From positions 46,064 through 110,063 of the IMG/VR virus record IMGVR_UViG_3300024354_000013: a stretch of 64,000 nucleotides of DNA; one strand, 5' to 3'. The notes below the pieces were generated by a model. It was not told the origin of the DNA. It did no database searches and saw only the letters and a program-made list of their open reading frames with translations. This document shows positions 1-64,000 of the stretch, in pieces. The position numbers were made by a program, and so were the translations under genes. Each line of letters starts with the position of its first letter. The stretch's first letter is position 1. The DNA comes from a virus.

Positions 1-32
1 GCACCACAGAGGATACATGTATCTTTTGCCAT
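1..32 (-). CDS. Start of a small cysteine-containing protein (partial)
   Basis: Reading leftward from an ATG at 32, the frame gives MAKDTCILCG and runs off the window edge. A CxxC pair within the first nine residues suggests a small zinc-binding protein, but only ten codons are visible. It lies 48 bp downstream of the next leftward gene in the same direction, so it probably belongs to the same transcript. Function cannot be assigned. Confidence 0.4.
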   Translation of the reverse strand, partial: MAKDTCILCG

Positions 33-79
33 AATGAAAGATTTAAAATTGGTGCCCACATTGCTGTAGGCACTCAAAT

Positions 80-289
80 TTACTTAAATTTTCGTAAACG
101 AACAACTTTCTTGTAATCATCTGAAGGAGAATAATACATCTTGTTGTTCTCTAATGTGAGCCTGTTGGTCTTCTTTCGTTTGAAGATGGCATCTATTAGT
201 TTGTTGACATTTGGATTGTCTGAATCATCTGAATAAACTAATGGCCTAACAGAGCTCCATGAGGAGCGGTAAACGAGGGTTGCTGGCAT
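80..289 (-). CDS. Small basic hypothetical protein, 69 aa
   Basis: A 69-residue basic protein on the leftward strand. It contains a central Lys/Arg cluster (FKRKKTNRL) and a basic C-terminus (VVRLRKFK). There are no membrane segments or cysteines. It follows the HTH-like gene at 309-611 by about 20 bp, which fits an operon. The charge could reflect nucleic-acid binding, but I recognise no family. Its place in a tightly packed run of leftward genes supports it as real. Confidence 0.6.
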   Translation of the reverse strand: MPATLVYRSSWSSVRPLVYSDDSDNPNVNKLIDAIFKRKKTNRLTLENNKMYYSPSDDYKKVVRLRKFK

Positions 290-308
290 AAGTGTGTGCT
301 TTTATTGT

Positions 309-611
309 TTAGAAATAAATTCTAATGTGGTCTTTGTGCTGCTCCACCATTGCACTCATCAATCTTGGCTGCATAATAGACACCATTTCTGTCCTTTTTG
401 TAGCATTTGTATTCTTTGTTCTACGTCTTTTAGGACCATTCCACTCAGCCACCTTGCGTGTACGCTTAGCTAGATTGTAAAGGGTGATGCGAAATGATGA
501 TGTTTTTCTACCATACTGAGGAGCAAGTCTGTCAGCAATAGCTGCAATTGGTTCTCCTGTACGAATAACTGTCTTTAATTCCTGTACCTGTTCTGTTGTT
601 AACCTTGACAT
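309..611 (-). CDS. HTH-like DNA-binding protein, 100 aa
   Basis: The first half (LTTEQVQELKTVIRTGEPIA through ITLYNLAKRTRKV) reads like a homeodomain/resolvase-type helix-turn-helix: three predicted helices with the pattern 'I..IA..LA...GR....FR..LY.LA'. A very basic stretch (GPKRRRTKN) follows at about residues 59-67. It probably binds DNA as a small regulator; the target is unknown. It sits in the leftward operon that runs from 2433 to the window edge. Confidence 0.6.
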   Translation of the reverse strand: MSRLTTEQVQELKTVIRTGEPIAAIADRLAPQYGRKTSSFRITLYNLAKRTRKVAEWNGPKRRRTKNTNATKRTEMVSIMQPRLMSAMVEQHKDHIRIYF

Positions 612-641
612 TTTTCTTTGATTTTAATTGTTAGTAAATAA

Positions 642-821
642 TTAACGAGGTCTGTCTGATCCGAGTATGTCCACCACTAGCCCTGAGCCATCTATTGTTG
701 GCGCATATTCTTTTAGCCAAACAGGCATGGGAAGCTGTGATTTAATACCGTCTCTAATGTTGTTCCAATCATCAATGTCTTTTGCTTGTTGGAGCTTTTC
801 CAACGCTTCTTGAAGGGTCAT
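642..821 (-). CDS. Small hypothetical protein, 59 aa
   Basis: A short leftward frame begins at the ATG at 821 and ends at a TAA at 642-644. It encodes an amphipathic N-terminal helix (MTLQEALEKLQQAKDIDDW) and then a Pro/Gly-containing tail ending ILGSDRPR. It fills an otherwise empty gap between two leftward genes, starts 11 bp after the previous stop, and has ordinary codon use. I recognise no family. Confidence 0.6.
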   Translation of the reverse strand: MTLQEALEKLQQAKDIDDWNNIRDGIKSQLPMPVWLKEYAPTIDGSGLVVDILGSDRPR

Positions 822-831
822 TTGCTTTGAT

Positions 832-1008
832 TTAATGTGAATAATCTGCCATCATGCGGTTGGCGTTTGTTATACCCTCTCTGCTTACATACAGTCTGGA
901 TATGTGCATTTCGTCAAACCACTGCTGATAGGCTGGGTCCATTTGTGTTTCTAGTCTTTCTTGTTCGATTTCTTCTAGCCTTTCAATCGTAATGTTTTCT
1001 AAAATCAT
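832..1008 (-). CDS. Small acidic hypothetical protein, 58 aa
   Basis: The frame is open further upstream to 1188, but that part overlaps the end of the zinc protein at 1025-1603. I therefore place the start at the ATG at 1008 (MILENITIERLEEIEQ...), giving 58 residues. The N-terminal half is a charged helix rich in Glu. No motif is recognised. It starts 17 bp after the stop of its upstream neighbour and forms part of the compact leftward operon. Confidence 0.6.
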   Translation of the reverse strand: MILENITIERLEEIEQERLETQMDPAYQQWFDEMHISRLYVSREGITNANRMMADYSH

Positions 1009-1024
1009 ATGCTTTTTGTTTTTG

Positions 1025-1603
1025 TTAGGAATTATCGTCCGTATCAGCCTCATCAAATTCGTCATATTCATAATATTGTCCCTCCCCACCACATACAACA
1101 CACACTGTGTCTGGTGTAGATCCATATCCTGTACCATTGCAATGCTCACACATCCATGGTCCGTCATCATCTTCCTCTGTATACTCACCAGGAATGGACA
1201 TGGTCACCTTGCCTGCATACAGAATTGGATTTATAGCATCCTCATGAGCATAGTCCCATTCATCAATCTCTACATCCACCTCACCATCCCATTCTTCTAG
1301 GATGAAATTAACATCTTTGAGCTCTATGTCTCTTAATTCGTCTGTATGCTCTCCTTCATCCCACCAGCCTATCTCATGTGGCTCAGCTATCACCTGTTCA
1401 TCATAGATCAAATAAGGCTCTACAGGCGCTCCATTTTTCACAATAAACTCTTCCATGCTTTCCTGAGGAATCTTATCCAATGCCCATATCTCTGTATATT
1501 CTTTTCGTGTGCCTGGATTAATTTTAATGATGAACCACATGCCTATTTCCAATTGTTTAGGCATATAGCTCTTAAGGACGAGCTCCACTGTTTGGTGTGT
1601 CAT
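1025..1603 (-). CDS. DnaJ-type zinc-finger protein, up to 192 aa
   Basis: The protein is strongly acidic and ends in a cysteine-rich segment with two CxxCxGxG repeats (CEHCNGTGYG and CVVCGGEGQY, about residues 152-178). This is the arrangement that binds zinc in the DnaJ central domain. No J-domain is present, so it is a stand-alone zinc module with an N-terminal domain I do not recognise. The ATG at 1603 overlaps the upstream gene by 32 bp. An internal ATG at 1564 (MPKQLEIGMW) lies just after the upstream stop and may be the real start, giving 179 aa. It could be a chaperone cofactor or an RNA/protein-binding protein. Confidence 0.65.
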   Translation of the reverse strand: MTHQTVELVLKSYMPKQLEIGMWFIIKINPGTRKEYTEIWALDKIPQESMEEFIVKNGAPVEPYLIYDEQVIAEPHEIGWWDEGEHTDELRDIELKDVNFILEEWDGEVDVEIDEWDYAHEDAINPILYAGKVTMSIPGEYTEEDDDGPWMCEHCNGTGYGSTPDTVCVVCGGEGQYYEYDEFDEADTDDNS

Positions 1604-1820
1604 CTGGCTTGTTTTTCAAGTAATTAAGAATGTCTTTTTCTTTAAATGTACGCTTTTGTGGATTGGCTGCACCCATAGGATCTTGTGTATTATCTACACG
1701 TACACACTCATACAAACCATCACCTATTTGTTTTATCACCTTCCATGCTTGATACATAGAATTGCCATGTGTGCCCAGCTCATGTCTTTCAATGTGCTTT
1801 CTAAAGATTGTTCCCACCAT
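1572..1820 (-). CDS. Small hypothetical protein, 82 aa
   Basis: The N-terminal half reads as beta strands: VGTIFRKHI, then YQAWKVIKQIGDGLYECVRV. This resembles a small SH3-like or KOW-like barrel in which a 'G' strand is followed by 'gdGlyecv'. The C-terminal half is helical and basic. It sits 11 bp after the lipoprotein-like gene and overlaps or abuts the zinc protein gene. Function unknown. Confidence 0.6.
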   Translation of the reverse strand: MVGTIFRKHIERHELGTHGNSMYQAWKVIKQIGDGLYECVRVDNTQDPMGAANPQKRTFKEKDILNYLKNKPDDTPNSGARP

Positions 1821-1831
1821 ATTATTCTTTT

Positions 1832-2182
1832 TTATAATTTGAATATGCTGCCATTAGAATCTATTTCTACCTCCACCTCAGCTCCCTGATGCCTGTCTGA
1901 TACAAAGTCTATAAGGTCTCCGATAATCTGCTTATCCTTGATATGATTGTCAATTAGCAACAAATTGTATTCTTCTACCAGCTCACCAGCATCTAATGAA
2001 TAGGTTTTAGCTTGGTATTTGGCAATAGGCTTATCCTTGTAATAGACAGTGATGTCATTCACAGAGAAATGGCTCAGTGATTCTCTCTGTCTTTTGTCAA
2101 ATAGTGCCTTACCAATAATGATTTGTTTGGCTGCTGTACAACCAATGGCTGTAATAGCTAATACTAATAGTAGTTTTTTCAT
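1832..2182 (-). CDS. Putative lipoprotein, candidate outer-membrane spanin, 116 aa
   Basis: The N-terminus has two lysines, a hydrophobic run and a Cys at residue 15 (MKKLLLVLAITAIGC). This is a plausible lipoprotein signal with a relaxed lipobox. The mature part is hydrophilic, with an acidic C-terminal stretch (GAEVEVEIDSNG). The start overlaps by 4 bp the end of a gene for a small protein with one N-terminal membrane segment. A membrane-anchored helical protein followed by an overlapping lipoprotein is the layout of two-component spanins (Rz/Rz1 type), which fuse inner and outer membranes at lysis. The call is inferred from topology only; the size is large for an o-spanin. Confidence 0.45.
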   Translation of the reverse strand: MKKLLLVLAITAIGCTAAKQIIIGKALFDKRQRESLSHFSVNDITVYYKDKPIAKYQAKTYSLDAGELVEEYNLLLIDNHIKDKQIIGDLIDFVSDRHQGAEVEVEIDSNGSIFKL

Positions 2183-2433
2183 GGCTTTTCTGTTTTAGTG
2201 TATAATAATGTTTCGAATGCATCTGCAGCCTTTGGATCTTCATCCTTGAGCATGTCTAGAGCTAGTTGATAACGTGTAAGCTCTTGTATTAGGCTGTCTT
2301 TAGCTATATCACCACCCTCAATCATACAATCAGCTTCCATCTTTCTCAATGTGATGTTCTGATTAATAACGATGTACACTATGCCTATAAATGCTATAGC
2401 TGTCAATGTACGTTCTAAAGTTTCTGATTTCAT
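2179..2433 (-). CDS. Small membrane protein, candidate inner-membrane spanin, 84 aa
   Basis: One hydrophobic segment (about residues 10-24, LTAIAFIGIVYIVIN) is followed by a charged, mainly helical region to the C-terminus. This gives an N-in/C-out single-pass topology. The last codons overlap the start of the lipoprotein-like gene at 1832-2182. That pairing is what suggests an Rz-like i-spanin; I recognise no sequence family. It is the first gene of the leftward run below the palindrome-rich region at 2434-2804. No endolysin or holin is recognisable in the window, so the lysis role is unproven. Confidence 0.45.
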   Translation of the reverse strand: MKSETLERTLTAIAFIGIVYIVINQNITLRKMEADCMIEGGDIAKDSLIQELTRYQLALDMLKDEDPKAADAFETLLYTKTEKP

Positions 2434-2583
2434 ATATAATTGATTTACAATTGATTATGTGATGAATTTGCATGAATTTTACCGAAAATGTCATGCATTT
2501 ACTTCCTGATTTGGCTGATTATGAGCTACAAAACTCAGCCAAATGAGCTATAATGTGACTTATATGGGACAAATACACCGCAA

Positions 2584-2739
2584 AATGTGCGTTTTATGAC
2601 ACATTATTCAACACAAACCGTGCTTGATGGTGCTTTTTGCATATAATTTCATCATAAAGTGCATTATTATACACTTTTACGTATAATTTGTTCCTCATGA
2701 ATGATATTACTGCTTAAAAGTGCATTCTGTTACACTTTT
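2584..2739. promoter_or_regulatory. Three spaced palindromes, operator-like
   Basis: Three inverted repeats share half-sites and a 10-bp spacer. They are AATGTG-N10-CACATT (2584-2605), AAAGTG-N10-CACTTT (2656-2677) and AAAAGTG-N10-CACTTTT (2716-2739). The last two also share the following TACGTA. Centres are 72 and 61 bp apart. The half-site size and two-turn symmetry fit binding sites for a dimeric HTH regulator. Confidence 0.55.
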
Positions 2740-2756
2740 ACGTACTTAAAAATGTA

Positions 2757-2791
2757 ACAAAAAGAAGCAGCCCATATTGCAGAGCTGCTTC
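2757..2791 (-). terminator. Rho-independent terminator, leftward
   Basis: On the minus strand, GAAGCAGC pairs with GCTGCTTC around a 12-nt loop and is followed by a T-run. It lies just downstream of the gene at 2805-2954. Confidence 0.8.
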
Positions 2792-2804
2792 AGAGTTACA
2801 GCAC

Positions 2805-2954
2805 TTAGTAACCCAACCCTTCTAGAAATGCTGCATCAGCTATCACCAATATGTCTCCTTTTGAATAAGTACATTCAAAGAAGATGCGAAGCTGATTAGC
2901 TAATTTCTGGAAGTTCCTAAAATCTTTTACGTCTGTAAATTTTACGGTTTTCAT
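2805..2954 (-). CDS. Small hypothetical protein, 49 aa
   Basis: The open frame extends to 3092, but its upstream part crosses a strong terminator hairpin at 3027-3059. I therefore take the ATG at 2954 (MKTVKFTDVKDFRNFQKLAN). The product is 49 residues, with an alternating strand/helix pattern and a C-terminus LVIADAAFLEGLGY. The gene has a terminator on each side and is therefore a single-gene unit. No family recognised. Confidence 0.55.
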   Translation of the reverse strand: MKTVKFTDVKDFRNFQKLANQLRIFFECTYSKGDILVIADAAFLEGLGY

Positions 2955-3026
2955 TTTGCTTTGTATTTGAAGGGTGAATAAATACTTTGTCGCATAAATA
3001 TAGCAATAAATAGCCAAACCACCAAA

Positions 3027-3059
3027 TAAAAAAAAGCTCCCGTATAGACATACAGGAGC
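3027..3059 (-). terminator. Rho-independent terminator, leftward
   Basis: On the minus strand a 10-bp stem GCTCCTGTAT/ATACGGGAGC with a 4-nt loop is followed by eight or more T. It ends the transcript carrying 3373-3531 and 3171-3389. Confidence 0.85.
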
Positions 3060-3170
3060 GTTCATTAAAAATGAAATAGTCAACCAAAACAACTGTTGGG
3101 ATCTGTCCCCTAGTTATTAGCTAAGACTCAATGTATCCTAGCATGAGATGTACGACCATCAACCAATATC

Positions 3171-3389
3171 CTATGAATTATTTTTAATGTATTCTGCTAC
3201 CATCAGCTCCCTCATCCTACCTCTTGTCCTCCTAGGCAAATCATTATCCCTAGCAAACCTGTGTAATGTTCTTTCTGTAAGCCCTGTAGCATTACATATG
3301 TCCTTCATTGTTGGAAACCTATTTATGTCATACCAACATTTCTTGACAATACGCACCTTCATGTCATATATATTAAGATTCTCTTCCAT
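3171..3389 (-). CDS. HTH protein, 72 aa
   Basis: A clear helix-turn-helix reads FPTMKDICNATGLTERTLHR (about residues 25-44). Its 'T..DIc.atGlterTLhRfar' pattern is typical of AraC/Fis-like or transposase-type recognition helices. The N-terminal helix and the basic tail (RRTRGRMREL) fit a compact DNA-binding protein. It overlaps the upstream gene by 17 bp, suggesting translational coupling. It is a candidate regulator of the phage's own leftward promoters or of the palindromes at 2584-2739 (inference). Confidence 0.65.
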   Translation of the reverse strand: MEENLNIYDMKVRIVKKCWYDINRFPTMKDICNATGLTERTLHRFARDNDLPRRTRGRMRELMVAEYIKNNS

Positions 3390-3531
3390 ATGTTCCCTGT
3401 TTTAATAGCCTATATCCTTCCTCTATATCAGCAGCTAATTTAGCCACTTGTTCGTCTGTATACGTCTCAAGTTCTTCAAGCTTCCATGTTGTGTTGTCAA
3501 GGATGTAATCAATAAGTTGTTGTCTGGTCAT
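3373..3531 (-). CDS. Small acidic helical protein, 52 aa
   Basis: The frame is open to 3588, but that part runs into the T-arm of the tRNA-like element. The ATG at 3531 (MTRQQLIDYILDNTTWKLEE) is therefore the likely start. The product looks entirely helical and acidic: LEELETYTDEQVAKLAADIE. Its last 17 bp overlap the start of the HTH gene at 3171-3389, so the two are probably co-translated. No family recognised. Confidence 0.55.
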   Translation of the reverse strand: MTRQQLIDYILDNTTWKLEELETYTDEQVAKLAADIEEGYRLLKQGTYGRES

Positions 3532-3561
3532 AATACATGGTTTAAATGAATAAATAGTGTG

Positions 3562-3663
3562 TGCAGCTGGAGGGACTCGAACCCTCATTTCCTGGTATTA
3601 ACCACGTAAACATGGCATCTCTCCCTTATCTTTTACATTTCCATACATTAGAGAGCCAGCTGC
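3562..3663 (-). tRNA. tRNA-like element of unresolved identity
   Basis: On the minus strand the 5' end GCAGCTG (3657-3663) pairs with CAGCTGC (3563-3569). A perfect T-arm, GAGGG-TTCGAGT-CCCTC (3570-3586), lies directly before the 3' acceptor strand. The middle part is 70 nt, too long for a normal tRNA. I could not place a 5-bp stem with a 7-nt anticodon loop. CTCTC and GAGAG could form an extended D-like stem, and short hairpins resembling a variable arm are present. It may be a degenerate tRNA, a tRNA with an insertion, or another tRNA-mimicking RNA. CCA is not encoded. Confidence 0.5.
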
Positions 3664-3839
3664 ATAAAATGGTTGATTAATGCTATATTTATGTCCTATT
3701 TGGCCGATGTGTCCTATTATCAATTTACCCCTTATAAGTGTCTATGGGTCACACTGCATCTCTCTAACACACTGAGAATCAATTGATTACACCCACCCTA
3801 CGCAACAAAACACCATTGCCCACCCATATATACAATGGG

Positions 3840-3875
3840 AAAAAAGAAAGACTCCCGTGGGTGAGAGCCTTTCTT
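3840..3875 (-). terminator. Rho-independent terminator, leftward
   Basis: On the minus strand AAGAAAG pairs with CTTTCTT, with further C/G pairs inside, followed by T-rich sequence. It lies directly after the stop of the gene at 3883-4287. Confidence 0.75.
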
Positions 3876-3882
3876 GGTTAGT

Positions 3883-4287
3883 TTAGAACGGTGAGCTTGC
3901 AAGAGCCTTGAGAGATTCTTCTGTAAGACCAGCAGAGCTAGCCTGTGTGCGAATCTCTTGAGCAATCTCAATGTCTAACAAGCTTGCGTCAGCATGAGCC
4001 TGCTTGATTTCATCGCGTGTCTTGAACGCACTAAGAGCTGTAAGCCTGTCTGATGTCACAGGAAGACCTTTCTCATCAACAACAGGATTGCCTTTCAAAT
4101 CAAGCTGTCCAATCTGCTTAATCGTAGCAATGCAATAGAATGGGAACTTAACGTCTGTTTGACTTTCCCAACCAAGAGCCTGCATTTGACGCTTGAACAA
4201 ATGGATTCTGTCTCCGAGTGCTGTGTAGCCTGAGAAATTACCGCTTGCTGTGAATGCTCCATTGTTGATGACATAATTCTTGTTCAT
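3883..4287 (-). CDS. Hypothetical protein, 134 aa
   Basis: A hydrophilic protein with an N-terminal beta-rich half (YVINNGAFTASGNFSG, KFPFYCIATIKQIG) and a helical C-terminal half (DEIKQAHADASLLDIEIAQE). There are no catalytic motifs. It is an isolated transcription unit, with a terminator at 3840-3875 and an upstream CCAAAACC element at 4334-4357. The 53-bp distance from element to ATG is longer than for the two similar units to the right. The beta-rich start could be a nucleic-acid-binding fold, but this is only a guess. Confidence 0.6.
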   Translation of the reverse strand: MNKNYVINNGAFTASGNFSGYTALGDRIHLFKRQMQALGWESQTDVKFPFYCIATIKQIGQLDLKGNPVVDEKGLPVTSDRLTALSAFKTRDEIKQAHADASLLDIEIAQEIRTQASSAGLTEESLKALASSPF

Positions 4288-4333
4288 CTGTTTTTGTTTT
4301 TAAAGTTAATAATAAATAATAAACCTATATCCG

Positions 4334-4357
4334 ATAAAAGGTTTTGGGATGGATGAT
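4334..4357 (-). promoter_or_regulatory. Conserved leftward promoter-like element, copy 3
   Basis: The minus-strand core CCATCCCAAAACC is shared with copies at 4991-5012 and 4724-4746. It sits between the terminator of the upstream gene and the gene at 3883-4287. It does not resemble the Bacteroidota host consensus. Confidence 0.5.
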
Positions 4358-4360
4358 GGG

Positions 4361-4384
4361 AAAAAAGGGGAGCAATTCCCCTTT
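4361..4384 (-). terminator. Rho-independent terminator, leftward
   Basis: An 8-bp stem AAAGGGGA/TTCCCCTTT (loop of about 5 nt) is followed on the minus strand by a run of T. It lies 5 bp after the stop of the gene at 4389-4703. Confidence 0.8.
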
Positions 4385-4388
4385 ATTG

Positions 4389-4703
4389 CTAACTTACTAA
4401 CTCAAGCCATTCTGCGTCTGGTTCATATTGCTCACAACTCTTCATTGCTGGTATTGTCAACCAATCCAGCATGTCTCTTTTCCTTTGGAAGGCAGCACCA
4501 ATCACCTTGAATGACCCACTAATATCTTCTCCCCACAGTGGGCTGAAGTCTTTTATATCTTTCATTTGGTCAGAGATTACAGCATAGAATGGTGTTTTCA
4601 ATGAACCACTAATTAATTCAGGCAGGAAGAACATTTCTCCAAACATGTTCTGGCAAATGTTCATTGTCTTGTCAATGTGAAGAATAACTGTAACTTTAAA
4701 CAT
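4389..4703 (-). CDS. Hypothetical protein, 104 aa
   Basis: The protein starts MFKVTVILHIDKT and has a mixed alpha/beta pattern with hydrophobic strands and several aromatic residues; three Cys are spread along it without a zinc pattern. No family is recognised. It is a single-gene unit: the promoter-like element at 4724-4746 lies 27 bp upstream of the ATG (GG of the core at 4730), and the terminator lies immediately downstream. That spacing equals the one in front of 4769-4969, which supports both starts. Confidence 0.6.
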   Translation of the reverse strand: MFKVTVILHIDKTMNICQNMFGEMFFLPELISGSLKTPFYAVISDQMKDIKDFSPLWGEDISGSFKVIGAAFQRKRDMLDWLTIPAMKSCEQYEPDAEWLELVS

Positions 4704-4723
4704 AATGTATTGATTTATAGTTG

Positions 4724-4746
4724 TTTAATGGTTTTGGAATGAATAA
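4724..4746 (-). promoter_or_regulatory. Conserved leftward promoter-like element, copy 2
   Basis: The minus-strand sequence CATTCCAAAACCATTAAA matches copy 1 apart from a 3-bp gap. Its GGTTTT core (plus strand 4730-4735) lies 27 bp from the ATG at 4703, exactly as in copy 1. It overlaps the T-run of the upstream terminator. Confidence 0.55.
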
Positions 4747-4770
4747 AAAAAGCACGCATTGAGCGTGCTT
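4743..4770 (-). terminator. Rho-independent terminator, leftward
   Basis: On the minus strand AAGCACGC and GCGTGCTT form an 8-bp stem with a 5-nt loop, followed by seven T. The stem overlaps the stop codon of the gene at 4769-4969. Confidence 0.85.
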
Positions 4771-4969
4771 ATTCTCCGAATGCAACTAATTCATCCCACT
4801 CTTCAGGTGTCATTCCTGTTAGAATGAACTCCCTTTCATGTGGCTTGAGGTGAGGAAATGCATCCTGCACCTTAGCACCACTTAAGTAGGAATCAATCTG
4901 TTCTTCTGTAATGTCTAGCTCCATTGTGTGTTGTTTGCCTGTCAATTGGCTTGTTGTTGTTACTAGCAT
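4769..4969 (-). CDS. Conserved small phage protein, 66 aa
   Basis: The C-terminal half contains the pattern FPHLKPHEREFILTGMTPEE, preceded by a variable helix 'ITEEQIDSYLSG.kvQdA'. Small proteins of this type, ending '..REF..TG.TPEEWD', are common in many unrelated phages. To my knowledge they have no established function. It is the first gene of the leftward arm, with its own promoter-like element and terminator, and so is probably expressed early and independently. Confidence 0.7.
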   Translation of the reverse strand: MLVTTTSQLTGKQHTMELDITEEQIDSYLSGAKVQDAFPHLKPHEREFILTGMTPEEWDELVAFGE

Positions 4970-4990
4970 AACGTTTAATTTTAAGGCTGT

Positions 4991-5012
4991 TAAATGGTTT
5001 TGGGATGGAATG
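4991..5012 (-). promoter_or_regulatory. Conserved leftward promoter-like element, copy 1
   Basis: The minus-strand sequence CATTCCATCCCAAAACCATT lies 27 bp (core to ATG) upstream of the gene at 4769-4969. See copies at 4724-4746 and 4334-4357. Confidence 0.55.
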
Positions 5013-5200
5013 AGGACAAGGGAAGAACTGGTCTTCCCATGATGTGTCTGCCGTTCTTAGTGGCTTAATTCTCCATAATTAATCTATTCCTTTAGAATGC
5101 AGCAATGAACTTGTGGCAGACCGTTGAACTGTTGCTGTCCTTTAGAAAAGATTTCCAGAACGTTTTACCTGGCAAAATCGCCCATTCTGTAGCAATTGAT

Positions 5201-5414
5201 GGGGGGTAGCCCCAACATTGCAAGACAGGCTGGGGGTTTTGAAATGGAGTACCCTCCCCTCCTATACACATAATACCTAGGGGCACTTACAAGTGTAGGG
5301 GGGCTTGTCAGGATATGAGTTGACATAGGGGGGTGTTTTGTCAGGCCATAGGTTTACAAAAATAAATTTGGCTTATATGGAGGAAGGTTTGTAACTTTGG
5401 GGTGGAGGGTGGGG
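5201..5414 (+). repeat. G-run cluster with repeated TAGGGGGG...TTGTCAGG
   Basis: G-runs of three to six lie at 5201-5206, 5232-5236, 5280-5283, 5298-5303, 5328-5333, 5399-5402, 5407-5409 and 5411-5414. Two of them form a direct repeat, TAGGGGGG-(1-4 nt)-TTGTCAGG, at 5296-5312 and 5326-5345. The flanking genome is A/T-rich, so the cluster stands out. Possible roles are an origin, a packaging site or a G-quadruplex control element. Confidence 0.55.
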
Positions 5415-5531
5415 TGAGAGAATAAGTCTGGTCCTATAGATAGAATGTGGTTAAATGGGTGTAAGTGGTGGATGGAATGGTCTGGGAGATGGAAAAAAGA
5501 GCATAATATAGCAATAAGCTAAAAGATTGTA

Positions 5532-5563
5532 TTTGAACATGTTAGAATAACATTGTATCTTTG
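5532..5563 (+). promoter_or_regulatory. Bacteroidota-type promoter for the packaging operon
   Basis: TTTG (5532-5535), a 20-bp gap and TATCTTTG (5556-5563) match the Bacteroidota primary-sigma consensus (TTG, 19-21 bp, TAnnTTTG). The ATG at 5578 follows 14 bp after the -7 element, giving a very short leader. Confidence 0.8.
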
Positions 5564-5577
5564 TACCATTCTACATA

Positions 5578-5925
5578 ATGAGAGTGATATTACAAAAACT
5601 AAAGAAGGAAGAGAAGGACGATTATCTGTTAGCAGAGAGGTATTACACCATCCTTTCTTCTATTAATGATTTGAAGCTTACACAGAGGGAAATACAGCTT
5701 ATAGCCTATGCAGCTATAAGAGGTAACATCTCTTATGCTAATATAAGGAAGGATTTTTGTGAGAAGTATGGCACCACCAATCCGTCTATAAATAACATTA
5801 TTTCTAGGCTGAAGAAGATGGGCGTATTAGTGAAGGATGGGACGAAGGTGAAGGTGAATCCTAGGATAGTATTAAACTTTGAAAATGATGTCACCCTTGA
5901 AATCAGACTTGTTCACGGACAATAA
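5578..5925 (+). CDS. Winged-helix DNA-binding protein, 115 aa
   Basis: After a charged N-terminus, residues about 34-99 form a MarR/replication-initiator-like winged helix: LTQREIQLIAYAAIRGNISY, a recognition-helix region (TTNPSINNIISRLKKMGVL) and a wing (VKDGTKVKVNPRIVL). It is the first gene after the promoter at 5532-5563 and heads the operon that leads to TerL. It may regulate that operon or play a small-terminase-like role in recognising phage DNA. Position alone cannot separate the two. Confidence 0.7.
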   Translation: MRVILQKLKKEEKDDYLLAERYYTILSSINDLKLTQREIQLIAYAAIRGNISYANIRKDFCEKYGTTNPSINNIISRLKKMGVLVKDGTKVKVNPRIVLNFENDVTLEIRLVHGQ

Positions 5926-5929
5926 GCCA

Positions 5930-6352
5930 ATGAGTCTGTCCGTCAAGGATTGGATAATAAGAAAGCTGGCTCCTAAGATGTTGCTCAGTGAGAAGACGAT
6001 TGAGGCTGTTGTCAACCACCAGTTTCAGGGAGCTAATGAGGCGCTGAAGAATGTAAAGAGCTTGGAGATAAGTGGGTTTGGGAAATTCTTCTTCAATGAG
6101 GGGAAGGCTGTCAGGCAGATGGAGAAACATCACAGTCAGGTGGCGCTGTTCTCTAAGATGTTGGAAGACGATGCACTGACGGAACAGAAAAGGAAGTCGC
6201 TGGAGCTCAAATTACAGATTGCTAAAGATTGCATAAGAGATTTAAAACCAAGAATGTATGCTATCACAGATTTACGAGGGATGGAAGAACAACCTGTTTC
6301 CCTCAGAGGAGCTGAAGACGATTATAAAGGAGACGAGCCTTTCGAGGCTTAG
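5930..6352 (+). CDS. IHF/HU-like DNA-bending protein, 140 aa
   Basis: Residues 1-60 of this start (MSLSVKDWIIRKLAPKMLL..., KSLEISGFGKFFFNEGKA) match the HU/IHF pattern. The helical dimerisation part is followed by 'leI.GFGkFf', the equivalent of the conserved G-G-F turn. The C-terminal half is helical, with a proposed coiled segment. IHF-like subunits are typical of crAss-like phages. I chose the ATG at 5930, 4 bp after the upstream stop; an in-frame ATG at 5879 would overlap the previous gene. The 3' end overlaps the next gene by 95 bp. Likely role: bending or compacting phage DNA near packaging or transcription sites. Confidence 0.65.
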   Translation: MSLSVKDWIIRKLAPKMLLSEKTIEAVVNHQFQGANEALKNVKSLEISGFGKFFFNEGKAVRQMEKHHSQVALFSKMLEDDALTEQKRKSLELKLQIAKDCIRDLKPRMYAITDLRGMEEQPVSLRGAEDDYKGDEPFEA

Positions 6353-6602
6353 CATTTGTAAGCAATGTGACTATCATTCATCTAACAGGTGGGGATATAA
6401 AACCCTACGTCTCGATGAGCATTGCACAAAATGTGGATGCACCCTGTCTGCTAAAACCAAGTGTCTCTCATGTGAATGTCCTCTAAAGAAATGGACAGCT
6501 GTGGTGACACAAGAACAAGAAGAGCAAATGAAAAACGATGGAAAACAACGAAGTAATATTGAAGAAAATTCCGTTGAAGGTGTTGATAGACATTCTTCAT
6601 GA
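6258..6602 (+). CDS. Zinc-ribbon protein of the phage CPLxKW type, 114 aa
   Basis: Two zinc-binding groups are visible: CKQC (about residues 34-37) and CTKCGC...CLSC.CPLKKW (about 56-78). An N-terminal 'I.EGW.N.LFPSEELK' helix precedes them. This combination, including the terminal CPLxKW, is a recurrent small phage protein of unknown function. The N-terminal motif supports the ATG at 6258 despite its 95-bp overlap with the IHF-like gene. The acidic C-terminal tail overlaps the following gene by 65 bp. It may be a nucleic-acid-binding accessory protein. Confidence 0.7.
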   Translation: MLSQIYEGWKNNLFPSEELKTIIKETSLSRLSICKQCDYHSSNRWGYKTLRLDEHCTKCGCTLSAKTKCLSCECPLKKWTAVVTQEQEEQMKNDGKQRSNIEENSVEGVDRHSS

Positions 6603-6792
6603 CGCTTGGAACAAGGGGGCTGACTATGTTGACATCATGGGAACAGCCAACGAGGTGCAAGACAACATTGCTATAGCCATAAAGGAAGAATATATGAATG
6701 TCAATCCTGAGGATGAGTTTGAAATAGATGTGGAGCTGGATGAAAGGAAAGACGAAGATATGACAGACGAAGATTTAAACCAATTAATATGA
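6538..6792 (+). CDS. Small acidic conserved-type protein, 84 aa
   Basis: The N-terminal half contains IPLKVLIDILHDAWNKGADY and then VDIMG, a pattern I associate with small Bacteroidota phage proteins encoded near the terminase. The C-terminal half is very acidic (EDEFEIDVELDERKDEDM). No catalytic motif. It overlaps the zinc-ribbon gene at its 5' end and the next gene by ATGA at its 3' end, so translation is probably coupled through this block. Confidence 0.65.
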   Translation: MENNEVILKKIPLKVLIDILHDAWNKGADYVDIMGTANEVQDNIAIAIKEEYMNVNPEDEFEIDVELDERKDEDMTDEDLNQLI

Positions 6793-6968
6793 ACCCTGTA
6801 GTGGAAGCATGGATAGTAATTGAAAAGCTGGGGGCACTTGTTGCCACACCAGGCATTTCAGAAGATGTAAAAACACTGGCCAACGAACAGATTGCTAAGC
6901 TTATAAAGGATGTAATTACGCCTGGACTAAACAAGCTGTCTGCAAGTTCAGCTGGGATTATTGCCTAA
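6789..6968 (+). CDS. Small helical protein, 59 aa
   Basis: The ATG at 6789 overlaps the upstream stop as ATGA, and the frame ends at TAA 6966-6968. The product (MNPVVEAWIVIEKLGALVAT...) is mostly helical, with one moderately hydrophobic N-terminal helix and a Ser/Ala tail (SASSAGIIA). It fills what would otherwise be a 185-bp gap in a tightly overlapping operon. No family recognised. Confidence 0.65.
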   Translation: MNPVVEAWIVIEKLGALVATPGISEDVKTLANEQIAKLIKDVITPGLNKLSASSAGIIA

Positions 6969-6977
6969 ATTGTAGAC

Positions 6978-7259
6978 ATGGGAAGACCCAATGATTATTA
7001 CAGAGTGCTCGCACTCTTACAACAATTACATGTAAGCTACCCTAATTACAATATGGGTAGACACCTAGCCACTGCGCTAGATGAATATGGAGATGTGTGG
7101 GGACTCACTGACAGAGAGCTGTTGTTTGCTCTTGATAAATACAAGGCTGAGCTAGACATGGACGTGCCCCATACAGACGAGAGTGAAATTGATCAGATTA
7201 TAAAGGAGGGGATGAATCTGGAGAACATATTAAAAGAAGAAGATGGCGAAGACTATTAA
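6978..7259 (+). CDS. Conserved-type small protein upstream of terminase, 93 aa
   Basis: The protein carries a recognisable core: SYPNYNMGRHLATALDEYGD followed by LTDRELLFALDKYKAELDMD. This is typical of small proteins encoded next to terminase in Bacteroidota phages; their function is not known to me. The C-terminus is acidic. It overlaps the next gene by 17 bp. The position suggests a packaging or head role. Confidence 0.65.
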   Translation: MGRPNDYYRVLALLQQLHVSYPNYNMGRHLATALDEYGDVWGLTDRELLFALDKYKAELDMDVPHTDESEIDQIIKEGMNLENILKEEDGEDY

Positions 7260-7578
7260 AAAAACTACATACGTAAATGCTGAGCTTGATTGGGCAGAAC
7301 AACAGCTTTCCTCCTGGAAGGCGTATGTTGATGCCAATCCCCTGCATGAACTTAAAGATAGGATTGAGTGGAAACCTACAGCCAAAGGAGGCATGCTTCC
7401 CATGGTGATTGCATCAATCGAAGCACAAGGTAAGTTTATACAGGAAACAATGAAGAACTACTTGGCTCTTCTAGAGGTGGTGGAGAAACTAAGAGAGAAG
7501 GAAGAAGCTAAAGTGGAAATCAGAGGCAATGGAGAACTAAGCTCCATGGCTGAGGACTTCCTTAAGAGCAGACGATAA
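7243..7578 (+). CDS. Possible small terminase-like protein, 111 aa
   Basis: A mostly helical protein with a long heptad-like stretch (SIEAQGKFIQETMKNYLALL then EVVEKLREKEEAKVEI, about residues 58-95) and a conserved-looking 'W.pT.KGGM' turn before it. Its stop overlaps the TerL start (TAATG). A small coiled-coil protein directly before TerL is the usual place for the small terminase subunit, but I see no clear N-terminal HTH, so this is inference from position. The winged-HTH protein at 5578 is the other candidate. Confidence 0.5.
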   Translation: MAKTIKKTTYVNAELDWAEQQLSSWKAYVDANPLHELKDRIEWKPTAKGGMLPMVIASIEAQGKFIQETMKNYLALLEVVEKLREKEEAKVEIRGNGELSSMAEDFLKSRR

Positions 7579-9605
7579 TGGGCGAGCTTAAAAGCATAGA
7601 CTACAAAGACTGGTTTATTAACCAGGGGCGTCTGCCTGACCGTGAGTCAGAGGAGTATAAACAGTTCTATGACTTTCACAAAGAGCTTTGTCTCAATGGT
7701 TGCATGATGGGCGGTGTATACATCAACCCATTTTTATACTGGCATCTGAACATGTGGCATACAGAGGTGGATGTTGTTGATGAGCGTGGAAGAATATATC
7801 AGAAATATGCCAATCCCCTGTTGCGTGATAACGAATGGATAGTGACAAATGAAATCGACAGGGCACAACAAGAAAAAAAGGGCTTGGTCATCCTAGGAAT
7901 TAGACGTTTTGCCAAGTCTGTTTTAGAGGCTTCTTACATAGGGTGGGGCGCAACGTTTGACGAAAATTCCCAGAATGTGATCGCTGGGTTAAATGCCCCC
8001 GATATAAAGCTGATCACAGATAAGCTGGACAAGGGCCTCAACTTTTTGCCTGAAGCATGGAGATGGCAGAGAGTGGAGGATAATTGGAAAAACCAAGTCA
8101 CCCTAGGTATCAAGACTCGTGGAGGGGAACGTATACCGTTCTCCCAAATCCTCATCCGTAACTTGGATGAAGGTAATAACGAGGAAGCTATTGCAGGTAC
8201 AAAACCACGTAAACTAATTATTGATGAGATTGGTAAGGGAAATTTCCTTAGAGGTTTTCAGGCAGCTGTGCCTGGTTTCACCACACCTTATGGTTGGGGA
8301 TGTTCTCCTTTGCTTACAGGTACAGGTGGTGATATGAAGAAATTCATGGATGCTAAATCCTTGATGTTTGATGCAGACAATTTTAACTTCCTAAGTTATA
8401 ACAATGAGAAAGATGACACGCGCGTTCATGGGTTATTTATCTCATATAAGTATCGCATGGAGGCAAAAGAAGAAAGCACGCTCGGTGAGTTTTTGGAACA
8501 GCCTGTTGACAGTGACTTGTATAATGTTAAGATGTTGGTGAGCAATGAAGACAAAGCTCTTGAAATCACCACAAACAATTTAGAAAGACTAAAGAAGGCT
8601 GGAGACAGAGTGGCTTATTTGAAAGAGAAGATGTACTATCCAATTGAAGTGGATGACATCTTCCTCAATGAGGACACAAACATATTTGATATAGAAGCAG
8701 CCAAACGTCAAAAGAGTAGGTTGCTTATGCAGGGGCGTACGGGCACTCCTGTTATTCTGTTTAATGACGGTGAAAAGATTTGTCACGAGTTTACGGACAA
8801 ACAACCAATAACCAACTTCCCTCTAAAGAACAGTGACTTAAAAGATGCTCCTGTTGTTATATACGAATTCCCTATCGAGAATCCTCCATACGGACTCTAT
8901 GTAGCAGGGGTTGACCCATACAGACAAGGACAAGCTGCGTATTCTACATCTCTTGGTAGTGTGTACATTTATAAAAGAATGCATGATATTACAGGAGAGA
9001 AATATCAGGATATGTTCGTAGCTTCGTATTGTGCAAGACCTGATAAGAAAGACACCTGGGAAGAACAGGCACGACTTCTCATCAAGTATTTCAATGCACG
9101 TACACTTTGTGAGAACGATGACATATCTTTCATAGAATATATGAAAGCAAAAGGAGATGCACACTACCTAGAGAAGCAACCTGATTGGTTGAAGGAAGTG
9201 GTGCCTGGAACAACAGTGAAACGTGACTATGGTGTACACCGTTCTTCTGAGAAAATCAGAGACTATCTACACAACTGTCTGAAGAAGTATATGGAGGAAG
9301 TGGTGTATTCTGAGAAGGATGATGACGGAAAGATAGTGAAAGAAGTGACAGGTGTATCAAAGATATTTGATCCTGTGCTGTTGGAAGAAATCATCCAATA
9401 CAACGATCAAGGTAACTTTGACCGTATTGTGGCTGCAGAACTTGCTATTGCTCAGGCTCTTAAGATGGATCCTGTGCTTGGTAAGGTGGGAGGATCCAGT
9501 GATCCTAGAGTGAGCGCGATATTCAAACCCAATAAGAAGAATGTGTTGTTCACAGAATCTCGTGGGTTATTTAATAAAAGGAAAAAAAGTAAACTTTTTA
9601 CATAA
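7578..9605 (+). CDS. terL: Terminase large subunit (DNA-packaging ATPase/nuclease), 675 aa
   Basis: This is the motor that pumps DNA into the head and cuts the concatemer. An N-terminal ATPase is visible, with a terminase-style Walker A GIRRFAKS (residues 107-114) and Walker B LIIDE (213-217, catalytic E217). A C-terminal RNase H-like nuclease starts at VAGVDPY (D446), with further acidic residues at ENDD (512-515). Length and domain order are normal for a crAss-like TerL. It is coupled by TAATG overlaps to the genes on both sides; the portal gene follows directly, as expected. The basic C-terminus (KRKKSK) is usual. Confidence 0.93.
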   Translation: MGELKSIDYKDWFINQGRLPDRESEEYKQFYDFHKELCLNGCMMGGVYINPFLYWHLNMWHTEVDVVDERGRIYQKYANPLLRDNEWIVTNEIDRAQQEKKGLVILGIRRFAKSVLEASYIGWGATFDENSQNVIAGLNAPDIKLITDKLDKGLNFLPEAWRWQRVEDNWKNQVTLGIKTRGGERIPFSQILIRNLDEGNNEEAIAGTKPRKLIIDEIGKGNFLRGFQAAVPGFTTPYGWGCSPLLTGTGGDMKKFMDAKSLMFDADNFNFLSYNNEKDDTRVHGLFISYKYRMEAKEESTLGEFLEQPVDSDLYNVKMLVSNEDKALEITTNNLERLKKAGDRVAYLKEKMYYPIEVDDIFLNEDTNIFDIEAAKRQKSRLLMQGRTGTPVILFNDGEKICHEFTDKQPITNFPLKNSDLKDAPVVIYEFPIENPPYGLYVAGVDPYRQGQAAYSTSLGSVYIYKRMHDITGEKYQDMFVASYCARPDKKDTWEEQARLLIKYFNARTLCENDDISFIEYMKAKGDAHYLEKQPDWLKEVVPGTTVKRDYGVHRSSEKIRDYLHNCLKKYMEEVVYSEKDDDGKIVKEVTGVSKIFDPVLLEEIIQYNDQGNFDRIVAAELAIAQALKMDPVLGKVGGSSDPRVSAIFKPNKKNVLFTESRGLFNKRKKSKLFT

Positions 9606-12187
9606 TGGCTATCATTAGATATACCAAGGATGCTACGATTAGATATGCCTATCTAAACATATTCCCTGATCAGTTTAAAACTGACAAAGAGAAGCAGGAT
9701 GAGAGTTGGATAAAGAACACGATGGACTACTTTGCAAACAAGTCTTATGCTGAGTATGTAAAGAACCGTGATACATTTGTCAAAAACTACGACTTGATAA
9801 AAGGTATTCTTCGTATGGAAGACTTCTATCAAGAACCACAGGTGAAATCATTTACAGACATCATGACAGCTGACTTACAGCTTCCTGCATATGTGAAGAT
9901 GTATTCCATCATGACTACACCAGTGAATGAGCTGGTTGGTGAAATCACAAAGCGTCCTGATACATTCAGGGTGAAAGCGTTTGATGATGACAGCAAAGCT
10001 GAAGAGCTGCAATTTAAAACAGACATTCTACAACAATACGTAATTAGTCAAGCCAAGCAAAAGATTGTTCAGCAAGCCGCAATGACTGGTCAAGAGATTG
10101 ATCCAGAGGAACTAGAACAAATGACAATGGAGCAAGTGAAAGATGTGCTTGACAGTTATACATCTGTAGCTGAGAAATGGGCCAACCATGTATTGACATG
10201 TCAAAAGGCAGAGTTCAATCTAAAGGAGAAATCAGAAGATGCATTTCGTGACATGCTTATATCAGGAAGAGAATTCTATCACATATATGAAGATAATTCA
10301 AAGCTTGGATTTAACATTGAGGTGGCTAACCCAAAGAATACATGGTTTCTCACAACGCCTGATAGAAAGTGGATTAGCGACCCTACAGGGAGAGCTCAAG
10401 GTGCTTATGCTGCTGGTACTGTTCAAGTTATGGAGCTTTCAGAGATCATTGAGAGCATTCCTGATCTCACTAAAGAGGAGATAGATCACCTGCGTTCATC
10501 TCTTCAAGACTACGGACTTATTAATGTACGTGAATCCAATCTAGGTAATCCTGATGCGATTCCTGGTATTGATTCTGTAATGTACGACACATATGATCCT
10601 CTTGTTCTTCAGACACGTATGATTATTGAATCAGAAATGAAGGAGAACAACGATGGGCTGAAAGACTTCTTAGGACTCACATCAAATGTTTCCTCTTTTG
10701 GATACAAGTATGTTGTTGTCCGTTCTTATTGGATTAGTAAGAAGAAGATCGGTAAGGTCATTTACCTGGATGAATTGGGAAATGAGCAGTCTGTCCTGGT
10801 AGATGAGAATTACAAATCTAACACCATTCCTACACAGCAGTCTCTAGAATGGGGATGGATAAATCAGTGGTATCAAGGAACAAAGATTGGTCCAGACATC
10901 TACCACATCAAACCGTTTAATCTTCTCAACTATTGTCCCATCATTGGTACAACATTTGAGGTGAAGAACACAGAGGCTAAGAGTCTTGTAGACTTAATGA
11001 AGCCTTTCCAGGTGCTCTACAATGTTTGTATGAACCAGCTTTACAAGCTCCTTGAGAAGGAAGTGGGTAAGGTGTACTTGACATCCATCAGGCACATTCC
11101 CGTTCCCAAGGATGGTGATGCACAAGATGCACTAGACATCTGGGAAATGGAAGCTCGTAATCGTGGTGTTGTATTTATTGACGACAGCCCTGAGAATCTA
11201 AAGAGTCCAAGCTCATTCAATCAGTTTAGAGACATTGATCTTACACGTACACAGGAAATACAATCTCGTTACACACTGGCTCAACAGCTCAAGAACGAAT
11301 GTTGGGAACTTGTGGGAATGAGCAGACAACGTATGGGATCTATTACATCCAGTGAATCTGCTACAGGTGTAAACACAGCTGTACAACAATCTTATTCTCA
11401 AACAGAACCATTATTTGTAGCTCACGAATATATTATGGGTCAGCTCTATCAAGCAATCATTGATGCTGCCCTATATGTAGAATCCAAGAAGCCTCAGTCT
11501 ACACTAAGTTATATCACCAGTGAAGGTGAATCAGCATTTGTTTCTGTAAATGGATCTGATCTCAAGTTTAGAGATTTGAAAGTATTCTTGACAAATCGTC
11601 CTGAAGATAAGCAAATGTTTGACGAGCTTAGAGGTCTTTCTCAGGCTATCATCCAGAATGGTGGTACATTGTATGATGTAATTGAACTTTACAGTACCAA
11701 GTCTATGAGAGCAATGAAGAAAGTGTTTAAAGACTTGAGAAACAGACAAATGGATCTACAAAATAGTGAGCTCCAGTTGAAACAGCAACAACTTGATCAA
11801 CAAGCTCAGATTGCTCAGTCTCAATTGCAACAGGCTCAGTTCCAGAAGGAACAAGATATGGCTAATGAGAACTATCAGAATGAACTTGATAGAATCAATA
11901 AAAAAGAAATAGCTCTGATAAATGCTGAAGCTAAGGTGGGTCCTCTTACAGATATAGACAAGAGTGGAGCTCCTGATGTTCTGGAAATTCAGAAGATTGC
12001 AGCTGAACAGTCACGTACAGGCAGAGAATATGAAATGAAGATGGCAGACATTCAGTCTAAGAACTCTCAAAGTTTACAGAAGCTGGAAATCGAAAGAGAA
12101 AAGCTGAAGGTGGCTAGAGAGAACCAAAAGAACGATCTCGAAATAGCAAAGGTGAACGCTAGAAATCGAGCTAAAAAACCTAAATAA
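9605..12187 (+). CDS. Portal protein, 860 aa
   Basis: This is the dodecameric channel at the head vertex that binds TerL during packaging. The assignment rests on position directly after TerL, on length and on fold pattern. It has an N-terminal helical/wing part, a mixed stem-clip region with conserved-looking RIIPVPKDGD-like turns, and a long C-terminal Gln-rich coiled coil (LQLKQQQLDQQAQIAQSQLQ, about residues 717-775) that would form an extended barrel. crAss-like portals are of comparable size. Start and stop overlap the neighbours (TAATG). I see no enzyme motif. Confidence 0.85.
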   Translation: MAIIRYTKDATIRYAYLNIFPDQFKTDKEKQDESWIKNTMDYFANKSYAEYVKNRDTFVKNYDLIKGILRMEDFYQEPQVKSFTDIMTADLQLPAYVKMYSIMTTPVNELVGEITKRPDTFRVKAFDDDSKAEELQFKTDILQQYVISQAKQKIVQQAAMTGQEIDPEELEQMTMEQVKDVLDSYTSVAEKWANHVLTCQKAEFNLKEKSEDAFRDMLISGREFYHIYEDNSKLGFNIEVANPKNTWFLTTPDRKWISDPTGRAQGAYAAGTVQVMELSEIIESIPDLTKEEIDHLRSSLQDYGLINVRESNLGNPDAIPGIDSVMYDTYDPLVLQTRMIIESEMKENNDGLKDFLGLTSNVSSFGYKYVVVRSYWISKKKIGKVIYLDELGNEQSVLVDENYKSNTIPTQQSLEWGWINQWYQGTKIGPDIYHIKPFNLLNYCPIIGTTFEVKNTEAKSLVDLMKPFQVLYNVCMNQLYKLLEKEVGKVYLTSIRHIPVPKDGDAQDALDIWEMEARNRGVVFIDDSPENLKSPSSFNQFRDIDLTRTQEIQSRYTLAQQLKNECWELVGMSRQRMGSITSSESATGVNTAVQQSYSQTEPLFVAHEYIMGQLYQAIIDAALYVESKKPQSTLSYITSEGESAFVSVNGSDLKFRDLKVFLTNRPEDKQMFDELRGLSQAIIQNGGTLYDVIELYSTKSMRAMKKVFKDLRNRQMDLQNSELQLKQQQLDQQAQIAQSQLQQAQFQKEQDMANENYQNELDRINKKEIALINAEAKVGPLTDIDKSGAPDVLEIQKIAAEQSRTGREYEMKMADIQSKNSQSLQKLEIEREKLKVARENQKNDLEIAKVNARNRAKKPK

Positions 12188-12717
12188 TGTTTGATAAACT
12201 CATAGACCTAATAACTCATTGGTGGAATTTTTTGATGCCAGCAGTGATCATACCAGACTATGAGGAAGCTGTTTTGCTAAGGGCTGGTAAGTTCAAGAAG
12301 GTATTGAAACCAGGGTTCCACGTGAAACTCCCTGTTATAGATGAAGTGATACAGCAGCATGCTGTTGTAACAACGTTGAGCCTTTCTGCCCAGTCGCTAT
12401 ATACAAAGGATAAACAAAACATAGTTGTTAAAGGTGTTGTCAAATATAAGATATCTGATGTCAAAGTGTTCCTCCTGGAAGTATTTGATGCTCAGGATGC
12501 CTTGGCTGATATGACCCAGTCTATCATCAAGAACATCGTCATATCCCTACCTCTAGAACAGTGTATAGATCCAGAAATAGACAATACACTTACTAAGAAG
12601 GTGAGGGTTGAAGCTAAGAAATGGGGAGTTGACATTCAACAGGTTACGCTTACAGATATAGCCCCTATCAGAAGCTTTAGACTCATAAATGACACGATTA
12701 CAAACAAACTTGATTAG
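12187..12717 (+). CDS. SPFH/stomatin-like (Band 7) protein, 176 aa
   Basis: The sequence follows the SPFH pattern from residue 20 on: VIIPDYEEAVLLRAGKFKKV, then LKPGFHVKLPVIDEV, a TKDKQNIVVKGVVKYKISD stretch, and a helical end with VRVEAKKWGVDIQQVTLTDI. Cellular SPFH proteins (stomatin, prohibitin, HflK/C, flotillin) form membrane-associated rings. A short hydrophobic N-terminus (HWWNFLMPAVIIP) could touch the membrane. The C-terminal coiled coil of most relatives is absent, so this is a minimal SPFH domain. It is coupled to the portal gene (TAATG) and precedes the scaffold-like gene. Possible roles are membrane docking of procapsids, or interference with host HflK/C-type complexes. Confidence 0.8.
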   Translation: MFDKLIDLITHWWNFLMPAVIIPDYEEAVLLRAGKFKKVLKPGFHVKLPVIDEVIQQHAVVTTLSLSAQSLYTKDKQNIVVKGVVKYKISDVKVFLLEVFDAQDALADMTQSIIKNIVISLPLEQCIDPEIDNTLTKKVRVEAKKWGVDIQQVTLTDIAPIRSFRLINDTITNKLD

Positions 12718-12775
12718 AGTGAATTATATTAATGCTATATTATACGGGAAAAACATTCACACAAATGCATAACTC

Positions 12776-12806
12776 TTTGCTATTCAATATACTCTGATTA
12801 CTTTTA
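12776..12806 (+). promoter_or_regulatory. Possible Bacteroidota-type promoter for the head operon
   Basis: TTTG (12776-12779), a 19-bp gap and TACTTTTA (12799-12806) match the consensus except for the last base. It lies in the 123-bp gap before the scaffold-like gene. Confidence 0.5.
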
Positions 12807-12840
12807 CAAACGTATAAACCAAACTTAAAATAAACTACAT

Positions 12841-14130
12841 ATGGCTGAGAACCTTGATACCCCGTCATTTGGCAACTTTAGTATTGAAAATACTATGGAA
12901 ATGGGACCTGGAGGTGCAGAGCTTCTTAATGACTTGCTCTCTCCTGAAACTTCTACAAGCAATCCTGATCAGATTCAAGAGATTGTAAAGAACGTAGAAG
13001 ATCCTGCTCCTGCTCCAAAACCTGAGGTGCCTAAAGGAAAAGAAATCGTTCCTCAACAAGATGGTAAAGAACCTTCTGCTCAGGACTTGATTTCAAACTT
13101 CCTTGGTGACAACACTGATGAAGAAGAGGAAGAAACACAACCTGTTGATCCTCAACCAGTTAAGAAGAAAGCTGGCGAAGCAAAACCTGCTGAAGCTGCT
13201 CCTGCTGCTGAAGAGGAATCACAAGATGAGGAGACAGAACAAGTGAGTCAATTCACCGCACTTTCTCGTGACCTATTCAAACTTGGTGTCTTTTCAAAGG
13301 ATGAAGATGAAGAAGATGCTGACATCTCTACACCTGAAGCTTTCCTTGAGCGCTTCCAAAATGAGAAGAAGAAAGGAGCTGTTGAAATGGTGCAGAGCTT
13401 CATTGGTCAGTTTGGGGAAGATTATCAACAAGCGTTTGATGCTATATTCGTAAAAGGCGTTAATCCAAAGGACTACTTTGGTACATATAATAACGTGACC
13501 AGCTTTGCTGAAATGGATTTGTCACAAGAGAATAATCAAGTGGCAGTGATAAAACAAGCACTAGCTGATCAGGGTTTTGAAACTGAAGACATTAACACAG
13601 AGGTTGAAAGACTCAAAAACTACGGTGATTTGGAAAGCGTTGCTACAAAGCACCATAAAGTGTTGGTTAAAAAGGAAGCTGCAAAACTCCAACAAATGGA
13701 GCAAAGAGCTGAACAAGAACTCCAACAAAAGCAAGCAATCAAAAACCAATACATCCAGAATGTTCAGCAAGTTCTTAACGACAAGCTGAAATCTAAGGAG
13801 TTTGATGGTATACCCATCAATCCCAAGTTGGCAAACGAACTACAAGACTTCCTGCTGGTAGATAAGTATAAGACAGCAAACGGTGAGACCCTCACTGATT
13901 TCGACAAGACCATCTTGGAATTGAAGAGACCTGAGAACCATGCAACAAAGGTGAAAGTTGCTCTCCTGCTTAAAATCTTAGAAAAAGACCCTACATTATC
14001 TACCATCCAAAGAACAGGCGTTTCAAAGAAATCAAACGAGCTGTTTGGGGAAGTGGCTAGACAGGTTACAAAAACTAAGTCAGCAGTGGGTGGTGCACAG
14101 CCTTCTAAACAAAATTCATGGTTCTTATAA
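12841..14130 (+). CDS. Scaffold-like head assembly protein, 429 aa
   Basis: A strongly acidic protein. Its low-complexity Pro/Ala/Glu N-terminal third (DPAPAPKPEVPK, DEEEEETQPVDPQP) is followed by helical regions, including a coiled coil around residues 275-310 (KEAAKLQQMEQRAEQELQQK), and a basic C-terminus ending SKQNSWFL. Acidic, helical proteins directly before the capsid gene are typically scaffolds that guide procapsid assembly through a basic C-terminus. No protease motif is seen. The gene has its own possible promoter (12776-12806) and a leader ending AATAAACTACAT, shared with the gene at 15901. Confidence 0.7.
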   Translation: MAENLDTPSFGNFSIENTMEMGPGGAELLNDLLSPETSTSNPDQIQEIVKNVEDPAPAPKPEVPKGKEIVPQQDGKEPSAQDLISNFLGDNTDEEEEETQPVDPQPVKKKAGEAKPAEAAPAAEEESQDEETEQVSQFTALSRDLFKLGVFSKDEDEEDADISTPEAFLERFQNEKKKGAVEMVQSFIGQFGEDYQQAFDAIFVKGVNPKDYFGTYNNVTSFAEMDLSQENNQVAVIKQALADQGFETEDINTEVERLKNYGDLESVATKHHKVLVKKEAAKLQQMEQRAEQELQQKQAIKNQYIQNVQQVLNDKLKSKEFDGIPINPKLANELQDFLLVDKYKTANGETLTDFDKTILELKRPENHATKVKVALLLKILEKDPTLSTIQRTGVSKKSNELFGEVARQVTKTKSAVGGAQPSKQNSWFL

Positions 14131-14156
14131 ATTTTCATAAATAAAAGGATAACAAA

Positions 14157-15710
14157 ATGGCAATTCAAACAATCCCAGGTCTAACTGGCTTCACGTATGC
14201 TCGTGTCGCATCTATGGACAAGCGTGCTGTTGGTAAGCTAACTGACGCTAACCACCTGGAGAGCTTCCACTCAACTGAGCCTGCTGATTACGACAAGAAA
14301 ATCATCAGCCTCTATACACAGAGCTCTCTTTACAGCAACGACTTCCTAGACATGATCAACAAAAGCACGCCTTATTACATTGATAATAATAGCGATGCTT
14401 GGAAATGGCAAGTAGCTGTTCCGTACAAATTCCCTAAAATCATCGACATCCCTGCTTCCACTCTTGAGTTGAGCAAGCCTGGTATTGATGGTCAAGAGTT
14501 CCAATTGGTAATTGACACAAACGAGTTCTCTAAGAACGCTATCGTTTCTGTTGGTTCTCGCCAATATGGTCCTCGCTTTTACGTTATTAAGGATCCAGTT
14601 CCTTGGAACATGGGCTTCCTTTATAGCTTCACTTTGGTTACAGACAATCCAACTGTAGACTTCGTTAGTCCTGTGTTCTTGCAAGTGGGCATTGAACTTG
14701 AACTAGTTGACGCTGCGATTGGTGAATTTGACCAAGACTTGTTAGGTCTTCCTCGTTTGGGTGAGCAAATCACAATGTTTGAATCTTTGGGTTCTGCATA
14801 TGGTTTTGAGCACAAAATCACTGAGTGGGCTGATGACAAAATGATGAGAGATAGCAAAGGTAATCCTTTGGATATCTTGGTTTACGCTCCTCAAAGACGT
14901 AACCAACTTCCTTTAACTCGTAACGATGTTAAATGGGAGCCATTCATCGAGTTCTGGATGAGAAAGTCTATGCTTGAGTTGAAAGTTAAGCGTATGATTT
15001 GGTCTCGCCCAGGCACTGTTAAAACAAATGGTAGCAAGCAAGAATTGAAGCGTACATCTGCTGGTGTTTACCACAGAATGCGTAACAACGGTAACTTGGT
15101 ACAATACAACCGTGGTGAATTCACTGCGAACTTGATCCGTTCTGTTTTTGGAGACTTGTTCTACAGAAGGGTGGATGTTAAAGATCGTAGAGTGAAAATG
15201 TACACCAACGAAGCTGGATTTGACGTGTTCCAACAAGCTTTGAAGAATGACGCTTTGAACAGCGGTTTGACATTCATGGCTGATAGCGGTAACCGTTATT
15301 TGCAAGGCGAAGGCCAGCACATCACTTACAACTTTGCATTCGATGCAATGGTTACACGTGAAACTGGTCGTGTTGAGCTCATCCATTTGAAAGAATTGGA
15401 TTTGCCTCAAACTAACTTAGAATTTGGTCAGAACAAGAAGAGCACTCCTGTATTCATGGTATTTGACGTGTCTCCAATGTCTGATGGTTCTATGGTTAAC
15501 AACATCCGTGAAGTTCGTATGAAGGGTGCACCTTCTATGACTTGGGGATATATTGATGGAACTCGTCACCATTTGGGATTTGCCAAATCTCAGGGTATGA
15601 GCTCTGCAAACAAATTCCCAGGATATGAAATCTGGATGAAAGACCGTTGTGATGTCTTTATCGAAGACTTGTCTCGTACAGTTTTGATCGAAGAGATTCC
15701 ACAATTCTAA
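14157..15710 (+). CDS. Major capsid protein, 517 aa
   Basis: Placed as the HK97-fold shell protein by several features: a position right after the scaffold-like gene, a length close to crAss-like capsid proteins (about 490-520 aa), a beta-rich sequence without repeats, and an A-rich leader (ATAAAAGGATAACAAA) typical of strong Bacteroidota expression. Codon use is visibly biased compared with neighbours: CGT for Arg, GGT for Gly and AAC for Asn dominate, as in highly expressed genes. No catalytic motifs. A strongly structured RNA region follows its stop. Confidence 0.85.
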   Translation: MAIQTIPGLTGFTYARVASMDKRAVGKLTDANHLESFHSTEPADYDKKIISLYTQSSLYSNDFLDMINKSTPYYIDNNSDAWKWQVAVPYKFPKIIDIPASTLELSKPGIDGQEFQLVIDTNEFSKNAIVSVGSRQYGPRFYVIKDPVPWNMGFLYSFTLVTDNPTVDFVSPVFLQVGIELELVDAAIGEFDQDLLGLPRLGEQITMFESLGSAYGFEHKITEWADDKMMRDSKGNPLDILVYAPQRRNQLPLTRNDVKWEPFIEFWMRKSMLELKVKRMIWSRPGTVKTNGSKQELKRTSAGVYHRMRNNGNLVQYNRGEFTANLIRSVFGDLFYRRVDVKDRRVKMYTNEAGFDVFQQALKNDALNSGLTFMADSGNRYLQGEGQHITYNFAFDAMVTRETGRVELIHLKELDLPQTNLEFGQNKKSTPVFMVFDVSPMSDGSMVNNIREVRMKGAPSMTWGYIDGTRHHLGFAKSQGMSSANKFPGYEIWMKDRCDVFIEDLSRTVLIEEIPQF

Positions 15711-15717
15711 TGACCGT

Positions 15718-15872
15718 ACTAGTGATGCTACCCGTAAGATCAGCATCCTAGTCTTCATAAAATCGAGAAGAGAATGCCCCCCACACTCCCTGTGGGGGAG
15801 CTCTTCTCAAACTACAGAGTGGTTGGACTGGGGTGTCTCCCAATCGCTATCCCTTCGATGGGAATCACTCTG
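15718..15872 (+). ncRNA. Three-hairpin structured intergenic RNA after the capsid gene
   Basis: Three consecutive hairpins fill the gap. The first pairs ACTAG.GATGCT with AGCATC-CTAGT (15718-15752). The second pairs GAGAAGAG with CTCTTCTC around an inner CCCCCACA/TGTGGGGG (15765-15808). The third pairs CAGAGTG with CACTCTG around an inner CCC.ATCG/CGATGGG (15815-15872). None is followed by a T-run, so they are not simple terminators. They may stabilise the capsid mRNA, mark a processing site, or be a small RNA. Confidence 0.55.
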
Positions 15873-15900
15873 CGAATAAAACCAAATAAATAAACTACAT

Positions 15901-16869
15901 ATGGGTAAGTTAGGTAAAATCTCAACAATTAAGAAGGAGTATAATAACTCACAACTTCAGACAATGCAAGGTGGACTTGCTTTAAAAGGTTTAACGCGTA
16001 TTCCTGGAACAGGGGTGTTTAAATATCCCTATAAGGAATTGGATGGTAAATACAGAACAGGACTTGATACTGAAGCTGCTTACATCCGCAGAATTTCTGA
16101 TCCTCTAGAAAGAGACTTGGAGATTGAGCGTGTTACAAAACTGAAAGCTAAATTGCAAGCTGCTCTTGGTGATGTTGACTTAGGTCCTCGTTCTAGTTTT
16201 TGGAACTATGGATTGTCTACATCTACACAAGATGGAATGCATGTTCAGCCTGTTAAACTTCTGGATGGTGACAACTTCTTCGATCTTGCAATTCCTCTAC
16301 AGGAACTAGCTTTTTCTTGGTTACGTGTTCATCCAACCATCGCAAGCTCATATCAAGCTTGGGAGCGTGGTGAATATCCAGCTGACACACAGTTTTACGT
16401 AGCTGATGATGAAATTGAAAATGCTGTTCTGTTCAAGAAGAAGCAACTCATCAACAAAGCTATTGTCAAGTTTGATGGAATGACTCCTGAGAGAAAAAGA
16501 AAAGTGGCACGTTTGTTGGGCCTACCTGTAACTGATGATACTAAAGAGGAAGCAGTTTACAACCTTGTAGACAATGTCCTCAAACAAACCGAGTTTAAAA
16601 ACGGTAAGTATCAGGGGTTGAATCCTGTTGAAGTGTTCACACGCTTTGCAGATATGAAAGACAACTTACTCCATATCAAAGACTTAGTGAAACAAGCCAT
16701 CACACATTCAATATACAGATCTAAGCCAAATGGTAAAATCTATGAAGGTGAATTTGAAATAGCTAAGGACGAAGATGATTTGATTAAACAACTCTCTGAT
16801 GATGACAATCAAGACTTGCTCTTGACTCTCGAAGGAAAGTTGAAAACTAAGAAATTAGCTGCAGTATGA
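15901..16869 (+). CDS. Structural-block protein after the capsid, 322 aa
   Basis: A hydrophilic alpha/beta protein without recognisable motifs. It has a basic N-terminus (MGKLGKISTIKKEYNN), a charged helical middle and a helical, lysine-rich C-terminus (LLLTLEGKLKTKKLAAV). It lies directly downstream of the structured RNA and overlaps the next gene by 4 bp (ATGA). The position right after the capsid gene matches the block of head/connector proteins in crAss-like genomes. Its exact role (head-tail connection or internal head protein) is not visible from sequence. Confidence 0.7.
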   Translation: MGKLGKISTIKKEYNNSQLQTMQGGLALKGLTRIPGTGVFKYPYKELDGKYRTGLDTEAAYIRRISDPLERDLEIERVTKLKAKLQAALGDVDLGPRSSFWNYGLSTSTQDGMHVQPVKLLDGDNFFDLAIPLQELAFSWLRVHPTIASSYQAWERGEYPADTQFYVADDEIENAVLFKKKQLINKAIVKFDGMTPERKRKVARLLGLPVTDDTKEEAVYNLVDNVLKQTEFKNGKYQGLNPVEVFTRFADMKDNLLHIKDLVKQAITHSIYRSKPNGKIYEGEFEIAKDEDDLIKQLSDDDNQDLLLTLEGKLKTKKLAAV

Positions 16870-17597
16870 TACCAGTAGATAGTTTATTATACAAGATAGA
16901 TCAGAAACTAAATAAACTATCAACTAATGTACACCAGCAGATAAACTTAGAAGACAAGATACTAGCCCTCAATGAGGCTCAGATAAAGCTGATAAAACAA
17001 AAGGTTGATGGTTTTAGTGTGATAAGTGGAATGGGACTTGACGCTTTTAAGAAGCGTTACGAGGACCTCCAAAGTTTGGTGATCACTTACAACCACCAAC
17101 CTCTTGAGCTCAAACTCAAGAACAAGGAACTAAATCAATGGTTTGCTAATCTGCATCTCCTAGTTCCCAAGTACATGTTCTATATTGATAGTTATGTACT
17201 GGCTGACAAAGGAGTGTGTAAGGACAGAAAGATCTGGATAAACAGAGATTTGGCTAAACATGGTGACCTTCAGTTCATTCTGAACAACGACCATTACAGA
17301 CCAAGCTTTGAATACCAAGAGACTTTCAACTTCCTTTCGACAGATGAAATAAGCATCTTCACCGATGGGACATTCACCCCAAGCAAAATCTACATGTCTT
17401 ACATGAGATATCCAGTTTATATCAATAAAGAAGGATATATAATGCTTGACGGAGAACCATCTTACAACCAAGACTGCGAACTTGAACTCTATCTAGAGGA
17501 TGAATTGGTAGACTTAACAGTACAAAACCTAGCTATGTATACAGAGAACGCACCCGCTGTTCAAAGTGCACAGTTCAGGATACAGACAAACGAATAA
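16866..17597 (+). CDS. Structural-block protein, 243 aa
   Basis: The N-terminal 70 residues look helical with heptad character (LLYKIDQKLNKLSTNVHQQI, LALNEAQIKLIKQKV). The rest is beta-rich with many aromatic residues (YMFYIDSYVLADKG, MSYMRYPVYINKEGYIML), like head-completion or adaptor proteins. The start overlaps the previous stop by 4 bp, and the next gene starts 28 bp later. No family is recognised beyond its conserved position in the late block. Confidence 0.65.
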   Translation: MIPVDSLLYKIDQKLNKLSTNVHQQINLEDKILALNEAQIKLIKQKVDGFSVISGMGLDAFKKRYEDLQSLVITYNHQPLELKLKNKELNQWFANLHLLVPKYMFYIDSYVLADKGVCKDRKIWINRDLAKHGDLQFILNNDHYRPSFEYQETFNFLSTDEISIFTDGTFTPSKIYMSYMRYPVYINKEGYIMLDGEPSYNQDCELELYLEDELVDLTVQNLAMYTENAPAVQSAQFRIQTNE

Positions 17598-17625
17598 GTT
17601 TTTTAATCACTAAAAATAAAGCAAA

Positions 17626-18798
17626 ATGGCTGATTTTTCATTAACTACGCTCTTCGTAGTACCAGTAGGGCAAACTGCGCTCCCTAGCTCTGGATCTACG
17701 CAAGACCTAACAGCAGGTCAGGTGGGTATCTACCGTGCTGACTACTCTGTTGCCACAGCTGGTAACATTGCTGCTTCTCCTTATTTCTATATTGCGCAGG
17801 GCCGTACCAACACTTATCTGCAAGGCTCTAAGCGTTCTGATAAGATTAAAGGTTGTCCTTCAGGATCTGGTTGCAAAAGCAACGTAACTGAATGGTATAA
17901 AGTGAACGGTTGTCCTACACCATTGACTCAAATCACTGATGTAGTAAACTGGAATGTACAATGTGGTGAGGTGGTAACCCTTACACTTCGTGCTCACTCT
18001 AGCTATTTAGACACTTTGTATTTTAACGGTTTCACTCGTTCAGTCACTGTAAATGCTCCTTGTTGTGAGTGTGACGGTAACCCTTGTGCTGCTGTTGATG
18101 TTCCTGCATTCATTGATGATGTAATCTATCATTTGAATTTGCAAGCTCCAGGTAACAACCCTGACAACATCACTTTGTCTGATTTCTATCAGTTCCAAAG
18201 AATTGGTAATGATGCAAACGCATTCTTGCGTATCACTGGTAAACCATTGACTAAATATGGTCAGCCTTGTGACGTTGCAGCATTTCCTTTCGAGTATGAC
18301 AGAATGTGGTTCCGTACATTCGTGTACAGTGGTCCAGCAACAACTGCTGACTTCATTGTGTACGATCCTTGTAACGTTGTTGCTGATCCTGTAGTTGTAC
18401 AGCGTTCTTCTTACGCCACTGGTACTTCTGCTGAGATTGCACAATTAGAAAAGAACTTCTACAGCTATCAAGCTGGTTACTTGAAGCATCTTTACAGAAT
18501 GAATGGCTACAACGAGAACTTTGAATCTTGGGTGAGCGATGGTACAACCTACACCACCTATTACATCAAGTTCAATGAGTATGACAAGTCTGTTTACAGC
18601 TGGGGCGATTATATCAAAGAAGATAGCACTGTAATCATTGCTGTTGAAAAAGATAGCGCTGCTGAAGCTGCAATTGAGGCTGTTCTTGTAGCTGGTCTTG
18701 GTGCTGTGGCTGATGAGAATGGAGTTTGTGTAACTACCACTTCTACAACAACCACTGTATGGCCTTCTACTTCTACTACTACAACTTTGATTCCGTAA
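17626..18798 (+). CDS. Abundant Cys-containing structural protein with poly-Thr tail, 390 aa
   Basis: A beta-rich protein with several cysteines (GCPSGSGC, CCECDGNPC). The C-terminus is a Thr/Ser tract, VCVTTTSTTTT then STSTTTTLIP, starting at about residue 370. Codon use is biased like the capsid gene (GGT, CGT and AAC rich), and the leader is A-rich (ACTAAAAATAAAGCAAA). Both suggest high expression, so it is a good candidate for the main head decoration or auxiliary capsid protein, although I cannot name a family. The Thr tail is the first of several poly-Thr tracts in virion proteins here. Confidence 0.65.
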   Translation: MADFSLTTLFVVPVGQTALPSSGSTQDLTAGQVGIYRADYSVATAGNIAASPYFYIAQGRTNTYLQGSKRSDKIKGCPSGSGCKSNVTEWYKVNGCPTPLTQITDVVNWNVQCGEVVTLTLRAHSSYLDTLYFNGFTRSVTVNAPCCECDGNPCAAVDVPAFIDDVIYHLNLQAPGNNPDNITLSDFYQFQRIGNDANAFLRITGKPLTKYGQPCDVAAFPFEYDRMWFRTFVYSGPATTADFIVYDPCNVVADPVVVQRSSYATGTSAEIAQLEKNFYSYQAGYLKHLYRMNGYNENFESWVSDGTTYTTYYIKFNEYDKSVYSWGDYIKEDSTVIIAVEKDSAAEAAIEAVLVAGLGAVADENGVCVTTTSTTTTVWPSTSTTTTLIP

Positions 18799-18829
18799 TA
18801 GTAGGAGAATAACCTAGATTATATTAACC

Positions 18830-18872
18830 TAAGCCAGAGGTGAGAGGATTTAAAACTCAATCCTCTGGCTTA
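18830..18872 (+). terminator. Long hairpin, possible attenuator or weak terminator
   Basis: TAAGCCAGAGG pairs with CCTCTGGCTTA (11 bp). An overlapping alternative stem, AGAGGATT/AATCCTCT, uses the same CCTCT, so the two cannot form together. Only A/T-rich sequence without a true T-run follows. Confidence 0.5.
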
Positions 18873-18887
18873 ATTATTTAAGACAAC

Positions 18888-19451
18888 ATGGCAGATTTAA
18901 AACTAGACATACTGGTAATCCCTACATATAATGTAACCACACTTGGGGTTGCTGATGCCTCTACCTATCCAACTAATCCACCTGTTGTTTCTGGTGCTAC
19001 AATTGAAATCACAGTTCCTGGATTTGGCACATTCTTCAAACCTTTTAGTGTTAATGACTTCAACATATTTACAACATCAAACTTAGGAATCACTCCTCCA
19101 GGTGTGGATCAGCCACTTCCTGATGGTGTGTATCGTTTAAAATATTCTGTGGCTCCTGCATACTTAAACTATGTAGAGAAGTCAATCATGCGTATTGAAC
19201 AGCTACAAGAGAAGTTTGATGGAGCATTTATGAAGCTTGATATGATGGAATGTGATAGAGCTATAAAAACACAAGCGTTTGTAGATTTGAACACTATAAA
19301 TTTCTTTATACAGGGAGCTTTAGCTGCTGCCAACAACTGTGCTGATGTTGAAGCAACAAAAATGTACAATCAGGCAGATATGATGCTGAACAACTTCTTG
19401 AAGAACAATTGTGGATGTTCTGGAAACAACTACATTATAAACTTTTATTAA
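18888..19451 (+). CDS. Structural-block protein, 187 aa
   Basis: The N-terminal 90 residues are beta-rich and look like an immunoglobulin-type sandwich (LDILVIPTYNVTTLGVADAS, IEITVPGFGTFFKPFSVND). The C-terminal half is helical, with a cluster of Cys near the end (NNCGCSGNN). Several small Bacteroidota phage virion proteins share this beta-then-helical plan. It starts MAD like the upstream abundant protein and is followed 1 bp later by a tiny Cys-rich gene. It may be a connector or decoration protein. Confidence 0.65.
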   Translation: MADLKLDILVIPTYNVTTLGVADASTYPTNPPVVSGATIEITVPGFGTFFKPFSVNDFNIFTTSNLGITPPGVDQPLPDGVYRLKYSVAPAYLNYVEKSIMRIEQLQEKFDGAFMKLDMMECDRAIKTQAFVDLNTINFFIQGALAAANNCADVEATKMYNQADMMLNNFLKNNCGCSGNNYIINFY

Positions 19452-19452
19452 T

Positions 19453-19605
19453 ATGGCTGCTTGTAAAAAATGTGGAGCTAAGGTTGGATGTGGATGTCAA
19501 TTGATTAACGGTCTTTGTGCTGCATGCAATTCTGCTGTAAAACAAGGAAGAAAAATTATAGGAAATGTTATCACCCAGGCTTACAAATTGTCCAGAGTGC
19601 GCTAG
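19453..19605 (+). CDS. Tiny zinc-finger-like protein, 50 aa
   Basis: The frame from ATG 19453 to TAG 19603-19605 encodes CKKCGAKVGCGC followed by LCAACN. These six Cys form two CxxC-type pairs suited to one or two zinc ions, before a basic helical tail (KQGRKIIGNVITQAYKLSRV). It starts 1 bp after the upstream stop and overlaps the next gene by 41 bp, so it is embedded in the operon. It may be a structural zinc protein or RNA-binding factor; function unknown. Confidence 0.7.
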   Translation: MAACKKCGAKVGCGCQLINGLCAACNSAVKQGRKIIGNVITQAYKLSRVR

Positions 19606-19831
19606 TATTCCCAATCTTATCGCTGAGATAGATTGTAAACTGGCAGCCCTTGGAAACAATTTGTACAATAATGTTGTGTTTATGTTGAACCAGCCTGTAC
19701 CTGGAGGGGTAATGCTGGCACTCATAAACTACAGAAGAATACTTGTCTACAAGTATTGTAATCCCGATTATGCTGCTTGTTATACAGTGAATATGATTGC
19801 GAGCAGAGTTAAACTTTTAAAATATAAATAA
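19565..19831 (+). CDS. Small Cys-containing protein, 88 aa
   Basis: The N-terminus has a CPEC pair (TNCPECASIPNLIAEIDCKL), followed by a helical/strand mix with further Cys (YCNPDYAACYTVN). It overlaps the tiny zinc-finger gene by 41 bp in another frame and abuts the collar-domain fibre gene (stop 19831, next ATG 19832). The spacing suggests coupled translation of a small structural set. No family recognised. Confidence 0.65.
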   Translation: MLSPRLTNCPECASIPNLIAEIDCKLAALGNNLYNNVVFMLNQPVPGGVMLALINYRRILVYKYCNPDYAACYTVNMIASRVKLLKYK

Positions 19832-20929
19832 ATGTCCAACATTTGTTCAAATTGCTATAACGGTTGTGCAGAAACAATTTCTGATCAATGTGTGAGATAT
19901 ACAGGAGTGGATGTTCCCGTTTTGGGAATTCAAACAGGAGATTCTCTTTCGTATGTTGAACAAGCATTGATTACTTTTCTTGTATCTACACTTGATGGAA
20001 GTGGTATAGTTTTACCAATTGACCCTCAAATTATCTGTGAGATTGTAAACAAGAATCTTGTAGAATGTGAAGACCTCACACTCATAAATGTTATCAATGC
20101 ATTAATAAAGGCCATATGTGAGCTTGACACAAGACTCACTGCTCTTGAGGCTGACTTTGCTGCTCTAGAGGGAGCATATACAGTGGGTTGTCTTGATGGT
20201 GTAACTGGTTCTTCTGGAACACATGCCATCCTTCAGGCAGCCATCAATAAGATTTGTGATATAGAAGTGGACCTTGCAGCGCTAGCTCTTGATGTAGATA
20301 CAAACTATGTCAAGCTTGCTGATCTCAACGCATTAATTCAGGCTTACCTAAACAGTATTGGTACAAGCACCAAGTATTATAACAAAATGATACCTTATGT
20401 AGCTGTAGAATACTATGGCTCTCTTACAGGTAAGTTTGATGGTACAGGTGCTGGTATTGGTGACTGGGAGAAAATCTACCTCTGTAATGGTCAAAATGGA
20501 ACGCCTGATAAAAGAGGACGTGTTCCAGTGGGAGTGACAACAGGTATGGGAGGTGGAGCTATGAGCCCTGCAGTGGATCCTGCTGTGCCAAGCAACCCTA
20601 ACTACACTCTTCTGGGAACAGCTGGTTCTAATACAGTGACTCTTGCTACCAACCAAATACCTGCACACTCACACTCAGCTACATCATCTGTAACTGATCC
20701 TGGACACACACATACACTTGCTTACGCTCCTGGTAAATCTGATCCAGATGAAGCGGGTGCTGTTGCTGATTATATGGATCAAGCTGGTACAAAGAGTTCT
20801 TCTGCAACTACTAACTCAGCAAGTACAGGAATCTCCGTAAGTGTTACTATTGGCTCTACAGGAGGAGGACTAGGTCATAACAACTATCAACCTGGTCTTG
20901 GATGTTACTACATCATGTATATTCCTTAA
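19832..20929 (+). CDS. Tail-fibre protein with phage tail-collar domain, 365 aa
   Basis: The N-terminus carries the adaptor-like motif QCVRYTGVDVPVLGIQTGDS that also appears in three other fibre-type proteins here. A helical stalk (residues about 80-180) follows. The C-terminal 180 residues form a tail-collar/microcystin-dependent-protein type domain: WEKIYLCNGQNGTPDKRGRV, then NQIPAHSHS, GHTHTL and HNNYQPGLGCYYIMYIP. The His-rich loops and the terminal 'P....YIMYIP' are typical of metal-stabilised receptor-binding tips. It likely acts in host recognition or in trimer assembly. Confidence 0.8.
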   Translation: MSNICSNCYNGCAETISDQCVRYTGVDVPVLGIQTGDSLSYVEQALITFLVSTLDGSGIVLPIDPQIICEIVNKNLVECEDLTLINVINALIKAICELDTRLTALEADFAALEGAYTVGCLDGVTGSSGTHAILQAAINKICDIEVDLAALALDVDTNYVKLADLNALIQAYLNSIGTSTKYYNKMIPYVAVEYYGSLTGKFDGTGAGIGDWEKIYLCNGQNGTPDKRGRVPVGVTTGMGGGAMSPAVDPAVPSNPNYTLLGTAGSNTVTLATNQIPAHSHSATSSVTDPGHTHTLAYAPGKSDPDEAGAVADYMDQAGTKSSSATTNSASTGISVSVTIGSTGGGLGHNNYQPGLGCYYIMYIP

Positions 20930-20950
20930 TAGCTAAACTCTTTACATAAA

Positions 20951-21205
20951 ATGATATTTCTTCCACAAAACCCATGCTGCACACCTGTAGTCACTCCTGT
21001 TTATGCTGCGTGTGAACCTTGTACAGCACAGCCTATTCCAACGAATAGTGTGTCATACAGTGGTCCAAACCTTCCATGTACACAGATTCATACATGTGAT
21101 ACAGTGACTGTGTCTCTTCAAAAAATAGACGAACAAATTTGTATACTGAAACAACAAATCGTAAACCTTCAGAGTCAAATAGACGATTGTTGCACACCTT
21201 CATAA
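20951..21205 (+). CDS. Small Cys-rich coiled-coil virion-type protein, 84 aa
   Basis: Cys-rich at both ends (NPCCTPV, CEPCTAQP, DDCCTPS), with the adaptor motif SVSYSGPNLPCTQIHTCDTV in the middle and then a coiled coil (LQKIDEQICILKQQIVNLQS). The combination suggests a short trimeric adaptor without a distal tip, perhaps a plug or linker for fibres. It is the last gene of its operon, directly followed by tandem hairpins. Confidence 0.65.
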   Translation: MIFLPQNPCCTPVVTPVYAACEPCTAQPIPTNSVSYSGPNLPCTQIHTCDTVTVSLQKIDEQICILKQQIVNLQSQIDDCCTPS

Positions 21206-21213
21206 AGTTAAAA

Positions 21214-21276
21214 ATCCCTGTTTGTTGGTTTTCAGGGATCCTCCCTGGGGCTATGGCCCTGGGGAGTTTTTGTTTT
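21214..21276 (+). terminator. Tandem terminator hairpins, rightward
   Basis: A first stem, ATCCCTG/CAGGGAT (21214-21239), is followed by an 11-bp stem CTCCCTGGGGC/GCCCTGGGGAG with a TATG loop (21241-21266, two G-T pairs) and TTTTTGTTTT. It ends the capsid operon. Confidence 0.85.
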
Positions 21277-21320
21277 CTAACTAACTTAGTTAGTAACAAT
21301 AATGAAGTTGGTTAAAATAA

Positions 21321-21353
21321 TTTGGAAAATATGAAAAAACTTTCGTACCTTTA
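21321..21353 (+). promoter_or_regulatory. Bacteroidota-type promoter for the ring/muzzle operon
   Basis: TTTG (21321-21324), a 21-bp gap and TACCTTTA (21346-21353). It lies between a strong terminator and the next gene. Confidence 0.6.
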
Positions 21354-21381
21354 GGCCAATTTTAATCAAACTAAAACGTAA

Positions 21382-22632
21382 ATGCCTGAAAATCAATCTC
21401 TTCTGCAACAGATGGAGCATATGCTTCACTGGAAAAAGAGCAAAAAGTTCTATGCAGACAAACTCAACATTACAGAAAGCGAAGTGGATGATTTGATAAA
21501 GGAGCTGCGAAGTTCGCAGATGGCACAGGATGACGCAGAGATAGGGAACTACATTGGGGAGCTAGAAGATCAGATAGTAAGATTTTATGAAGACGTTCAA
21601 AGGGGAACTGGAGAAGTGGTCTTCAACTCTAAAGAGGAAATCAAAAGTTTAGATGAGCTCATTGAGAAGTGCAAGATTGATACAGAGAAATGGGAAATAA
21701 CTAAATACGTACAAAACTACTGGGGAAATGCTGAGCAGCCTCACTACCAAGTGAAAGCATGGCTGGGCAAGAAGAAAGGAGAACAAGTTTTTCAAGATAA
21801 TTTCATCACATTTCTTGAGACATATACACCTGTTTCGCCTGAGATAGTGGCTCCTAAGTATGATGCAGGCAGACAAGATGCTTGCCTTATTATCAACAAA
21901 CAGGATGCCCATTTAAACAAACTAGATATAGCAGGGGATAACGATATAGACGAGCGTTTTGGTGATTTCATACAGAGGGTGGAGATCATCCTAGACCAAG
22001 CCTCTCTAGCCAACAATCTCACAGATATCAAATACATCATTGGTTCTGATGAGTTCAATAGTGAGTTTACCAACACCACTACAAAGGGTACACCCCAACA
22101 AAACATCTTGTCCTATCACGATGCTTTCCAAGCTATCTGTGATCATGAAGTGAGTGTGATAAACCTTCTCCTTCAGAAGGGTGAAGAAGTGGAGGTGATA
22201 TTTGTAGCTGGCAATCATGATGAGTATGTAGGATGGCATTTAGCCAGTTGGTTGAAAACCTATTACAGAAAAGAATATCGTGTGCATTTTGACATATCTC
22301 CAAGGTATAGGAAGTACGTAAGTTATGGAAGTTCTGCAATGATGTTCAACCACGGAGATGCTCTTAAGCCTGCAAAACTTGCGCATCTGTTCCCAATGGA
22401 GTTCAAATTTGCATGGTCAGACCACGATAATTTCTACATATTTACAGGTGATAAACACCATGAAATGAGTTTAGATTTCAATGGTATTAAGTTCTATCAG
22501 CTTCCAGCCTTCTCCACAGCTAAGAGTGGATGGGATGATAAAAATGGGTACACAATAACCAAAGGTGAAGTGACAGGATTCTTGATAGACTATGATAATG
22601 GAATAACAAATATATTCAAACAGTATTTATAA
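21382..22632 (+). CDS. Calcineurin-like metallophosphoesterase, 416 aa
   Basis: All the two-metal phosphoesterase signatures are visible: DAH (D175, H177), GSDE (221-224), GNHD (277-280), HGD (324-326) and GDKHH (356-360). An N-terminal helical segment (KKSKKFYADKLNITESEVDD) resembles a HTH. The substrate could be DNA or RNA ends, cyclic nucleotides or phosphoproteins; the fold alone does not decide. It is unusual to find it as the first gene of an operon of ring and muzzle proteins, coupled to the next gene by TAATG. It could be a virion-assembly enzyme, a nuclease or an anti-defence enzyme. Confidence 0.8.
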   Translation: MPENQSLLQQMEHMLHWKKSKKFYADKLNITESEVDDLIKELRSSQMAQDDAEIGNYIGELEDQIVRFYEDVQRGTGEVVFNSKEEIKSLDELIEKCKIDTEKWEITKYVQNYWGNAEQPHYQVKAWLGKKKGEQVFQDNFITFLETYTPVSPEIVAPKYDAGRQDACLIINKQDAHLNKLDIAGDNDIDERFGDFIQRVEIILDQASLANNLTDIKYIIGSDEFNSEFTNTTTKGTPQQNILSYHDAFQAICDHEVSVINLLLQKGEEVEVIFVAGNHDEYVGWHLASWLKTYYRKEYRVHFDISPRYRKYVSYGSSAMMFNHGDALKPAKLAHLFPMEFKFAWSDHDNFYIFTGDKHHEMSLDFNGIKFYQLPAFSTAKSGWDDKNGYTITKGEVTGFLIDYDNGITNIFKQYL

Positions 22633-23360
22633 TGTCAACTTTTAGGAAGTTAGTTTCAGATGCGCGCTCTATGCACAAGTTGCTCTCCACAGACAACTTG
22701 ATCACAGATAGAGCTATTATGTCTGAGATTAAGAACAATGCCTTCCTCTTGATAAAGCGTGAGACTAATCTGAGGAAGTTATGGGCAACCGATACAGTTT
22801 TTACCACCATTCCTTGTCTAGAGATGGTGGAAGTTCCTATTTCTGAATGCTGTGATTATGCTGATCCTTGCACGGTCTCTAGAACGAAGTTTAAGCTTCC
22901 TAGGATTACAGAGGGTAACTATCAGTATGTAATTCAGGGTGTTTATTCAATTAACGCCATGAGTGGACAGGGAAAGAAACTTAAGGAAATAACCATCAAC
23001 CGATACGTGAATTTGCTCAAGCTTCCAATTATTAAGAAGGAAGAATACTATTGGATTTCAAATGGGTATCTGTATGTAAACAACCCATTGCTAAAAGCAA
23101 TCAGACTAGTTGCTCTTTTCGAGGAAGATGTTCCAAATGAGATAATGTATCCAGAATGTGGATGTGGAACTCCTAGCTATACACCAGAGCAACTGTGTGT
23201 AAATCCTTTAGATAAAGAATCTCCAGTGCCTGGCTACCTAGAAAAGCAGGTGTTAGAGCTCACTTCTCAGAAGCTTCTCACTACGTATTTCAAACTTAAG
23301 ACAGACATCACAAGTGATGGCGTTGATGGTCAAGCACCTAACGCTCCAAACTTGAGATGA
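22632..23360 (+). CDS. Ring/connector-type structural protein, 242 aa
   Basis: The pattern 'LvsDaRs....L.tDnlitDRaI.seik...f.li.rE' at the N-terminus, followed by 'F.tIPClEMvevp', is one I associate with tail ring/connector proteins encoded before the muzzle in crAss-like phages. A beta-rich middle and a Cys pair region (PECGCGTP) follow. It is coupled to the phosphoesterase gene (TAATG) and ends 1 bp before the next gene. Likely part of the stack of rings below the portal. Confidence 0.65.
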   Translation: MSTFRKLVSDARSMHKLLSTDNLITDRAIMSEIKNNAFLLIKRETNLRKLWATDTVFTTIPCLEMVEVPISECCDYADPCTVSRTKFKLPRITEGNYQYVIQGVYSINAMSGQGKKLKEITINRYVNLLKLPIIKKEEYYWISNGYLYVNNPLLKAIRLVALFEEDVPNEIMYPECGCGTPSYTPEQLCVNPLDKESPVPGYLEKQVLELTSQKLLTTYFKLKTDITSDGVDGQAPNAPNLR

Positions 23361-23361
23361 T

Positions 23362-23844
23362 ATGAGAGTAAAGATAGACTGGCGAAGCGCTAGCAAAGAT
23401 AACTACAACAGTTTCTGTAAGAAACATCCGTCCATCAAGCTTACATTTGATCAGTGGAGAAACATCATCTATTCTTTTAATGATGCCTTTAGAGAATATA
23501 TTCTTGAGACAGGAGAACGAGCAAAGCTGCCCTTTGGGTTTGGTGAGTTCTCAATAAGCAAGAAGAAGCGCAGGAAGATAAAAGGAATAGATGGTAAAGA
23601 GTTTGTCAATCTTCCTATTGATTGGAAGAAGACAAAAGAAAAAGGTAAGCGTATATACAATTTCAACTTTCACACAGAGGGTTATTTCTTTGGATGGATG
23701 TGGTTTAAATTAACAGCTAGGTTTAAACACTCACCGCTGTGGTATTTCAAACCTTCCAGGAACACGTCTAGGCTTCTCTCCCACTATCTGAGAGCTGATG
23801 ACAAATACCAACATTTATATCAAGAATGGAAAAAAGCATTATAG
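23362..23844 (+). CDS. Basic structural-block protein, possibly IHF-like, 160 aa
   Basis: The protein is strongly basic. It contains LTFDQWRNIIYSFNDAFREY, then LPFGFGEFSISKKKRRKI, then a C-terminal aromatic, basic region (FGWMWFKLTARFKHSPLWYF). The 'helix then GFG-F' order resembles a divergent HU/IHF subunit; such proteins occur in the structural block of crAss-like phages. Position between two ring-type proteins also fits a head-tail accessory. It probably binds DNA (inference from charge). Confidence 0.6.
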   Translation: MRVKIDWRSASKDNYNSFCKKHPSIKLTFDQWRNIIYSFNDAFREYILETGERAKLPFGFGEFSISKKKRRKIKGIDGKEFVNLPIDWKKTKEKGKRIYNFNFHTEGYFFGWMWFKLTARFKHSPLWYFKPSRNTSRLLSHYLRADDKYQHLYQEWKKAL

Positions 23845-24816
23845 ATGGCATACTATTACAAATATAATTTCGTCACTCCTGAGCCTATCTACTCTATCGT
23901 CAAGGAAGAGTTTAAAAGCTATTTTGATACAGGAGCTGTAGATGATTTGATGTTTCCCACCTATCTAGACAAATGTCTCAGAAAGCTGGGAAGAACCACT
24001 TATGTGATTTCTCAAGAGATTCTTCACATCTGTGACTATGAAGCAAGACTCCCAGATAATTTCTACGCTGTTCGTGAAGCTTGGCTTTGTACAGCTGTAA
24101 ATGGTTTTCCATATCAGCAGGCCAACTCGTTCTATTCACAAGCAGCTAGCTCTACAACTATTCAAGTGAGCCCTGTGATTGTGTATGGTAATCCTTGTGA
24201 AGAGGGTAATTGTGGTCAACAGTTTTGTCCTAAGTGTATGCCTGATTTGGTGCAAGCTGTATATAAGACAAATAATCAAGCACCTGTACTCTATAGAAAG
24301 GAATATCTTCTCAAGCCTGGTAATATATCTGCACAGGGTAACTGTGGTGTAGATTATACCAACAACTGGGAATTCTATCAAGAGGCACCTCCTATCAACG
24401 AGTTTACACCTGGTTCCTCCTGGTATGATTCATTTGATATTAGAGACAATAAGTTTGTTACTAACTTCCGCAATGGTGTAGTGCATCTGCTTTTCTATGC
24501 AACAGAATATGACCAAGTGGGTAACCAATTGATTCCTGACAACTATCGTATCAGGGAGTTTGTGGAAGCCTTCATTAAGTATAAAGTGATTGAAACGCTC
24601 ACCAATCAGACCAATGATGAGACATTTAATCAGCTTCAACAAAAGCTAGCTTTCTACAAACAGCAGGCTGATGAGGCGTTCATTATGGCTGATATTGAGA
24701 TTAAGAAACAAGATCCTTGGACCAAGCAACGCAGAATAATCAACGATCTTAATAGGTTTAACATGTATGAACTACCTAACCGTACCAATAGATATGGTTG
24801 GAGACGCAATAACTAA
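23845..24816 (+). CDS. Ring/tail-tubular-A-like structural protein, 323 aa
   Basis: An N-terminal helical part (YSIVKEEFKSYFDTGAVDDL, YLDKCLRKLGR...) is followed by a beta domain with 'ARLPDNFYAVREAWLC', and a long C-terminal helical part (EAFIKYKVIETLTNQTNDET, KQQADEAFIMADIEI). This helical-sandwich-helical plan is that of gp4/gp11-like tail tube A proteins, which form the ring above the muzzle. It contains a CEEGNCGQQFCPKC cluster that could bind zinc. The muzzle-like gene starts 6 bp later. Confidence 0.7.
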   Translation: MAYYYKYNFVTPEPIYSIVKEEFKSYFDTGAVDDLMFPTYLDKCLRKLGRTTYVISQEILHICDYEARLPDNFYAVREAWLCTAVNGFPYQQANSFYSQAASSTTIQVSPVIVYGNPCEEGNCGQQFCPKCMPDLVQAVYKTNNQAPVLYRKEYLLKPGNISAQGNCGVDYTNNWEFYQEAPPINEFTPGSSWYDSFDIRDNKFVTNFRNGVVHLLFYATEYDQVGNQLIPDNYRIREFVEAFIKYKVIETLTNQTNDETFNQLQQKLAFYKQQADEAFIMADIEIKKQDPWTKQRRIINDLNRFNMYELPNRTNRYGWRRNN

Positions 24817-24821
24817 CACTA

Positions 24822-27800
24822 ATGGCTGAACAGGAACAAGGTAATATTAGGCAGGAATATAATAATGCTACCACTGGTCTTAACATGGACCAAACCCCTA
24901 ATCAAATACAGAAGGGGAAACTTACGTATGCATTAAACGCTGCTGTTGAAAACTTTGACTCTAATTCTGTAAACTATCAGAATGAGCCAGGGAATGAACT
25001 GTGTGTTACATTCCCTTCTGGCTTTGTACTTATAGGTAATCATTTCATCCAAGAAAGAAACAAACATGTATTCTTCATCACCAATCCAGACACTGGAGCT
25101 AGTCAGATTGGATATATGGAAAACAATGATTGCGTCTATCGTGTACTTGTAAATGCTCCATGTCTCAACTTTAACACTAGCTATCCCATACAAAAGGTGG
25201 CGCACAAGATTACCAACTGCACCACTGAGATATATTGGACAGATGGTTACAATCCCAGAAGATACCTAGACATTGACAACATTCCTAAGGTGTTGAAGTC
25301 TGGCACTCCTTTCTGCCATCCTGAGTATACAGACGATCTAGACTGTAATCAACTCAAACTCCAGCCTAATTTCAAGATTCCTCAACTGGATGTAACAGAT
25401 GTCACTAGCACAGGAAATCTCACTGCTGGCACATACCAGTTTGCTATACAATACTCTGATCCTCAGGGCAATCCTTACACATCCTATTATTCTGTTACCA
25501 ACCCAACACCTATTGCTGATGAGTTTATTACATCAGTGAACTTCAACTATCCTGTTGGTAAATCCATCATCCTTAATATCAGCAATCTTGAGGACAGTGG
25601 GCTCTACCAATATTTCAACTTGGCGGTGATCAGAACAGTGAATGATATCACTTCTGTGGAGCTAGTGGGTACATATTACATTGATAATGTACAAAAGCAA
25701 ATCACATACACTGGTCAGAACGTTACACAAATCCGTCTTACCATCAATGATATATTTGAGAAATTCCCTTATTATGATATTGCACAAGACCTGACAACAG
25801 CTCAAGATATTCTTATATGGGACAATCTTACATCCATTGATCGTATCAACTATCAAAGCATTGCAAATCAAATCAATCTTCAGTGGGAAAGCTGGAGAAT
25901 TCCTGCTAATGAGAATTACGCAGATGAATTGAATGCCACCAACCTTAGAGGTTATCTGAGGGACGAAGTGTATGCATTTGAAATAGTATTCTTGCTTAAG
26001 AATGGCAAGCAAACAGATGGATTCCATATTCCTGGTAGGATAGCAACAAGCTTTGACTTAACACCAGTTTCTCCAGCAAATGATGACTTCATTGGAGAAC
26101 CTGATCCTTTTACAGGAACCAGTCCATATTGGAAGATATACAACACAGCATCTGTTACAGGATTTGCTCCTGAATATTCCCCTGCTGATGACTACAAAGG
26201 ACCATACCAATATGGTCAGTTTGCATATTGGGAATCTACAGACACCTATCCTTGTAATGCAGATGTTTGGGGTGATTTGGCTGGTCAACCAATTAGACAT
26301 CACAAGTTCCCAGATATAAACATCAGTGCTGCATATGAGTCTAAGATTTTCTTAGGACCTACAGCAATGGTGCAGGGAAATGATGCTGTATTCCCTATTG
26401 GTGTACATCTGGATATACAGCAAGTGGAGGCTCTCATTCAGTCATCTAGTTTGACAGATGACCAGAAAAGTGATATTGTTGGATTCAAGATTATACGTGC
26501 AGACCGTGGCACAAACAAATCTATTGTAGCAAAGGGCATCCTTAGGAATGTGAATACGTATGAAAGAGAGAAGCAAACCTACTTCTATCCCAACTATCCA
26601 TACAACGATCTTAATGTAGATCCATTCCTTAATGAGAACAACAATGCCTGGACACAGATTTGTGATGATTACACAATAGAGATATCGTCTCTTGGTCCAT
26701 GCTCTGATGGTGGTGCCAACTGTGCAGAGGTGTTATACACAGATTGCAACAGTAATAAACAGGGTACACAGAAATATTATTCTACAGGAACATACCATTT
26801 ATGTTCTACAAGCAAGCCTTTGGTGTTATCCCCTGCAACAGGAAGAACAGGACTTTCTACATATGATGTTTGGGTGGCAACAATATGTCCTCCTACATTT
26901 TTAAAGACAGGTAATAGGATAGAATGGGTTGATATATACAACGGACCTTCTACAGAATGGATAACAGGATGGCCAAATGTAGAAACATTTACATTCAATG
27001 CAGTTCCTGGAACAATCCCAAAGGTGATAGAAGGAACACCTGATAATATATGTTTCACTGGTCCTACACGTGTCACTGGTCCTAATTGTAAAATAGAAAC
27101 TCCACAGCACGCTGTAACAGAGAAGTACAGACAGATATTCAACTCTCCTGAAACTTCCTTTGGACAGCCATTCTTAGGTGGTATTCTGAAGCTTGAGAGT
27201 GTAATGTTTGGTGGTGGCAAGGCCCATTTTGTTGAGGTGAAGAGCAATGCTAAATACAAGCTCTTGACAGAACAAGCTCAGGTGGATGCTCTTAACAGTT
27301 CTAATAAACTAGGTGCTCTCACCACACCGTTTAGTGCCACTGCTATGTTCACCACATATCAGGCATATTTGACAATCTATGTAAACGGTATCACCAGAAA
27401 AAACTATGCTTATTCTTTCAACTCTGTAGCTGATTACAACTATGGTGTTGGAGTTCCTGACAACCTTGGTATAAAGCAGAGAAACTTAGACATTGCTAGA
27501 TATTTGATTCCTGGTGTGCAGAATGTTGGTGATGTATACAACATCAACAACTTCCAGAGGGAATCATCTGTATATTTGAGAACTGATCTAGACAGACCAG
27601 CGCTTCCTTTCCCAGACCAAAGTCCTAACATGGTGTCTTCAGGAAGTCCTTTGGTTACAGACAAGTCTAGATTCACCATATCAGAGATTGGTAACTGTGA
27701 TGTTCCTGGTAAGGAAGAAGACATATCTGTTGTGTCTTATTATGCTTCTATGAAGAACATCTTCCCAAATCAATATGGACAGATCTATTCATATGACACT

Positions 27801-30602
27801 GTAGACACTGGTTATCAGGCAATTATAAATAGTGTTGACCAACCACGTACAGTGTTTGGTGGTGATACATTCATCAGTAGATTTGCATTCAAGAGCAAGC
27901 TTCCTTTCTTTATAGATAATAGGGTGAACGCTCCTGATGACAGTGATATATTCTATGATGAGATTGGTAATATAGCCTATCCAAAATACTGGCACTCAGC
28001 CAGATCTATTCTGAAGGATTATGTAAGTAGTGGAGGAACATTAACCAACATCATATCTTATAAGGCTCACAACTTTGATTGCCCTAACGATCAGGGTGTT
28101 ATTGTTACGCCTTCAATCACCACTACCACAACCACCACTATTTTACAAGGCACCATTATTTCAACCAATCCAAACAGGACATACTATGATGGATATTTCT
28201 ATCTGTTTGCATATGGTATTCCCAACTTCTATTGTGAAAGCTCTTACAATATTGACCTGCGTCAGGCGTTCAATAATAGAGAGGGTGATTTCTGGCCTCA
28301 CGTGAGCACAGGTATTCCTGATGACTGGGTGCAGCAAAGCTTTGTACCTATTGCTCAGGATAACACCTACTATTACAATGTGAGCTATTCTAAGCAAAAC
28401 AGGGAGAATACATTCACCCATTTGCCTATCGACTGGGACAAACCTTGTTACACCTACTATCCATTCAGAGCCATCTATTCTGATAGCCAGAACATAGATG
28501 CTGACAACAGAGTGAATAGCTGGTTGATTTACAGAGCCATCTCCTATTATGATTTCCCTCAGAACTTTGGAGATCTTGTGTCTCTAGATGGAATTCAGAA
28601 CAGAGCTGTTCTTGCTCGTTTTGAGAACAAGACACTCATGTATAACAACCTCCTTACAATAGATACAAGTAACCCTCAGGCTGCCTATGTAGGCAATCCA
28701 AGGTTGTTTAGAGGAGCACCCCCAATTGACTTCGCAGAAACTGATTTGGGATATGTAGGAACTCAAAACAAGATGTTATTGAAGATTCCACAAGGACAAG
28801 TGAGTGTGGATGCTAAGAGGGGTCAGGTGTTCCTAATAGCTGGAACAGAGGCTGTAGATTTGTCTGGTTTTGGATCTGGTCTTAACAGGTTCTTTACAGA
28901 CCATCTGGCATTTGAAATCTTGCGTTACTTCCCTAAGGTGAACACAGACAACAACTTCACAGGGATTGGATTACATGGTGTGTATGACAGCAAGTATGAC
29001 CGTGTGCTTATTACAAAGCTTGATTATGTTCCTAAGGTGAATTCCATCATGTATGATGAAAATACAAGGACATTTTATGATGTTAAAGAAGTGAATGGTC
29101 TTATAATCAGAATACCTATATCTGTATCTGATGAAAAATACTTCTGTAACAAGAGCTGGACAGTGTCTTTCAACTTCAATACAAAGAGCTGGATAAGCTT
29201 CCATAGCTATCTGCCTAATTGGTATATTGGAGAAAACAACTTCTTCTATTCTGGTATCAACGGATGCTGTGATGACTTTGATGTGCTTGTTGGTACAATT
29301 GGACCTATTCCAACCACCACCACAACTACAACACTTGATTGTGCTCTTGCAGGTATTGTGTATCTTTACAACTGTGATTTGGAAGGAACAGCAACTCCTG
29401 TAACTACTACCACTACATCTAGTACAAGCACTACAACCACCACATCTAGTACTAGCACAACCACCACATCTAGCACAACCACCACATCTAGCACAACCAC
29501 CACATCTAGCACAACCACTACAACGACTACCGCTCCACCTGAACCAATTTATAGTGTTAGACGTTGCTCAGATGACTTTGGTCCATACAAGATAACTTAC
29601 GGTACTGGTGATGTACCAACCCTGGTGGGACAAGCATTTTTACTAAATAACGGTGGATCACCATTCGATGGAGCTACTTGCTGGTATATTGAAAGTTTAT
29701 CAGTTGAAGGACCTGCTGATTATGCTGCTGTTGCATTCGGTACAGCTTATGCAGATTGTGATTCGTGTCCTTCTTTAACAACTACCACCACCACTGCACC
29801 ACCTCCAGAACAATATACACTAAACTATAGCGATGTTGGTTGTGCAGAAGCTTGTGCAGGATATGGACCTCCATGTTCGAATTGCTCTACATATTACGCA
29901 GCAACTGGTGATCCATTGGCTAATGGTACGACAATTTATACAGACTATAATCTAACAACAATAGCTCCAAATGGATATTATTCCAACGGAGTTTCATGTT
30001 GGACAATAGCAGGTAGTCCTGGTGGTGTATTAAATGCAGAAAGTGCCTGTGTAACTACAACAACCACAACAACAGAAGCCCCTGTCACCACAACCACTAC
30101 AACAACACCAACACCTACCACCACTACAACAACAACTGAGCCACCAACTACTACCACTACCACTACAGCTGCATTAGTTTTGTCTAGTATATTAGTAGTT
30201 GATGATAATGCATATAGCACAACAAGCTTGGCATGTACAAGTAATATAAACCCAGGTAGTAGCGGAACATACGATTATATACAGGGTAAGGTGACTTGCA
30301 CGTTGAAGGATCAATATGGAAATACCTTTACAAACAATTTAGGATATGCAGTGGATGTAGACATAGATGCTAATGTAACAGGATGTAGTCCTGGTACTGT
30401 ACCATTCACTATATCAATACCAAACGGAAGTTCAAGTGGATACATCATATATGACGTACAAATAACAGACAACTGTGGTGATCCAGATGCATTCTCATGT
30501 ACACAGAACACAACAACTATGGATTGCATCACAGCAATTACAAATAGCTACCCAGTTTATACAGGAAGTAATTTGGATTATTGTTCATCACCACCTTTAT
30601 AA
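24822..30602 (+). CDS. Muzzle/tail-stabilisation-like protein with Thr-linked C-terminal domains, 1926 aa
   Basis: The N-terminus GLNMDQTPNQIQKGKLTYAL, followed by a beta-rich body of about 1490 residues with several 'SW...FNF.TKSWISFHSY' strands, matches crAss-like muzzle (P22 gp10-like) proteins that close the tail channel. A first poly-Thr insertion lies inside the body (ITTTTTTTILQ, about residue 1099). After about residue 1497, four long Thr/Ser tracts separate three small domains: two Cys-containing modules and a C-terminal Ig-like domain. The region corresponding to the usual muzzle C-terminus seems to be encoded separately at 31152-32018. Tracts of this type are candidates for O-glycosylation. 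Confidence 0.75.
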   Translation: MAEQEQGNIRQEYNNATTGLNMDQTPNQIQKGKLTYALNAAVENFDSNSVNYQNEPGNELCVTFPSGFVLIGNHFIQERNKHVFFITNPDTGASQIGYMENNDCVYRVLVNAPCLNFNTSYPIQKVAHKITNCTTEIYWTDGYNPRRYLDIDNIPKVLKSGTPFCHPEYTDDLDCNQLKLQPNFKIPQLDVTDVTSTGNLTAGTYQFAIQYSDPQGNPYTSYYSVTNPTPIADEFITSVNFNYPVGKSIILNISNLEDSGLYQYFNLAVIRTVNDITSVELVGTYYIDNVQKQITYTGQNVTQIRLTINDIFEKFPYYDIAQDLTTAQDILIWDNLTSIDRINYQSIANQINLQWESWRIPANENYADELNATNLRGYLRDEVYAFEIVFLLKNGKQTDGFHIPGRIATSFDLTPVSPANDDFIGEPDPFTGTSPYWKIYNTASVTGFAPEYSPADDYKGPYQYGQFAYWESTDTYPCNADVWGDLAGQPIRHHKFPDINISAAYESKIFLGPTAMVQGNDAVFPIGVHLDIQQVEALIQSSSLTDDQKSDIVGFKIIRADRGTNKSIVAKGILRNVNTYEREKQTYFYPNYPYNDLNVDPFLNENNNAWTQICDDYTIEISSLGPCSDGGANCAEVLYTDCNSNKQGTQKYYSTGTYHLCSTSKPLVLSPATGRTGLSTYDVWVATICPPTFLKTGNRIEWVDIYNGPSTEWITGWPNVETFTFNAVPGTIPKVIEGTPDNICFTGPTRVTGPNCKIETPQHAVTEKYRQIFNSPETSFGQPFLGGILKLESVMFGGGKAHFVEVKSNAKYKLLTEQAQVDALNSSNKLGALTTPFSATAMFTTYQAYLTIYVNGITRKNYAYSFNSVADYNYGVGVPDNLGIKQRNLDIARYLIPGVQNVGDVYNINNFQRESSVYLRTDLDRPALPFPDQSPNMVSSGSPLVTDKSRFTISEIGNCDVPGKEEDISVVSYYASMKNIFPNQYGQIYSYDTVDTGYQAIINSVDQPRTVFGGDTFISRFAFKSKLPFFIDNRVNAPDDSDIFYDEIGNIAYPKYWHSARSILKDYVSSGGTLTNIISYKAHNFDCPNDQGVIVTPSITTTTTTTILQGTIISTNPNRTYYDGYFYLFAYGIPNFYCESSYNIDLRQAFNNREGDFWPHVSTGIPDDWVQQSFVPIAQDNTYYYNVSYSKQNRENTFTHLPIDWDKPCYTYYPFRAIYSDSQNIDADNRVNSWLIYRAISYYDFPQNFGDLVSLDGIQNRAVLARFENKTLMYNNLLTIDTSNPQAAYVGNPRLFRGAPPIDFAETDLGYVGTQNKMLLKIPQGQVSVDAKRGQVFLIAGTEAVDLSGFGSGLNRFFTDHLAFEILRYFPKVNTDNNFTGIGLHGVYDSKYDRVLITKLDYVPKVNSIMYDENTRTFYDVKEVNGLIIRIPISVSDEKYFCNKSWTVSFNFNTKSWISFHSYLPNWYIGENNFFYSGINGCCDDFDVLVGTIGPIPTTTTTTTLDCALAGIVYLYNCDLEGTATPVTTTTTSSTSTTTTTSSTSTTTTSSTTTTSSTTTTSSTTTTTTTAPPEPIYSVRRCSDDFGPYKITYGTGDVPTLVGQAFLLNNGGSPFDGATCWYIESLSVEGPADYAAVAFGTAYADCDSCPSLTTTTTTAPPPEQYTLNYSDVGCAEACAGYGPPCSNCSTYYAATGDPLANGTTIYTDYNLTTIAPNGYYSNGVSCWTIAGSPGGVLNAESACVTTTTTTTEAPVTTTTTTTPTPTTTTTTTEPPTTTTTTTAALVLSSILVVDDNAYSTTSLACTSNINPGSSGTYDYIQGKVTCTLKDQYGNTFTNNLGYAVDVDIDANVTGCSPGTVPFTISIPNGSSSGYIIYDVQITDNCGDPDAFSCTQNTTTMDCITAITNSYPVYTGSNLDYCSSPPL
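29457..29510 (+). repeat. 18-bp tandem repeat inside the muzzle-like gene
   Basis: Three perfect copies of ACAACCACCACATCTAGC, flanked by degenerate copies from about 29433 to 29525. They encode the TTTSST tract. Copy number probably varies by slippage, in whole codons. Confidence 0.85.
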
Positions 30603-30614
30603 AAGGATAAACTT

Positions 30615-31139
30615 ATGGCACAGACAGTATTAATAGTATTAACCACAGCAGGAACTAACACAGGCCCCTTTAGCCTGTATTCAAATGTGGACGGATTTGT
30701 AACACCGTTTGAACTTGGTGTATCTAAGGCAGCTCTTGAAGCTGGGTACACTTCGTTTCTTGTCCCTGATGGTGCAACCATAATCAGAGTGAAGTCTAAT
30801 GGTGTATGTACAAACTACATAGATATTCCTTTTGGTATAACCACAACCACCACAACATCTAGTAGTACAACCACCACTACGAGCACCACTATTTCAACCA
30901 CATCCACCACCACTACAACTTATTGTCAGTCTATTGGTGCAGGAGCTGGTTGCTTCAACTGGAACTTTACAGCAGGTGGAACAGGAGCAATTGTACAATG
31001 GACAGATTGTAATGGTAACAACCAAACATCAGTGTTGAATGAAGGTGAGTCAGGAAGCGGATGTTTGTGTGATGGTCAAACACCAAATGTTCTAGAAGGT
31101 AGTTTATCTATTATAAGTCAAGTGGGTACATGTCCATAA
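30615..31139 (+). CDS. Two-domain virion protein with Thr linker, 174 aa
   Basis: Residues about 1-75 form a small beta domain (MAQTVLIVLTTAGTNTGPFS ... GATIIRVKSNGVCTNYIDIP) that is paralogous to the start of the next gene. A poly-Thr/Ser linker follows (about 76-100), then a Cys module (CFNWNF...TDCNGN...CLCDG...VGTC). This module resembles the one near the C-terminus of the collagen-like protein at 56962. It sits between the muzzle-like gene and its apparent C-terminal part. Probably a virion decoration attached through the N-terminal domain. Confidence 0.65.
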   Translation: MAQTVLIVLTTAGTNTGPFSLYSNVDGFVTPFELGVSKAALEAGYTSFLVPDGATIIRVKSNGVCTNYIDIPFGITTTTTTSSSTTTTTSTTISTTSTTTTTYCQSIGAGAGCFNWNFTAGGTGAIVQWTDCNGNNQTSVLNEGESGSGCLCDGQTPNVLEGSLSIISQVGTCP

Positions 31140-31151
31140 TGCGTTTAATAA

Positions 31152-32018
31152 ATGAGTAAAACAATTATCATAAAGCTGACTATCTCAGGACCAAGTGCAG
31201 GTCCCTTTAACATCACTGATGAATTTGGAAACATCATAGCAACTGGTGTTTCCAAAGAAAGTCTGATTGATGGTGTTAGCTACAGTGTTGCAGACGATGT
31301 GACAATGGTGACCATTGAGTCCACTGGTAAATGTAAAAGCAAGAAAACATTCCCAATCGGTGTGACAAATCCTGTAGAAATAGCAGCTTCCAGTTATAAA
31401 CAAATCACAACAGCTTGTATCTGGAGGCATCTGAAGAATCCAGTGATATATAATACGTTCTATGGAAACATAGAGCCATACATCATCGAGTATCCTTTTG
31501 CCTACCAATACTTTGACGAAATCCTTCAGAGTGTTAAAGACTACACAAAGGCATACAGATATTTCCCTGATGTGGATGGTGTATCAGATGACAACCGCAA
31601 GATAGAAACTGATAATGCCTGGTTTAATAAGGCAGTGTTGTACAATGGTCAACAGTCTTCTGGTGTGTTGGAACTGGTTCCAAAACCAATCAACAACTTG
31701 AAGGAATACTTGAAATATCCTTTATATAATGTTGATTCTAAGACAATTACATTCACAAAATCAGATAACTTCTATCAATATAACACCTTCTGGTCATTGG
31801 TGAAGAACAAACAAGAACCTCTCTTCGTACGCACGTGCGAGTCTTTGTCTTTGGACAAGGTGGTTAATCAACCTAATATGGACTATGGCAAGAGATCCTT
31901 TAAGAAGGAACCTCTAAGAGCAAAAGATTTAAGGGTGAGACACATCCTAGATAATAGATCAGATGCACATCTAGTTTCTCAGTTTATTTACACACCAGCT
32001 CAAATCTCTTACAAATAA
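31152..32018 (+). CDS. Probable separately encoded muzzle C-terminal part, 288 aa
   Basis: The first 75 residues are the same small beta domain as in the preceding gene (GPFNITDEFGNIIATGVSKE, VTIESTGKCKSKKTFPIGV). The remaining 210 residues (YGNIEPYIIEYPFAYQYFDE; FTKSDNFYQYNTFW; KEPLRAKDLRVRHILDNRSD) look like the C-terminal segment that normally ends crAss-type muzzle proteins. The muzzle body may thus be split, with this piece docking through the shared domain. The split is inference; the paralogy is visible. It is coupled to the next gene by a TAATG overlap. Confidence 0.6.
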   Translation: MSKTIIIKLTISGPSAGPFNITDEFGNIIATGVSKESLIDGVSYSVADDVTMVTIESTGKCKSKKTFPIGVTNPVEIAASSYKQITTACIWRHLKNPVIYNTFYGNIEPYIIEYPFAYQYFDEILQSVKDYTKAYRYFPDVDGVSDDNRKIETDNAWFNKAVLYNGQQSSGVLELVPKPINNLKEYLKYPLYNVDSKTITFTKSDNFYQYNTFWSLVKNKQEPLFVRTCESLSLDKVVNQPNMDYGKRSFKKEPLRAKDLRVRHILDNRSDAHLVSQFIYTPAQISYK

Positions 32019-33562
32019 TGGCAAAGAAGTTAACATCATCCAAAGCAAGAGAAATCCTACACGACAAGAGCGTGCATGGACATCCTTTGACAGACAAGCA
32101 AAGAAGATTCTTTGGTGCTATTGCTGGAGGTGCTAAACCTTATAAAGCTCAGTTTGGATCATTTCTTCAACCAATTACAGGAGAAGATGTTTCAAGGTTC
32201 TTTGATTTATTTTCTGTGCCTCAAAAAGCTGCAACAAAACTTGTAACAGGGAAATATCAAACCCCTTCTCAGGCTATGGGAATCAAGAATAAAGCTGGTG
32301 CCATTGCTACAGACATACTTCTTGATCCTGTAAATTTAGTCACAGGTGTTGGTGCTTTGAGACAGGCTGTTAAATTTAGACCTAAGCCAGGAATGATGTA
32401 TAGGCAGATATTTGGAGAAGAGGCATTAGAGAACTTTCAGAAATACGGACCTACAACCAGACCAGGTGTTGAACCTAGTCAACAATTAGTTGACCATGCT
32501 TTGTTTCCTCAAAGGAATCCTTCAAAGGTGGGAGAGATGTATACCTCTACTGGAGAAAAATTCAAAACAGTTTCTACTGTAGACGATGCTGGTGGATACA
32601 GGATGCCTTACTTTTCTGAGGGTAACTTATGGTATGGTAAGTCTCGTCCAAAAGCAGGCAAAGAACGTTTAATTGTAGCTGACCCAAAAAACTTCCCAGA
32701 GGGGACATTTACACCAGCTGGAGAATCTACCATCATAATGGGTAAACCTTCAAAAGCATTAGTGGAAAGTTATGCTGGTAACAGAAGAGCAATGGTTCCT
32801 CTTCAAGAAACATTTGACGCAAGTAAGTTTCAGGTTTATGAACCTAACTGGCTTAGAGGGTATAAAGAAGTTAAACCAAAGAAAAAAGAAGAAGGTGGAT
32901 GGTTGGATAAGTATGAGCAAGGAGGACTGGTGTTGAAGCAAAAGAAAACAGATAACTATGGCACAAAGCCAAACGTTAATGATGATAAAGCCACCTATCC
33001 TGATGGATTCGTAGGATGGGAGTATGACATCACTGGACGTAACTACAGCCCTGCATGGGGTGGTCAGTTTGCTATGGGTGGATCTATCCCTGGTGCTGTA
33101 GGATTCACATACGCACGCACAGTGGGAGCTGCTCCTAGCAATGGTCCTTATGCTAAGAAGACCAAGGCTAGTGCACAGAATGGAATGGAGATGAAATACT
33201 ATCAAGCAGGACTTGATTTCAAACCTAAGACTATTAGTCAAGATGGTACAGTGATTGATCCTGATGGATATTGGAATCCAGACAACTGGGGAAAACCTGT
33301 AATTATTCCTTCCAATCAAATCACAATGGAAGATGTATATGAACCATTGGTTGGTGTGTCTGATGAAGGAGATGTTCAATACATGGAACCTGGAAAAAAT
33401 TATGTGTTTGAGGGAGACTATGTTACAGAATATCCTGTTGCTAAAGGTGGAATCAGTGTGAACCAAGCTGATGCCCAACCTATTAAAAAGTTAGATCAAT
33501 TGCTTAACTTTACAAACTATAACAAACCAACCAAGGGTGGGTGGTTAGATAAATATCAATAA
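32018..33562 (+). CDS. Putative cargo/virion protein, 514 aa
   Basis: It starts with KLTSSKAREILHDKSVHGHP, then LTDKQRRFFGAIAGGAKPYK, a module I associate with internal virion proteins of Bacteroidota phages. A hydrophobic helix (AIATDILLDPVNLVTGVGAL) and a long Gly/Lys-rich region follow. The motif GGWLDKYE/Q occurs at about residue 294 and again at the very C-terminus (GGWLDKYQ), perhaps a recurring docking tag. Located between the muzzle and the giant proteins, where cargo or ejection proteins are expected. No enzymatic motif is seen. Confidence 0.6.
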   Translation: MAKKLTSSKAREILHDKSVHGHPLTDKQRRFFGAIAGGAKPYKAQFGSFLQPITGEDVSRFFDLFSVPQKAATKLVTGKYQTPSQAMGIKNKAGAIATDILLDPVNLVTGVGALRQAVKFRPKPGMMYRQIFGEEALENFQKYGPTTRPGVEPSQQLVDHALFPQRNPSKVGEMYTSTGEKFKTVSTVDDAGGYRMPYFSEGNLWYGKSRPKAGKERLIVADPKNFPEGTFTPAGESTIIMGKPSKALVESYAGNRRAMVPLQETFDASKFQVYEPNWLRGYKEVKPKKKEEGGWLDKYEQGGLVLKQKKTDNYGTKPNVNDDKATYPDGFVGWEYDITGRNYSPAWGGQFAMGGSIPGAVGFTYARTVGAAPSNGPYAKKTKASAQNGMEMKYYQAGLDFKPKTISQDGTVIDPDGYWNPDNWGKPVIIPSNQITMEDVYEPLVGVSDEGDVQYMEPGKNYVFEGDYVTEYPVAKGGISVNQADAQPIKKLDQLLNFTNYNKPTKGGWLDKYQ

Positions 33563-33563
33563 C

Positions 33564-36500
33564 ATGAAAAAACAGATGCTTAAAATCGCTGGTGTCAAAT
33601 CTGAAAAGGAATTCTACAAGAAGTTTCCTACAGAAGAAGCATTCATGGCTAAACATGGTAAGGCTTTCAAGAAGGCACAGATAGGTAGCTACATTGGTGG
33701 TGAATCAGATGGTGGGTTTCAGCCCATAAGTTTCCAAGATGTGTATGACCAAGCTGACTACACTATCACTGGAATGACAGATGAGATGCGCAGAGATGAG
33801 CAACTCAGACAGTCACAAATGGCTGCTGCTCAGAAGGAAACTGGATCTGGTGGTAATCCACTTAGTAATGTTGCCAGCATGCTCCAAAACCCAGAAGCTA
33901 TGCAAGCCATTACAGGTGCTTTTGGTGGTGCTAAGAAAGGAAAGAAACTTTCAAAGCTCCAAGTGGGCTCTACAAGTGGACTATTATCTATACCCAACCC
34001 TACATTAGTTACACAAGCAGATCAGGACATCACTAAGCAGTTTTACGATGCACAAGTTTCTCCTGATATACAAGAAATATCAGGATCTAATATTGGTAAA
34101 ACTATTGGTCAATATGCTCCTGCTGCAGGAAAACTTATACAAGGTATTCAACAGGCAAAAGAAGAAAAGAAAGCTTTGCAAAGAGCTCAGCAGATGCAAC
34201 AAGTTAGTGATGTTGTAAAACAAGCTGCTGAAACACGTCCTGAAGAAACCCAACGTAGATATGTTCGTCCTGAGGATATTGTAAACACAGGAGAAGAATT
34301 TTTCCCAATATATGGTGTAGGTACAAATGTGCTTGCAAGGAATGGAGCTTCTGTTGGTGGTGGAGAAATCATGAACACATATGCTCCCAATACACTTTAT
34401 GACAATCTTGGATATGAGCCTCTGAATGAGAGCGAGAGATATAAGCAGTTCTACCATGGTGGTAAGATGCATGTAGCTCAGAGTGGGTTTGAAGCATTTG
34501 CTCAAGCTGGTGGTGGAGATATAACAAGTCAGCTTCTTACAGGAATCACTGGAGAGAATGCTGGTGGTCAGATTGGTGGAACAATTGGTAAAACAGCTGG
34601 AACAATAATTGGAGGCCCTGTTGGAGGAATGATTGGTCAGGTGGGAGGACAGCTTATTGGCACATTGCTAGATAAGAAACCTCAGAAGATTAAAGCAGCT
34701 AAAGAAGCTACACAAAAGAACATTCAAGCTACAGCTCTTCAGTCAGGTATTCAAGGAGCACAACAACAATATACATCCTTCATGCAAGATGGTGGCACCA
34801 CCTCTCCTTACAAATGGATGAGCCATACATGGCAACCACAGGTGATAACCACCTTTGGAGAGCACAAAGTGAGCGATCTTCTTAGACCTCCTAAGGATGC
34901 AGATATGCTAAGAGCTGGTGGTCATCTAAAAGAATACACACCTCCTAGTGCAAGAGCTATGTCTACAGAAAGACCAGACTTTCAAATGGGTGGAGAACTC
35001 CAAACACACTGGGGTGGATATGCAGAACCTATGTCCTACAATCCATACCTTCCTGAGGGAGGAGAAACTGTAATGTTCAAAGGACAGTCTCACGATGAGT
35101 CTGATGGAAAAGGAAACACAGGCATTGGCATTACATATGGTGACAATCCTGTAGAAGTGGAAAGAGGTGAGCCTGCTATGAAGATGAGAGATGGATCTGG
35201 TGGCGATAGCAGTCTTGTAGTGTTTGGTAACCTGAAGGTGCCTAAGGGTATGCTTCCTGGTGCTGATGGTAAGAACTTCAAGAAATATGTATCAGAGCTT
35301 TCCAAGAATGAAGACAAAACAAATAAAATGATTAGTAAAGCTGTTACGTCTGTTGATGAATTGGATGTCATTACACCATATGATCAATTGGCTTTCAACA
35401 CTTTACAAGCACAGATAGATGGTGGAAACGCAAAGCTTAAGAAGATAGCTCAGGATAAGATGGATGCTGCAGCTCTACAGACAGCTATGAATGACACCAT
35501 TGAAGAGTTTGGACTTGAGACAACAGACAGAGGAACAATTAAAGCTAAAAAAGGAATGCTCATTACAAAAGCTCAAGATGGCACAAAGAAACCAAAATCA
35601 ATGTCTGCTCTAGCAGAAGTTCCTAAAGGACAGAAAGAAACAGACATTGCTTATGGAAAGGTTACCCTGCAAGATATTGAGGATATGAAAAAGAACAATC
35701 CTTGGTATGATTGGAAAGGATTCAATCCTAAAAGCAAGGCAGATGTTCTTAAGTTCCAACAGGCATTCAATATGCTTTCTAAAGCTATTGGAAGTCCTAC
35801 TAAACTTGTAGAGGATAAGCTCTTAGGAGAACAGACAGTGAGCTCTAAAGTGGAATATGATAAAGAAACACCTAAGATAGTAACTCCTGTAACAACCACA
35901 CCTCAAACCACCATTCCACTTCAGACACCAGAGGAAAAGAAGTTTGAAATTTCTGAGATTGTTCAAAGCAAACGTTTACCATGGATGGATGTTCTAAACC
36001 AGGTGCTTCCATATGTGAGACCAAGTGATGCTGAAAAACTAGATGCAAACCAGCTTGCTGGTGAGATGTATGCATTGGCTACCAATCAGTTAGAGCCTGT
36101 AAGAGCTCAAACCTTCCAACCTCAGCTATCTGTCCCATATGACATATCTCTTCAGGATATACTAAATGAGAACGAAGCTACCTACAGATCTCAACAGAGG
36201 ATGTTTGGATACAATCCTGCTCTACAAAGTCAGTTGAATGCCCAGAAATATTCTGCTAACCAGAGAGTGCTTGGTGAGCAATTCCGTATGAACCAGGCTC
36301 TGAAAAATCAAATCTATAAAGAGAACAGGGATCTTCTGAACCAGTCACAGCTTCAAAACCTGGGTATTCTGGACCAGCAATATGTTAGACAGCAGGAAGC
36401 TAAAAGTAAAACCAAGGCTACTACACAGGCTGCTCTTAATTCTATTGCTGCCAAATATGCTCAGAACAAGTTGGAAAACAGGACATTACAAGTGTACGAG

Positions 36501-36683
36501 AACTTGTACAACTATCGTTATGACCCTAGATTCAGGGCTATAAACATGAACCCTCTATTCCAAGCGAATATACCAAATGTTCAAGACACTTATACAGGTC
36601 TTCCTGTAGTTAAGGATGGTAAAAAGATAGACAGAAAAAAAGCTCTTAATAGCTCCATTGTAAAGTCTATGAAAAATCTCTAA
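33564..36683 (+). CDS. Putative cargo/ejection protein with glycine-zipper segment, 1039 aa
   Basis: The N-terminus (IAGVKSEKEFYKKFPTEEAF ... KKAQIGSYIGGE) is of a type common in virion proteins of these phages. Residues about 333-373 form a glycine zipper (GGQIGGTIGKTAGTIIGGPV, then GGMIGQVGGQLIGTLLDKK), as in proteins that enter membranes during DNA ejection. The rest is rich in Gln and Lys, with coiled-coil character near the C-terminus. It probably travels inside the head or tail and is injected. It ends the operon that began at 21382. Confidence 0.65.
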   Translation: MKKQMLKIAGVKSEKEFYKKFPTEEAFMAKHGKAFKKAQIGSYIGGESDGGFQPISFQDVYDQADYTITGMTDEMRRDEQLRQSQMAAAQKETGSGGNPLSNVASMLQNPEAMQAITGAFGGAKKGKKLSKLQVGSTSGLLSIPNPTLVTQADQDITKQFYDAQVSPDIQEISGSNIGKTIGQYAPAAGKLIQGIQQAKEEKKALQRAQQMQQVSDVVKQAAETRPEETQRRYVRPEDIVNTGEEFFPIYGVGTNVLARNGASVGGGEIMNTYAPNTLYDNLGYEPLNESERYKQFYHGGKMHVAQSGFEAFAQAGGGDITSQLLTGITGENAGGQIGGTIGKTAGTIIGGPVGGMIGQVGGQLIGTLLDKKPQKIKAAKEATQKNIQATALQSGIQGAQQQYTSFMQDGGTTSPYKWMSHTWQPQVITTFGEHKVSDLLRPPKDADMLRAGGHLKEYTPPSARAMSTERPDFQMGGELQTHWGGYAEPMSYNPYLPEGGETVMFKGQSHDESDGKGNTGIGITYGDNPVEVERGEPAMKMRDGSGGDSSLVVFGNLKVPKGMLPGADGKNFKKYVSELSKNEDKTNKMISKAVTSVDELDVITPYDQLAFNTLQAQIDGGNAKLKKIAQDKMDAAALQTAMNDTIEEFGLETTDRGTIKAKKGMLITKAQDGTKKPKSMSALAEVPKGQKETDIAYGKVTLQDIEDMKKNNPWYDWKGFNPKSKADVLKFQQAFNMLSKAIGSPTKLVEDKLLGEQTVSSKVEYDKETPKIVTPVTTTPQTTIPLQTPEEKKFEISEIVQSKRLPWMDVLNQVLPYVRPSDAEKLDANQLAGEMYALATNQLEPVRAQTFQPQLSVPYDISLQDILNENEATYRSQQRMFGYNPALQSQLNAQKYSANQRVLGEQFRMNQALKNQIYKENRDLLNQSQLQNLGILDQQYVRQQEAKSKTKATTQAALNSIAAKYAQNKLENRTLQVYENLYNYRYDPRFRAINMNPLFQANIPNVQDTYTGLPVVKDGKKIDRKKALNSSIVKSMKNL

Positions 36684-36724
36684 CTAGTTCAGTTAGAGCG
36701 AATTACCAAAACTCGTTATTCCTC

Positions 36725-36755
36725 TTGGAAAATATAATTATTCATATTACATTTG
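36725..36755 (+). promoter_or_regulatory. Bacteroidota-type promoter for the giant-protein operon
   Basis: TTG (36725-36727), a 20-bp gap and TACATTTG (36748-36755), a perfect -7 element, lie in the 87-bp gap before the gene at 36771. Confidence 0.75.
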
Positions 36756-36770
36756 CTAACTTGACTTAAA

Positions 36771-39437
36771 ATGGCTTCATTTACAGACCTCATACCGCAA
36801 TTTAACCCCTATATCCAGCAGCTCCCTGTGGACGCTATGGTGACTGTGGGCATGGAGAAACAGAAGCGCTATGACGAGGGTATACAAAAGATTCAGTCTC
36901 AGATAGATCAGATTGGTGGGTTAGACATCAGTAAACCTGGCCATAAGGCATATTTGCAATCTAAGCTGAATGAACTTGGTAACAACCTCAAAATAGTAGC
37001 TGCTGGTGACTTCTCCAACTTTCAGCTTGTTAATTCTGTATCTGGAATGACAGCTCAGATTGTTAGAGATCCTATAGTGCAGAATGCTGTAAGATCTACA
37101 CAACATGCTAGAAAGGAGCAAGAAAATATTCAAGCTGCTCAGAAGGCAGGTAAGTCATCTGTAGACAACGAAGACTTTTACTACGATAGGTATAACAAGT
37201 GGTTGAACGATGCTGATCTTTCCAAACCATTCACAGACGAGTTTATTGAATACAAGGATGTGGATGCCAAGCTTAGGGATTTAACAAGCAAGCTGAAAGA
37301 AGATGAGATAGGTATTGAGAATCCTTACATGAGAAATGAGCTAGGAGAAACCCTCTACTTTTATAAAGATCCTAAGACAGGACAAACCTTGGCTTCTACA
37401 GATCCTTCAAAAGGAGAGAAAAGACTAGACCTAGATATGTTGAGCATTAAGGTGAAGGGACTTCCTGCAGAAAGAATTCTTAACAACTTCTATGATAGCT
37501 TAGATGCAAATGACATTAGACAGCTAAGAATAAATAGCTGGGCACATTATAGAGGCGCTGGTCCTGAGTCTTTTAGAAAGGATATAGAGGATTCATATAA
37601 GAATAAGAAAGAAATGCTTTCTCAAAAAAAGGTGGACTTGGCTGTAAAAATCCAAAACCCATCAATCACAGGTCCAGCTAAAGATAGACTTGTAGCTGAA
37701 CTTGCAGATATTAATAACCAGATAGACAATAATGTACTAGATAAAGAATTAGCTAGTGATCTTGCAGAACTTCAAAATCCTAGAAATCTAGAAGAGTTCA
37801 AATACAAGCTGTATACACAAAACCATTTAACAAATCTAGCAAAAGATCTCTCATATAAAAGCTATGTACAGGAGAGGAAAGCCAATCCCGCTGAACAAGC
37901 AAACCTTGCAAGACAGAAGTTTCAGTTTGATCAGATCAAGGAAGCTAATGATATGTACAGATGGAAAACAACAGAGGGAAGACTTGAAAGAGAGTTTCAG
38001 TATAGAGTGAAAAAAGATCTTGAGGAAAAAATAGCTAAGGGGTACAGAGTGAGTCCTGGTGATTGGGGAACAGATATAGAAGCTCCTACAACACAAGATT
38101 TATTTAAAGACATGACCACCAGCGCTGAGGCATTTGGTGCTGAGCAAACCAGAATTGCAGAAGCTTTCTATCCAAGTACCAATCCTTTGTATAAGAACAT
38201 GACCTTAGATGAGAAGGTGAAAGCTCTTGGTATCAAATCTTCAGAATATAGACAAAATCCTAATATGACTCTTACGCCAGATCAAAAGCTGTATCTGGAG
38301 CAGTATAGAGAAATGGAGAACAACATTTCAAAAACAATCAATACATACAATTCTGCTATTAAGTTTGAAGAAGATTTCAAGAAGAAATATGTAGCTGAGA
38401 AGATAGGTGCTCAAACTGTCACTGTTGCAGGAAAGACCTATACAGGAGATGATGCTGCAGACTTTGATGCCACAGTAAACAAGTTTAACAAAATGGGTGT
38501 ATCAGTTGGTATGAGTGGTGCTCCTTCTGCATCTCCATATTTTGATACAAAAGCTGCTGACAATTTCTATAAAACATATAAAGGTGGTAAGCTTTATCAA
38601 ATGTGGCAAGCATATGATAGAGATAAAAGTCCATTTAAGAGAATGACTGGTGATGATGAACAGTTGATGAATTTCATGACACGTTCAAAAGTTCCTTTAC
38701 AAAATTTACAATCTGAGGTTTCAGAAGCCACATCAAAATACATTGCTTCAATCAGCCCTAATTATGCTGTACAAAGAGCTAGGATTGATATAAAGGATCC
38801 AAATAAAGCTAGAGACCTTGATGACTTCCTTGCAGAGAAAAGAGCACAGTATGAAAGCAAGGGTGCGCTCGCTACAAAAGACTTGGGAGATTACAATCCA
38901 ACCACTGCTACATCAATAAGAACAGGAGAAGGTTCTAGCTTCCAAATAGAAAAACGTAGAGACGGTGGTGCAAATGTTATTATGTTTGGAGCAAAGGGAT
39001 CTAAACAAGTGATACCAGCAACTGCTTCTGAGGTGGCTAGATTCTTTCCAGAGGTGGCAGTTAAAAATCCTTTCTCTGACATAAATGACATAATACTAAC
39101 TTCACCAGATCGTACAACAAATGCTGCAAATCAAAGATTTGTTCCTGGTTCTGGTAGCACAGCTGTAAATGCAAAGATTAGTGGGTACCAACTTCCTCAA
39201 CTCAAAGGCACTGGATATGAATCAAAGGTGAGACTGGACGTTGAAGGTAGTTTGAGTAACACAGGTAATCCTGAGACAGACTTATTCACAGTGATTATGT
39301 ATGTACCAGATCCTAAAACTGGTACATGGAAAGGTGACTATCTAAGTGATGGATATGTTTCATCAGCAGATGCTTTATTGAAAATGCAACTCATTAGTCC
39401 TATTAGTATTAATGATGCAATTAAAACATTTAAGTAA
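36771..39437 (+). CDS. Large virion/ejection-type protein, 888 aa
   Basis: The N-terminus (FNPYIQQLPVDAMVTVGMEK, then KRYDEGIQKIQSQIDQIGGLDI) is a recognisable module of large internal proteins in Bacteroidota phages. There it precedes the giant RNA-polymerase-bearing proteins. Most of the chain is helical and lysine/glutamate rich; the last 200 residues are beta-rich. No catalytic motif. It is the first gene after the promoter at 36725 and overlaps the 4013-residue gene by TAATG, so the two are probably made in fixed ratio and packaged together. Confidence 0.7.
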   Translation: MASFTDLIPQFNPYIQQLPVDAMVTVGMEKQKRYDEGIQKIQSQIDQIGGLDISKPGHKAYLQSKLNELGNNLKIVAAGDFSNFQLVNSVSGMTAQIVRDPIVQNAVRSTQHARKEQENIQAAQKAGKSSVDNEDFYYDRYNKWLNDADLSKPFTDEFIEYKDVDAKLRDLTSKLKEDEIGIENPYMRNELGETLYFYKDPKTGQTLASTDPSKGEKRLDLDMLSIKVKGLPAERILNNFYDSLDANDIRQLRINSWAHYRGAGPESFRKDIEDSYKNKKEMLSQKKVDLAVKIQNPSITGPAKDRLVAELADINNQIDNNVLDKELASDLAELQNPRNLEEFKYKLYTQNHLTNLAKDLSYKSYVQERKANPAEQANLARQKFQFDQIKEANDMYRWKTTEGRLEREFQYRVKKDLEEKIAKGYRVSPGDWGTDIEAPTTQDLFKDMTTSAEAFGAEQTRIAEAFYPSTNPLYKNMTLDEKVKALGIKSSEYRQNPNMTLTPDQKLYLEQYREMENNISKTINTYNSAIKFEEDFKKKYVAEKIGAQTVTVAGKTYTGDDAADFDATVNKFNKMGVSVGMSGAPSASPYFDTKAADNFYKTYKGGKLYQMWQAYDRDKSPFKRMTGDDEQLMNFMTRSKVPLQNLQSEVSEATSKYIASISPNYAVQRARIDIKDPNKARDLDDFLAEKRAQYESKGALATKDLGDYNPTTATSIRTGEGSSFQIEKRRDGGANVIMFGAKGSKQVIPATASEVARFFPEVAVKNPFSDINDIILTSPDRTTNAANQRFVPGSGSTAVNAKISGYQLPQLKGTGYESKVRLDVEGSLSNTGNPETDLFTVIMYVPDPKTGTWKGDYLSDGYVSSADALLKMQLISPISINDAIKTFK

Positions 39438-42400
39438 TGCCAATTTTTGACAAAGAGCTTATTGATAATGTTCATGAGGATGGGTCTTTGAAAGGACCCA
39501 CTCCTGTACTTGGTTCTTTTGCTGGAACTAAAGTTGATATGAATGCTTTTGGTCGAGGTGCATTGTTTGCTCCTAGTAGTAAGGTGGGACTTAGTCTCAA
39601 AGAAATAAAAGCAATACAGGGAACCCCTGGTCCGAAAGGTTTTGATCAATTGTTCCCTGCTGCTCTTGAGTCTGAACTTCTTGCCAACCAACGCTACCCT
39701 GTCTATGAAAGAGGTGTTGATTTGGAGCAAATATATGCATTGCAACAACCATGGTATCAAACACTTAGTAATGGTGTAGCCAAGCTTGGTATAAACGCCA
39801 TAGGTACATTTGCCCAGTCTTTAACAAACATCCCTAATACAATATCTGCAATAAAGAATGGAGAAGCATCAAAGCTCTCTGGTGATCCTAATGGATATGA
39901 AGGAACTATAGATAAATGGATGAGGGACATGAATGATGTTCTTCCTAACTATGCAAGTCAGTATTCTAGAGAACATCCGTTCCTTTCAGCAATTCCTTTT
40001 ACAAGAGGATCTGCATATTGGTGGGGAGAGAAGTTCTTGCCTAACATAGGATTTATGGTGGGTGCTGTAGGCGGTGCTGCTTTACAAGATATTGCTATTG
40101 GTGCTGTTACACAAGGACTTGGAGAGATTCCTCTTGTTGCATCTCAAGTGGGAAAAGCTGCTCTCTACTTAAACAGACTATTCAGTTCTGAAACCAAACT
40201 TGACAGACTTCTTGAAGCTGGAAGAGCTCTTGGTAAAACAGAGCAACAGCTTCTAAACGTGAAAAGACTTGGAGAACTTGCTGCTGCTGCAAAGGTGGGA
40301 AGTGGGTTTAGATATGGAACTGCAATTGCAGGAGCCTCTATGACTGAATCTGGTGTTGAAAGTAGAGGTGCATACACACAGGTGAAGGATGAACTTACAA
40401 GACAATATATTGCTGAGAATGGTAAAGAACCAGATTTTGCTGCTGCACAAGAAATAGAAAACTATGCAACAAATGCTATGAATGCCAGATTTGGTATAAA
40501 CATGGCTCTTCTTACAGCATCAAACACCCTGCAGTTTGGTAACCTATTCAGATCAATGACTGCTGCAAGAGGTGCTGTCACTCAGCTTGAAGGTATTGGA
40601 AAGATAGGACTTGCAGAGGGATCTCTAGATGTATTTGAAAAGCAGGGAGCTAAGACAGTTGCTGGTAAGGTTTGGGATAGTGTTAAGCCTGGTGTAGGTA
40701 ATATATTCAGAGAAGGTGTGTTTGAAGAAGGTGGACAGTTTGCTGCAGAAAGAGGAACTTACGATTATTATACAAGAAAGTATAAAAGCGATAAGTATAA
40801 AGGAACATGGGATGATCTAAATGAGTTGATTAAATCCACCACCTTCGGAATGAAGGAACAGTTTGGTAGTGTTGAAGGTATAGAGAACATGTTGATAGGA
40901 GGTCTCACTGGATTGATTGTTGGAAAGGTTCAGAACCTGTATGAGGAGAAGAAAGGAATAGGAGAGAAAGCTAGAACAGGAACTGCCTTAAACATCTTGA
41001 ACAGGTTTGGTATGACCAACACCCTTCAGAGGAAATACGATGATACAGTGACACAGGCTGGTATTCTGAGAGATATGCAGGAAGCTGCAAAGTCCAATGA
41101 TGTATTCAGATACAAGAACCTTCAGTCAGATGCATTCTTCAACTTTGTACAATCTCGTATTCCTTATGGAATGCACGATGTTACGGTTGAACAGCTTAAC
41201 ATGCTCAAGGATTTGTCTAAAGAACAATTTGAGCAGATGTTCCAATTAGACTTCAATGAAACAAACAAAGCTACAGTTAGTGAGTATGTAGATGCTCTTA
41301 TTAACAAGGCTAACGAAATAAAGAAAACATCTGATGCAATTAATCAGACGTTTGTAAATCCATTCAAGAATGCTCCTAAGGAAGGTGATGTAGCAAGTCA
41401 GATAGAAGCTGACAACTATAACACCTTTGAAGATTATAAGCTTGATTTGGCTTATTACGCTTCAATTGCTCCAGAGGTGAATAGAAGACTTTCATCTATT
41501 CAACAAGATGTAACTAACATCGTTCCTGGAGTGAGCAATAACATGTTGTCTCAGCTCACCAGTGAGAGTGGCTTGAAAGCCTTGAGTGAAATGTATGAGC
41601 AAAAGGCAAACATGCTCAATTCCACTGTAACAGAACTTACACCTGTTCAGGAGAAGATAGCCATCAAGAACCAAGTGAAAGCTCTTCGTACAAGATCTGA
41701 GAAAATATCTATGGCTCTTGGAGAGGGTAAGATTACAGACAAATTGTTTGAAGACCTTCTCAACTTTGAGATGAATAACCAAGATGCTACAAAGGAAAAC
41801 ATTGTTCCTTTGGCACAGGTTCAGAAGCTTCGTGATTATGGTTTTGACATAAACAGAAACCTTGAGAGAAAGAAGATAGCAGCTGACGCTTTTGATAAAC
41901 TTTCTACAAAAGAAGGATTTGAGAAATACTACGAACAAGCTGAACAGATAGCTGCTGATAAAGAGGAAGCAGAAAAGGAAGAAGTAAAGCCTGTTGAAGA
42001 AAAGAAAGAACCTGTATACAAAAATGTAGCTGGTGTAGAAGAAAAACTTGAAAAGAACAGAGAATACCAAATCCCAAAGGCTAAGATAGCTTCTGTAAAA
42101 AAGCTGGCTGATGACAGATGGAGTGTAAGCTACCCTGGAGGAGCTACAACATTCTACAAAACACAGGAAGATGCTAAACTTGCTGCTGATGACATCAATG
42201 ATGAACTGGGCAATCTGCAGAAGGTGAGAGTGTTGGAGTTTAATGAGGATGGCTCTGTTAAGGTGGAAAACCTGAAAGGAGATATATTCAATATACAACC
42301 ATCTAGACTTGCTGGATATGAGAGAGTGGAAACAAAAGAAGAGAAGTTCTCAAAAGCAGCAGGTGATATAAACAGACAACAGGAAGAACTTGAGAAGAGG

Positions 42401-45400
42401 AGTGGTGATATAAACGTAGGACAACAGTCTACAACAGCTCCTCCACCCCCTTCAAGTGAGGGTAAGCTGAAGGCAGCTAGAAGATTCTTTGCTTCAAGTA
42501 CAGGTCCTTCTGAGGCTGCTGAAGATCCTACACAGCTTTCTCCACAGGTGGTTCGCTCTAGGGTGTTTTTGAACAATGCTAAAAACTTCAAAAACAGAAA
42601 CAAACTTAGAGCCTTCCTAGTTACACCAAATCAATTGGCTGGTCTTGGTCTCACTGGACTAATCCAAATGCAATACAACCTTCCATTAAACACTCCTTTG
42701 TCAGACATCCCAAATGCAGATAATGTAGACTTGGGACTTGTTGCACAGGTGTATGTTGAGGAAGATGCTGGTAAGTTGTATTTTGTAGATGAGAAGGGTG
42801 AGCGCATCAGTGAAGTGAATGGTCAACCTACTGATATGAGTAGGGTTGTATTCAAGGCAATGCCTACCACTGAGATCTATTATAACTATAAAGACAAGAA
42901 TGGTAATCCAGTTCCTAAATATAGAGATGGTGAGAAGGAAATATTCCAGCAATATGCTAATGGCTGGAAACAAGCTAGAATAGGACTTTTTAAAGCTCCT
43001 GCATTTCCTATCAAACTGTATAAGTTTAACATATCAAGAGGTGTTGCAAAGACAAATAAAATAGATGGTAACTTTGTAAGAAGCCATGTTGGTAGCACCA
43101 TTCTTCCTGAAGACAAGATAGGTACGCAGGAAGGATTGATTGTGATAAACAAAGAAGGATTCATTACACACCAAGGAGATAACATTGGATGGCCTATTGG
43201 TTCTCCAGCAGTTCAGTTTGGTGACACTCTTGAATACATCAATAATAGTAGGTTTAGCAGAAACAAAGCTGTCTCTATTTATCAGGTGATAAAAGCTTTG
43301 GCTGCTGACACAATGAAACAGTATGAGTCTGGTAAGGGTATATCCCTCAATCAGGCTTACATGACATATTTGCAAAATGTTTTATATCTACGTAAGACAG
43401 GTGTTGTTAAAGCAGACAGCAATCAGTTCTTTATAGATACAGCAAACATGTCCATCTCTCTAGGCGGTAAAGTGTATAAGCTGGATGAGATTGAAAACAA
43501 TGAGAAGGAGATGGTAGAACAGCTTAGATCAATCTACCACAACCTAAACTCATTCACACTAAAGGACAACTTCTATTCTCCTTTCTACGAGTATAGCTAT
43601 GAAGATGGATCTCTGAAGGAAATAGAATGGCCTAACTACCAATCATATCTGCTTTCTTCAAAGTATCCAGACGGTAAGTCTAGAAGCACTGAAGACACCC
43701 CTTATTTGACAAACGTAGCTCCTCCTACACCAGCTGTTCCATATTCTTTTGAACAGAAGTATTCTACATTAATTGATTTTGATTTTCCTGCTGTAGCTGC
43801 ATCAAAAGCTGAACCTTCAGCTGCAGGTGTTCCTATGATAGGAGAATATGATATGGGTGGAGAGAAGGTGAACACCTACCCATCCACACTTGGACCTATA
43901 GACTTTACAGGCACCATATCGAAAAAAGATGGAAAGGATGTAATTGATGTAGATGTTAAGGACAATGACACCATCCTTAAGATTGCAAAGGATGCTGAGT
44001 TTGTTGAGAAGACAGTGGTTCCTACACTTAAGCAAGTGAAGGACTTTGATGAATCAGATGATGATATTTCATTGGTTAAAAAGTGGGCAGGATATAGAGT
44101 GATGGGTCAGTTGTATGCAATGAAAGAAGCCCCAGTTGCGGAAGAAAAAGAAGAAGAAGAAGTTAAACCCACTGAAGAAAAGAAATTTAATGCAAACGAT
44201 GCACTTCCTCCTTCAGATGAATACATGAGGGTGGGTGTCACTGAGGGTGCTGCCCCAATGACAGATGCTGAGTTTGAAGCGTTCAAACAGTTTCATGCAG
44301 AAAAAGTTCCAGGTATTCCATTTGAGGTGTTGGACAATGTTGTTACAACACACGACAATGAAAAAGCTTTTGGTGTATTTGAGAATGGTGTGGCTAAGTT
44401 TCACAAACTTGCTCCTGCTACAACCCCTTATCATGAGATAGGTGAAGGTGTGTGGAAAGCATTCCTCACTCCTGAGCAAAGACAATTATTGTTAGAGGAG
44501 TTCAAAGCTAAGTCTGGTCAGTTTACAGACAGAGCTTCAGGAAAGAAAATCTACTATGCTGATGCTACAGACCAGCAGGCTAAAGAAAGAATATTGGATG
44601 ACTATGCTGAGTTCAGAGCTGGTAAGATAAAAGCCAAGTCTCTGGGAGAAAGAGTGTTAGCATTCTTCAGAAGCATTATAGAATTCTTCAAGCAATTTGT
44701 ACAGAAACCTTCTATGAAGGAACAGTTGTTCAAAGCAATTGAATCTGGCAAGTTTAAAGAGTTCAAGGTTCCTGAGAGAGTGCAAAGAGACATTCCTGAA
44801 TATATGCGTATTCCTGGACTTACAGAAACTCAGGCATATGACTTTGTACAAGACATGATAATTCGTTCTGGCAGAATCCTATTTGGAGGAAGCAAGAAAT
44901 CCATATTCAAACTCAACCCAATCACTGGTAGAGAAGTGTTCAACACTATTGAGCAAGAATACATCAGGGAGAATAAAAGACAGCAGATGTCTGATGTTAC
45001 ATGGAACATGCTCAAGAAGAGAACAATAGACAGTCTTCGTACAATAGGAATCAACTATAACGAAGAGGATCTATTAAACATCAACTCTGAGGGAACTACA
45101 GGACTTGCCTATGCCCCAGAACCATTCTCTGTCAATTGGAAGAAGAGTTCTCCATTCCCTATAAAGTTCTTGGCATATGTTATGCCTAAGACAAAACCCA
45201 CCAACCAGCAAAACTCTACATCCTTAAAACTCCCAGAAAGAGAAATCACATCTAGTGTGCTAGGATTTAAGATGGCAGGATATGGAAGGGTATTCAGCAC
45301 GCTATTCAGTAAGCTGGCTAACACCACCAATCCTAAATTGATGGGTAAGAAGCTTTCTGACCTAGCCAAATATGATGCTGACTTTGTTAGATTCTTCCAA

Positions 45401-48400
45401 TACGTTGGTGGTAATCTGGACACAGGTGAAGTGGATTTCACAAACTTTAAAGATGCTGACTGGAGATTGTTCATCAACTTCTTCCAGACATTCAGCTTGC
45501 AAAAGCCTGAAGCACTTGCACAATATATAACAGGAAGTCAGGTTTATACAGCTCCTGCCAATCAGTTCACTGCTGCAAAAGAAATTGAATACGGATGGTA
45601 TGAGGGAATCAAAACGTTGTCCAAAGATCCTAACTCAATTGTAAAATGGAACAAGGAGAAGAAAACGTACGAGGTTAATACGAATGAGAAAGTTTACCCA
45701 ACAAGCATGCCAAAGAATCCTGAAGACCAGATTGAGTTCTTGTCTAAGATTGGCATTACATTCACTCTAGGTGACTATGCTAATCTAAAGGATGAGGGTA
45801 AAGACGAGTTCTCAGAAGCTGTAGGAAACATATACACCTATCTGAAACGAACAAAAGAGATAGGTATAGTGAGTGGAAAAGAACTAGGTATCAATTCTTA
45901 TGTATCTGCTCTAGCCAACCTTTTGATAGAATCAACCAATCCTCTCACCGATAGCACCTATCCTGGTGTGGATGGATCAAGACTTCAAACCTATACACAG
46001 AACAACTACTTCTCTGTGTTTGAAAATGAATTCAATGAGGCAGAAACTCTTGAGGATTTGATTTCTATGAGACCAGAACTCCAAGACATCTTCTCTAAGA
46101 ACAGCATTTCTCTAATGAAGAATGGACTGTTCTACAAGGCTGATGGTACAAAGATGAGGCTAATCAAGGTTTCGTACATACAGGGTGAGAAGAACAACAA
46201 CACAAACACTGGTAAGACAACCAACAGTTTACCTCTTGGACAAAGAATGACCCAAGAGATCAACCAGAACCTAAAAGGAAACTACTATATAATGCTCCCT
46301 GCAGATTCATCTACAGAGTGGATGATGAACATGGGCAACTATATTACATTTGATGACATCAAGAATGGCAGATCTTGGAACAGACTTTACAAGGTGTTCA
46401 AGGGCTATTTGATAGATGACATAAATGTTGCTTTGGATTGGGAGAACAGGTCTAAGATTAGGAACATTGGAAACAAAGCAAAAGAACTTCGTTTCTTCAA
46501 GGATATACTCTCAACATATAACAGCGCTGGAGAACTGGTTCCTTCAGCTGTACTCAACGAAATAAACAAAAGAATTGAAGCAGGAGAGTCTATTGACCAA
46601 ATAAAAGAATACATAGATCGTGAGGATGTTACAGAGAAGATCAATGAGATGGTTAAAATATCTGTTGAAGAAAATGTAACTAGAACCAGAGAAGCTCTTA
46701 TGTCAGAAAGCCAGATCGTTCTGCTTTCTAAACGTGAGCAAGATGATCCAAACATGTATGCCTATCCAAAGCTTGATGATAGTTTCACTAATAGCAAGAA
46801 TGTTTCTTTGAATAAATTTAAACTTTCAGAAGAAAGTGTTAATAATATTCTAACGTTTGCCAGGATGAACTATATGATTGCTAATATAGAGTTCCACAAA
46901 ATTCTATTTGGTGATCCATATCAGTTCAAGATAAAGGATAACATTCTTGATGAAACCAAACGTGTGAAGTCATTTGGTTCTCCAAGAAGAGTGACATTTG
47001 ACACTCCTGAGTATAACAGCTCATTGAATGATGAGTATAACAAGGTGGGTGATGTGTCCTTGGATCCTGAAGAACTTGGTTATCATTTACACAAAGACTA
47101 CGCTAACACCATCACGGTGAAGGATATTGAGTTCTCAACTCCACTGTATAAAGAAGTGAATGAGGCAGATGCTGATTCTTGGCTGATGGATACAGCATAC
47201 AGAGAGCTTAAGCTCAAGAATGCACAGTGGCCAGAAGAAGCTGAAGAATGGCATCAATGGCAAATGGCTTACACCAGACAGAATATGCCAGGCTATGAGT
47301 ATAAGAATGAGCAATTAAGAAAGCTTGATCAAGAACGTCTTAAGAAGCCTGAGCCTTTGTTTGTGCTTGAAAAGCTTAAGCCAGTTGCTACAGGAACCAA
47401 AGCTGCTTCAACAAACATTAATCTCGTAGTTGATAAGTTTGCACAGCTTCCTATATATTACAAAGCTGTTCAGGGAAGAAACCTTGAGAAGCTTTACACT
47501 AAGATGTGGAAGGAGAAGGTTGATTATGCTGTAATGGTTAGTGGTAGAAAGCTGGGTGCTGAGAAGCTTCAGAACCTCTATGCCAACAATCAGTTTAACG
47601 ATGCTCCATTTGACAACTTTGTTAAGGTGCCTTGGAAAGCTCTTGGTATTCAGGTGGAAAACTCTTATGAGAATCCTAAGGATCAAACGTGGGGATCTCA
47701 GCCTTCAAAGATATCTAGCATGGACTTCTTCAATAATGGTAAAGAGGCTATAGCTGGTGCTGAGAAGGCATACAAAGATTACATAGATGCTACCAAGAGG
47801 TATCATGACAATAAGTATCAGCAGCTTCTAAACAAGCTTGGTCTTAAAGATTTGGGAGATGGATTTAAACTTGTTGATCCTGTGGCTGTTGCAGAAACTC
47901 TTGAGGGTGAATTCTTCAGAAGACAACTTTCTGAGAATGTGAAATATGCTATCCAGTTGGACGAGAACAAACAGTTCCCTATTCCTTTTGAAGCATCTAC
48001 ACACTACACGCAGATTAAGGACATTCTCTACTCAATGGTGAATAAGTCTTTGGTGAGTCCTAAGTTGAACGGTGGGCCTAAGGCTATGTCATCTGTCACT
48101 CTTTGGGAGAAAGGAAAGAGAGATCCAAATGCTCCAAACCCAGAACTTAAGTTCTATACAAAGGACGATCCATATATTGAGATATTGCTTCCTTATAAGT
48201 ATAAGAGCAAGTTTAATAAGAGAAGATTCCCAACAGATGAGTCTATTCTAGAATACCTGAATAGCACTCCAGAGGGCAAACAAATAATACAGGGTGTTGC
48301 TTTCCGTGTTCCTTGTGATGCACAGAATAAGATTGACACATATAGAATAAAAGGTTTCCTTCCAGAATTCATGGGAGATGTTGTAATTGTTCCTTCAGAA

Positions 48401-51400
48401 CTTACAACAAAAGCAGGTCTTGACTTTGACTTTGATAAGATGAGCACCTACCTCAAGTCTATATATGTAGACAAGAATGGTAATGTTCGTTTGGTTAAAT
48501 ACCTTGGCTCTGAAGAAGCTACAAAGGATTTCTTTGGTAAGGTGTTTGATGATAGACTTGAGAAGAAGAAGGTGAATAAAGCTGAGATATTGGATGCTCT
48601 GCAAATCCTTGACCTGGGACTTGAAGATCCAAACAATCTGGTAGAAAGATACTCAGACCTTCTGGATTTGCTTCTTGAAGATGCTACAGCAGAAGATCGT
48701 GCTGATGTCCTTATAAAGGAACTTGAAAGTTTAGGAGATGCAAATCTCCAAGCTACTATGAGAGATAGATATGTGAACGACATGTACAACCGTGCTCTTG
48801 AGAATGAATACTTCCAAACTCTTGAGAATATGCTCACCCTTCCTGGCAACTATGATAGAAGACTTGTTCCTACCAATGATGCTGGTTTGAAGGAAGTGGC
48901 AAATGAAATAAACAGACTTAGAGGAATAGATACTGATAAGGTGAAGAACAGACTTCTGGATGGTACATACATGACCACACTTAGAAATGACTTCATCACA
49001 GGTAAGGCATGGATAGGTATTGTTGCTACAAACATCACTTCTCATTCTCTATTCCAAAAAACCCAAACTCATCTAGATCCTTTAAAACTGTCACAGTTGT
49101 CTGACTTTGAGAGGTCAATTATTGGAAATGGTAGTATAGTTCTTCCACATAACACTGTGAATATCAATGGAATAGAACGTCTTTCATTGTCTGGATCTAA
49201 AACTGCTGATGGAAACAATCAATACATTTCTGACAGACTTGCTGGATATGGTACAGCTGTTCTTGATGTGTCTAAGGATAGATTCATCATGGATATCATC
49301 TATTCAGATTTGCTGATAAGTCCAACCATGTTCCTTGAGAGAATTGGATCAGGTGCATACGTTTCTAAGTTTATTAACCAGCCCATCATCAGAAAGTACA
49401 TTTCTTATCTGGAAGGAAAAGGAGACAAGAGATTGTTCTCTTCTGCAAACGTAAAAGCTGTCAAAGCTTTCTTCCCCACTACATCCTCACTCACTTACAC
49501 AGTGGGTATAGATATAAAAAACTTTGATAATAATATTGAACAATACGCAAAAGAAAGTCTCACGAGTGAACAGAATGCTGAACAGCATAACATCCTTGAT
49601 GAGTTTTTGAAATATGCCAAGATGGCTCAGTATAGTTACAAACTTACACAAGCCATCAACTATGACACATCTAAGTCAAGAAACTCAGATTCCTTCTCAA
49701 GGAAGCAAACCAAAACAGGAATTGCTCAACAGAAAAACATCTTCTGCTGTGCAGAGAAAATCCTCAATGCTTCCTTTATAGGTAACCAAAGAGACTTGAT
49801 TGACTTGATGATGTCTTCTATGGGAGAGATAATTAAGACTGAGCAAGACAAGTTTAGAGTGATAACTGACTCAGTATTAACACCTTATGAAGAAGTGGAC
49901 TTTATGGCAGATGAGAACTTTGAGAAGGTGGCAAGTAAACTCAAGGCTAGCTTCATTGATTACATCATTCAAACCAAGACCAATCTAAATGAGGAGCTTG
50001 CAAGCTTAACACTTGGAGACAACTCTGTAGCTAAACAGCTTGAGCAGGCAAAGAAGAAATACCCAACATTGAGAATACTTAACGAGCTCCAAGTTGTAAC
50101 TGGTGATAGAGAGGGAGGTGCTCAAAGCATCAAAACTAGAGTGAAGATAACAGATCCTGTAGATGAGAACATTTACACAGAGATGATGAGAGAGCTGAAT
50201 GATGTTGATCCTGACCTCTTCAACAACATTGTTAAGGTGGCTCTGATACAGGGAGTTTATGACTCTTCTATATCCATAAAGAACATTATTCCTCCAGAGA
50301 AGTATTCTGAGAAGGTGAAGCCTATTATTGATTCTCTGGCTCCAACATTGGATGTACAATTGTTCTCTAAAGGAGCTTTCCAAAAGAACAACTGGAACGA
50401 TGATAATGTGATGCCTGTAGCTAAGATAAAGCTGTTTGAAGATGAAAGTGTAGCACCTTTTGAAGACCAATATGGCAATCAATATTACAGATATAAATCT
50501 CCATCATTTGGGGCAATAAAAGAATTGGGAATCAAAGATGACCTTGACAGGAGAATAATGTTGATTGATCCTAAGTTTAACTCTTCAGATGCACAATACG
50601 AGTTTTTGAAGGTTCGTAGAATCACACTCATTGAAAACCTTGGAGAATTGGTTGACATGGAAACAGGTCTCACCATAACAAATGCAGCTGTCTACAACAG
50701 AAGAAAGTCAGGAGACCTATCTGTAGATAATGTGTATGGCTATCAGAAGGTGAGAGATGCTTTGGGTAATCCTGTAACAACATATAAGGGAGAATATGTA
50801 TACAAGCTTGTAAACCTGTTGGGAGATGGCAACCGTGCTTCTGAATACTATGCTGACAACAGACGTTCTATATACAACAATGGAACTGTTCAGATTGATA
50901 ATGAGATTCCTGATGAGGACATTATAAATTATTTTAGTGGCGTTGTTAAAGCTGAAAAACAAGTTGTACCTTCACAATTAGTTGATGAAGAAGTTAGTGA
51001 CACAGATATAAATGAGTTAATTACAATAAACTTGGCTGAAGAAAATTCAACAGTAGGTGAAGCTTATGAGATAGGTCTTATTGATAATGAGTTTAAATTG
51101 AATTATGTATTTGAAGATTTCAAGACCTACAAAGAAAACATTGACAAGGGTGAAAGATTAATTGCAGAAGGTAAAAACAAGGAAGCTCTTGAGTTTTTGA
51201 ATAAGGTTCCAACACCTCGTGAGTTTGATGAAGATGGAAATGTTGTAGATGCTAGTATTGATAATGAAACTCTTTTGGCAAAAATGATATGGCTTCATTA
51301 TGAAAACATATATGATAAATCACCTGCTAAAGCTATAAGAGGTGCAATTAATGATATTGTGAATGATCTGACCAGTGCTTCAAAAAGAGTGAGTGACTAT

Positions 51401-51478
51401 AGAAAAGGAAATGAAGAGATATCTGCTAAAGAGTTTCCTAATAAAGATCTAGACATTAAAGACGAAAAATGTAAATAA
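39437..51478 (+). CDS. Giant virion protein with RNA polymerase domain, 4013 aa
   Basis: The key evidence is GLDFDFDKM (Asp at residues 2996, 2998 and 3000), preceded by GFLPEFMGDVVIVPSELTTK. This is the arrangement around the catalytic metal-binding DxDxD motif of crAss-like virion RNA polymerases related to YonO and eukaryotic RNA-dependent polymerases. Upstream are a hydrophobic Gly/Ala segment (about 200-220) and two Glu/Lys-rich linkers (about 835-855 and 1570-1583). A zincin-like segment TTPYHEIGEGVW has a site reading HEIGE instead of HExxH (H1666). Such proteins are injected with the DNA and transcribe early genes. It is coupled to genes on both sides by TAATG. Confidence 0.8.
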   Translation: MPIFDKELIDNVHEDGSLKGPTPVLGSFAGTKVDMNAFGRGALFAPSSKVGLSLKEIKAIQGTPGPKGFDQLFPAALESELLANQRYPVYERGVDLEQIYALQQPWYQTLSNGVAKLGINAIGTFAQSLTNIPNTISAIKNGEASKLSGDPNGYEGTIDKWMRDMNDVLPNYASQYSREHPFLSAIPFTRGSAYWWGEKFLPNIGFMVGAVGGAALQDIAIGAVTQGLGEIPLVASQVGKAALYLNRLFSSETKLDRLLEAGRALGKTEQQLLNVKRLGELAAAAKVGSGFRYGTAIAGASMTESGVESRGAYTQVKDELTRQYIAENGKEPDFAAAQEIENYATNAMNARFGINMALLTASNTLQFGNLFRSMTAARGAVTQLEGIGKIGLAEGSLDVFEKQGAKTVAGKVWDSVKPGVGNIFREGVFEEGGQFAAERGTYDYYTRKYKSDKYKGTWDDLNELIKSTTFGMKEQFGSVEGIENMLIGGLTGLIVGKVQNLYEEKKGIGEKARTGTALNILNRFGMTNTLQRKYDDTVTQAGILRDMQEAAKSNDVFRYKNLQSDAFFNFVQSRIPYGMHDVTVEQLNMLKDLSKEQFEQMFQLDFNETNKATVSEYVDALINKANEIKKTSDAINQTFVNPFKNAPKEGDVASQIEADNYNTFEDYKLDLAYYASIAPEVNRRLSSIQQDVTNIVPGVSNNMLSQLTSESGLKALSEMYEQKANMLNSTVTELTPVQEKIAIKNQVKALRTRSEKISMALGEGKITDKLFEDLLNFEMNNQDATKENIVPLAQVQKLRDYGFDINRNLERKKIAADAFDKLSTKEGFEKYYEQAEQIAADKEEAEKEEVKPVEEKKEPVYKNVAGVEEKLEKNREYQIPKAKIASVKKLADDRWSVSYPGGATTFYKTQEDAKLAADDINDELGNLQKVRVLEFNEDGSVKVENLKGDIFNIQPSRLAGYERVETKEEKFSKAAGDINRQQEELEKRSGDINVGQQSTTAPPPPSSEGKLKAARRFFASSTGPSEAAEDPTQLSPQVVRSRVFLNNAKNFKNRNKLRAFLVTPNQLAGLGLTGLIQMQYNLPLNTPLSDIPNADNVDLGLVAQVYVEEDAGKLYFVDEKGERISEVNGQPTDMSRVVFKAMPTTEIYYNYKDKNGNPVPKYRDGEKEIFQQYANGWKQARIGLFKAPAFPIKLYKFNISRGVAKTNKIDGNFVRSHVGSTILPEDKIGTQEGLIVINKEGFITHQGDNIGWPIGSPAVQFGDTLEYINNSRFSRNKAVSIYQVIKALAADTMKQYESGKGISLNQAYMTYLQNVLYLRKTGVVKADSNQFFIDTANMSISLGGKVYKLDEIENNEKEMVEQLRSIYHNLNSFTLKDNFYSPFYEYSYEDGSLKEIEWPNYQSYLLSSKYPDGKSRSTEDTPYLTNVAPPTPAVPYSFEQKYSTLIDFDFPAVAASKAEPSAAGVPMIGEYDMGGEKVNTYPSTLGPIDFTGTISKKDGKDVIDVDVKDNDTILKIAKDAEFVEKTVVPTLKQVKDFDESDDDISLVKKWAGYRVMGQLYAMKEAPVAEEKEEEEVKPTEEKKFNANDALPPSDEYMRVGVTEGAAPMTDAEFEAFKQFHAEKVPGIPFEVLDNVVTTHDNEKAFGVFENGVAKFHKLAPATTPYHEIGEGVWKAFLTPEQRQLLLEEFKAKSGQFTDRASGKKIYYADATDQQAKERILDDYAEFRAGKIKAKSLGERVLAFFRSIIEFFKQFVQKPSMKEQLFKAIESGKFKEFKVPERVQRDIPEYMRIPGLTETQAYDFVQDMIIRSGRILFGGSKKSIFKLNPITGREVFNTIEQEYIRENKRQQMSDVTWNMLKKRTIDSLRTIGINYNEEDLLNINSEGTTGLAYAPEPFSVNWKKSSPFPIKFLAYVMPKTKPTNQQNSTSLKLPEREITSSVLGFKMAGYGRVFSTLFSKLANTTNPKLMGKKLSDLAKYDADFVRFFQYVGGNLDTGEVDFTNFKDADWRLFINFFQTFSLQKPEALAQYITGSQVYTAPANQFTAAKEIEYGWYEGIKTLSKDPNSIVKWNKEKKTYEVNTNEKVYPTSMPKNPEDQIEFLSKIGITFTLGDYANLKDEGKDEFSEAVGNIYTYLKRTKEIGIVSGKELGINSYVSALANLLIESTNPLTDSTYPGVDGSRLQTYTQNNYFSVFENEFNEAETLEDLISMRPELQDIFSKNSISLMKNGLFYKADGTKMRLIKVSYIQGEKNNNTNTGKTTNSLPLGQRMTQEINQNLKGNYYIMLPADSSTEWMMNMGNYITFDDIKNGRSWNRLYKVFKGYLIDDINVALDWENRSKIRNIGNKAKELRFFKDILSTYNSAGELVPSAVLNEINKRIEAGESIDQIKEYIDREDVTEKINEMVKISVEENVTRTREALMSESQIVLLSKREQDDPNMYAYPKLDDSFTNSKNVSLNKFKLSEESVNNILTFARMNYMIANIEFHKILFGDPYQFKIKDNILDETKRVKSFGSPRRVTFDTPEYNSSLNDEYNKVGDVSLDPEELGYHLHKDYANTITVKDIEFSTPLYKEVNEADADSWLMDTAYRELKLKNAQWPEEAEEWHQWQMAYTRQNMPGYEYKNEQLRKLDQERLKKPEPLFVLEKLKPVATGTKAASTNINLVVDKFAQLPIYYKAVQGRNLEKLYTKMWKEKVDYAVMVSGRKLGAEKLQNLYANNQFNDAPFDNFVKVPWKALGIQVENSYENPKDQTWGSQPSKISSMDFFNNGKEAIAGAEKAYKDYIDATKRYHDNKYQQLLNKLGLKDLGDGFKLVDPVAVAETLEGEFFRRQLSENVKYAIQLDENKQFPIPFEASTHYTQIKDILYSMVNKSLVSPKLNGGPKAMSSVTLWEKGKRDPNAPNPELKFYTKDDPYIEILLPYKYKSKFNKRRFPTDESILEYLNSTPEGKQIIQGVAFRVPCDAQNKIDTYRIKGFLPEFMGDVVIVPSELTTKAGLDFDFDKMSTYLKSIYVDKNGNVRLVKYLGSEEATKDFFGKVFDDRLEKKKVNKAEILDALQILDLGLEDPNNLVERYSDLLDLLLEDATAEDRADVLIKELESLGDANLQATMRDRYVNDMYNRALENEYFQTLENMLTLPGNYDRRLVPTNDAGLKEVANEINRLRGIDTDKVKNRLLDGTYMTTLRNDFITGKAWIGIVATNITSHSLFQKTQTHLDPLKLSQLSDFERSIIGNGSIVLPHNTVNINGIERLSLSGSKTADGNNQYISDRLAGYGTAVLDVSKDRFIMDIIYSDLLISPTMFLERIGSGAYVSKFINQPIIRKYISYLEGKGDKRLFSSANVKAVKAFFPTTSSLTYTVGIDIKNFDNNIEQYAKESLTSEQNAEQHNILDEFLKYAKMAQYSYKLTQAINYDTSKSRNSDSFSRKQTKTGIAQQKNIFCCAEKILNASFIGNQRDLIDLMMSSMGEIIKTEQDKFRVITDSVLTPYEEVDFMADENFEKVASKLKASFIDYIIQTKTNLNEELASLTLGDNSVAKQLEQAKKKYPTLRILNELQVVTGDREGGAQSIKTRVKITDPVDENIYTEMMRELNDVDPDLFNNIVKVALIQGVYDSSISIKNIIPPEKYSEKVKPIIDSLAPTLDVQLFSKGAFQKNNWNDDNVMPVAKIKLFEDESVAPFEDQYGNQYYRYKSPSFGAIKELGIKDDLDRRIMLIDPKFNSSDAQYEFLKVRRITLIENLGELVDMETGLTITNAAVYNRRKSGDLSVDNVYGYQKVRDALGNPVTTYKGEYVYKLVNLLGDGNRASEYYADNRRSIYNNGTVQIDNEIPDEDIINYFSGVVKAEKQVVPSQLVDEEVSDTDINELITINLAEENSTVGEAYEIGLIDNEFKLNYVFEDFKTYKENIDKGERLIAEGKNKEALEFLNKVPTPREFDEDGNVVDASIDNETLLAKMIWLHYENIYDKSPAKAIRGAINDIVNDLTSASKRVSDYRKGNEEISAKEFPNKDLDIKDEKCK

Positions 51479-54400
51479 TGGCTTGTAGACTAGATGTTAA
51501 AAAGGCAATATTGGACAAAGCTTTCAACGAAATGTTTGAAGGTAGGTACACTTATTCCCGTATATCTGATGACACCATAAGAATAAATGGTAAAGTGGAT
51601 GCTGCTGGGACAAAAGCTTTGAGTAGAACTCAAGCCTTGAATATAGCTAAAAGAAAGCTGGCACAAGTTAGAAAGTCATTTAATAATGCTGTAACTGGAT
51701 ATGTTACAAACGTTTCTGATTATGATCCAGTTACAATAACTCTGGATGTCAATCCTAATTATGTAGAACACGAATACAATAGACTTCCTGAAGAACAAAA
51801 GACAGATCCTAAGAATGCTATGTTACAGAAGGAAGACTTAGATATGTCAAAAGCTTCTCCTGCCACTGTGGCCATGATAAAAGACTTCCTCAATCGTATT
51901 GGTGTTAACATCAAACCTATGCAACAGATTGTTGTAAATGGTGAGAAGCAGAATGCAAATGGTGTAGCTCTTATTATGCAGAAGCTTATACAGGTGGTAG
52001 AGGGTAAAGAGGCTGAAGCTCTTCCTGAGGAAGCAATGCACTTTGCTGTTGAGATTATAAAGCAAACAAACCCAGCCCTTTACAAGAAGCTGTTGAGTGA
52101 GATAAACAACTATAGGATATTAAAGCAAGTGTTTGCTGACTATGCGTCTGATCCTCTCTATCAGACAAAGGATGGTAAGCCAGATGTCCTCAAACTTAAA
52201 GACGAGGCTATAGCAAAGGTGTTGGCTGAGGTGGTTATTAAGAACCGTGAGGGAGCTGTGGACAATCCTCAGAACCTTGAGAAAGCACTTGGTTGGTGGG
52301 GAAAGATTATGGAATGGCTCAAAGGACTATTCACAAAGAGTGGATTTGACCAGGCAGCTATGGACATCATCTCTGGAAAGAAAATAGGTACAGCGGATGA
52401 CATCAGAGCTGATATAGATTTAGCTTTCCTTCAGCAGGCAAATGATCCACAGACCACCATCTTTAATAAAATAAAAGAGGTGGATTCTAAGATAGAGAAA
52501 AAAACTGTTATAGAGGATGGTGAGGAAGTTGAGAGATACTTCATAGATGGAAAGCAAATCAGAAGAAGGGTGACAGATCTTTCTAAAGATTGGTATTCCA
52601 GACAGCGTGACCAGAAGGATTTAACAAAGAGTGACTACCAAAAGGCACTTGATGAACTTAAGAAAGAGAAGGGTACAGCTGGCCATAAATATCTAGAACT
52701 TGCATTTGGCATGTTCATAGATGAGAACGGATTTGTAAGAGATGTTCCTTTGGATGAGGATGTAGCATTAGCCAAGGTGCCTGCTTCAGACAGGTCTATG
52801 TTTAGTGTTCTGAAGGACAATCTACAAGAAAGAATTAGAGTGATCAATGCTCAGGGTGGTGGTAAGGTGAGATTTGCTAGTGAGGTGACCATCTACGATC
52901 CTAACAGATCTATAGCTGGTACAGTGGACTTCCTTGCTATTACACCAGAAGGAAATACATATGTTCTTGACTGGAAGTTCATGGCTATTAAGACAGATCA
53001 ATTCCAAGAGATTCCTTGGTATAATGTCAATAGCTGGAGAATACAAATGGACCAGTATAAGCTCATCCTAAAGAGCGTGTATGGTGTTAAGCCTGGAAAC
53101 TTTGAACAGACTAGGATGATTCCTATACAGGCTATTTACACAGGAGGGGATGCAAGGTCTGGTGTTCTTCCAATGCTTGAGAAGGTGAGGATTGGAGATG
53201 TTGTGGTGAACAACATTGATGAAGATTATTTATTACCTCTTGCTTTGATTGATGAGAAAACAGGTAGCAAAAAGCTTGACAGCATTCTTGAAAAACTCAA
53301 TGCTGTATACAAAAAGTTTTCTGAGAGAAGAGTGTTGCCTTCTGAAACATTGAGCAAAAGAGAACAGCTCAACTCACTGTTCCAGGCAATCAGACATCTT
53401 CAGATGAAGAGAGAGGTGAGACCTCTACTTAGACAAGCTAAGATATTAAACATACAGATAAAGAAGCTCCTACAGAGATATAAGAATGAGTTTGAAGGAA
53501 AAGATCCTAAGTCTTTCACAGACCAACAGGTTAGTGAGTTTGCTGCAGATCTTATTACAGCACAGGAGTCTTTGAGAACCTACACCAATCTTGATGTGGA
53601 TTTGAGATTTCTGTTCCCAGAAGAACTGTCAGAAGAGGATGCAAAGCTTAATGAAGACTTAAGAAAGACAGCAGATGCTGCCAGATCTCTTATGAATGAG
53701 CTAGAAGGTGAGGATGGTGTTATAAACAACTTTGCTTCTGAAATAGTTGCTAAGTCTGAAGGAATAGATTCCTTGTTGTCTCCAGAGAAAATAATAAAAG
53801 GTTTTACAAAACTCTTTGGAACCACATCAACATTACAGACAAGAGCTATACAAATCCTTTACAAAAAGGCAAACAAAGCGTTTGCTTATTCTGGAATGGA
53901 GGCAATCAACGAGAACAAAAGACTGCTGTCTATAAAGGAAGCCTACGATAAATGGGCAAGATCTAAAGGACTTACAGCAAAAAGCTATTTTGATATTATC
54001 AAGAAGAAAGGAAAGAACGAGCTTATTGATGAGTTCAATCCTGAGTTCTTCTCCACCCTTAAGAAGAAGATAGAGGCTAAGGATTATGATTGGGTGAGAG
54101 CTAACATCAATGTTGCTGAATACAACAAAGACCTTTCTGAGAAGCTCAAGGAAGAGATACAAAGAATTATTGACAGACCTAGGGTGTTTGAGAACCAAGA
54201 AGAAGCTGCAAGAATGCAGAGATATGAGGAGACAAAGAATCCTGCAGATCTTCCAAATGAGCTTAAATATGAAATAAACCAGGCTAGAGCTTTATACAAC
54301 ACAACCACTACAGAATCTCCAGGATGGTTGCTTTATGATCTTGTAAAGAAACATGCAGCAGAGAAATGGGTGTCTAAAGAATGGAAAGAGCTGAACGATC

Positions 54401-56490
54401 CAAAGAACAAAGCTGCTCTTGATTTCTATAATTACATTAGAGACAAGAACGAAGAATACAGAGATCTTGGATATATAAGAAGAGACAGCGCTAGGGTGTT
54501 CCTGCCATTTGTAAGAAAAACCCTTACAGAGAAACTTGTAATGGGAGGAAACGTTAGACTTGGTGAACAGTTCTTCAGAAGCATATCTATTGATGAAGGA
54601 GATATAGGATATGGTCAAACTGATCCATTGTCAGGCAAACCCATCAATGTCATCCCTAAGTATTTCACATCTCCTATAGAAGGAGAAGTGAGCGAAGACC
54701 TGTTCAGGACAATGGCTTTCTATAATGAGGCAGCCATTAGATATAAGTATTTGAAACAGATGGAGGATCAGTTGAGACTTGTGTCTGGTGTTGAGAGGAA
54801 CAAGAAGGCAATTGCCACCTCTATATTTGGAAAAACAGAATACAAAGATGATGTTCTCCAATACACTCCAGACAATAATGAAAACTCCAAGCTCTACGAT
54901 GATATGATGAAATCCATCATATATGGTCAGAGATATGTTACAAGTGAGACATTTGATCAGCTGCTTGGAAAGCTTGGTAATTGGGGTGAGACATTGAACA
55001 AGAAGCTTGGAATAAACGTATTCCCAGAGGGTCTGTCTGAAAGACAAGTGAGTGTTAATAAGGTTATTGACAATCTGAACAGCACATTCCAGCTGAGTGC
55101 TCTTGGACTAAACCTCCTGTCAGCATCTTCCAACTTCTTTGGTGGTAATGCTCAGTCTATCATCAACTCTGGTAAGTATTTCACCAAGGGTGATTATCTG
55201 GCTAGTGAGCTTGAGATATTCACACAGAAGCTCAATGTTCCTAACCAAAAGAAAATAATAGCTGCTCTTGAATACTTCCTCCCTCTGACAGAAAACTATA
55301 ACAGGGAGTTTGCAAAGAAGCTTTCTCTCAGCACATTGACACAGGAGAGTTTACAAGATGGGCTGATGTTCCTTATGAGAAAGTCTGACTGGAATGTACA
55401 AACTGCCAACTTCCTTTCCTTCCTCAAGAACACTATTGTTCAAGATGGAGAAGTGGTGAATGCTAGAGAATACCTAAGGTCTCAGCCTAAATATGCAAAC
55501 ATATATGCTGGTGGGGTGGAGCAAAGAAAAAGCCTAGAGAATCAATTTGAGGAGGATGTTAAGAAACTTGTTGAAGAGAAGGGTGTATTAAAAGTTTCAC
55601 AAATCGTTGATAATAAACTAGTTATACCTGGTGTTGAGCAACAGTCACAAAGTGTTGTTGATCTCAGAAGGAACGTACAAAGTCTGAGCAAAGCTGCGCT
55701 TGGTAACTTGTCAGAAGATGATCTCAGAATGATAAACATGAGTGTATATGGTAAGTCATTCATGGTGTTTAAAAACTGGATTCCTCGTCTGATTGATGTA
55801 AGATTTGGTAATGTTAAATACAATTCAGCCTCTGATGCCTACGAATGGGGAAGAACAAGAATGGTGTTTAGGATTATCAAGGAAGACCTATTCAGAATGT
55901 TAGGTAATCTCCATGGATCTCTAGTGGCTAATGAGAGAGGGGTTGAATTCATGAGACAGCTTTATGAAAAGAAGAGGGATGAATATAAGAAGGACACAGG
56001 CAAGGAACTAGATATGACAGAGGCACAGTTTATAGATCTTGTCAGAGGAAACATTAGGTCTCAGATAATAGACGTAATATTCTACGTAAGCCTACTCATC
56101 CTTGTGGCAGGCATAAAGAACCTTCCAGATGATGAGGAAGATCCTTCTGTCAAGAACCAATATAGGTTCCTTGTAAAGATGGCTGATAAGTTTAAGGATG
56201 AGATTAGCTATTTCTACGATCCTACAGCCATCCTCAAAACTGTATCTGGAAACATATTCCCAGCCATCTCCCTGATTGAGAACTTCAGAAAGGGACTGGG
56301 TAACTTCTTTGTAGAAAACTGGGCTCTTATAGAAGGTGATGAGAAAACTGTAAAAGATACATATGTTATCAAGTATTGGATGCGTACCTTCCCATTCACC
56401 AATCAGATGGTTGGTTACCTCCCAATGTTCTACCCAGATGCTGCCAAAGACCTGGGTATAAAGATGCAAAAGAACTATGGTATACGATAG
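51478..56490 (+). CDS. Giant virion protein with PD-(D/E)XK-like nuclease domain, 1670 aa
   Basis: Residues about 469-527 show a RecB-type nuclease pattern: E469, then AGTVDFLA (D484), then VLDWK (D498, K500), then QMDQY (Q526, Y527). The remainder is largely helical and charged. Near the C-terminus there is a hydrophobic segment, DVIFYVSLLILVAGI (about 1530-1544), and a Pro/aromatic tail. It directly follows the polymerase-bearing protein (TAATG overlap), as second large subunits do in crAss-like phages. It could be part of the virion transcription complex with a nuclease added for ejection or host takeover. Confidence 0.7.
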   Translation: MACRLDVKKAILDKAFNEMFEGRYTYSRISDDTIRINGKVDAAGTKALSRTQALNIAKRKLAQVRKSFNNAVTGYVTNVSDYDPVTITLDVNPNYVEHEYNRLPEEQKTDPKNAMLQKEDLDMSKASPATVAMIKDFLNRIGVNIKPMQQIVVNGEKQNANGVALIMQKLIQVVEGKEAEALPEEAMHFAVEIIKQTNPALYKKLLSEINNYRILKQVFADYASDPLYQTKDGKPDVLKLKDEAIAKVLAEVVIKNREGAVDNPQNLEKALGWWGKIMEWLKGLFTKSGFDQAAMDIISGKKIGTADDIRADIDLAFLQQANDPQTTIFNKIKEVDSKIEKKTVIEDGEEVERYFIDGKQIRRRVTDLSKDWYSRQRDQKDLTKSDYQKALDELKKEKGTAGHKYLELAFGMFIDENGFVRDVPLDEDVALAKVPASDRSMFSVLKDNLQERIRVINAQGGGKVRFASEVTIYDPNRSIAGTVDFLAITPEGNTYVLDWKFMAIKTDQFQEIPWYNVNSWRIQMDQYKLILKSVYGVKPGNFEQTRMIPIQAIYTGGDARSGVLPMLEKVRIGDVVVNNIDEDYLLPLALIDEKTGSKKLDSILEKLNAVYKKFSERRVLPSETLSKREQLNSLFQAIRHLQMKREVRPLLRQAKILNIQIKKLLQRYKNEFEGKDPKSFTDQQVSEFAADLITAQESLRTYTNLDVDLRFLFPEELSEEDAKLNEDLRKTADAARSLMNELEGEDGVINNFASEIVAKSEGIDSLLSPEKIIKGFTKLFGTTSTLQTRAIQILYKKANKAFAYSGMEAINENKRLLSIKEAYDKWARSKGLTAKSYFDIIKKKGKNELIDEFNPEFFSTLKKKIEAKDYDWVRANINVAEYNKDLSEKLKEEIQRIIDRPRVFENQEEAARMQRYEETKNPADLPNELKYEINQARALYNTTTTESPGWLLYDLVKKHAAEKWVSKEWKELNDPKNKAALDFYNYIRDKNEEYRDLGYIRRDSARVFLPFVRKTLTEKLVMGGNVRLGEQFFRSISIDEGDIGYGQTDPLSGKPINVIPKYFTSPIEGEVSEDLFRTMAFYNEAAIRYKYLKQMEDQLRLVSGVERNKKAIATSIFGKTEYKDDVLQYTPDNNENSKLYDDMMKSIIYGQRYVTSETFDQLLGKLGNWGETLNKKLGINVFPEGLSERQVSVNKVIDNLNSTFQLSALGLNLLSASSNFFGGNAQSIINSGKYFTKGDYLASELEIFTQKLNVPNQKKIIAALEYFLPLTENYNREFAKKLSLSTLTQESLQDGLMFLMRKSDWNVQTANFLSFLKNTIVQDGEVVNAREYLRSQPKYANIYAGGVEQRKSLENQFEEDVKKLVEEKGVLKVSQIVDNKLVIPGVEQQSQSVVDLRRNVQSLSKAALGNLSEDDLRMINMSVYGKSFMVFKNWIPRLIDVRFGNVKYNSASDAYEWGRTRMVFRIIKEDLFRMLGNLHGSLVANERGVEFMRQLYEKKRDEYKKDTGKELDMTEAQFIDLVRGNIRSQIIDVIFYVSLLILVAGIKNLPDDEEDPSVKNQYRFLVKMADKFKDEISYFYDPTAILKTVSGNIFPAISLIENFRKGLGNFFVENWALIEGDEKTVKDTYVIKYWMRTFPFTNQMVGYLPMFYPDAAKDLGIKMQKNYGIR

Positions 56491-56522
56491 CTATATTATG
56501 TCGTTTATTTCTTCATAACTCA

Positions 56523-56552
56523 TTGAAAATACATTACTAACAACTAATTTTG
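56523..56552 (+). promoter_or_regulatory. Bacteroidota-type promoter for the fibre operon
   Basis: TTG (56523-56525), a 19-bp gap and TAATTTTG (56545-56552). Only 5 bp separate the -7 element from the ATG at 56558, so the transcript may be leaderless. Confidence 0.7.
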
Positions 56553-56557
56553 CTTAT

Positions 56558-56953
56558 ATGCGTACTGCTGCAATTTGCCCAACATGTGCCACCTATGAGA
56601 ATGCTCTGTGCGTTCTTTATAACGGTGACTATTTGACTAACATTGACGTAAACCCCCTAGACTCTTTACAGGTTGCGTTAGAGAAGATTAATGACAATCT
56701 GGTTCCTGTAACAGGATCTGGTGCTCCTACAGCTGGAGCCATCTACTTGGGACAGCTCTATTTAAGAACCAGTGGACCCAAGAATCTTTATTATGCCCAA
56801 ACTACAGGCACAGGAGCCTTAGACTGGAGGATTCTTCTTTCTGTTCCTTACACAGGAGCCCCTGAATATGCTGATAATGCTGCTGCCATTTTGGGTGGTT
56901 TACTCCAAGGTCAAGTGTACCGTACAGGTGACGTATTGAAAATCGTACATTAA
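56558..56953 (+). CDS. Small fibre-adaptor-type protein, 131 aa
   Basis: The N-terminal part (ICPTCATYENALCVLYNGDY, then LDSLQVALEKINDNL) is a copy of the adaptor-like motif found in three other fibre-type proteins here. A beta-rich C-terminal part (AGAIYLGQLYLRTSGPKNLY...) follows, ending VYRTGDVLKIVH. It may cap or connect fibres. First gene of its operon, 9 bp ahead of the collagen-like gene. Confidence 0.6.
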   Translation: MRTAAICPTCATYENALCVLYNGDYLTNIDVNPLDSLQVALEKINDNLVPVTGSGAPTAGAIYLGQLYLRTSGPKNLYYAQTTGTGALDWRILLSVPYTGAPEYADNAAAILGGLLQGQVYRTGDVLKIVH

Positions 56954-56961
56954 TTTAGAAC

Positions 56962-59679
56962 ATGAACGTACTTCCTAATATACTCCAATATGGGGGTAGT
57001 GGCACATCTGGTACTTCAGGTGAGTCAACTCCTGACTGTGTAGATAATACACCGATATATACCTATGTGCCTGATCCTGAACCAGTTAATGATTCAGACA
57101 AAGTACCGTTCATATCTAAACTCTTTGGCAATCATAGCCAAAATGATTCTTTTACAACCAGCCCAGTCATATGTGCTGCTAACCCTTGTCCAATTATATT
57201 GAACGCCACTTGTGTGTTCTATGAAGGACCCAATTTGATCTATACAAAAATTAACACCAACGATAATGTTCAGACAGTCATTGAGAAAATAGAAGCAGCT
57301 TTTGCCAATGGTTTGGCAGGAAGCTCTGGAACTTCTGGAACTTCTGGAACCAGTGGGACCAGTGGTACTTCAGGTGCAGATGGAACGTTTGGTACAAGCG
57401 GTAGCTCAGGAACCAGTGGGACCAGTGGGACCAGTGGTACAAGCGCTACGAGTGGAACTAGTGGCATAGCTGGTAGTTCTGGTACAAGCGGCACAACAGG
57501 TACTTCTGGTACCACTGGTACGAGTGGTACGAGTGCAACCAGTGGAACATCAGGCACAAGCGGTACAAATGGTACTGGCGGCACATCAGGCACGTCTGGT
57601 ACATCAGCTACCTCAGGATCTAGTGGAACCACAGGTACAAGCGGTACAAGTGCTACAAGTGGTACGTCTGCAACAAGTGGATCAAGTGGTACATCAGGTA
57701 CGTCAGCAACAGATGGTACAGGTGGTACCAGTGGTACGTCAGGTACTTCTGCCACCTCTGGTACATCAGGATCTTCTGGAACTGATGGAACAGGAGGAAC
57801 TTCAGGTACAAGTGGTACGAGTGCGACTTCTGGATCTTCAGGTACTACAGGTACAAGTGGAACAAGCGGAACTACAGGAACATCTGGCAGTAGTGGTACA
57901 AGTGGTACATCTGCCACTGATGGTACAGGAGGTTCATCAGGTACGTCAGGCACAAGTGGAACTGCTGGTACAACAGGTACATCAGGAACCAGTGGTACAG
58001 CTGGAACCAGTGGTACAGATGGTACAGCAGGTACGTCTGGTACTAGTGGCACTGCAGGAACAAGTGGCACATCAGGAACCACTGGCATAAGTGGTACTTC
58101 TGGCACTTCAGGAACCAGTGGAACAGACGGATCTGGAGGTACAAGCGGTACATCTGGTACAAGTGCAACAAGCGGCACCAGTGGTACGAGTGCTACATCA
58201 GGCACTTCTGGAACAAGTGGTACTACAGGTACATCAGGATCTTCAGGTTTGAGTGGTGATAGATTTGCTACAACATCCTCCACCACATATACAATACAAG
58301 CCCCTCCTGGTACAGGCACTATTACAGTGGGTACAGGACTGGCATACACTCTGGGGCAATCAATCATTATAACTTATTCAGGCGATGCTTTCAAACACAA
58401 TGAAGCAGTCGTTACATCATATGATCCAAACACTGGTAGCTTAAGCTTCCAAGTGACTGGACAAACTGGCTCTGGTACATATTCATCTTGGGAAGTGAAC
58501 CTAGATGGTGCTACAGGTGGTAACGGTACAGATGGTACTTCTGGAACAAGTGGTACGTCTGCTACAGCAGGTACGTCTGGTACTACAGGAACTTCTGGTT
58601 CAAGTGGTAGTAGTGGTACAACAGGCACATCAGGTACTGGTGGCACATCTGGTACAAGTGGAATAGATGGCACGTCTGGAACTACAGGCACCTCAGGCAC
58701 CTCAGGAACCACTGGAACATCTGGTACAAGTGCTACATCTGGAACTTCAGGTACATCTGGTACTAATGGATCTAATGGTACATCTGGTACGTCTGGCACC
58801 ACAGGTACATCTGGTAGTAGTGGAACAAGCGCTACATCAGGTACATCAGGCACTAGCGGCACTGATGGTTCAGGAGGAACCAGTGGTACGAGTGGCACTA
58901 CAGGTACGAGTGGAAGTTCTGGCAGCTCTGGATCATCTGGTAGCAGTGGTACAGCTGGATCTTCAGGCACAAGCGGTACAGCAGGTAGCTCAGGAACAGA
59001 TGGTAGTGGGGGAACCAGTGGAACATCTGGATCTTCTGGATCTAGTGGCAGTGCTGGTACAAGTGGTACTGACGGTAGTGGCGGAACCTCTGGCACTGCA
59101 GGAACTAGTGGATCGTCTGGGTCTTCTGGAAGCTCTGGTAGTTCAGGCACAGCAGGCTCTAGTGGAACAAGTGGAACATCAGGTACTGATGGAACAGGAG
59201 GAACATCAGGTGTTGATGGTACTAGTGGAACTTCAGGTACAAGTGGTGTGGATGGAACATCAGGTACTTCTGGAGTTGATGGCACATCTGGTTCATCTGG
59301 AACCTCAGGAATCAACGGAACATCTGGTGTGGATGGAAGTTCAGGTACAAGTGGATCAAGCGGTACTAGTGGAACAAGTGGTGCGTCTTCAGTGTATGTT
59401 GGTACAAGCTCAAGTGCAATCACACTACCTTTGGTAGAATGTACAACAACCACTACTACTACCGCTTTTGTATGTGCCAACTGTAGAAATTGGGAGTATA
59501 ATGGAGCAACTATTCCTGAAGGAGGTGATGTGATTCATTATTACAACTGTTATACTGGTGATCCTCAAACAATTACATTAAGCAGTGGTGACCCAACTGG
59601 TCAATTCTGTAACTGTGATTCTGTAGGAAATCCTTATGCTGATAATGGTACAACGTTGACACAAATTGGTATATGTTGA
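56962..59679 (+). CDS. Collagen-like Gly-Thr-Ser fibre protein, 905 aa
   Basis: After an N-terminal region with the adaptor-like motif (ATCVFYEGPNLIYTKINTND), two long Gly-X-Y tracts (residues about 120-432 and 516-809) use almost only Thr, Ser, Ala, Asp and Gly at X and Y. A beta domain (about 433-515, IIITYSGDAFKHN ... SWEVNLDG) separates them. A TTTTTTT linker and a Cys module end the protein. Collagen-like tracts form trimeric rods; here Pro is absent and hydroxyl residues are everywhere, suggesting glycosylation. A 20-bp tandem duplication at 59655-59694 has probably shifted the frame and removed a further Thr tail. Confidence 0.8.
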   Translation: MNVLPNILQYGGSGTSGTSGESTPDCVDNTPIYTYVPDPEPVNDSDKVPFISKLFGNHSQNDSFTTSPVICAANPCPIILNATCVFYEGPNLIYTKINTNDNVQTVIEKIEAAFANGLAGSSGTSGTSGTSGTSGTSGADGTFGTSGSSGTSGTSGTSGTSATSGTSGIAGSSGTSGTTGTSGTTGTSGTSATSGTSGTSGTNGTGGTSGTSGTSATSGSSGTTGTSGTSATSGTSATSGSSGTSGTSATDGTGGTSGTSGTSATSGTSGSSGTDGTGGTSGTSGTSATSGSSGTTGTSGTSGTTGTSGSSGTSGTSATDGTGGSSGTSGTSGTAGTTGTSGTSGTAGTSGTDGTAGTSGTSGTAGTSGTSGTTGISGTSGTSGTSGTDGSGGTSGTSGTSATSGTSGTSATSGTSGTSGTTGTSGSSGLSGDRFATTSSTTYTIQAPPGTGTITVGTGLAYTLGQSIIITYSGDAFKHNEAVVTSYDPNTGSLSFQVTGQTGSGTYSSWEVNLDGATGGNGTDGTSGTSGTSATAGTSGTTGTSGSSGSSGTTGTSGTGGTSGTSGIDGTSGTTGTSGTSGTTGTSGTSATSGTSGTSGTNGSNGTSGTSGTTGTSGSSGTSATSGTSGTSGTDGSGGTSGTSGTTGTSGSSGSSGSSGSSGTAGSSGTSGTAGSSGTDGSGGTSGTSGSSGSSGSAGTSGTDGSGGTSGTAGTSGSSGSSGSSGSSGTAGSSGTSGTSGTDGTGGTSGVDGTSGTSGTSGVDGTSGTSGVDGTSGSSGTSGINGTSGVDGSSGTSGSSGTSGTSGASSVYVGTSSSAITLPLVECTTTTTTTAFVCANCRNWEYNGATIPEGGDVIHYYNCYTGDPQTITLSSGDPTGQFCNCDSVGNPYADNGTTLTQIGIC
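57319..58257 (+). repeat. Gly-X-Y coding repeat, first tract
   Basis: About 104 codon triplets of the form Gly-(Thr/Ser/Ala)-(Ser/Thr/Asp/Gly), apparently uninterrupted. Synonymous codons vary strongly between units, so the protein pattern is kept by selection and not by recent DNA duplication alone. Confidence 0.9.
58507..59388 (+). repeat. Gly-X-Y coding repeat, second tract
   Basis: About 98 triplets, richer in GSS, GTD and GVD than the first tract, ending before the Thr linker. Confidence 0.9.
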
Positions 59680-59694
59680 CACAAATTGGTACAT
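59655..59694 (+). repeat. 20-bp tandem duplication causing an apparent frameshift
   Basis: GTTGACACAAATTGGTATAT (59655-59674) is followed at once by the same 20 bp with one change (59675-59694). The first copy brings TGA into frame at 59677. Without one copy, the frame would read on as IGTCTTTTTTQPI and stop at 59727-59729. Confidence 0.85.
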
Positions 59695-59761
59695 GTACCA
59701 CAACCACTACAACAACTCAACCAATATAATTAAATTTACAAAACAACCTTAATATATCAAC

Positions 59762-62734
59762 ATGCCTAATTGCTCTCCTTGTGGATGTTATGACAATATA
59801 ACCCTTACTACCCAAACAGGATTGTCATTCAATGCAAACGACTTTGTGCAGTTGTATGATGGTGTTAATTCTTACATATGGGGTGAAATTGTTTCATATA
59901 ATAGTGGAACTGGAGAACTAGTTCTTAAACCTTGTCAATTTTGTGGAGACGCAGGTGTTATAACTAATTGGACCATCACGTTATCTGGCATCCCTGGCCC
60001 AAGTGGAACTAGTGGAATAGGAATCTTTACTGCTGGTTCTGGTACTTGTTCTTCTATTAGATGTGGTGTTAATAATACAGCACCAGGTGATTATAGTTTT
60101 GCTGGAGGTGGTCAATGTAATACAGCTGGTGGGTGTCACTCATTTGTTGGTGGTGGATATCTAAATATAATCAGTAATAGTAATGGTACATGTAACTCAG
60201 CAATTGTAGGTGGAAAATTTAATATAAATCAAACTAGATTTTCTACTATAGCTGGAGGAGAGTGTAATCAAATCTTAACATTATCAGGCTATGAGGGTTG
60301 GAGCTTTATTGGTGGAGGATCTTATAATATAATTTGTGGTTCTTCTCATACAATTTCTGGAGGTAACTATAATACTATTACTGCTGGAACATATGGAACA
60401 GCCCAAGCTCACTTTATTGGTGGAGGTAACTGTAATACTATTAGTAGTGATTATAATACAAACACTATTTCTGGAGGTTACTATAACACCATAAGCGGCA
60501 TGTATACCACAAATGCTTTTATTGGTGGAGGAAATACTAATACTGTTTGTTCACAAAATTCAAGTATTTTATCAGGATTCTGTAATACTATTAGTAGCAA
60601 CTGTTGGAATCCAAACTCAGCTGGTTCATCTACCATACTATCAGGATATAATAATAACATAACATGTAATACACTCTCATCTGCTATTGTTGGCGGAAGA
60701 TATAATACAATATCAGGAGGATATTCCGCATTTATAGGTGGTGGTGAGTGTAATATTGCTGGTATTGGTTATTCAACTGTTAGTAGTGGTTATTGCAACG
60801 TAGCATATTATGGAGGATTTGTTGGTACAGGAGCGTTTAATACGGCTGGCGCTGGTGAATCATTTATAGGAGCAGGTATGTATAATACAGCTTGTGGAAT
60901 ACATTCAGCAATAGTAAGTGGACAATATAATACTATATCTTCAAATTATTCATTTATTGGTGGAGGAAGGTTTAATGTGAATGGAGGAGACTGTTCATCT
61001 ATTGCAGGTGGTACTTATAACTATACTTATGGACAAAACTCAACTGTTGGTGGAGGAGATGGTAACCAAGCGTGTGGATCTTATTCAGCAATTGTTAACG
61101 GTTTATTAAATACAGCAAGTGGTTATAACTCAGTAGTATTAGGTGGTAGGGGTAATACAGCATCTGCTCCATATAGTGCAGTATTTGGCTGCGGATTAAC
61201 TAACTCTGTAGCTTGTTCATTCAAAGCCAATAGATTAATTGCAGCTAACTTAGCAACTGCTGGTTGTGCTGTTTGTACTGATGCAAATGGAATGTTAGTT
61301 CCATACACTGCAGGTGGTGGTGGAATTATGGTTGCAGGTGCAGGTTGTAATTCTACACTTAGATGTGGAGTTAGTAATACTGCATGTGGAGATTATAGCT
61401 TTGCAGGTGGTGGACAATGTAATACAAACGGAGGATTAGCTACAAGTATAGTAGGAGGTACAAATAACACAGCAGCACAATATGTGTCTTGTACATATAA
61501 TATAACAAATTCCAATTTATATGGAATGGGCTATTTGCAATTAAATAGCTCTTACGGAGATGTTACATCAATGTTCCCAGTCGGTTCTTCAGTAACGATG
61601 AACTCAGCCACTTATGGTCTAATGACAGGACAGGTTACTGTGAGTAACTACTACGGCTGGATACCTGCCACTGTAATTGCAACGACTTGCTCCTCTTTCT
61701 ATTGTGATTTTACAACCATCACTGGAAGTATAGGTTCTTCAAACTCATTTATAGGAGGTGGACAGTATAATACAGTTTGCTCAAATAATTCAAATATTGT
61801 AGGTGGCCGTAGTAATACAATTCATCCAGCTTATTCAGCAATAGTAGGTGGGTGTAATAATACAGTTTGTTCTAAGCGTTCATTTATAGGTGGAGGAAGT
61901 TATAACATAATAGATGGGTATTCAAATACTGCAACTATTGTGGGTGGTACTGGTAACTGTATTGCCCCTAATTACAACAACTCATTTAGTGCATATTATA
62001 CATTTATTGGAGGCGGTACTTCTAACTTTGCTAGTAATCAATACTCAACTATTGTTGGTGGATGTGCAAATAGTGCTAGTGGTTACTCATCATTTATTGG
62101 TAATGGATACCAGAATGCTGCTCGTGGATACTATTCTGCAGTAGTTGGAGGTGGTAGTAATATAGTAGACGGTGATGGTTCATTTATTGGAGGTGGTTAT
62201 TTTAACACGGTTTGTTGTAGCCAATCAGTAATCCTAGGAGGTATGGGTAATACAGCCTCTGGAAATTATTCAGGAGTATTTGGATGTTGTATTGTTAACA
62301 GTATTGCTTGTTCTTTTGCATCAAACCAATTGTGGGCTTGTAATCTTGTAGGTACAACAGTTGCTTTATGTGTTGGAACAAATGGTGTGATTGTTAGAAA
62401 TAGCTCTGACATACGTTTAAAAACAAACATCTGTGGTCTTTCTTATGGATTATGTGATGTTAAAAAACTGAACCCTGTTAGCTTTGACTGGAATGAAACA
62501 GCAAGAGAAACTAGAGGATGTAATAGACAAATTGGCTTCATAGCTCAAGAGGTTGAACCAATTATACCAGAAGCAGTAGGTAGAAGTGCAGAGAGTGATG
62601 AAATGTCTCTAAGTCCTGATAAAATAATTCCAGTTCTTACTAAAGCGTTACAAGAATTAAGTGTTAAATTTGATGCTCAAGAACAAAGAATAGCTATCTT
62701 AGAGGATATAATCAAAAGAAACAATTTAGTTTAA
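59762..62734 (+). CDS. Beta-roll tail fibre/spike with S74 intramolecular chaperone, 990 aa
   Basis: The N-terminal domain (FNANDFVQLYDGVN ... WTITLSGIPGPSGTSG) resembles the middle domain of the collagen-like protein. Then come dozens of 'sfIGGGxxNT..' repeats, a YadA-head-like trimeric beta-roll. The C-terminus is a peptidase S74 (endosialidase-type) chaperone: SDIRLKTNI with predicted cleavage at Ser882, then IGFIAQEVE and a terminal coiled coil. The body is internally duplicated: the cassette starting RCGV.NTA.GDYSFAGGGQCN occurs at about residues 100 and 540. Base composition is more A/T-rich than in neighbours, which hints at recent acquisition. Likely receptor-binding fibre. Confidence 0.85.
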   Translation: MPNCSPCGCYDNITLTTQTGLSFNANDFVQLYDGVNSYIWGEIVSYNSGTGELVLKPCQFCGDAGVITNWTITLSGIPGPSGTSGIGIFTAGSGTCSSIRCGVNNTAPGDYSFAGGGQCNTAGGCHSFVGGGYLNIISNSNGTCNSAIVGGKFNINQTRFSTIAGGECNQILTLSGYEGWSFIGGGSYNIICGSSHTISGGNYNTITAGTYGTAQAHFIGGGNCNTISSDYNTNTISGGYYNTISGMYTTNAFIGGGNTNTVCSQNSSILSGFCNTISSNCWNPNSAGSSTILSGYNNNITCNTLSSAIVGGRYNTISGGYSAFIGGGECNIAGIGYSTVSSGYCNVAYYGGFVGTGAFNTAGAGESFIGAGMYNTACGIHSAIVSGQYNTISSNYSFIGGGRFNVNGGDCSSIAGGTYNYTYGQNSTVGGGDGNQACGSYSAIVNGLLNTASGYNSVVLGGRGNTASAPYSAVFGCGLTNSVACSFKANRLIAANLATAGCAVCTDANGMLVPYTAGGGGIMVAGAGCNSTLRCGVSNTACGDYSFAGGGQCNTNGGLATSIVGGTNNTAAQYVSCTYNITNSNLYGMGYLQLNSSYGDVTSMFPVGSSVTMNSATYGLMTGQVTVSNYYGWIPATVIATTCSSFYCDFTTITGSIGSSNSFIGGGQYNTVCSNNSNIVGGRSNTIHPAYSAIVGGCNNTVCSKRSFIGGGSYNIIDGYSNTATIVGGTGNCIAPNYNNSFSAYYTFIGGGTSNFASNQYSTIVGGCANSASGYSSFIGNGYQNAARGYYSAVVGGGSNIVDGDGSFIGGGYFNTVCCSQSVILGGMGNTASGNYSGVFGCCIVNSIACSFASNQLWACNLVGTTVALCVGTNGVIVRNSSDIRLKTNICGLSYGLCDVKKLNPVSFDWNETARETRGCNRQIGFIAQEVEPIIPEAVGRSAESDEMSLSPDKIIPVLTKALQELSVKFDAQEQRIAILEDIIKRNNLV

Positions 62735-62753
62735 ACATAAAAAAATAAATATT

Positions 62754-62975
62754 ATGGCAGATTTAACAGCCTTAGAGGCAGAATTAAGAGCAACTCAATT
62801 AGAAATTGAATTAGCAAGAAAAGCTAAAATGGAAGCATTTATTGCACAAAGAAAAGCTGAGGAAGAAGCAGCAGCAGCAGCTGAGGCAGCAAAAACTCCT
62901 GAGCAAAAAGCAGCAGAATTGCAAGCTAAAATTGATGAGCATAAAGCTCGTTTAGCTCAATTAAAAGCTGAATAA
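62754..62975 (+). CDS. Small Ala/Glu-rich coiled-coil protein, 73 aa
   Basis: The whole chain is a predicted helix with heptads (LTALEAELRATQLEIELARK), an Ala/Glu-rich centre (EEEAAAAAEAAKT) and a basic end. It could be an assembly factor or a short helical bundle for the preceding fibre. Located 20 bp after the S74 fibre gene and before a new promoter, so it is the last gene of the fibre operon. Confidence 0.6.
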   Translation: MADLTALEAELRATQLEIELARKAKMEAFIAQRKAEEEAAAAAEAAKTPEQKAAELQAKIDEHKARLAQLKAE

Positions 62976-62979
62976 AAAT

Positions 62980-63010
62980 TTTGTTATTCAAAATAGTTGG
63001 TTTACCTTTG
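62980..63010 (+). promoter_or_regulatory. Bacteroidota-type promoter for the sugar/sulfate genes
   Basis: TTTG (62980-62983), a 19-bp gap and TACCTTTG (63003-63010), a full consensus match. An imperfect inverted repeat TTGGTTTACC/GGTAAAATCAA overlaps it, which could be an operator or the end of the previous transcript. The ATG at 63030 follows 20 bp later. Confidence 0.8.
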
Positions 63011-63029
63011 GAGGTAAAATCAACCATAC

Positions 63030-63896
63030 ATGAATATAATATTCCAAATTAATGGCGGTATTGGCAAGGTGATTGCTGGTACCGCCATTTGTGCTTCTAT
63101 CAAGGCTAAGTATCCTGATAGTAAACTTATTGTTGTCTCTGGTTATCCAGATGTATTCTTAGGTAATAAGAATGTTGACAGAGCATACGCTTTTGGACAA
63201 CAGGCTTATTTCTATAAGGAATACATTGAGAATCAAGAGATTATGGTATTTGCACACGATCCATACTTGGAAGCAAAGCACATTAAACAAGATGAACACC
63301 TTATTGAAACATGGTGTAATTTGTACGGTTTACCAGTAACAAAGACTGTTGGAGAGCTATTTCTTACACAGAGAGAAATAGATTTCTTTAGCAAAAAATT
63401 TGTTTCTGATAAGCCTATTTTTTTGATGCAAACTAATGGTGGTGCTGAGACAGAACAGAAATACTCTTGGGCTAGAGATATTCCTAGCTATATAGTAGAG
63501 AATGTTATACATGAGTTTAGAGAGAAGTATAACATTGTTCATATAAAGAGAGAAGATCAGATAGGTTACGAAGGAACATTTGCTGTGTCTGATACCTTCA
63601 GAGCATTGATTGTTCTTATAAACCTTAGTGAAAAGAGATTGTTAATGGATAGCTTTGGACAACATGCAGCTGCAGCTTTGAATAAACCTTCTACAGTGTT
63701 GTGGGTTGCTAACAGTCCTAAGGTGTTTGGATATGACTTACATACAAACATTGTAGCTAACCCAGGAACAATTAGTCCAGAATTAAGAAATGCCTATCTA
63801 AGTAAGTATAATATTGGAGGTGACCCTATTGAGTTTCCTTACAACAAAGAGTCTGAAATATTTAATGTAGATGCTGTAATTAACTCCTTAAAATAA
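63030..63896 (+). CDS. GT-B glycosyltransferase, family 9 (heptosyltransferase)-like, 288 aa
   Basis: The N-terminal Rossmann half begins IIFQINGGIGKVIAGTAICA and continues KAKYPDSKLIVVSGYPDVFL. The C-terminal half shows the donor-binding region FLMQTNGGAE and the typical 'MDSFGQHAAAALNKPSTVLW' stretch, corresponding to 'DSg..H.AaAl..P' of GT9 enzymes. It is about 50 residues shorter than many family members. Donor and acceptor are unknown. It has its own full-consensus promoter and is followed 7 bp later by a sulfotransferase-like gene. It could modify Thr/Ser-rich virion proteins or host surface glycans. Confidence 0.75.
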   Translation: MNIIFQINGGIGKVIAGTAICASIKAKYPDSKLIVVSGYPDVFLGNKNVDRAYAFGQQAYFYKEYIENQEIMVFAHDPYLEAKHIKQDEHLIETWCNLYGLPVTKTVGELFLTQREIDFFSKKFVSDKPIFLMQTNGGAETEQKYSWARDIPSYIVENVIHEFREKYNIVHIKREDQIGYEGTFAVSDTFRALIVLINLSEKRLLMDSFGQHAAAALNKPSTVLWVANSPKVFGYDLHTNIVANPGTISPELRNAYLSKYNIGGDPIEFPYNKESEIFNVDAVINSLK

Positions 63897-63902
63897 ACCA
63901 AC

Positions 63903-64000
63903 ATGGAAAAGATATTCTATCAAAGCTCATTGCCTAGAGCAGGAAGTACATTGTTGCAAAACATACTAGCTCAAAATCCTGATATATACGCTACACCTAC
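63903..64000 (+). CDS. Sulfotransferase-like protein (N-terminal part only)
   Basis: The 32 visible residues (MEKIFYQSSLPRAGSTLLQN, then ILAQNPDIYATPT) match the 5'-phosphosulfate-binding loop of PAPS-dependent sulfotransferases, 'PR.GST.L...L..nP'. The gene continues beyond the window. It is co-transcribed with the glycosyltransferase, suggesting a sulfated sugar product. A kinase-type P-loop is less likely because the loop lacks GKS/T. Confidence 0.65.
   Translation, partial: MEKIFYQSSLPRAGSTLLQNILAQNPDIYATP

Follow-up and report, generated by a model that had tools for sequence, protein, structure and literature searches.

Does the giant open reading frame of this locus encode a virion RNA polymerase, as the segment GLDFDFDKM (residues 2994-3002 of 4013) and the GFLP...GD context in front of it (GFLPEFMGDVVIVPSELTTKAGLDFDFDKM) suggest, and what else is carried on so long a chain? 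The window analysed here is a stretch of 64,000 nucleotides that spans bases 46064-110063 in a virus record of 110,063 bases, with its features collected in Table 1. We are highly confident that an environmental crassvirus here encodes a virion-packaged, single-chain, two-barrel DNA-dependent RNA polymerase (RNAP) with an N-terminal fusion to a cargo protein, the latter being separate in phi14:2 and crAss001. The analysis demonstrates the homology of the core, the intact DxDxD together with other invariant residues, the matching predicted fold, the fusion and the crassvirus gene order. The frame claimed from the sequence indeed reads through without a stop, and it is not an assembly error, since two further contigs carry it: L008 holds the same 12,042-nt frame with 0 mismatches and L009 holds 9,306 nt of it with 1 mismatch.

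Table 1. Features of the window discussed in the text (positions in the window; residues refer to the 4013-aa protein).
Feature	Position	Strand	Evidence or remark
Terminase large subunit	7578..9605	+	phrog_6681, 2.3e-88
Portal protein	9605..12187	+	phrog_6547, 2.7e-98
Major head protein	14157..15710	+	phrog_11589, 1.5e-30
Crassvirus muzzle protein	24822..30602	+	Pfam PF25731, 113.5 bits (cut-off 27)
888-aa upstream protein	36771..39437	+	1-nt overlap (TAATG) with the RNAP fusion gene
4013-aa fusion: N-terminal virion cargo module, zincin-like domain, crAss-type two-barrel RNA polymerase	39437..51478	+	
N-terminal cargo module, residues 61-815	39617..41881	+	homologous to the N-termini of crAss001 gp47 and phi14:2 gp67 and to the Lbo-JY46 1552-aa protein
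Zincin-like domain (putative), residues ~1600-1790	44234..44806	+	homologous to the C-terminal HEAFH domain of crAss001 gp47
HEIGE motif, residues 1666-1670	44432..44446	+	HExxE form of HExxH
Approximate junction, residues ~1791-1844	44807..44968	+	gene split in phi14:2 (gp67/gp66) and crAss001 (gp47/gp50)
RNA polymerase core as modelled, residues 2376-3540	46562..50056	+	AF2, Foldseek, profile to 6vr4
Invariant Lys 2667	47435..47437	+	95-sequence alignment
Invariant Lys 2705	47549..47551	+	95-sequence alignment
DFDFD metal-binding motif, residues 2996-3000	48422..48436	+	three Asp invariant
1670-aa RNAP-associated protein	51478..56490	+	position of crAss001 gp49 / phi14:2 gp65; 1-nt TAATG overlap

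The surroundings place the record among the crassviruses or their near relatives, because terminase, portal, major head and muzzle genes lie upstream of the polymerase as one structural block, congruent with membership of the Crassvirales. At the DNA level, no match of the window to phage records was found. The muzzle is apparently split, with positions 1587-1776 of phrog_15100, its C-terminal portion, falling in a separate frame at 31152-32018 and a 174-aa frame (30615-31139) standing between the two. Two fibre genes follow the polymerase block at 56962-62734, one coding for a collagen-repeat fibre of 905 aa and the other for a 990-aa fibre with a Peptidase_S74 chaperone domain.

Searched as a single sequence, the whole protein gave no match in Pfam, PHROGs or PDB, and the homology of the polymerase emerges only with relatives or profiles. 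Using tblastn, crassvirus RNAPs were recovered in cr108_1 (E 9e-18), crAss001 (6e-14) and phi14:2 (gp66, 4e-10), while blastp aligned residues 2398-3326 with gp66 795-1662 at E 1.8e-19. A profile built of 95 relatives matched gp66 at 1.6e-111 and 6vr4_A, the PDB entry whose chain is gp66, at 8.5e-120 over 6vr4 residues 801-1852. Alignment of nine diverse sequences left 18 invariant columns, the three Asp of the motif among them, and across the 95 sequences 12 positions are invariant, including K2667, K2705, R2957, P2959, D2996, D2998, D3000 and K3001. In cr108_1 (L012:23400-23700) the catalytic motif of the RNAP gene is broken, GSD being followed by IDKM some 300 bases later, and the interruption is probably an intron.

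Could DFDFD nevertheless have arisen by chance in a giant protein unrelated to these polymerases? The failure of the single sequence in Pfam, PHROGs and PDB would fit such a view, as would the 32 of 63 IMG/VR pattern matches that look like chance. The profile match to 6vr4, the fold match (E 1.2e-31) and the synteny speak against it, and profile and fold together already refute it, leaving a practically negligible probability; the 18 invariant columns and the profile matches to gp66 and 6vr4_A likewise take the motif beyond chance. Thus the assignment to the crAss-like virion-type RNA polymerases made by the sequence-only reading is upheld, by the profile and by the predicted fold alike.

The fold was assessed on an AlphaFold2 model of the core with a mean pLDDT of 88.3 and a pTM of 0.85. 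The top Foldseek match in the PDB is 6vr4_A (E 1.2e-31, probability 1.00, TM-score 0.66 by query length, 17% identity over 1181 columns). Second comes plant RDR2, at a probability of 0.91 but with an E of 0.014 and a weak TM-score, and the viral structures matched in BFVD are crass-like proteins, including those of phi14:2 and cr118_1. The structure around residue 2996 had been named beforehand as the place where absence of the fold would count against the claim; with 6vr4 as the best match of the model, the claim withstood this test. Gp66 is reported to contain two double-psi beta-barrels (PMC7886860), and the present chain would likewise carry two, as judged by the 6vr4 match rather than by a count from coordinates.

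A matching fold could also persist in a protein that is non-virion or has lost its activity, a polymerase-like structural protein serving only as virion cargo or scaffold. Both the great length of the chain and the annotation of some relatives, which calls them merely structural protein or virion structural protein, are in line with this idea. However, every residue invariant across the 95 relatives is intact here, whereas an enzyme in decay should have lost some of them, rendering this explanation very improbable compared with an active virion polymerase.

The sequence-only reading had singled out DFDFD as a variant of the DFDID of phi14:2. That motif is correctly given (gp66 1361-1365); the variant is not unusual, as it recurs in many crassvirus RNAPs. 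Among the near relatives of the 95-sequence alignment, DFDFD occurs only in the window and in L065, with DFDID in 65 and DFDVD in 5, and reference phages have DFDID, DFDVD or DYDID. A search of IMG/VR for the pattern G..DFDFDK, hence a sample selected by motif, returned 63 stretches, 31 of which hold a frame with a significant RNAP profile match (2 being contigs of the window's own virus and 29 others); the other 32 lack such a match. Considering these 31, DFDFD was rejected as a distinctive feature, and the middle residue of the motif is simply a variable hydrophobic position.

Nor are the length and the number of domains exceptional, as had been supposed, since the related viruses that were sampled as a rule have a fused chain of some 4,000-5,000 aa. 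The cargo module, zincin-like domain and polymerase form one complete frame in 63 of 80 IMG/VR relatives (3189-5114 aa, median 4223). The fusion is two genes that are adjacent in phi14:2, gp67 and gp66, joined into one, as read from the sequences; with 1797 and 2180 aa, respectively, these add up to 3977 aa, about the length of the fusion. The cargo module recovers crAss001 gp47, phi14:2 gp67 and the Lbo-JY46 protein by blastp (1.0e-16, 1.7e-9 and 1.2e-49) as well as by profile (264.5, 43.3 and 290.9 bits). Residues from about 1845 onwards match the gp66/gp50 side, and we place the junction at ~1791-1844 because the zincin profile stops near 1778 and the N-terminal RNAP profile begins at 1845.

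The cyanobacterial Leptolyngbya phage Lbo-JY46 (PP438436, L163-L166) has TerL (39%), muzzle (34-36%) and cargo module in common with the window, and for the window's TerL it outscores all other phage records searched. Its cargo module is a stand-alone protein of 1552 aa, and a profile search of its genome detected no crAss-type RNAP. Not every relative thus links the module to transcription; it probably serves packaging or ejection, as its stand-alone form in a genome that gave no polymerase suggests. A GNAT domain occurs together with two HExxH motifs in a neighbouring 2748-aa protein of Lbo-JY46.

Comparison with known systems situates the fusion further. The core corresponds to gp66 ~793-1811 of phi14:2, with which it shares the predicted fold, the DxDxD and the gene order gp67-gp66-gp65, at ~21% identity; in contrast to the window, gp67 and gp66 are separate genes and lack a recognisable HExxH/E motif. 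vRNAPs of crAss-like phages have been described as fused to large proteins of unknown function (PMC10770324). In the Suoliviridae, cr118_1 (4946 aa), cr1_1 (4551 aa) and cr125_1 likewise join the zincin-like domain to the polymerase on one chain of 4502-4946 aa, with the associated protein adjoining, but with HEAFH in place of HEIGE. The fused RNAPs of this family and the giant RNAP of Flavobacterium phage Fpv1 (a 4401-aa chain, DYDID) differ from the window in being only ~20-25% identical, in having DFDID, DFDVD or DYDID motifs and in that profiles did not detect the N-terminal cargo module there. Closer are the IMG/VR relatives, L065, L087, L096 and L083 among them, which have the same fusion (complete in L083, L087 and L096) and of which L065 reaches the highest core identity, up to 75%; unlike the window, they mostly have DFDID, and about one third have an HExxH zincin-like motif. 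More remotely, gp96 of Thermus phage P23-45, a tail-tape-fused vRNAP, likewise combines a two-barrel RNAP with a giant virion protein (PMC10770324), though with another partner protein, another virion type, DFDGD and the RNAP at the N-terminus.

Between cargo module and polymerase lies the zincin-like domain, where the sequence-only reading saw a remnant. The HEIGE motif is present as described; remnant is the wrong word, as the domain is conserved in 78 sequences. In their alignment H and E of the HE pair are invariant, the fifth position takes no residue other than E (49 sequences) or H (29), and a Glu 51 residues downstream of the motif is kept in 77. Against the signature of a zincin metallopeptidase, HExxH plus a third ligand, the window thus has HEIGE with the Glu candidate for the third ligand kept. 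The AF2 model of the region (mean pLDDT 72.5 overall, the core mostly 85-95) has an order of helices and strands that fits a zincin. Foldseek returned no PDB match at E<=0.001, and the weak matches obtained, some of them to known metallopeptidases, are not significant; the zincin label accordingly draws on the motif and the order of secondary structure.

Mapped onto the RNAP tree, a quick tree computed without a mixture model, the H/E state requires 13 changes, at least 12 of these on starred branches. Two bases separate the codons of His from those of Glu, and neither Asp nor Gln was seen as an intermediate at the fifth position in the 78 sequences. As both His and Glu can bind metal, a ligand swap is possible. 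In a survey of substituted HExxH sites, the replacements enriched at the second His are Lys, Arg and Leu, and Glu is not named there (PMC3650047). This apparent recurrent switch between HExxH and HExxE is the sole mildly new point of our analysis, and one possibly unexpected to the specialist.

What might such a domain do? As an addition to the virion polymerase reading, it may cut the fused chain and release a free polymerase in the manner of a polyprotein. Its position at the junction of two modules which other crassviruses encode in separate genes hints at such a role, as do the conserved HE and the downstream Glu. On the other hand, the window has HExxE rather than HExxH, the zincin fold is putative, and HExxH is found in the unfused gp47 of crAss001 and HExxE in many fused forms, so that the form of the motif does not track fusion. 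We therefore regard self-cleavage as quite unlikely. Doubtful, too, is the broader suggestion that the interdomain would be a metal site whose second His was exchanged with Glu at least 12 times while remaining functional, being a protease or a metal-dependent switch that acts on the giant chain during delivery.

The fusion gene is flanked by two further genes of the block. The 888-aa protein upstream has a homologue in an 845-aa protein of Lbo-JY46 and, going by gene order only, would be the counterpart of a small crassvirus cargo protein. Downstream, the 1670-aa RNAP-associated protein matches cr108_1 (blastp 1.7e-31) and crAss001 gp49 (3.3e-6). All three genes overlap by 1 nt (TAATG), which fits a single transcription unit. 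The associated proteins of phi14:2 (gp65), cr125_1 and cr1_1 (L010, L018, L019) carry a different HExxH (LHEIMH, LHELVH). The idea that an HExxH of the adjoining associated protein compensates for HExxE found no support: among the window's relatives, 3 of 71 such proteins have an HExxH and 68 loci do not.

Returning to the virion polymerase, the annotation of phi14:2 gp67, gp66 and gp65 comes from virion proteomics, mass spectrometry found crAss001 gp47, gp49 and gp50 in the virion (PMC10172136), and by analogy with both the fused chain would be packed in the particle. It may then pass portal and tail with partial unfolding and refold in the host (PMC10172136). There the polymerase would transcribe the early genes of the phage, D2996, D2998 and D3000 holding the Mg2+; such transcription by a virion RNAP has been shown for phi14:2 only (PMC7886860). 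If the N-terminal module acts in packaging or ejection, the fusion would thereby couple polymerase delivery to DNA entry.

Aggregated, the protein is an ordinary member of a known family, the crAss-like virion-packaged RNAPs, and its fusion with a second virion protein is the usual state of environmental relatives. It adds a well-supported environmental branch to the crassvirus virion polymerase, and the single-chain form of cargo plus polymerase is the rule in the relatives sampled and no oddity. The HExxH/HExxE switch at the junction offers a starting point for asking how the chain is processed, or held, while it is ejected, and with the cyanophage relative, in which no RNAP was detected, it may become easier to tell what the cargo module does apart from transcription.
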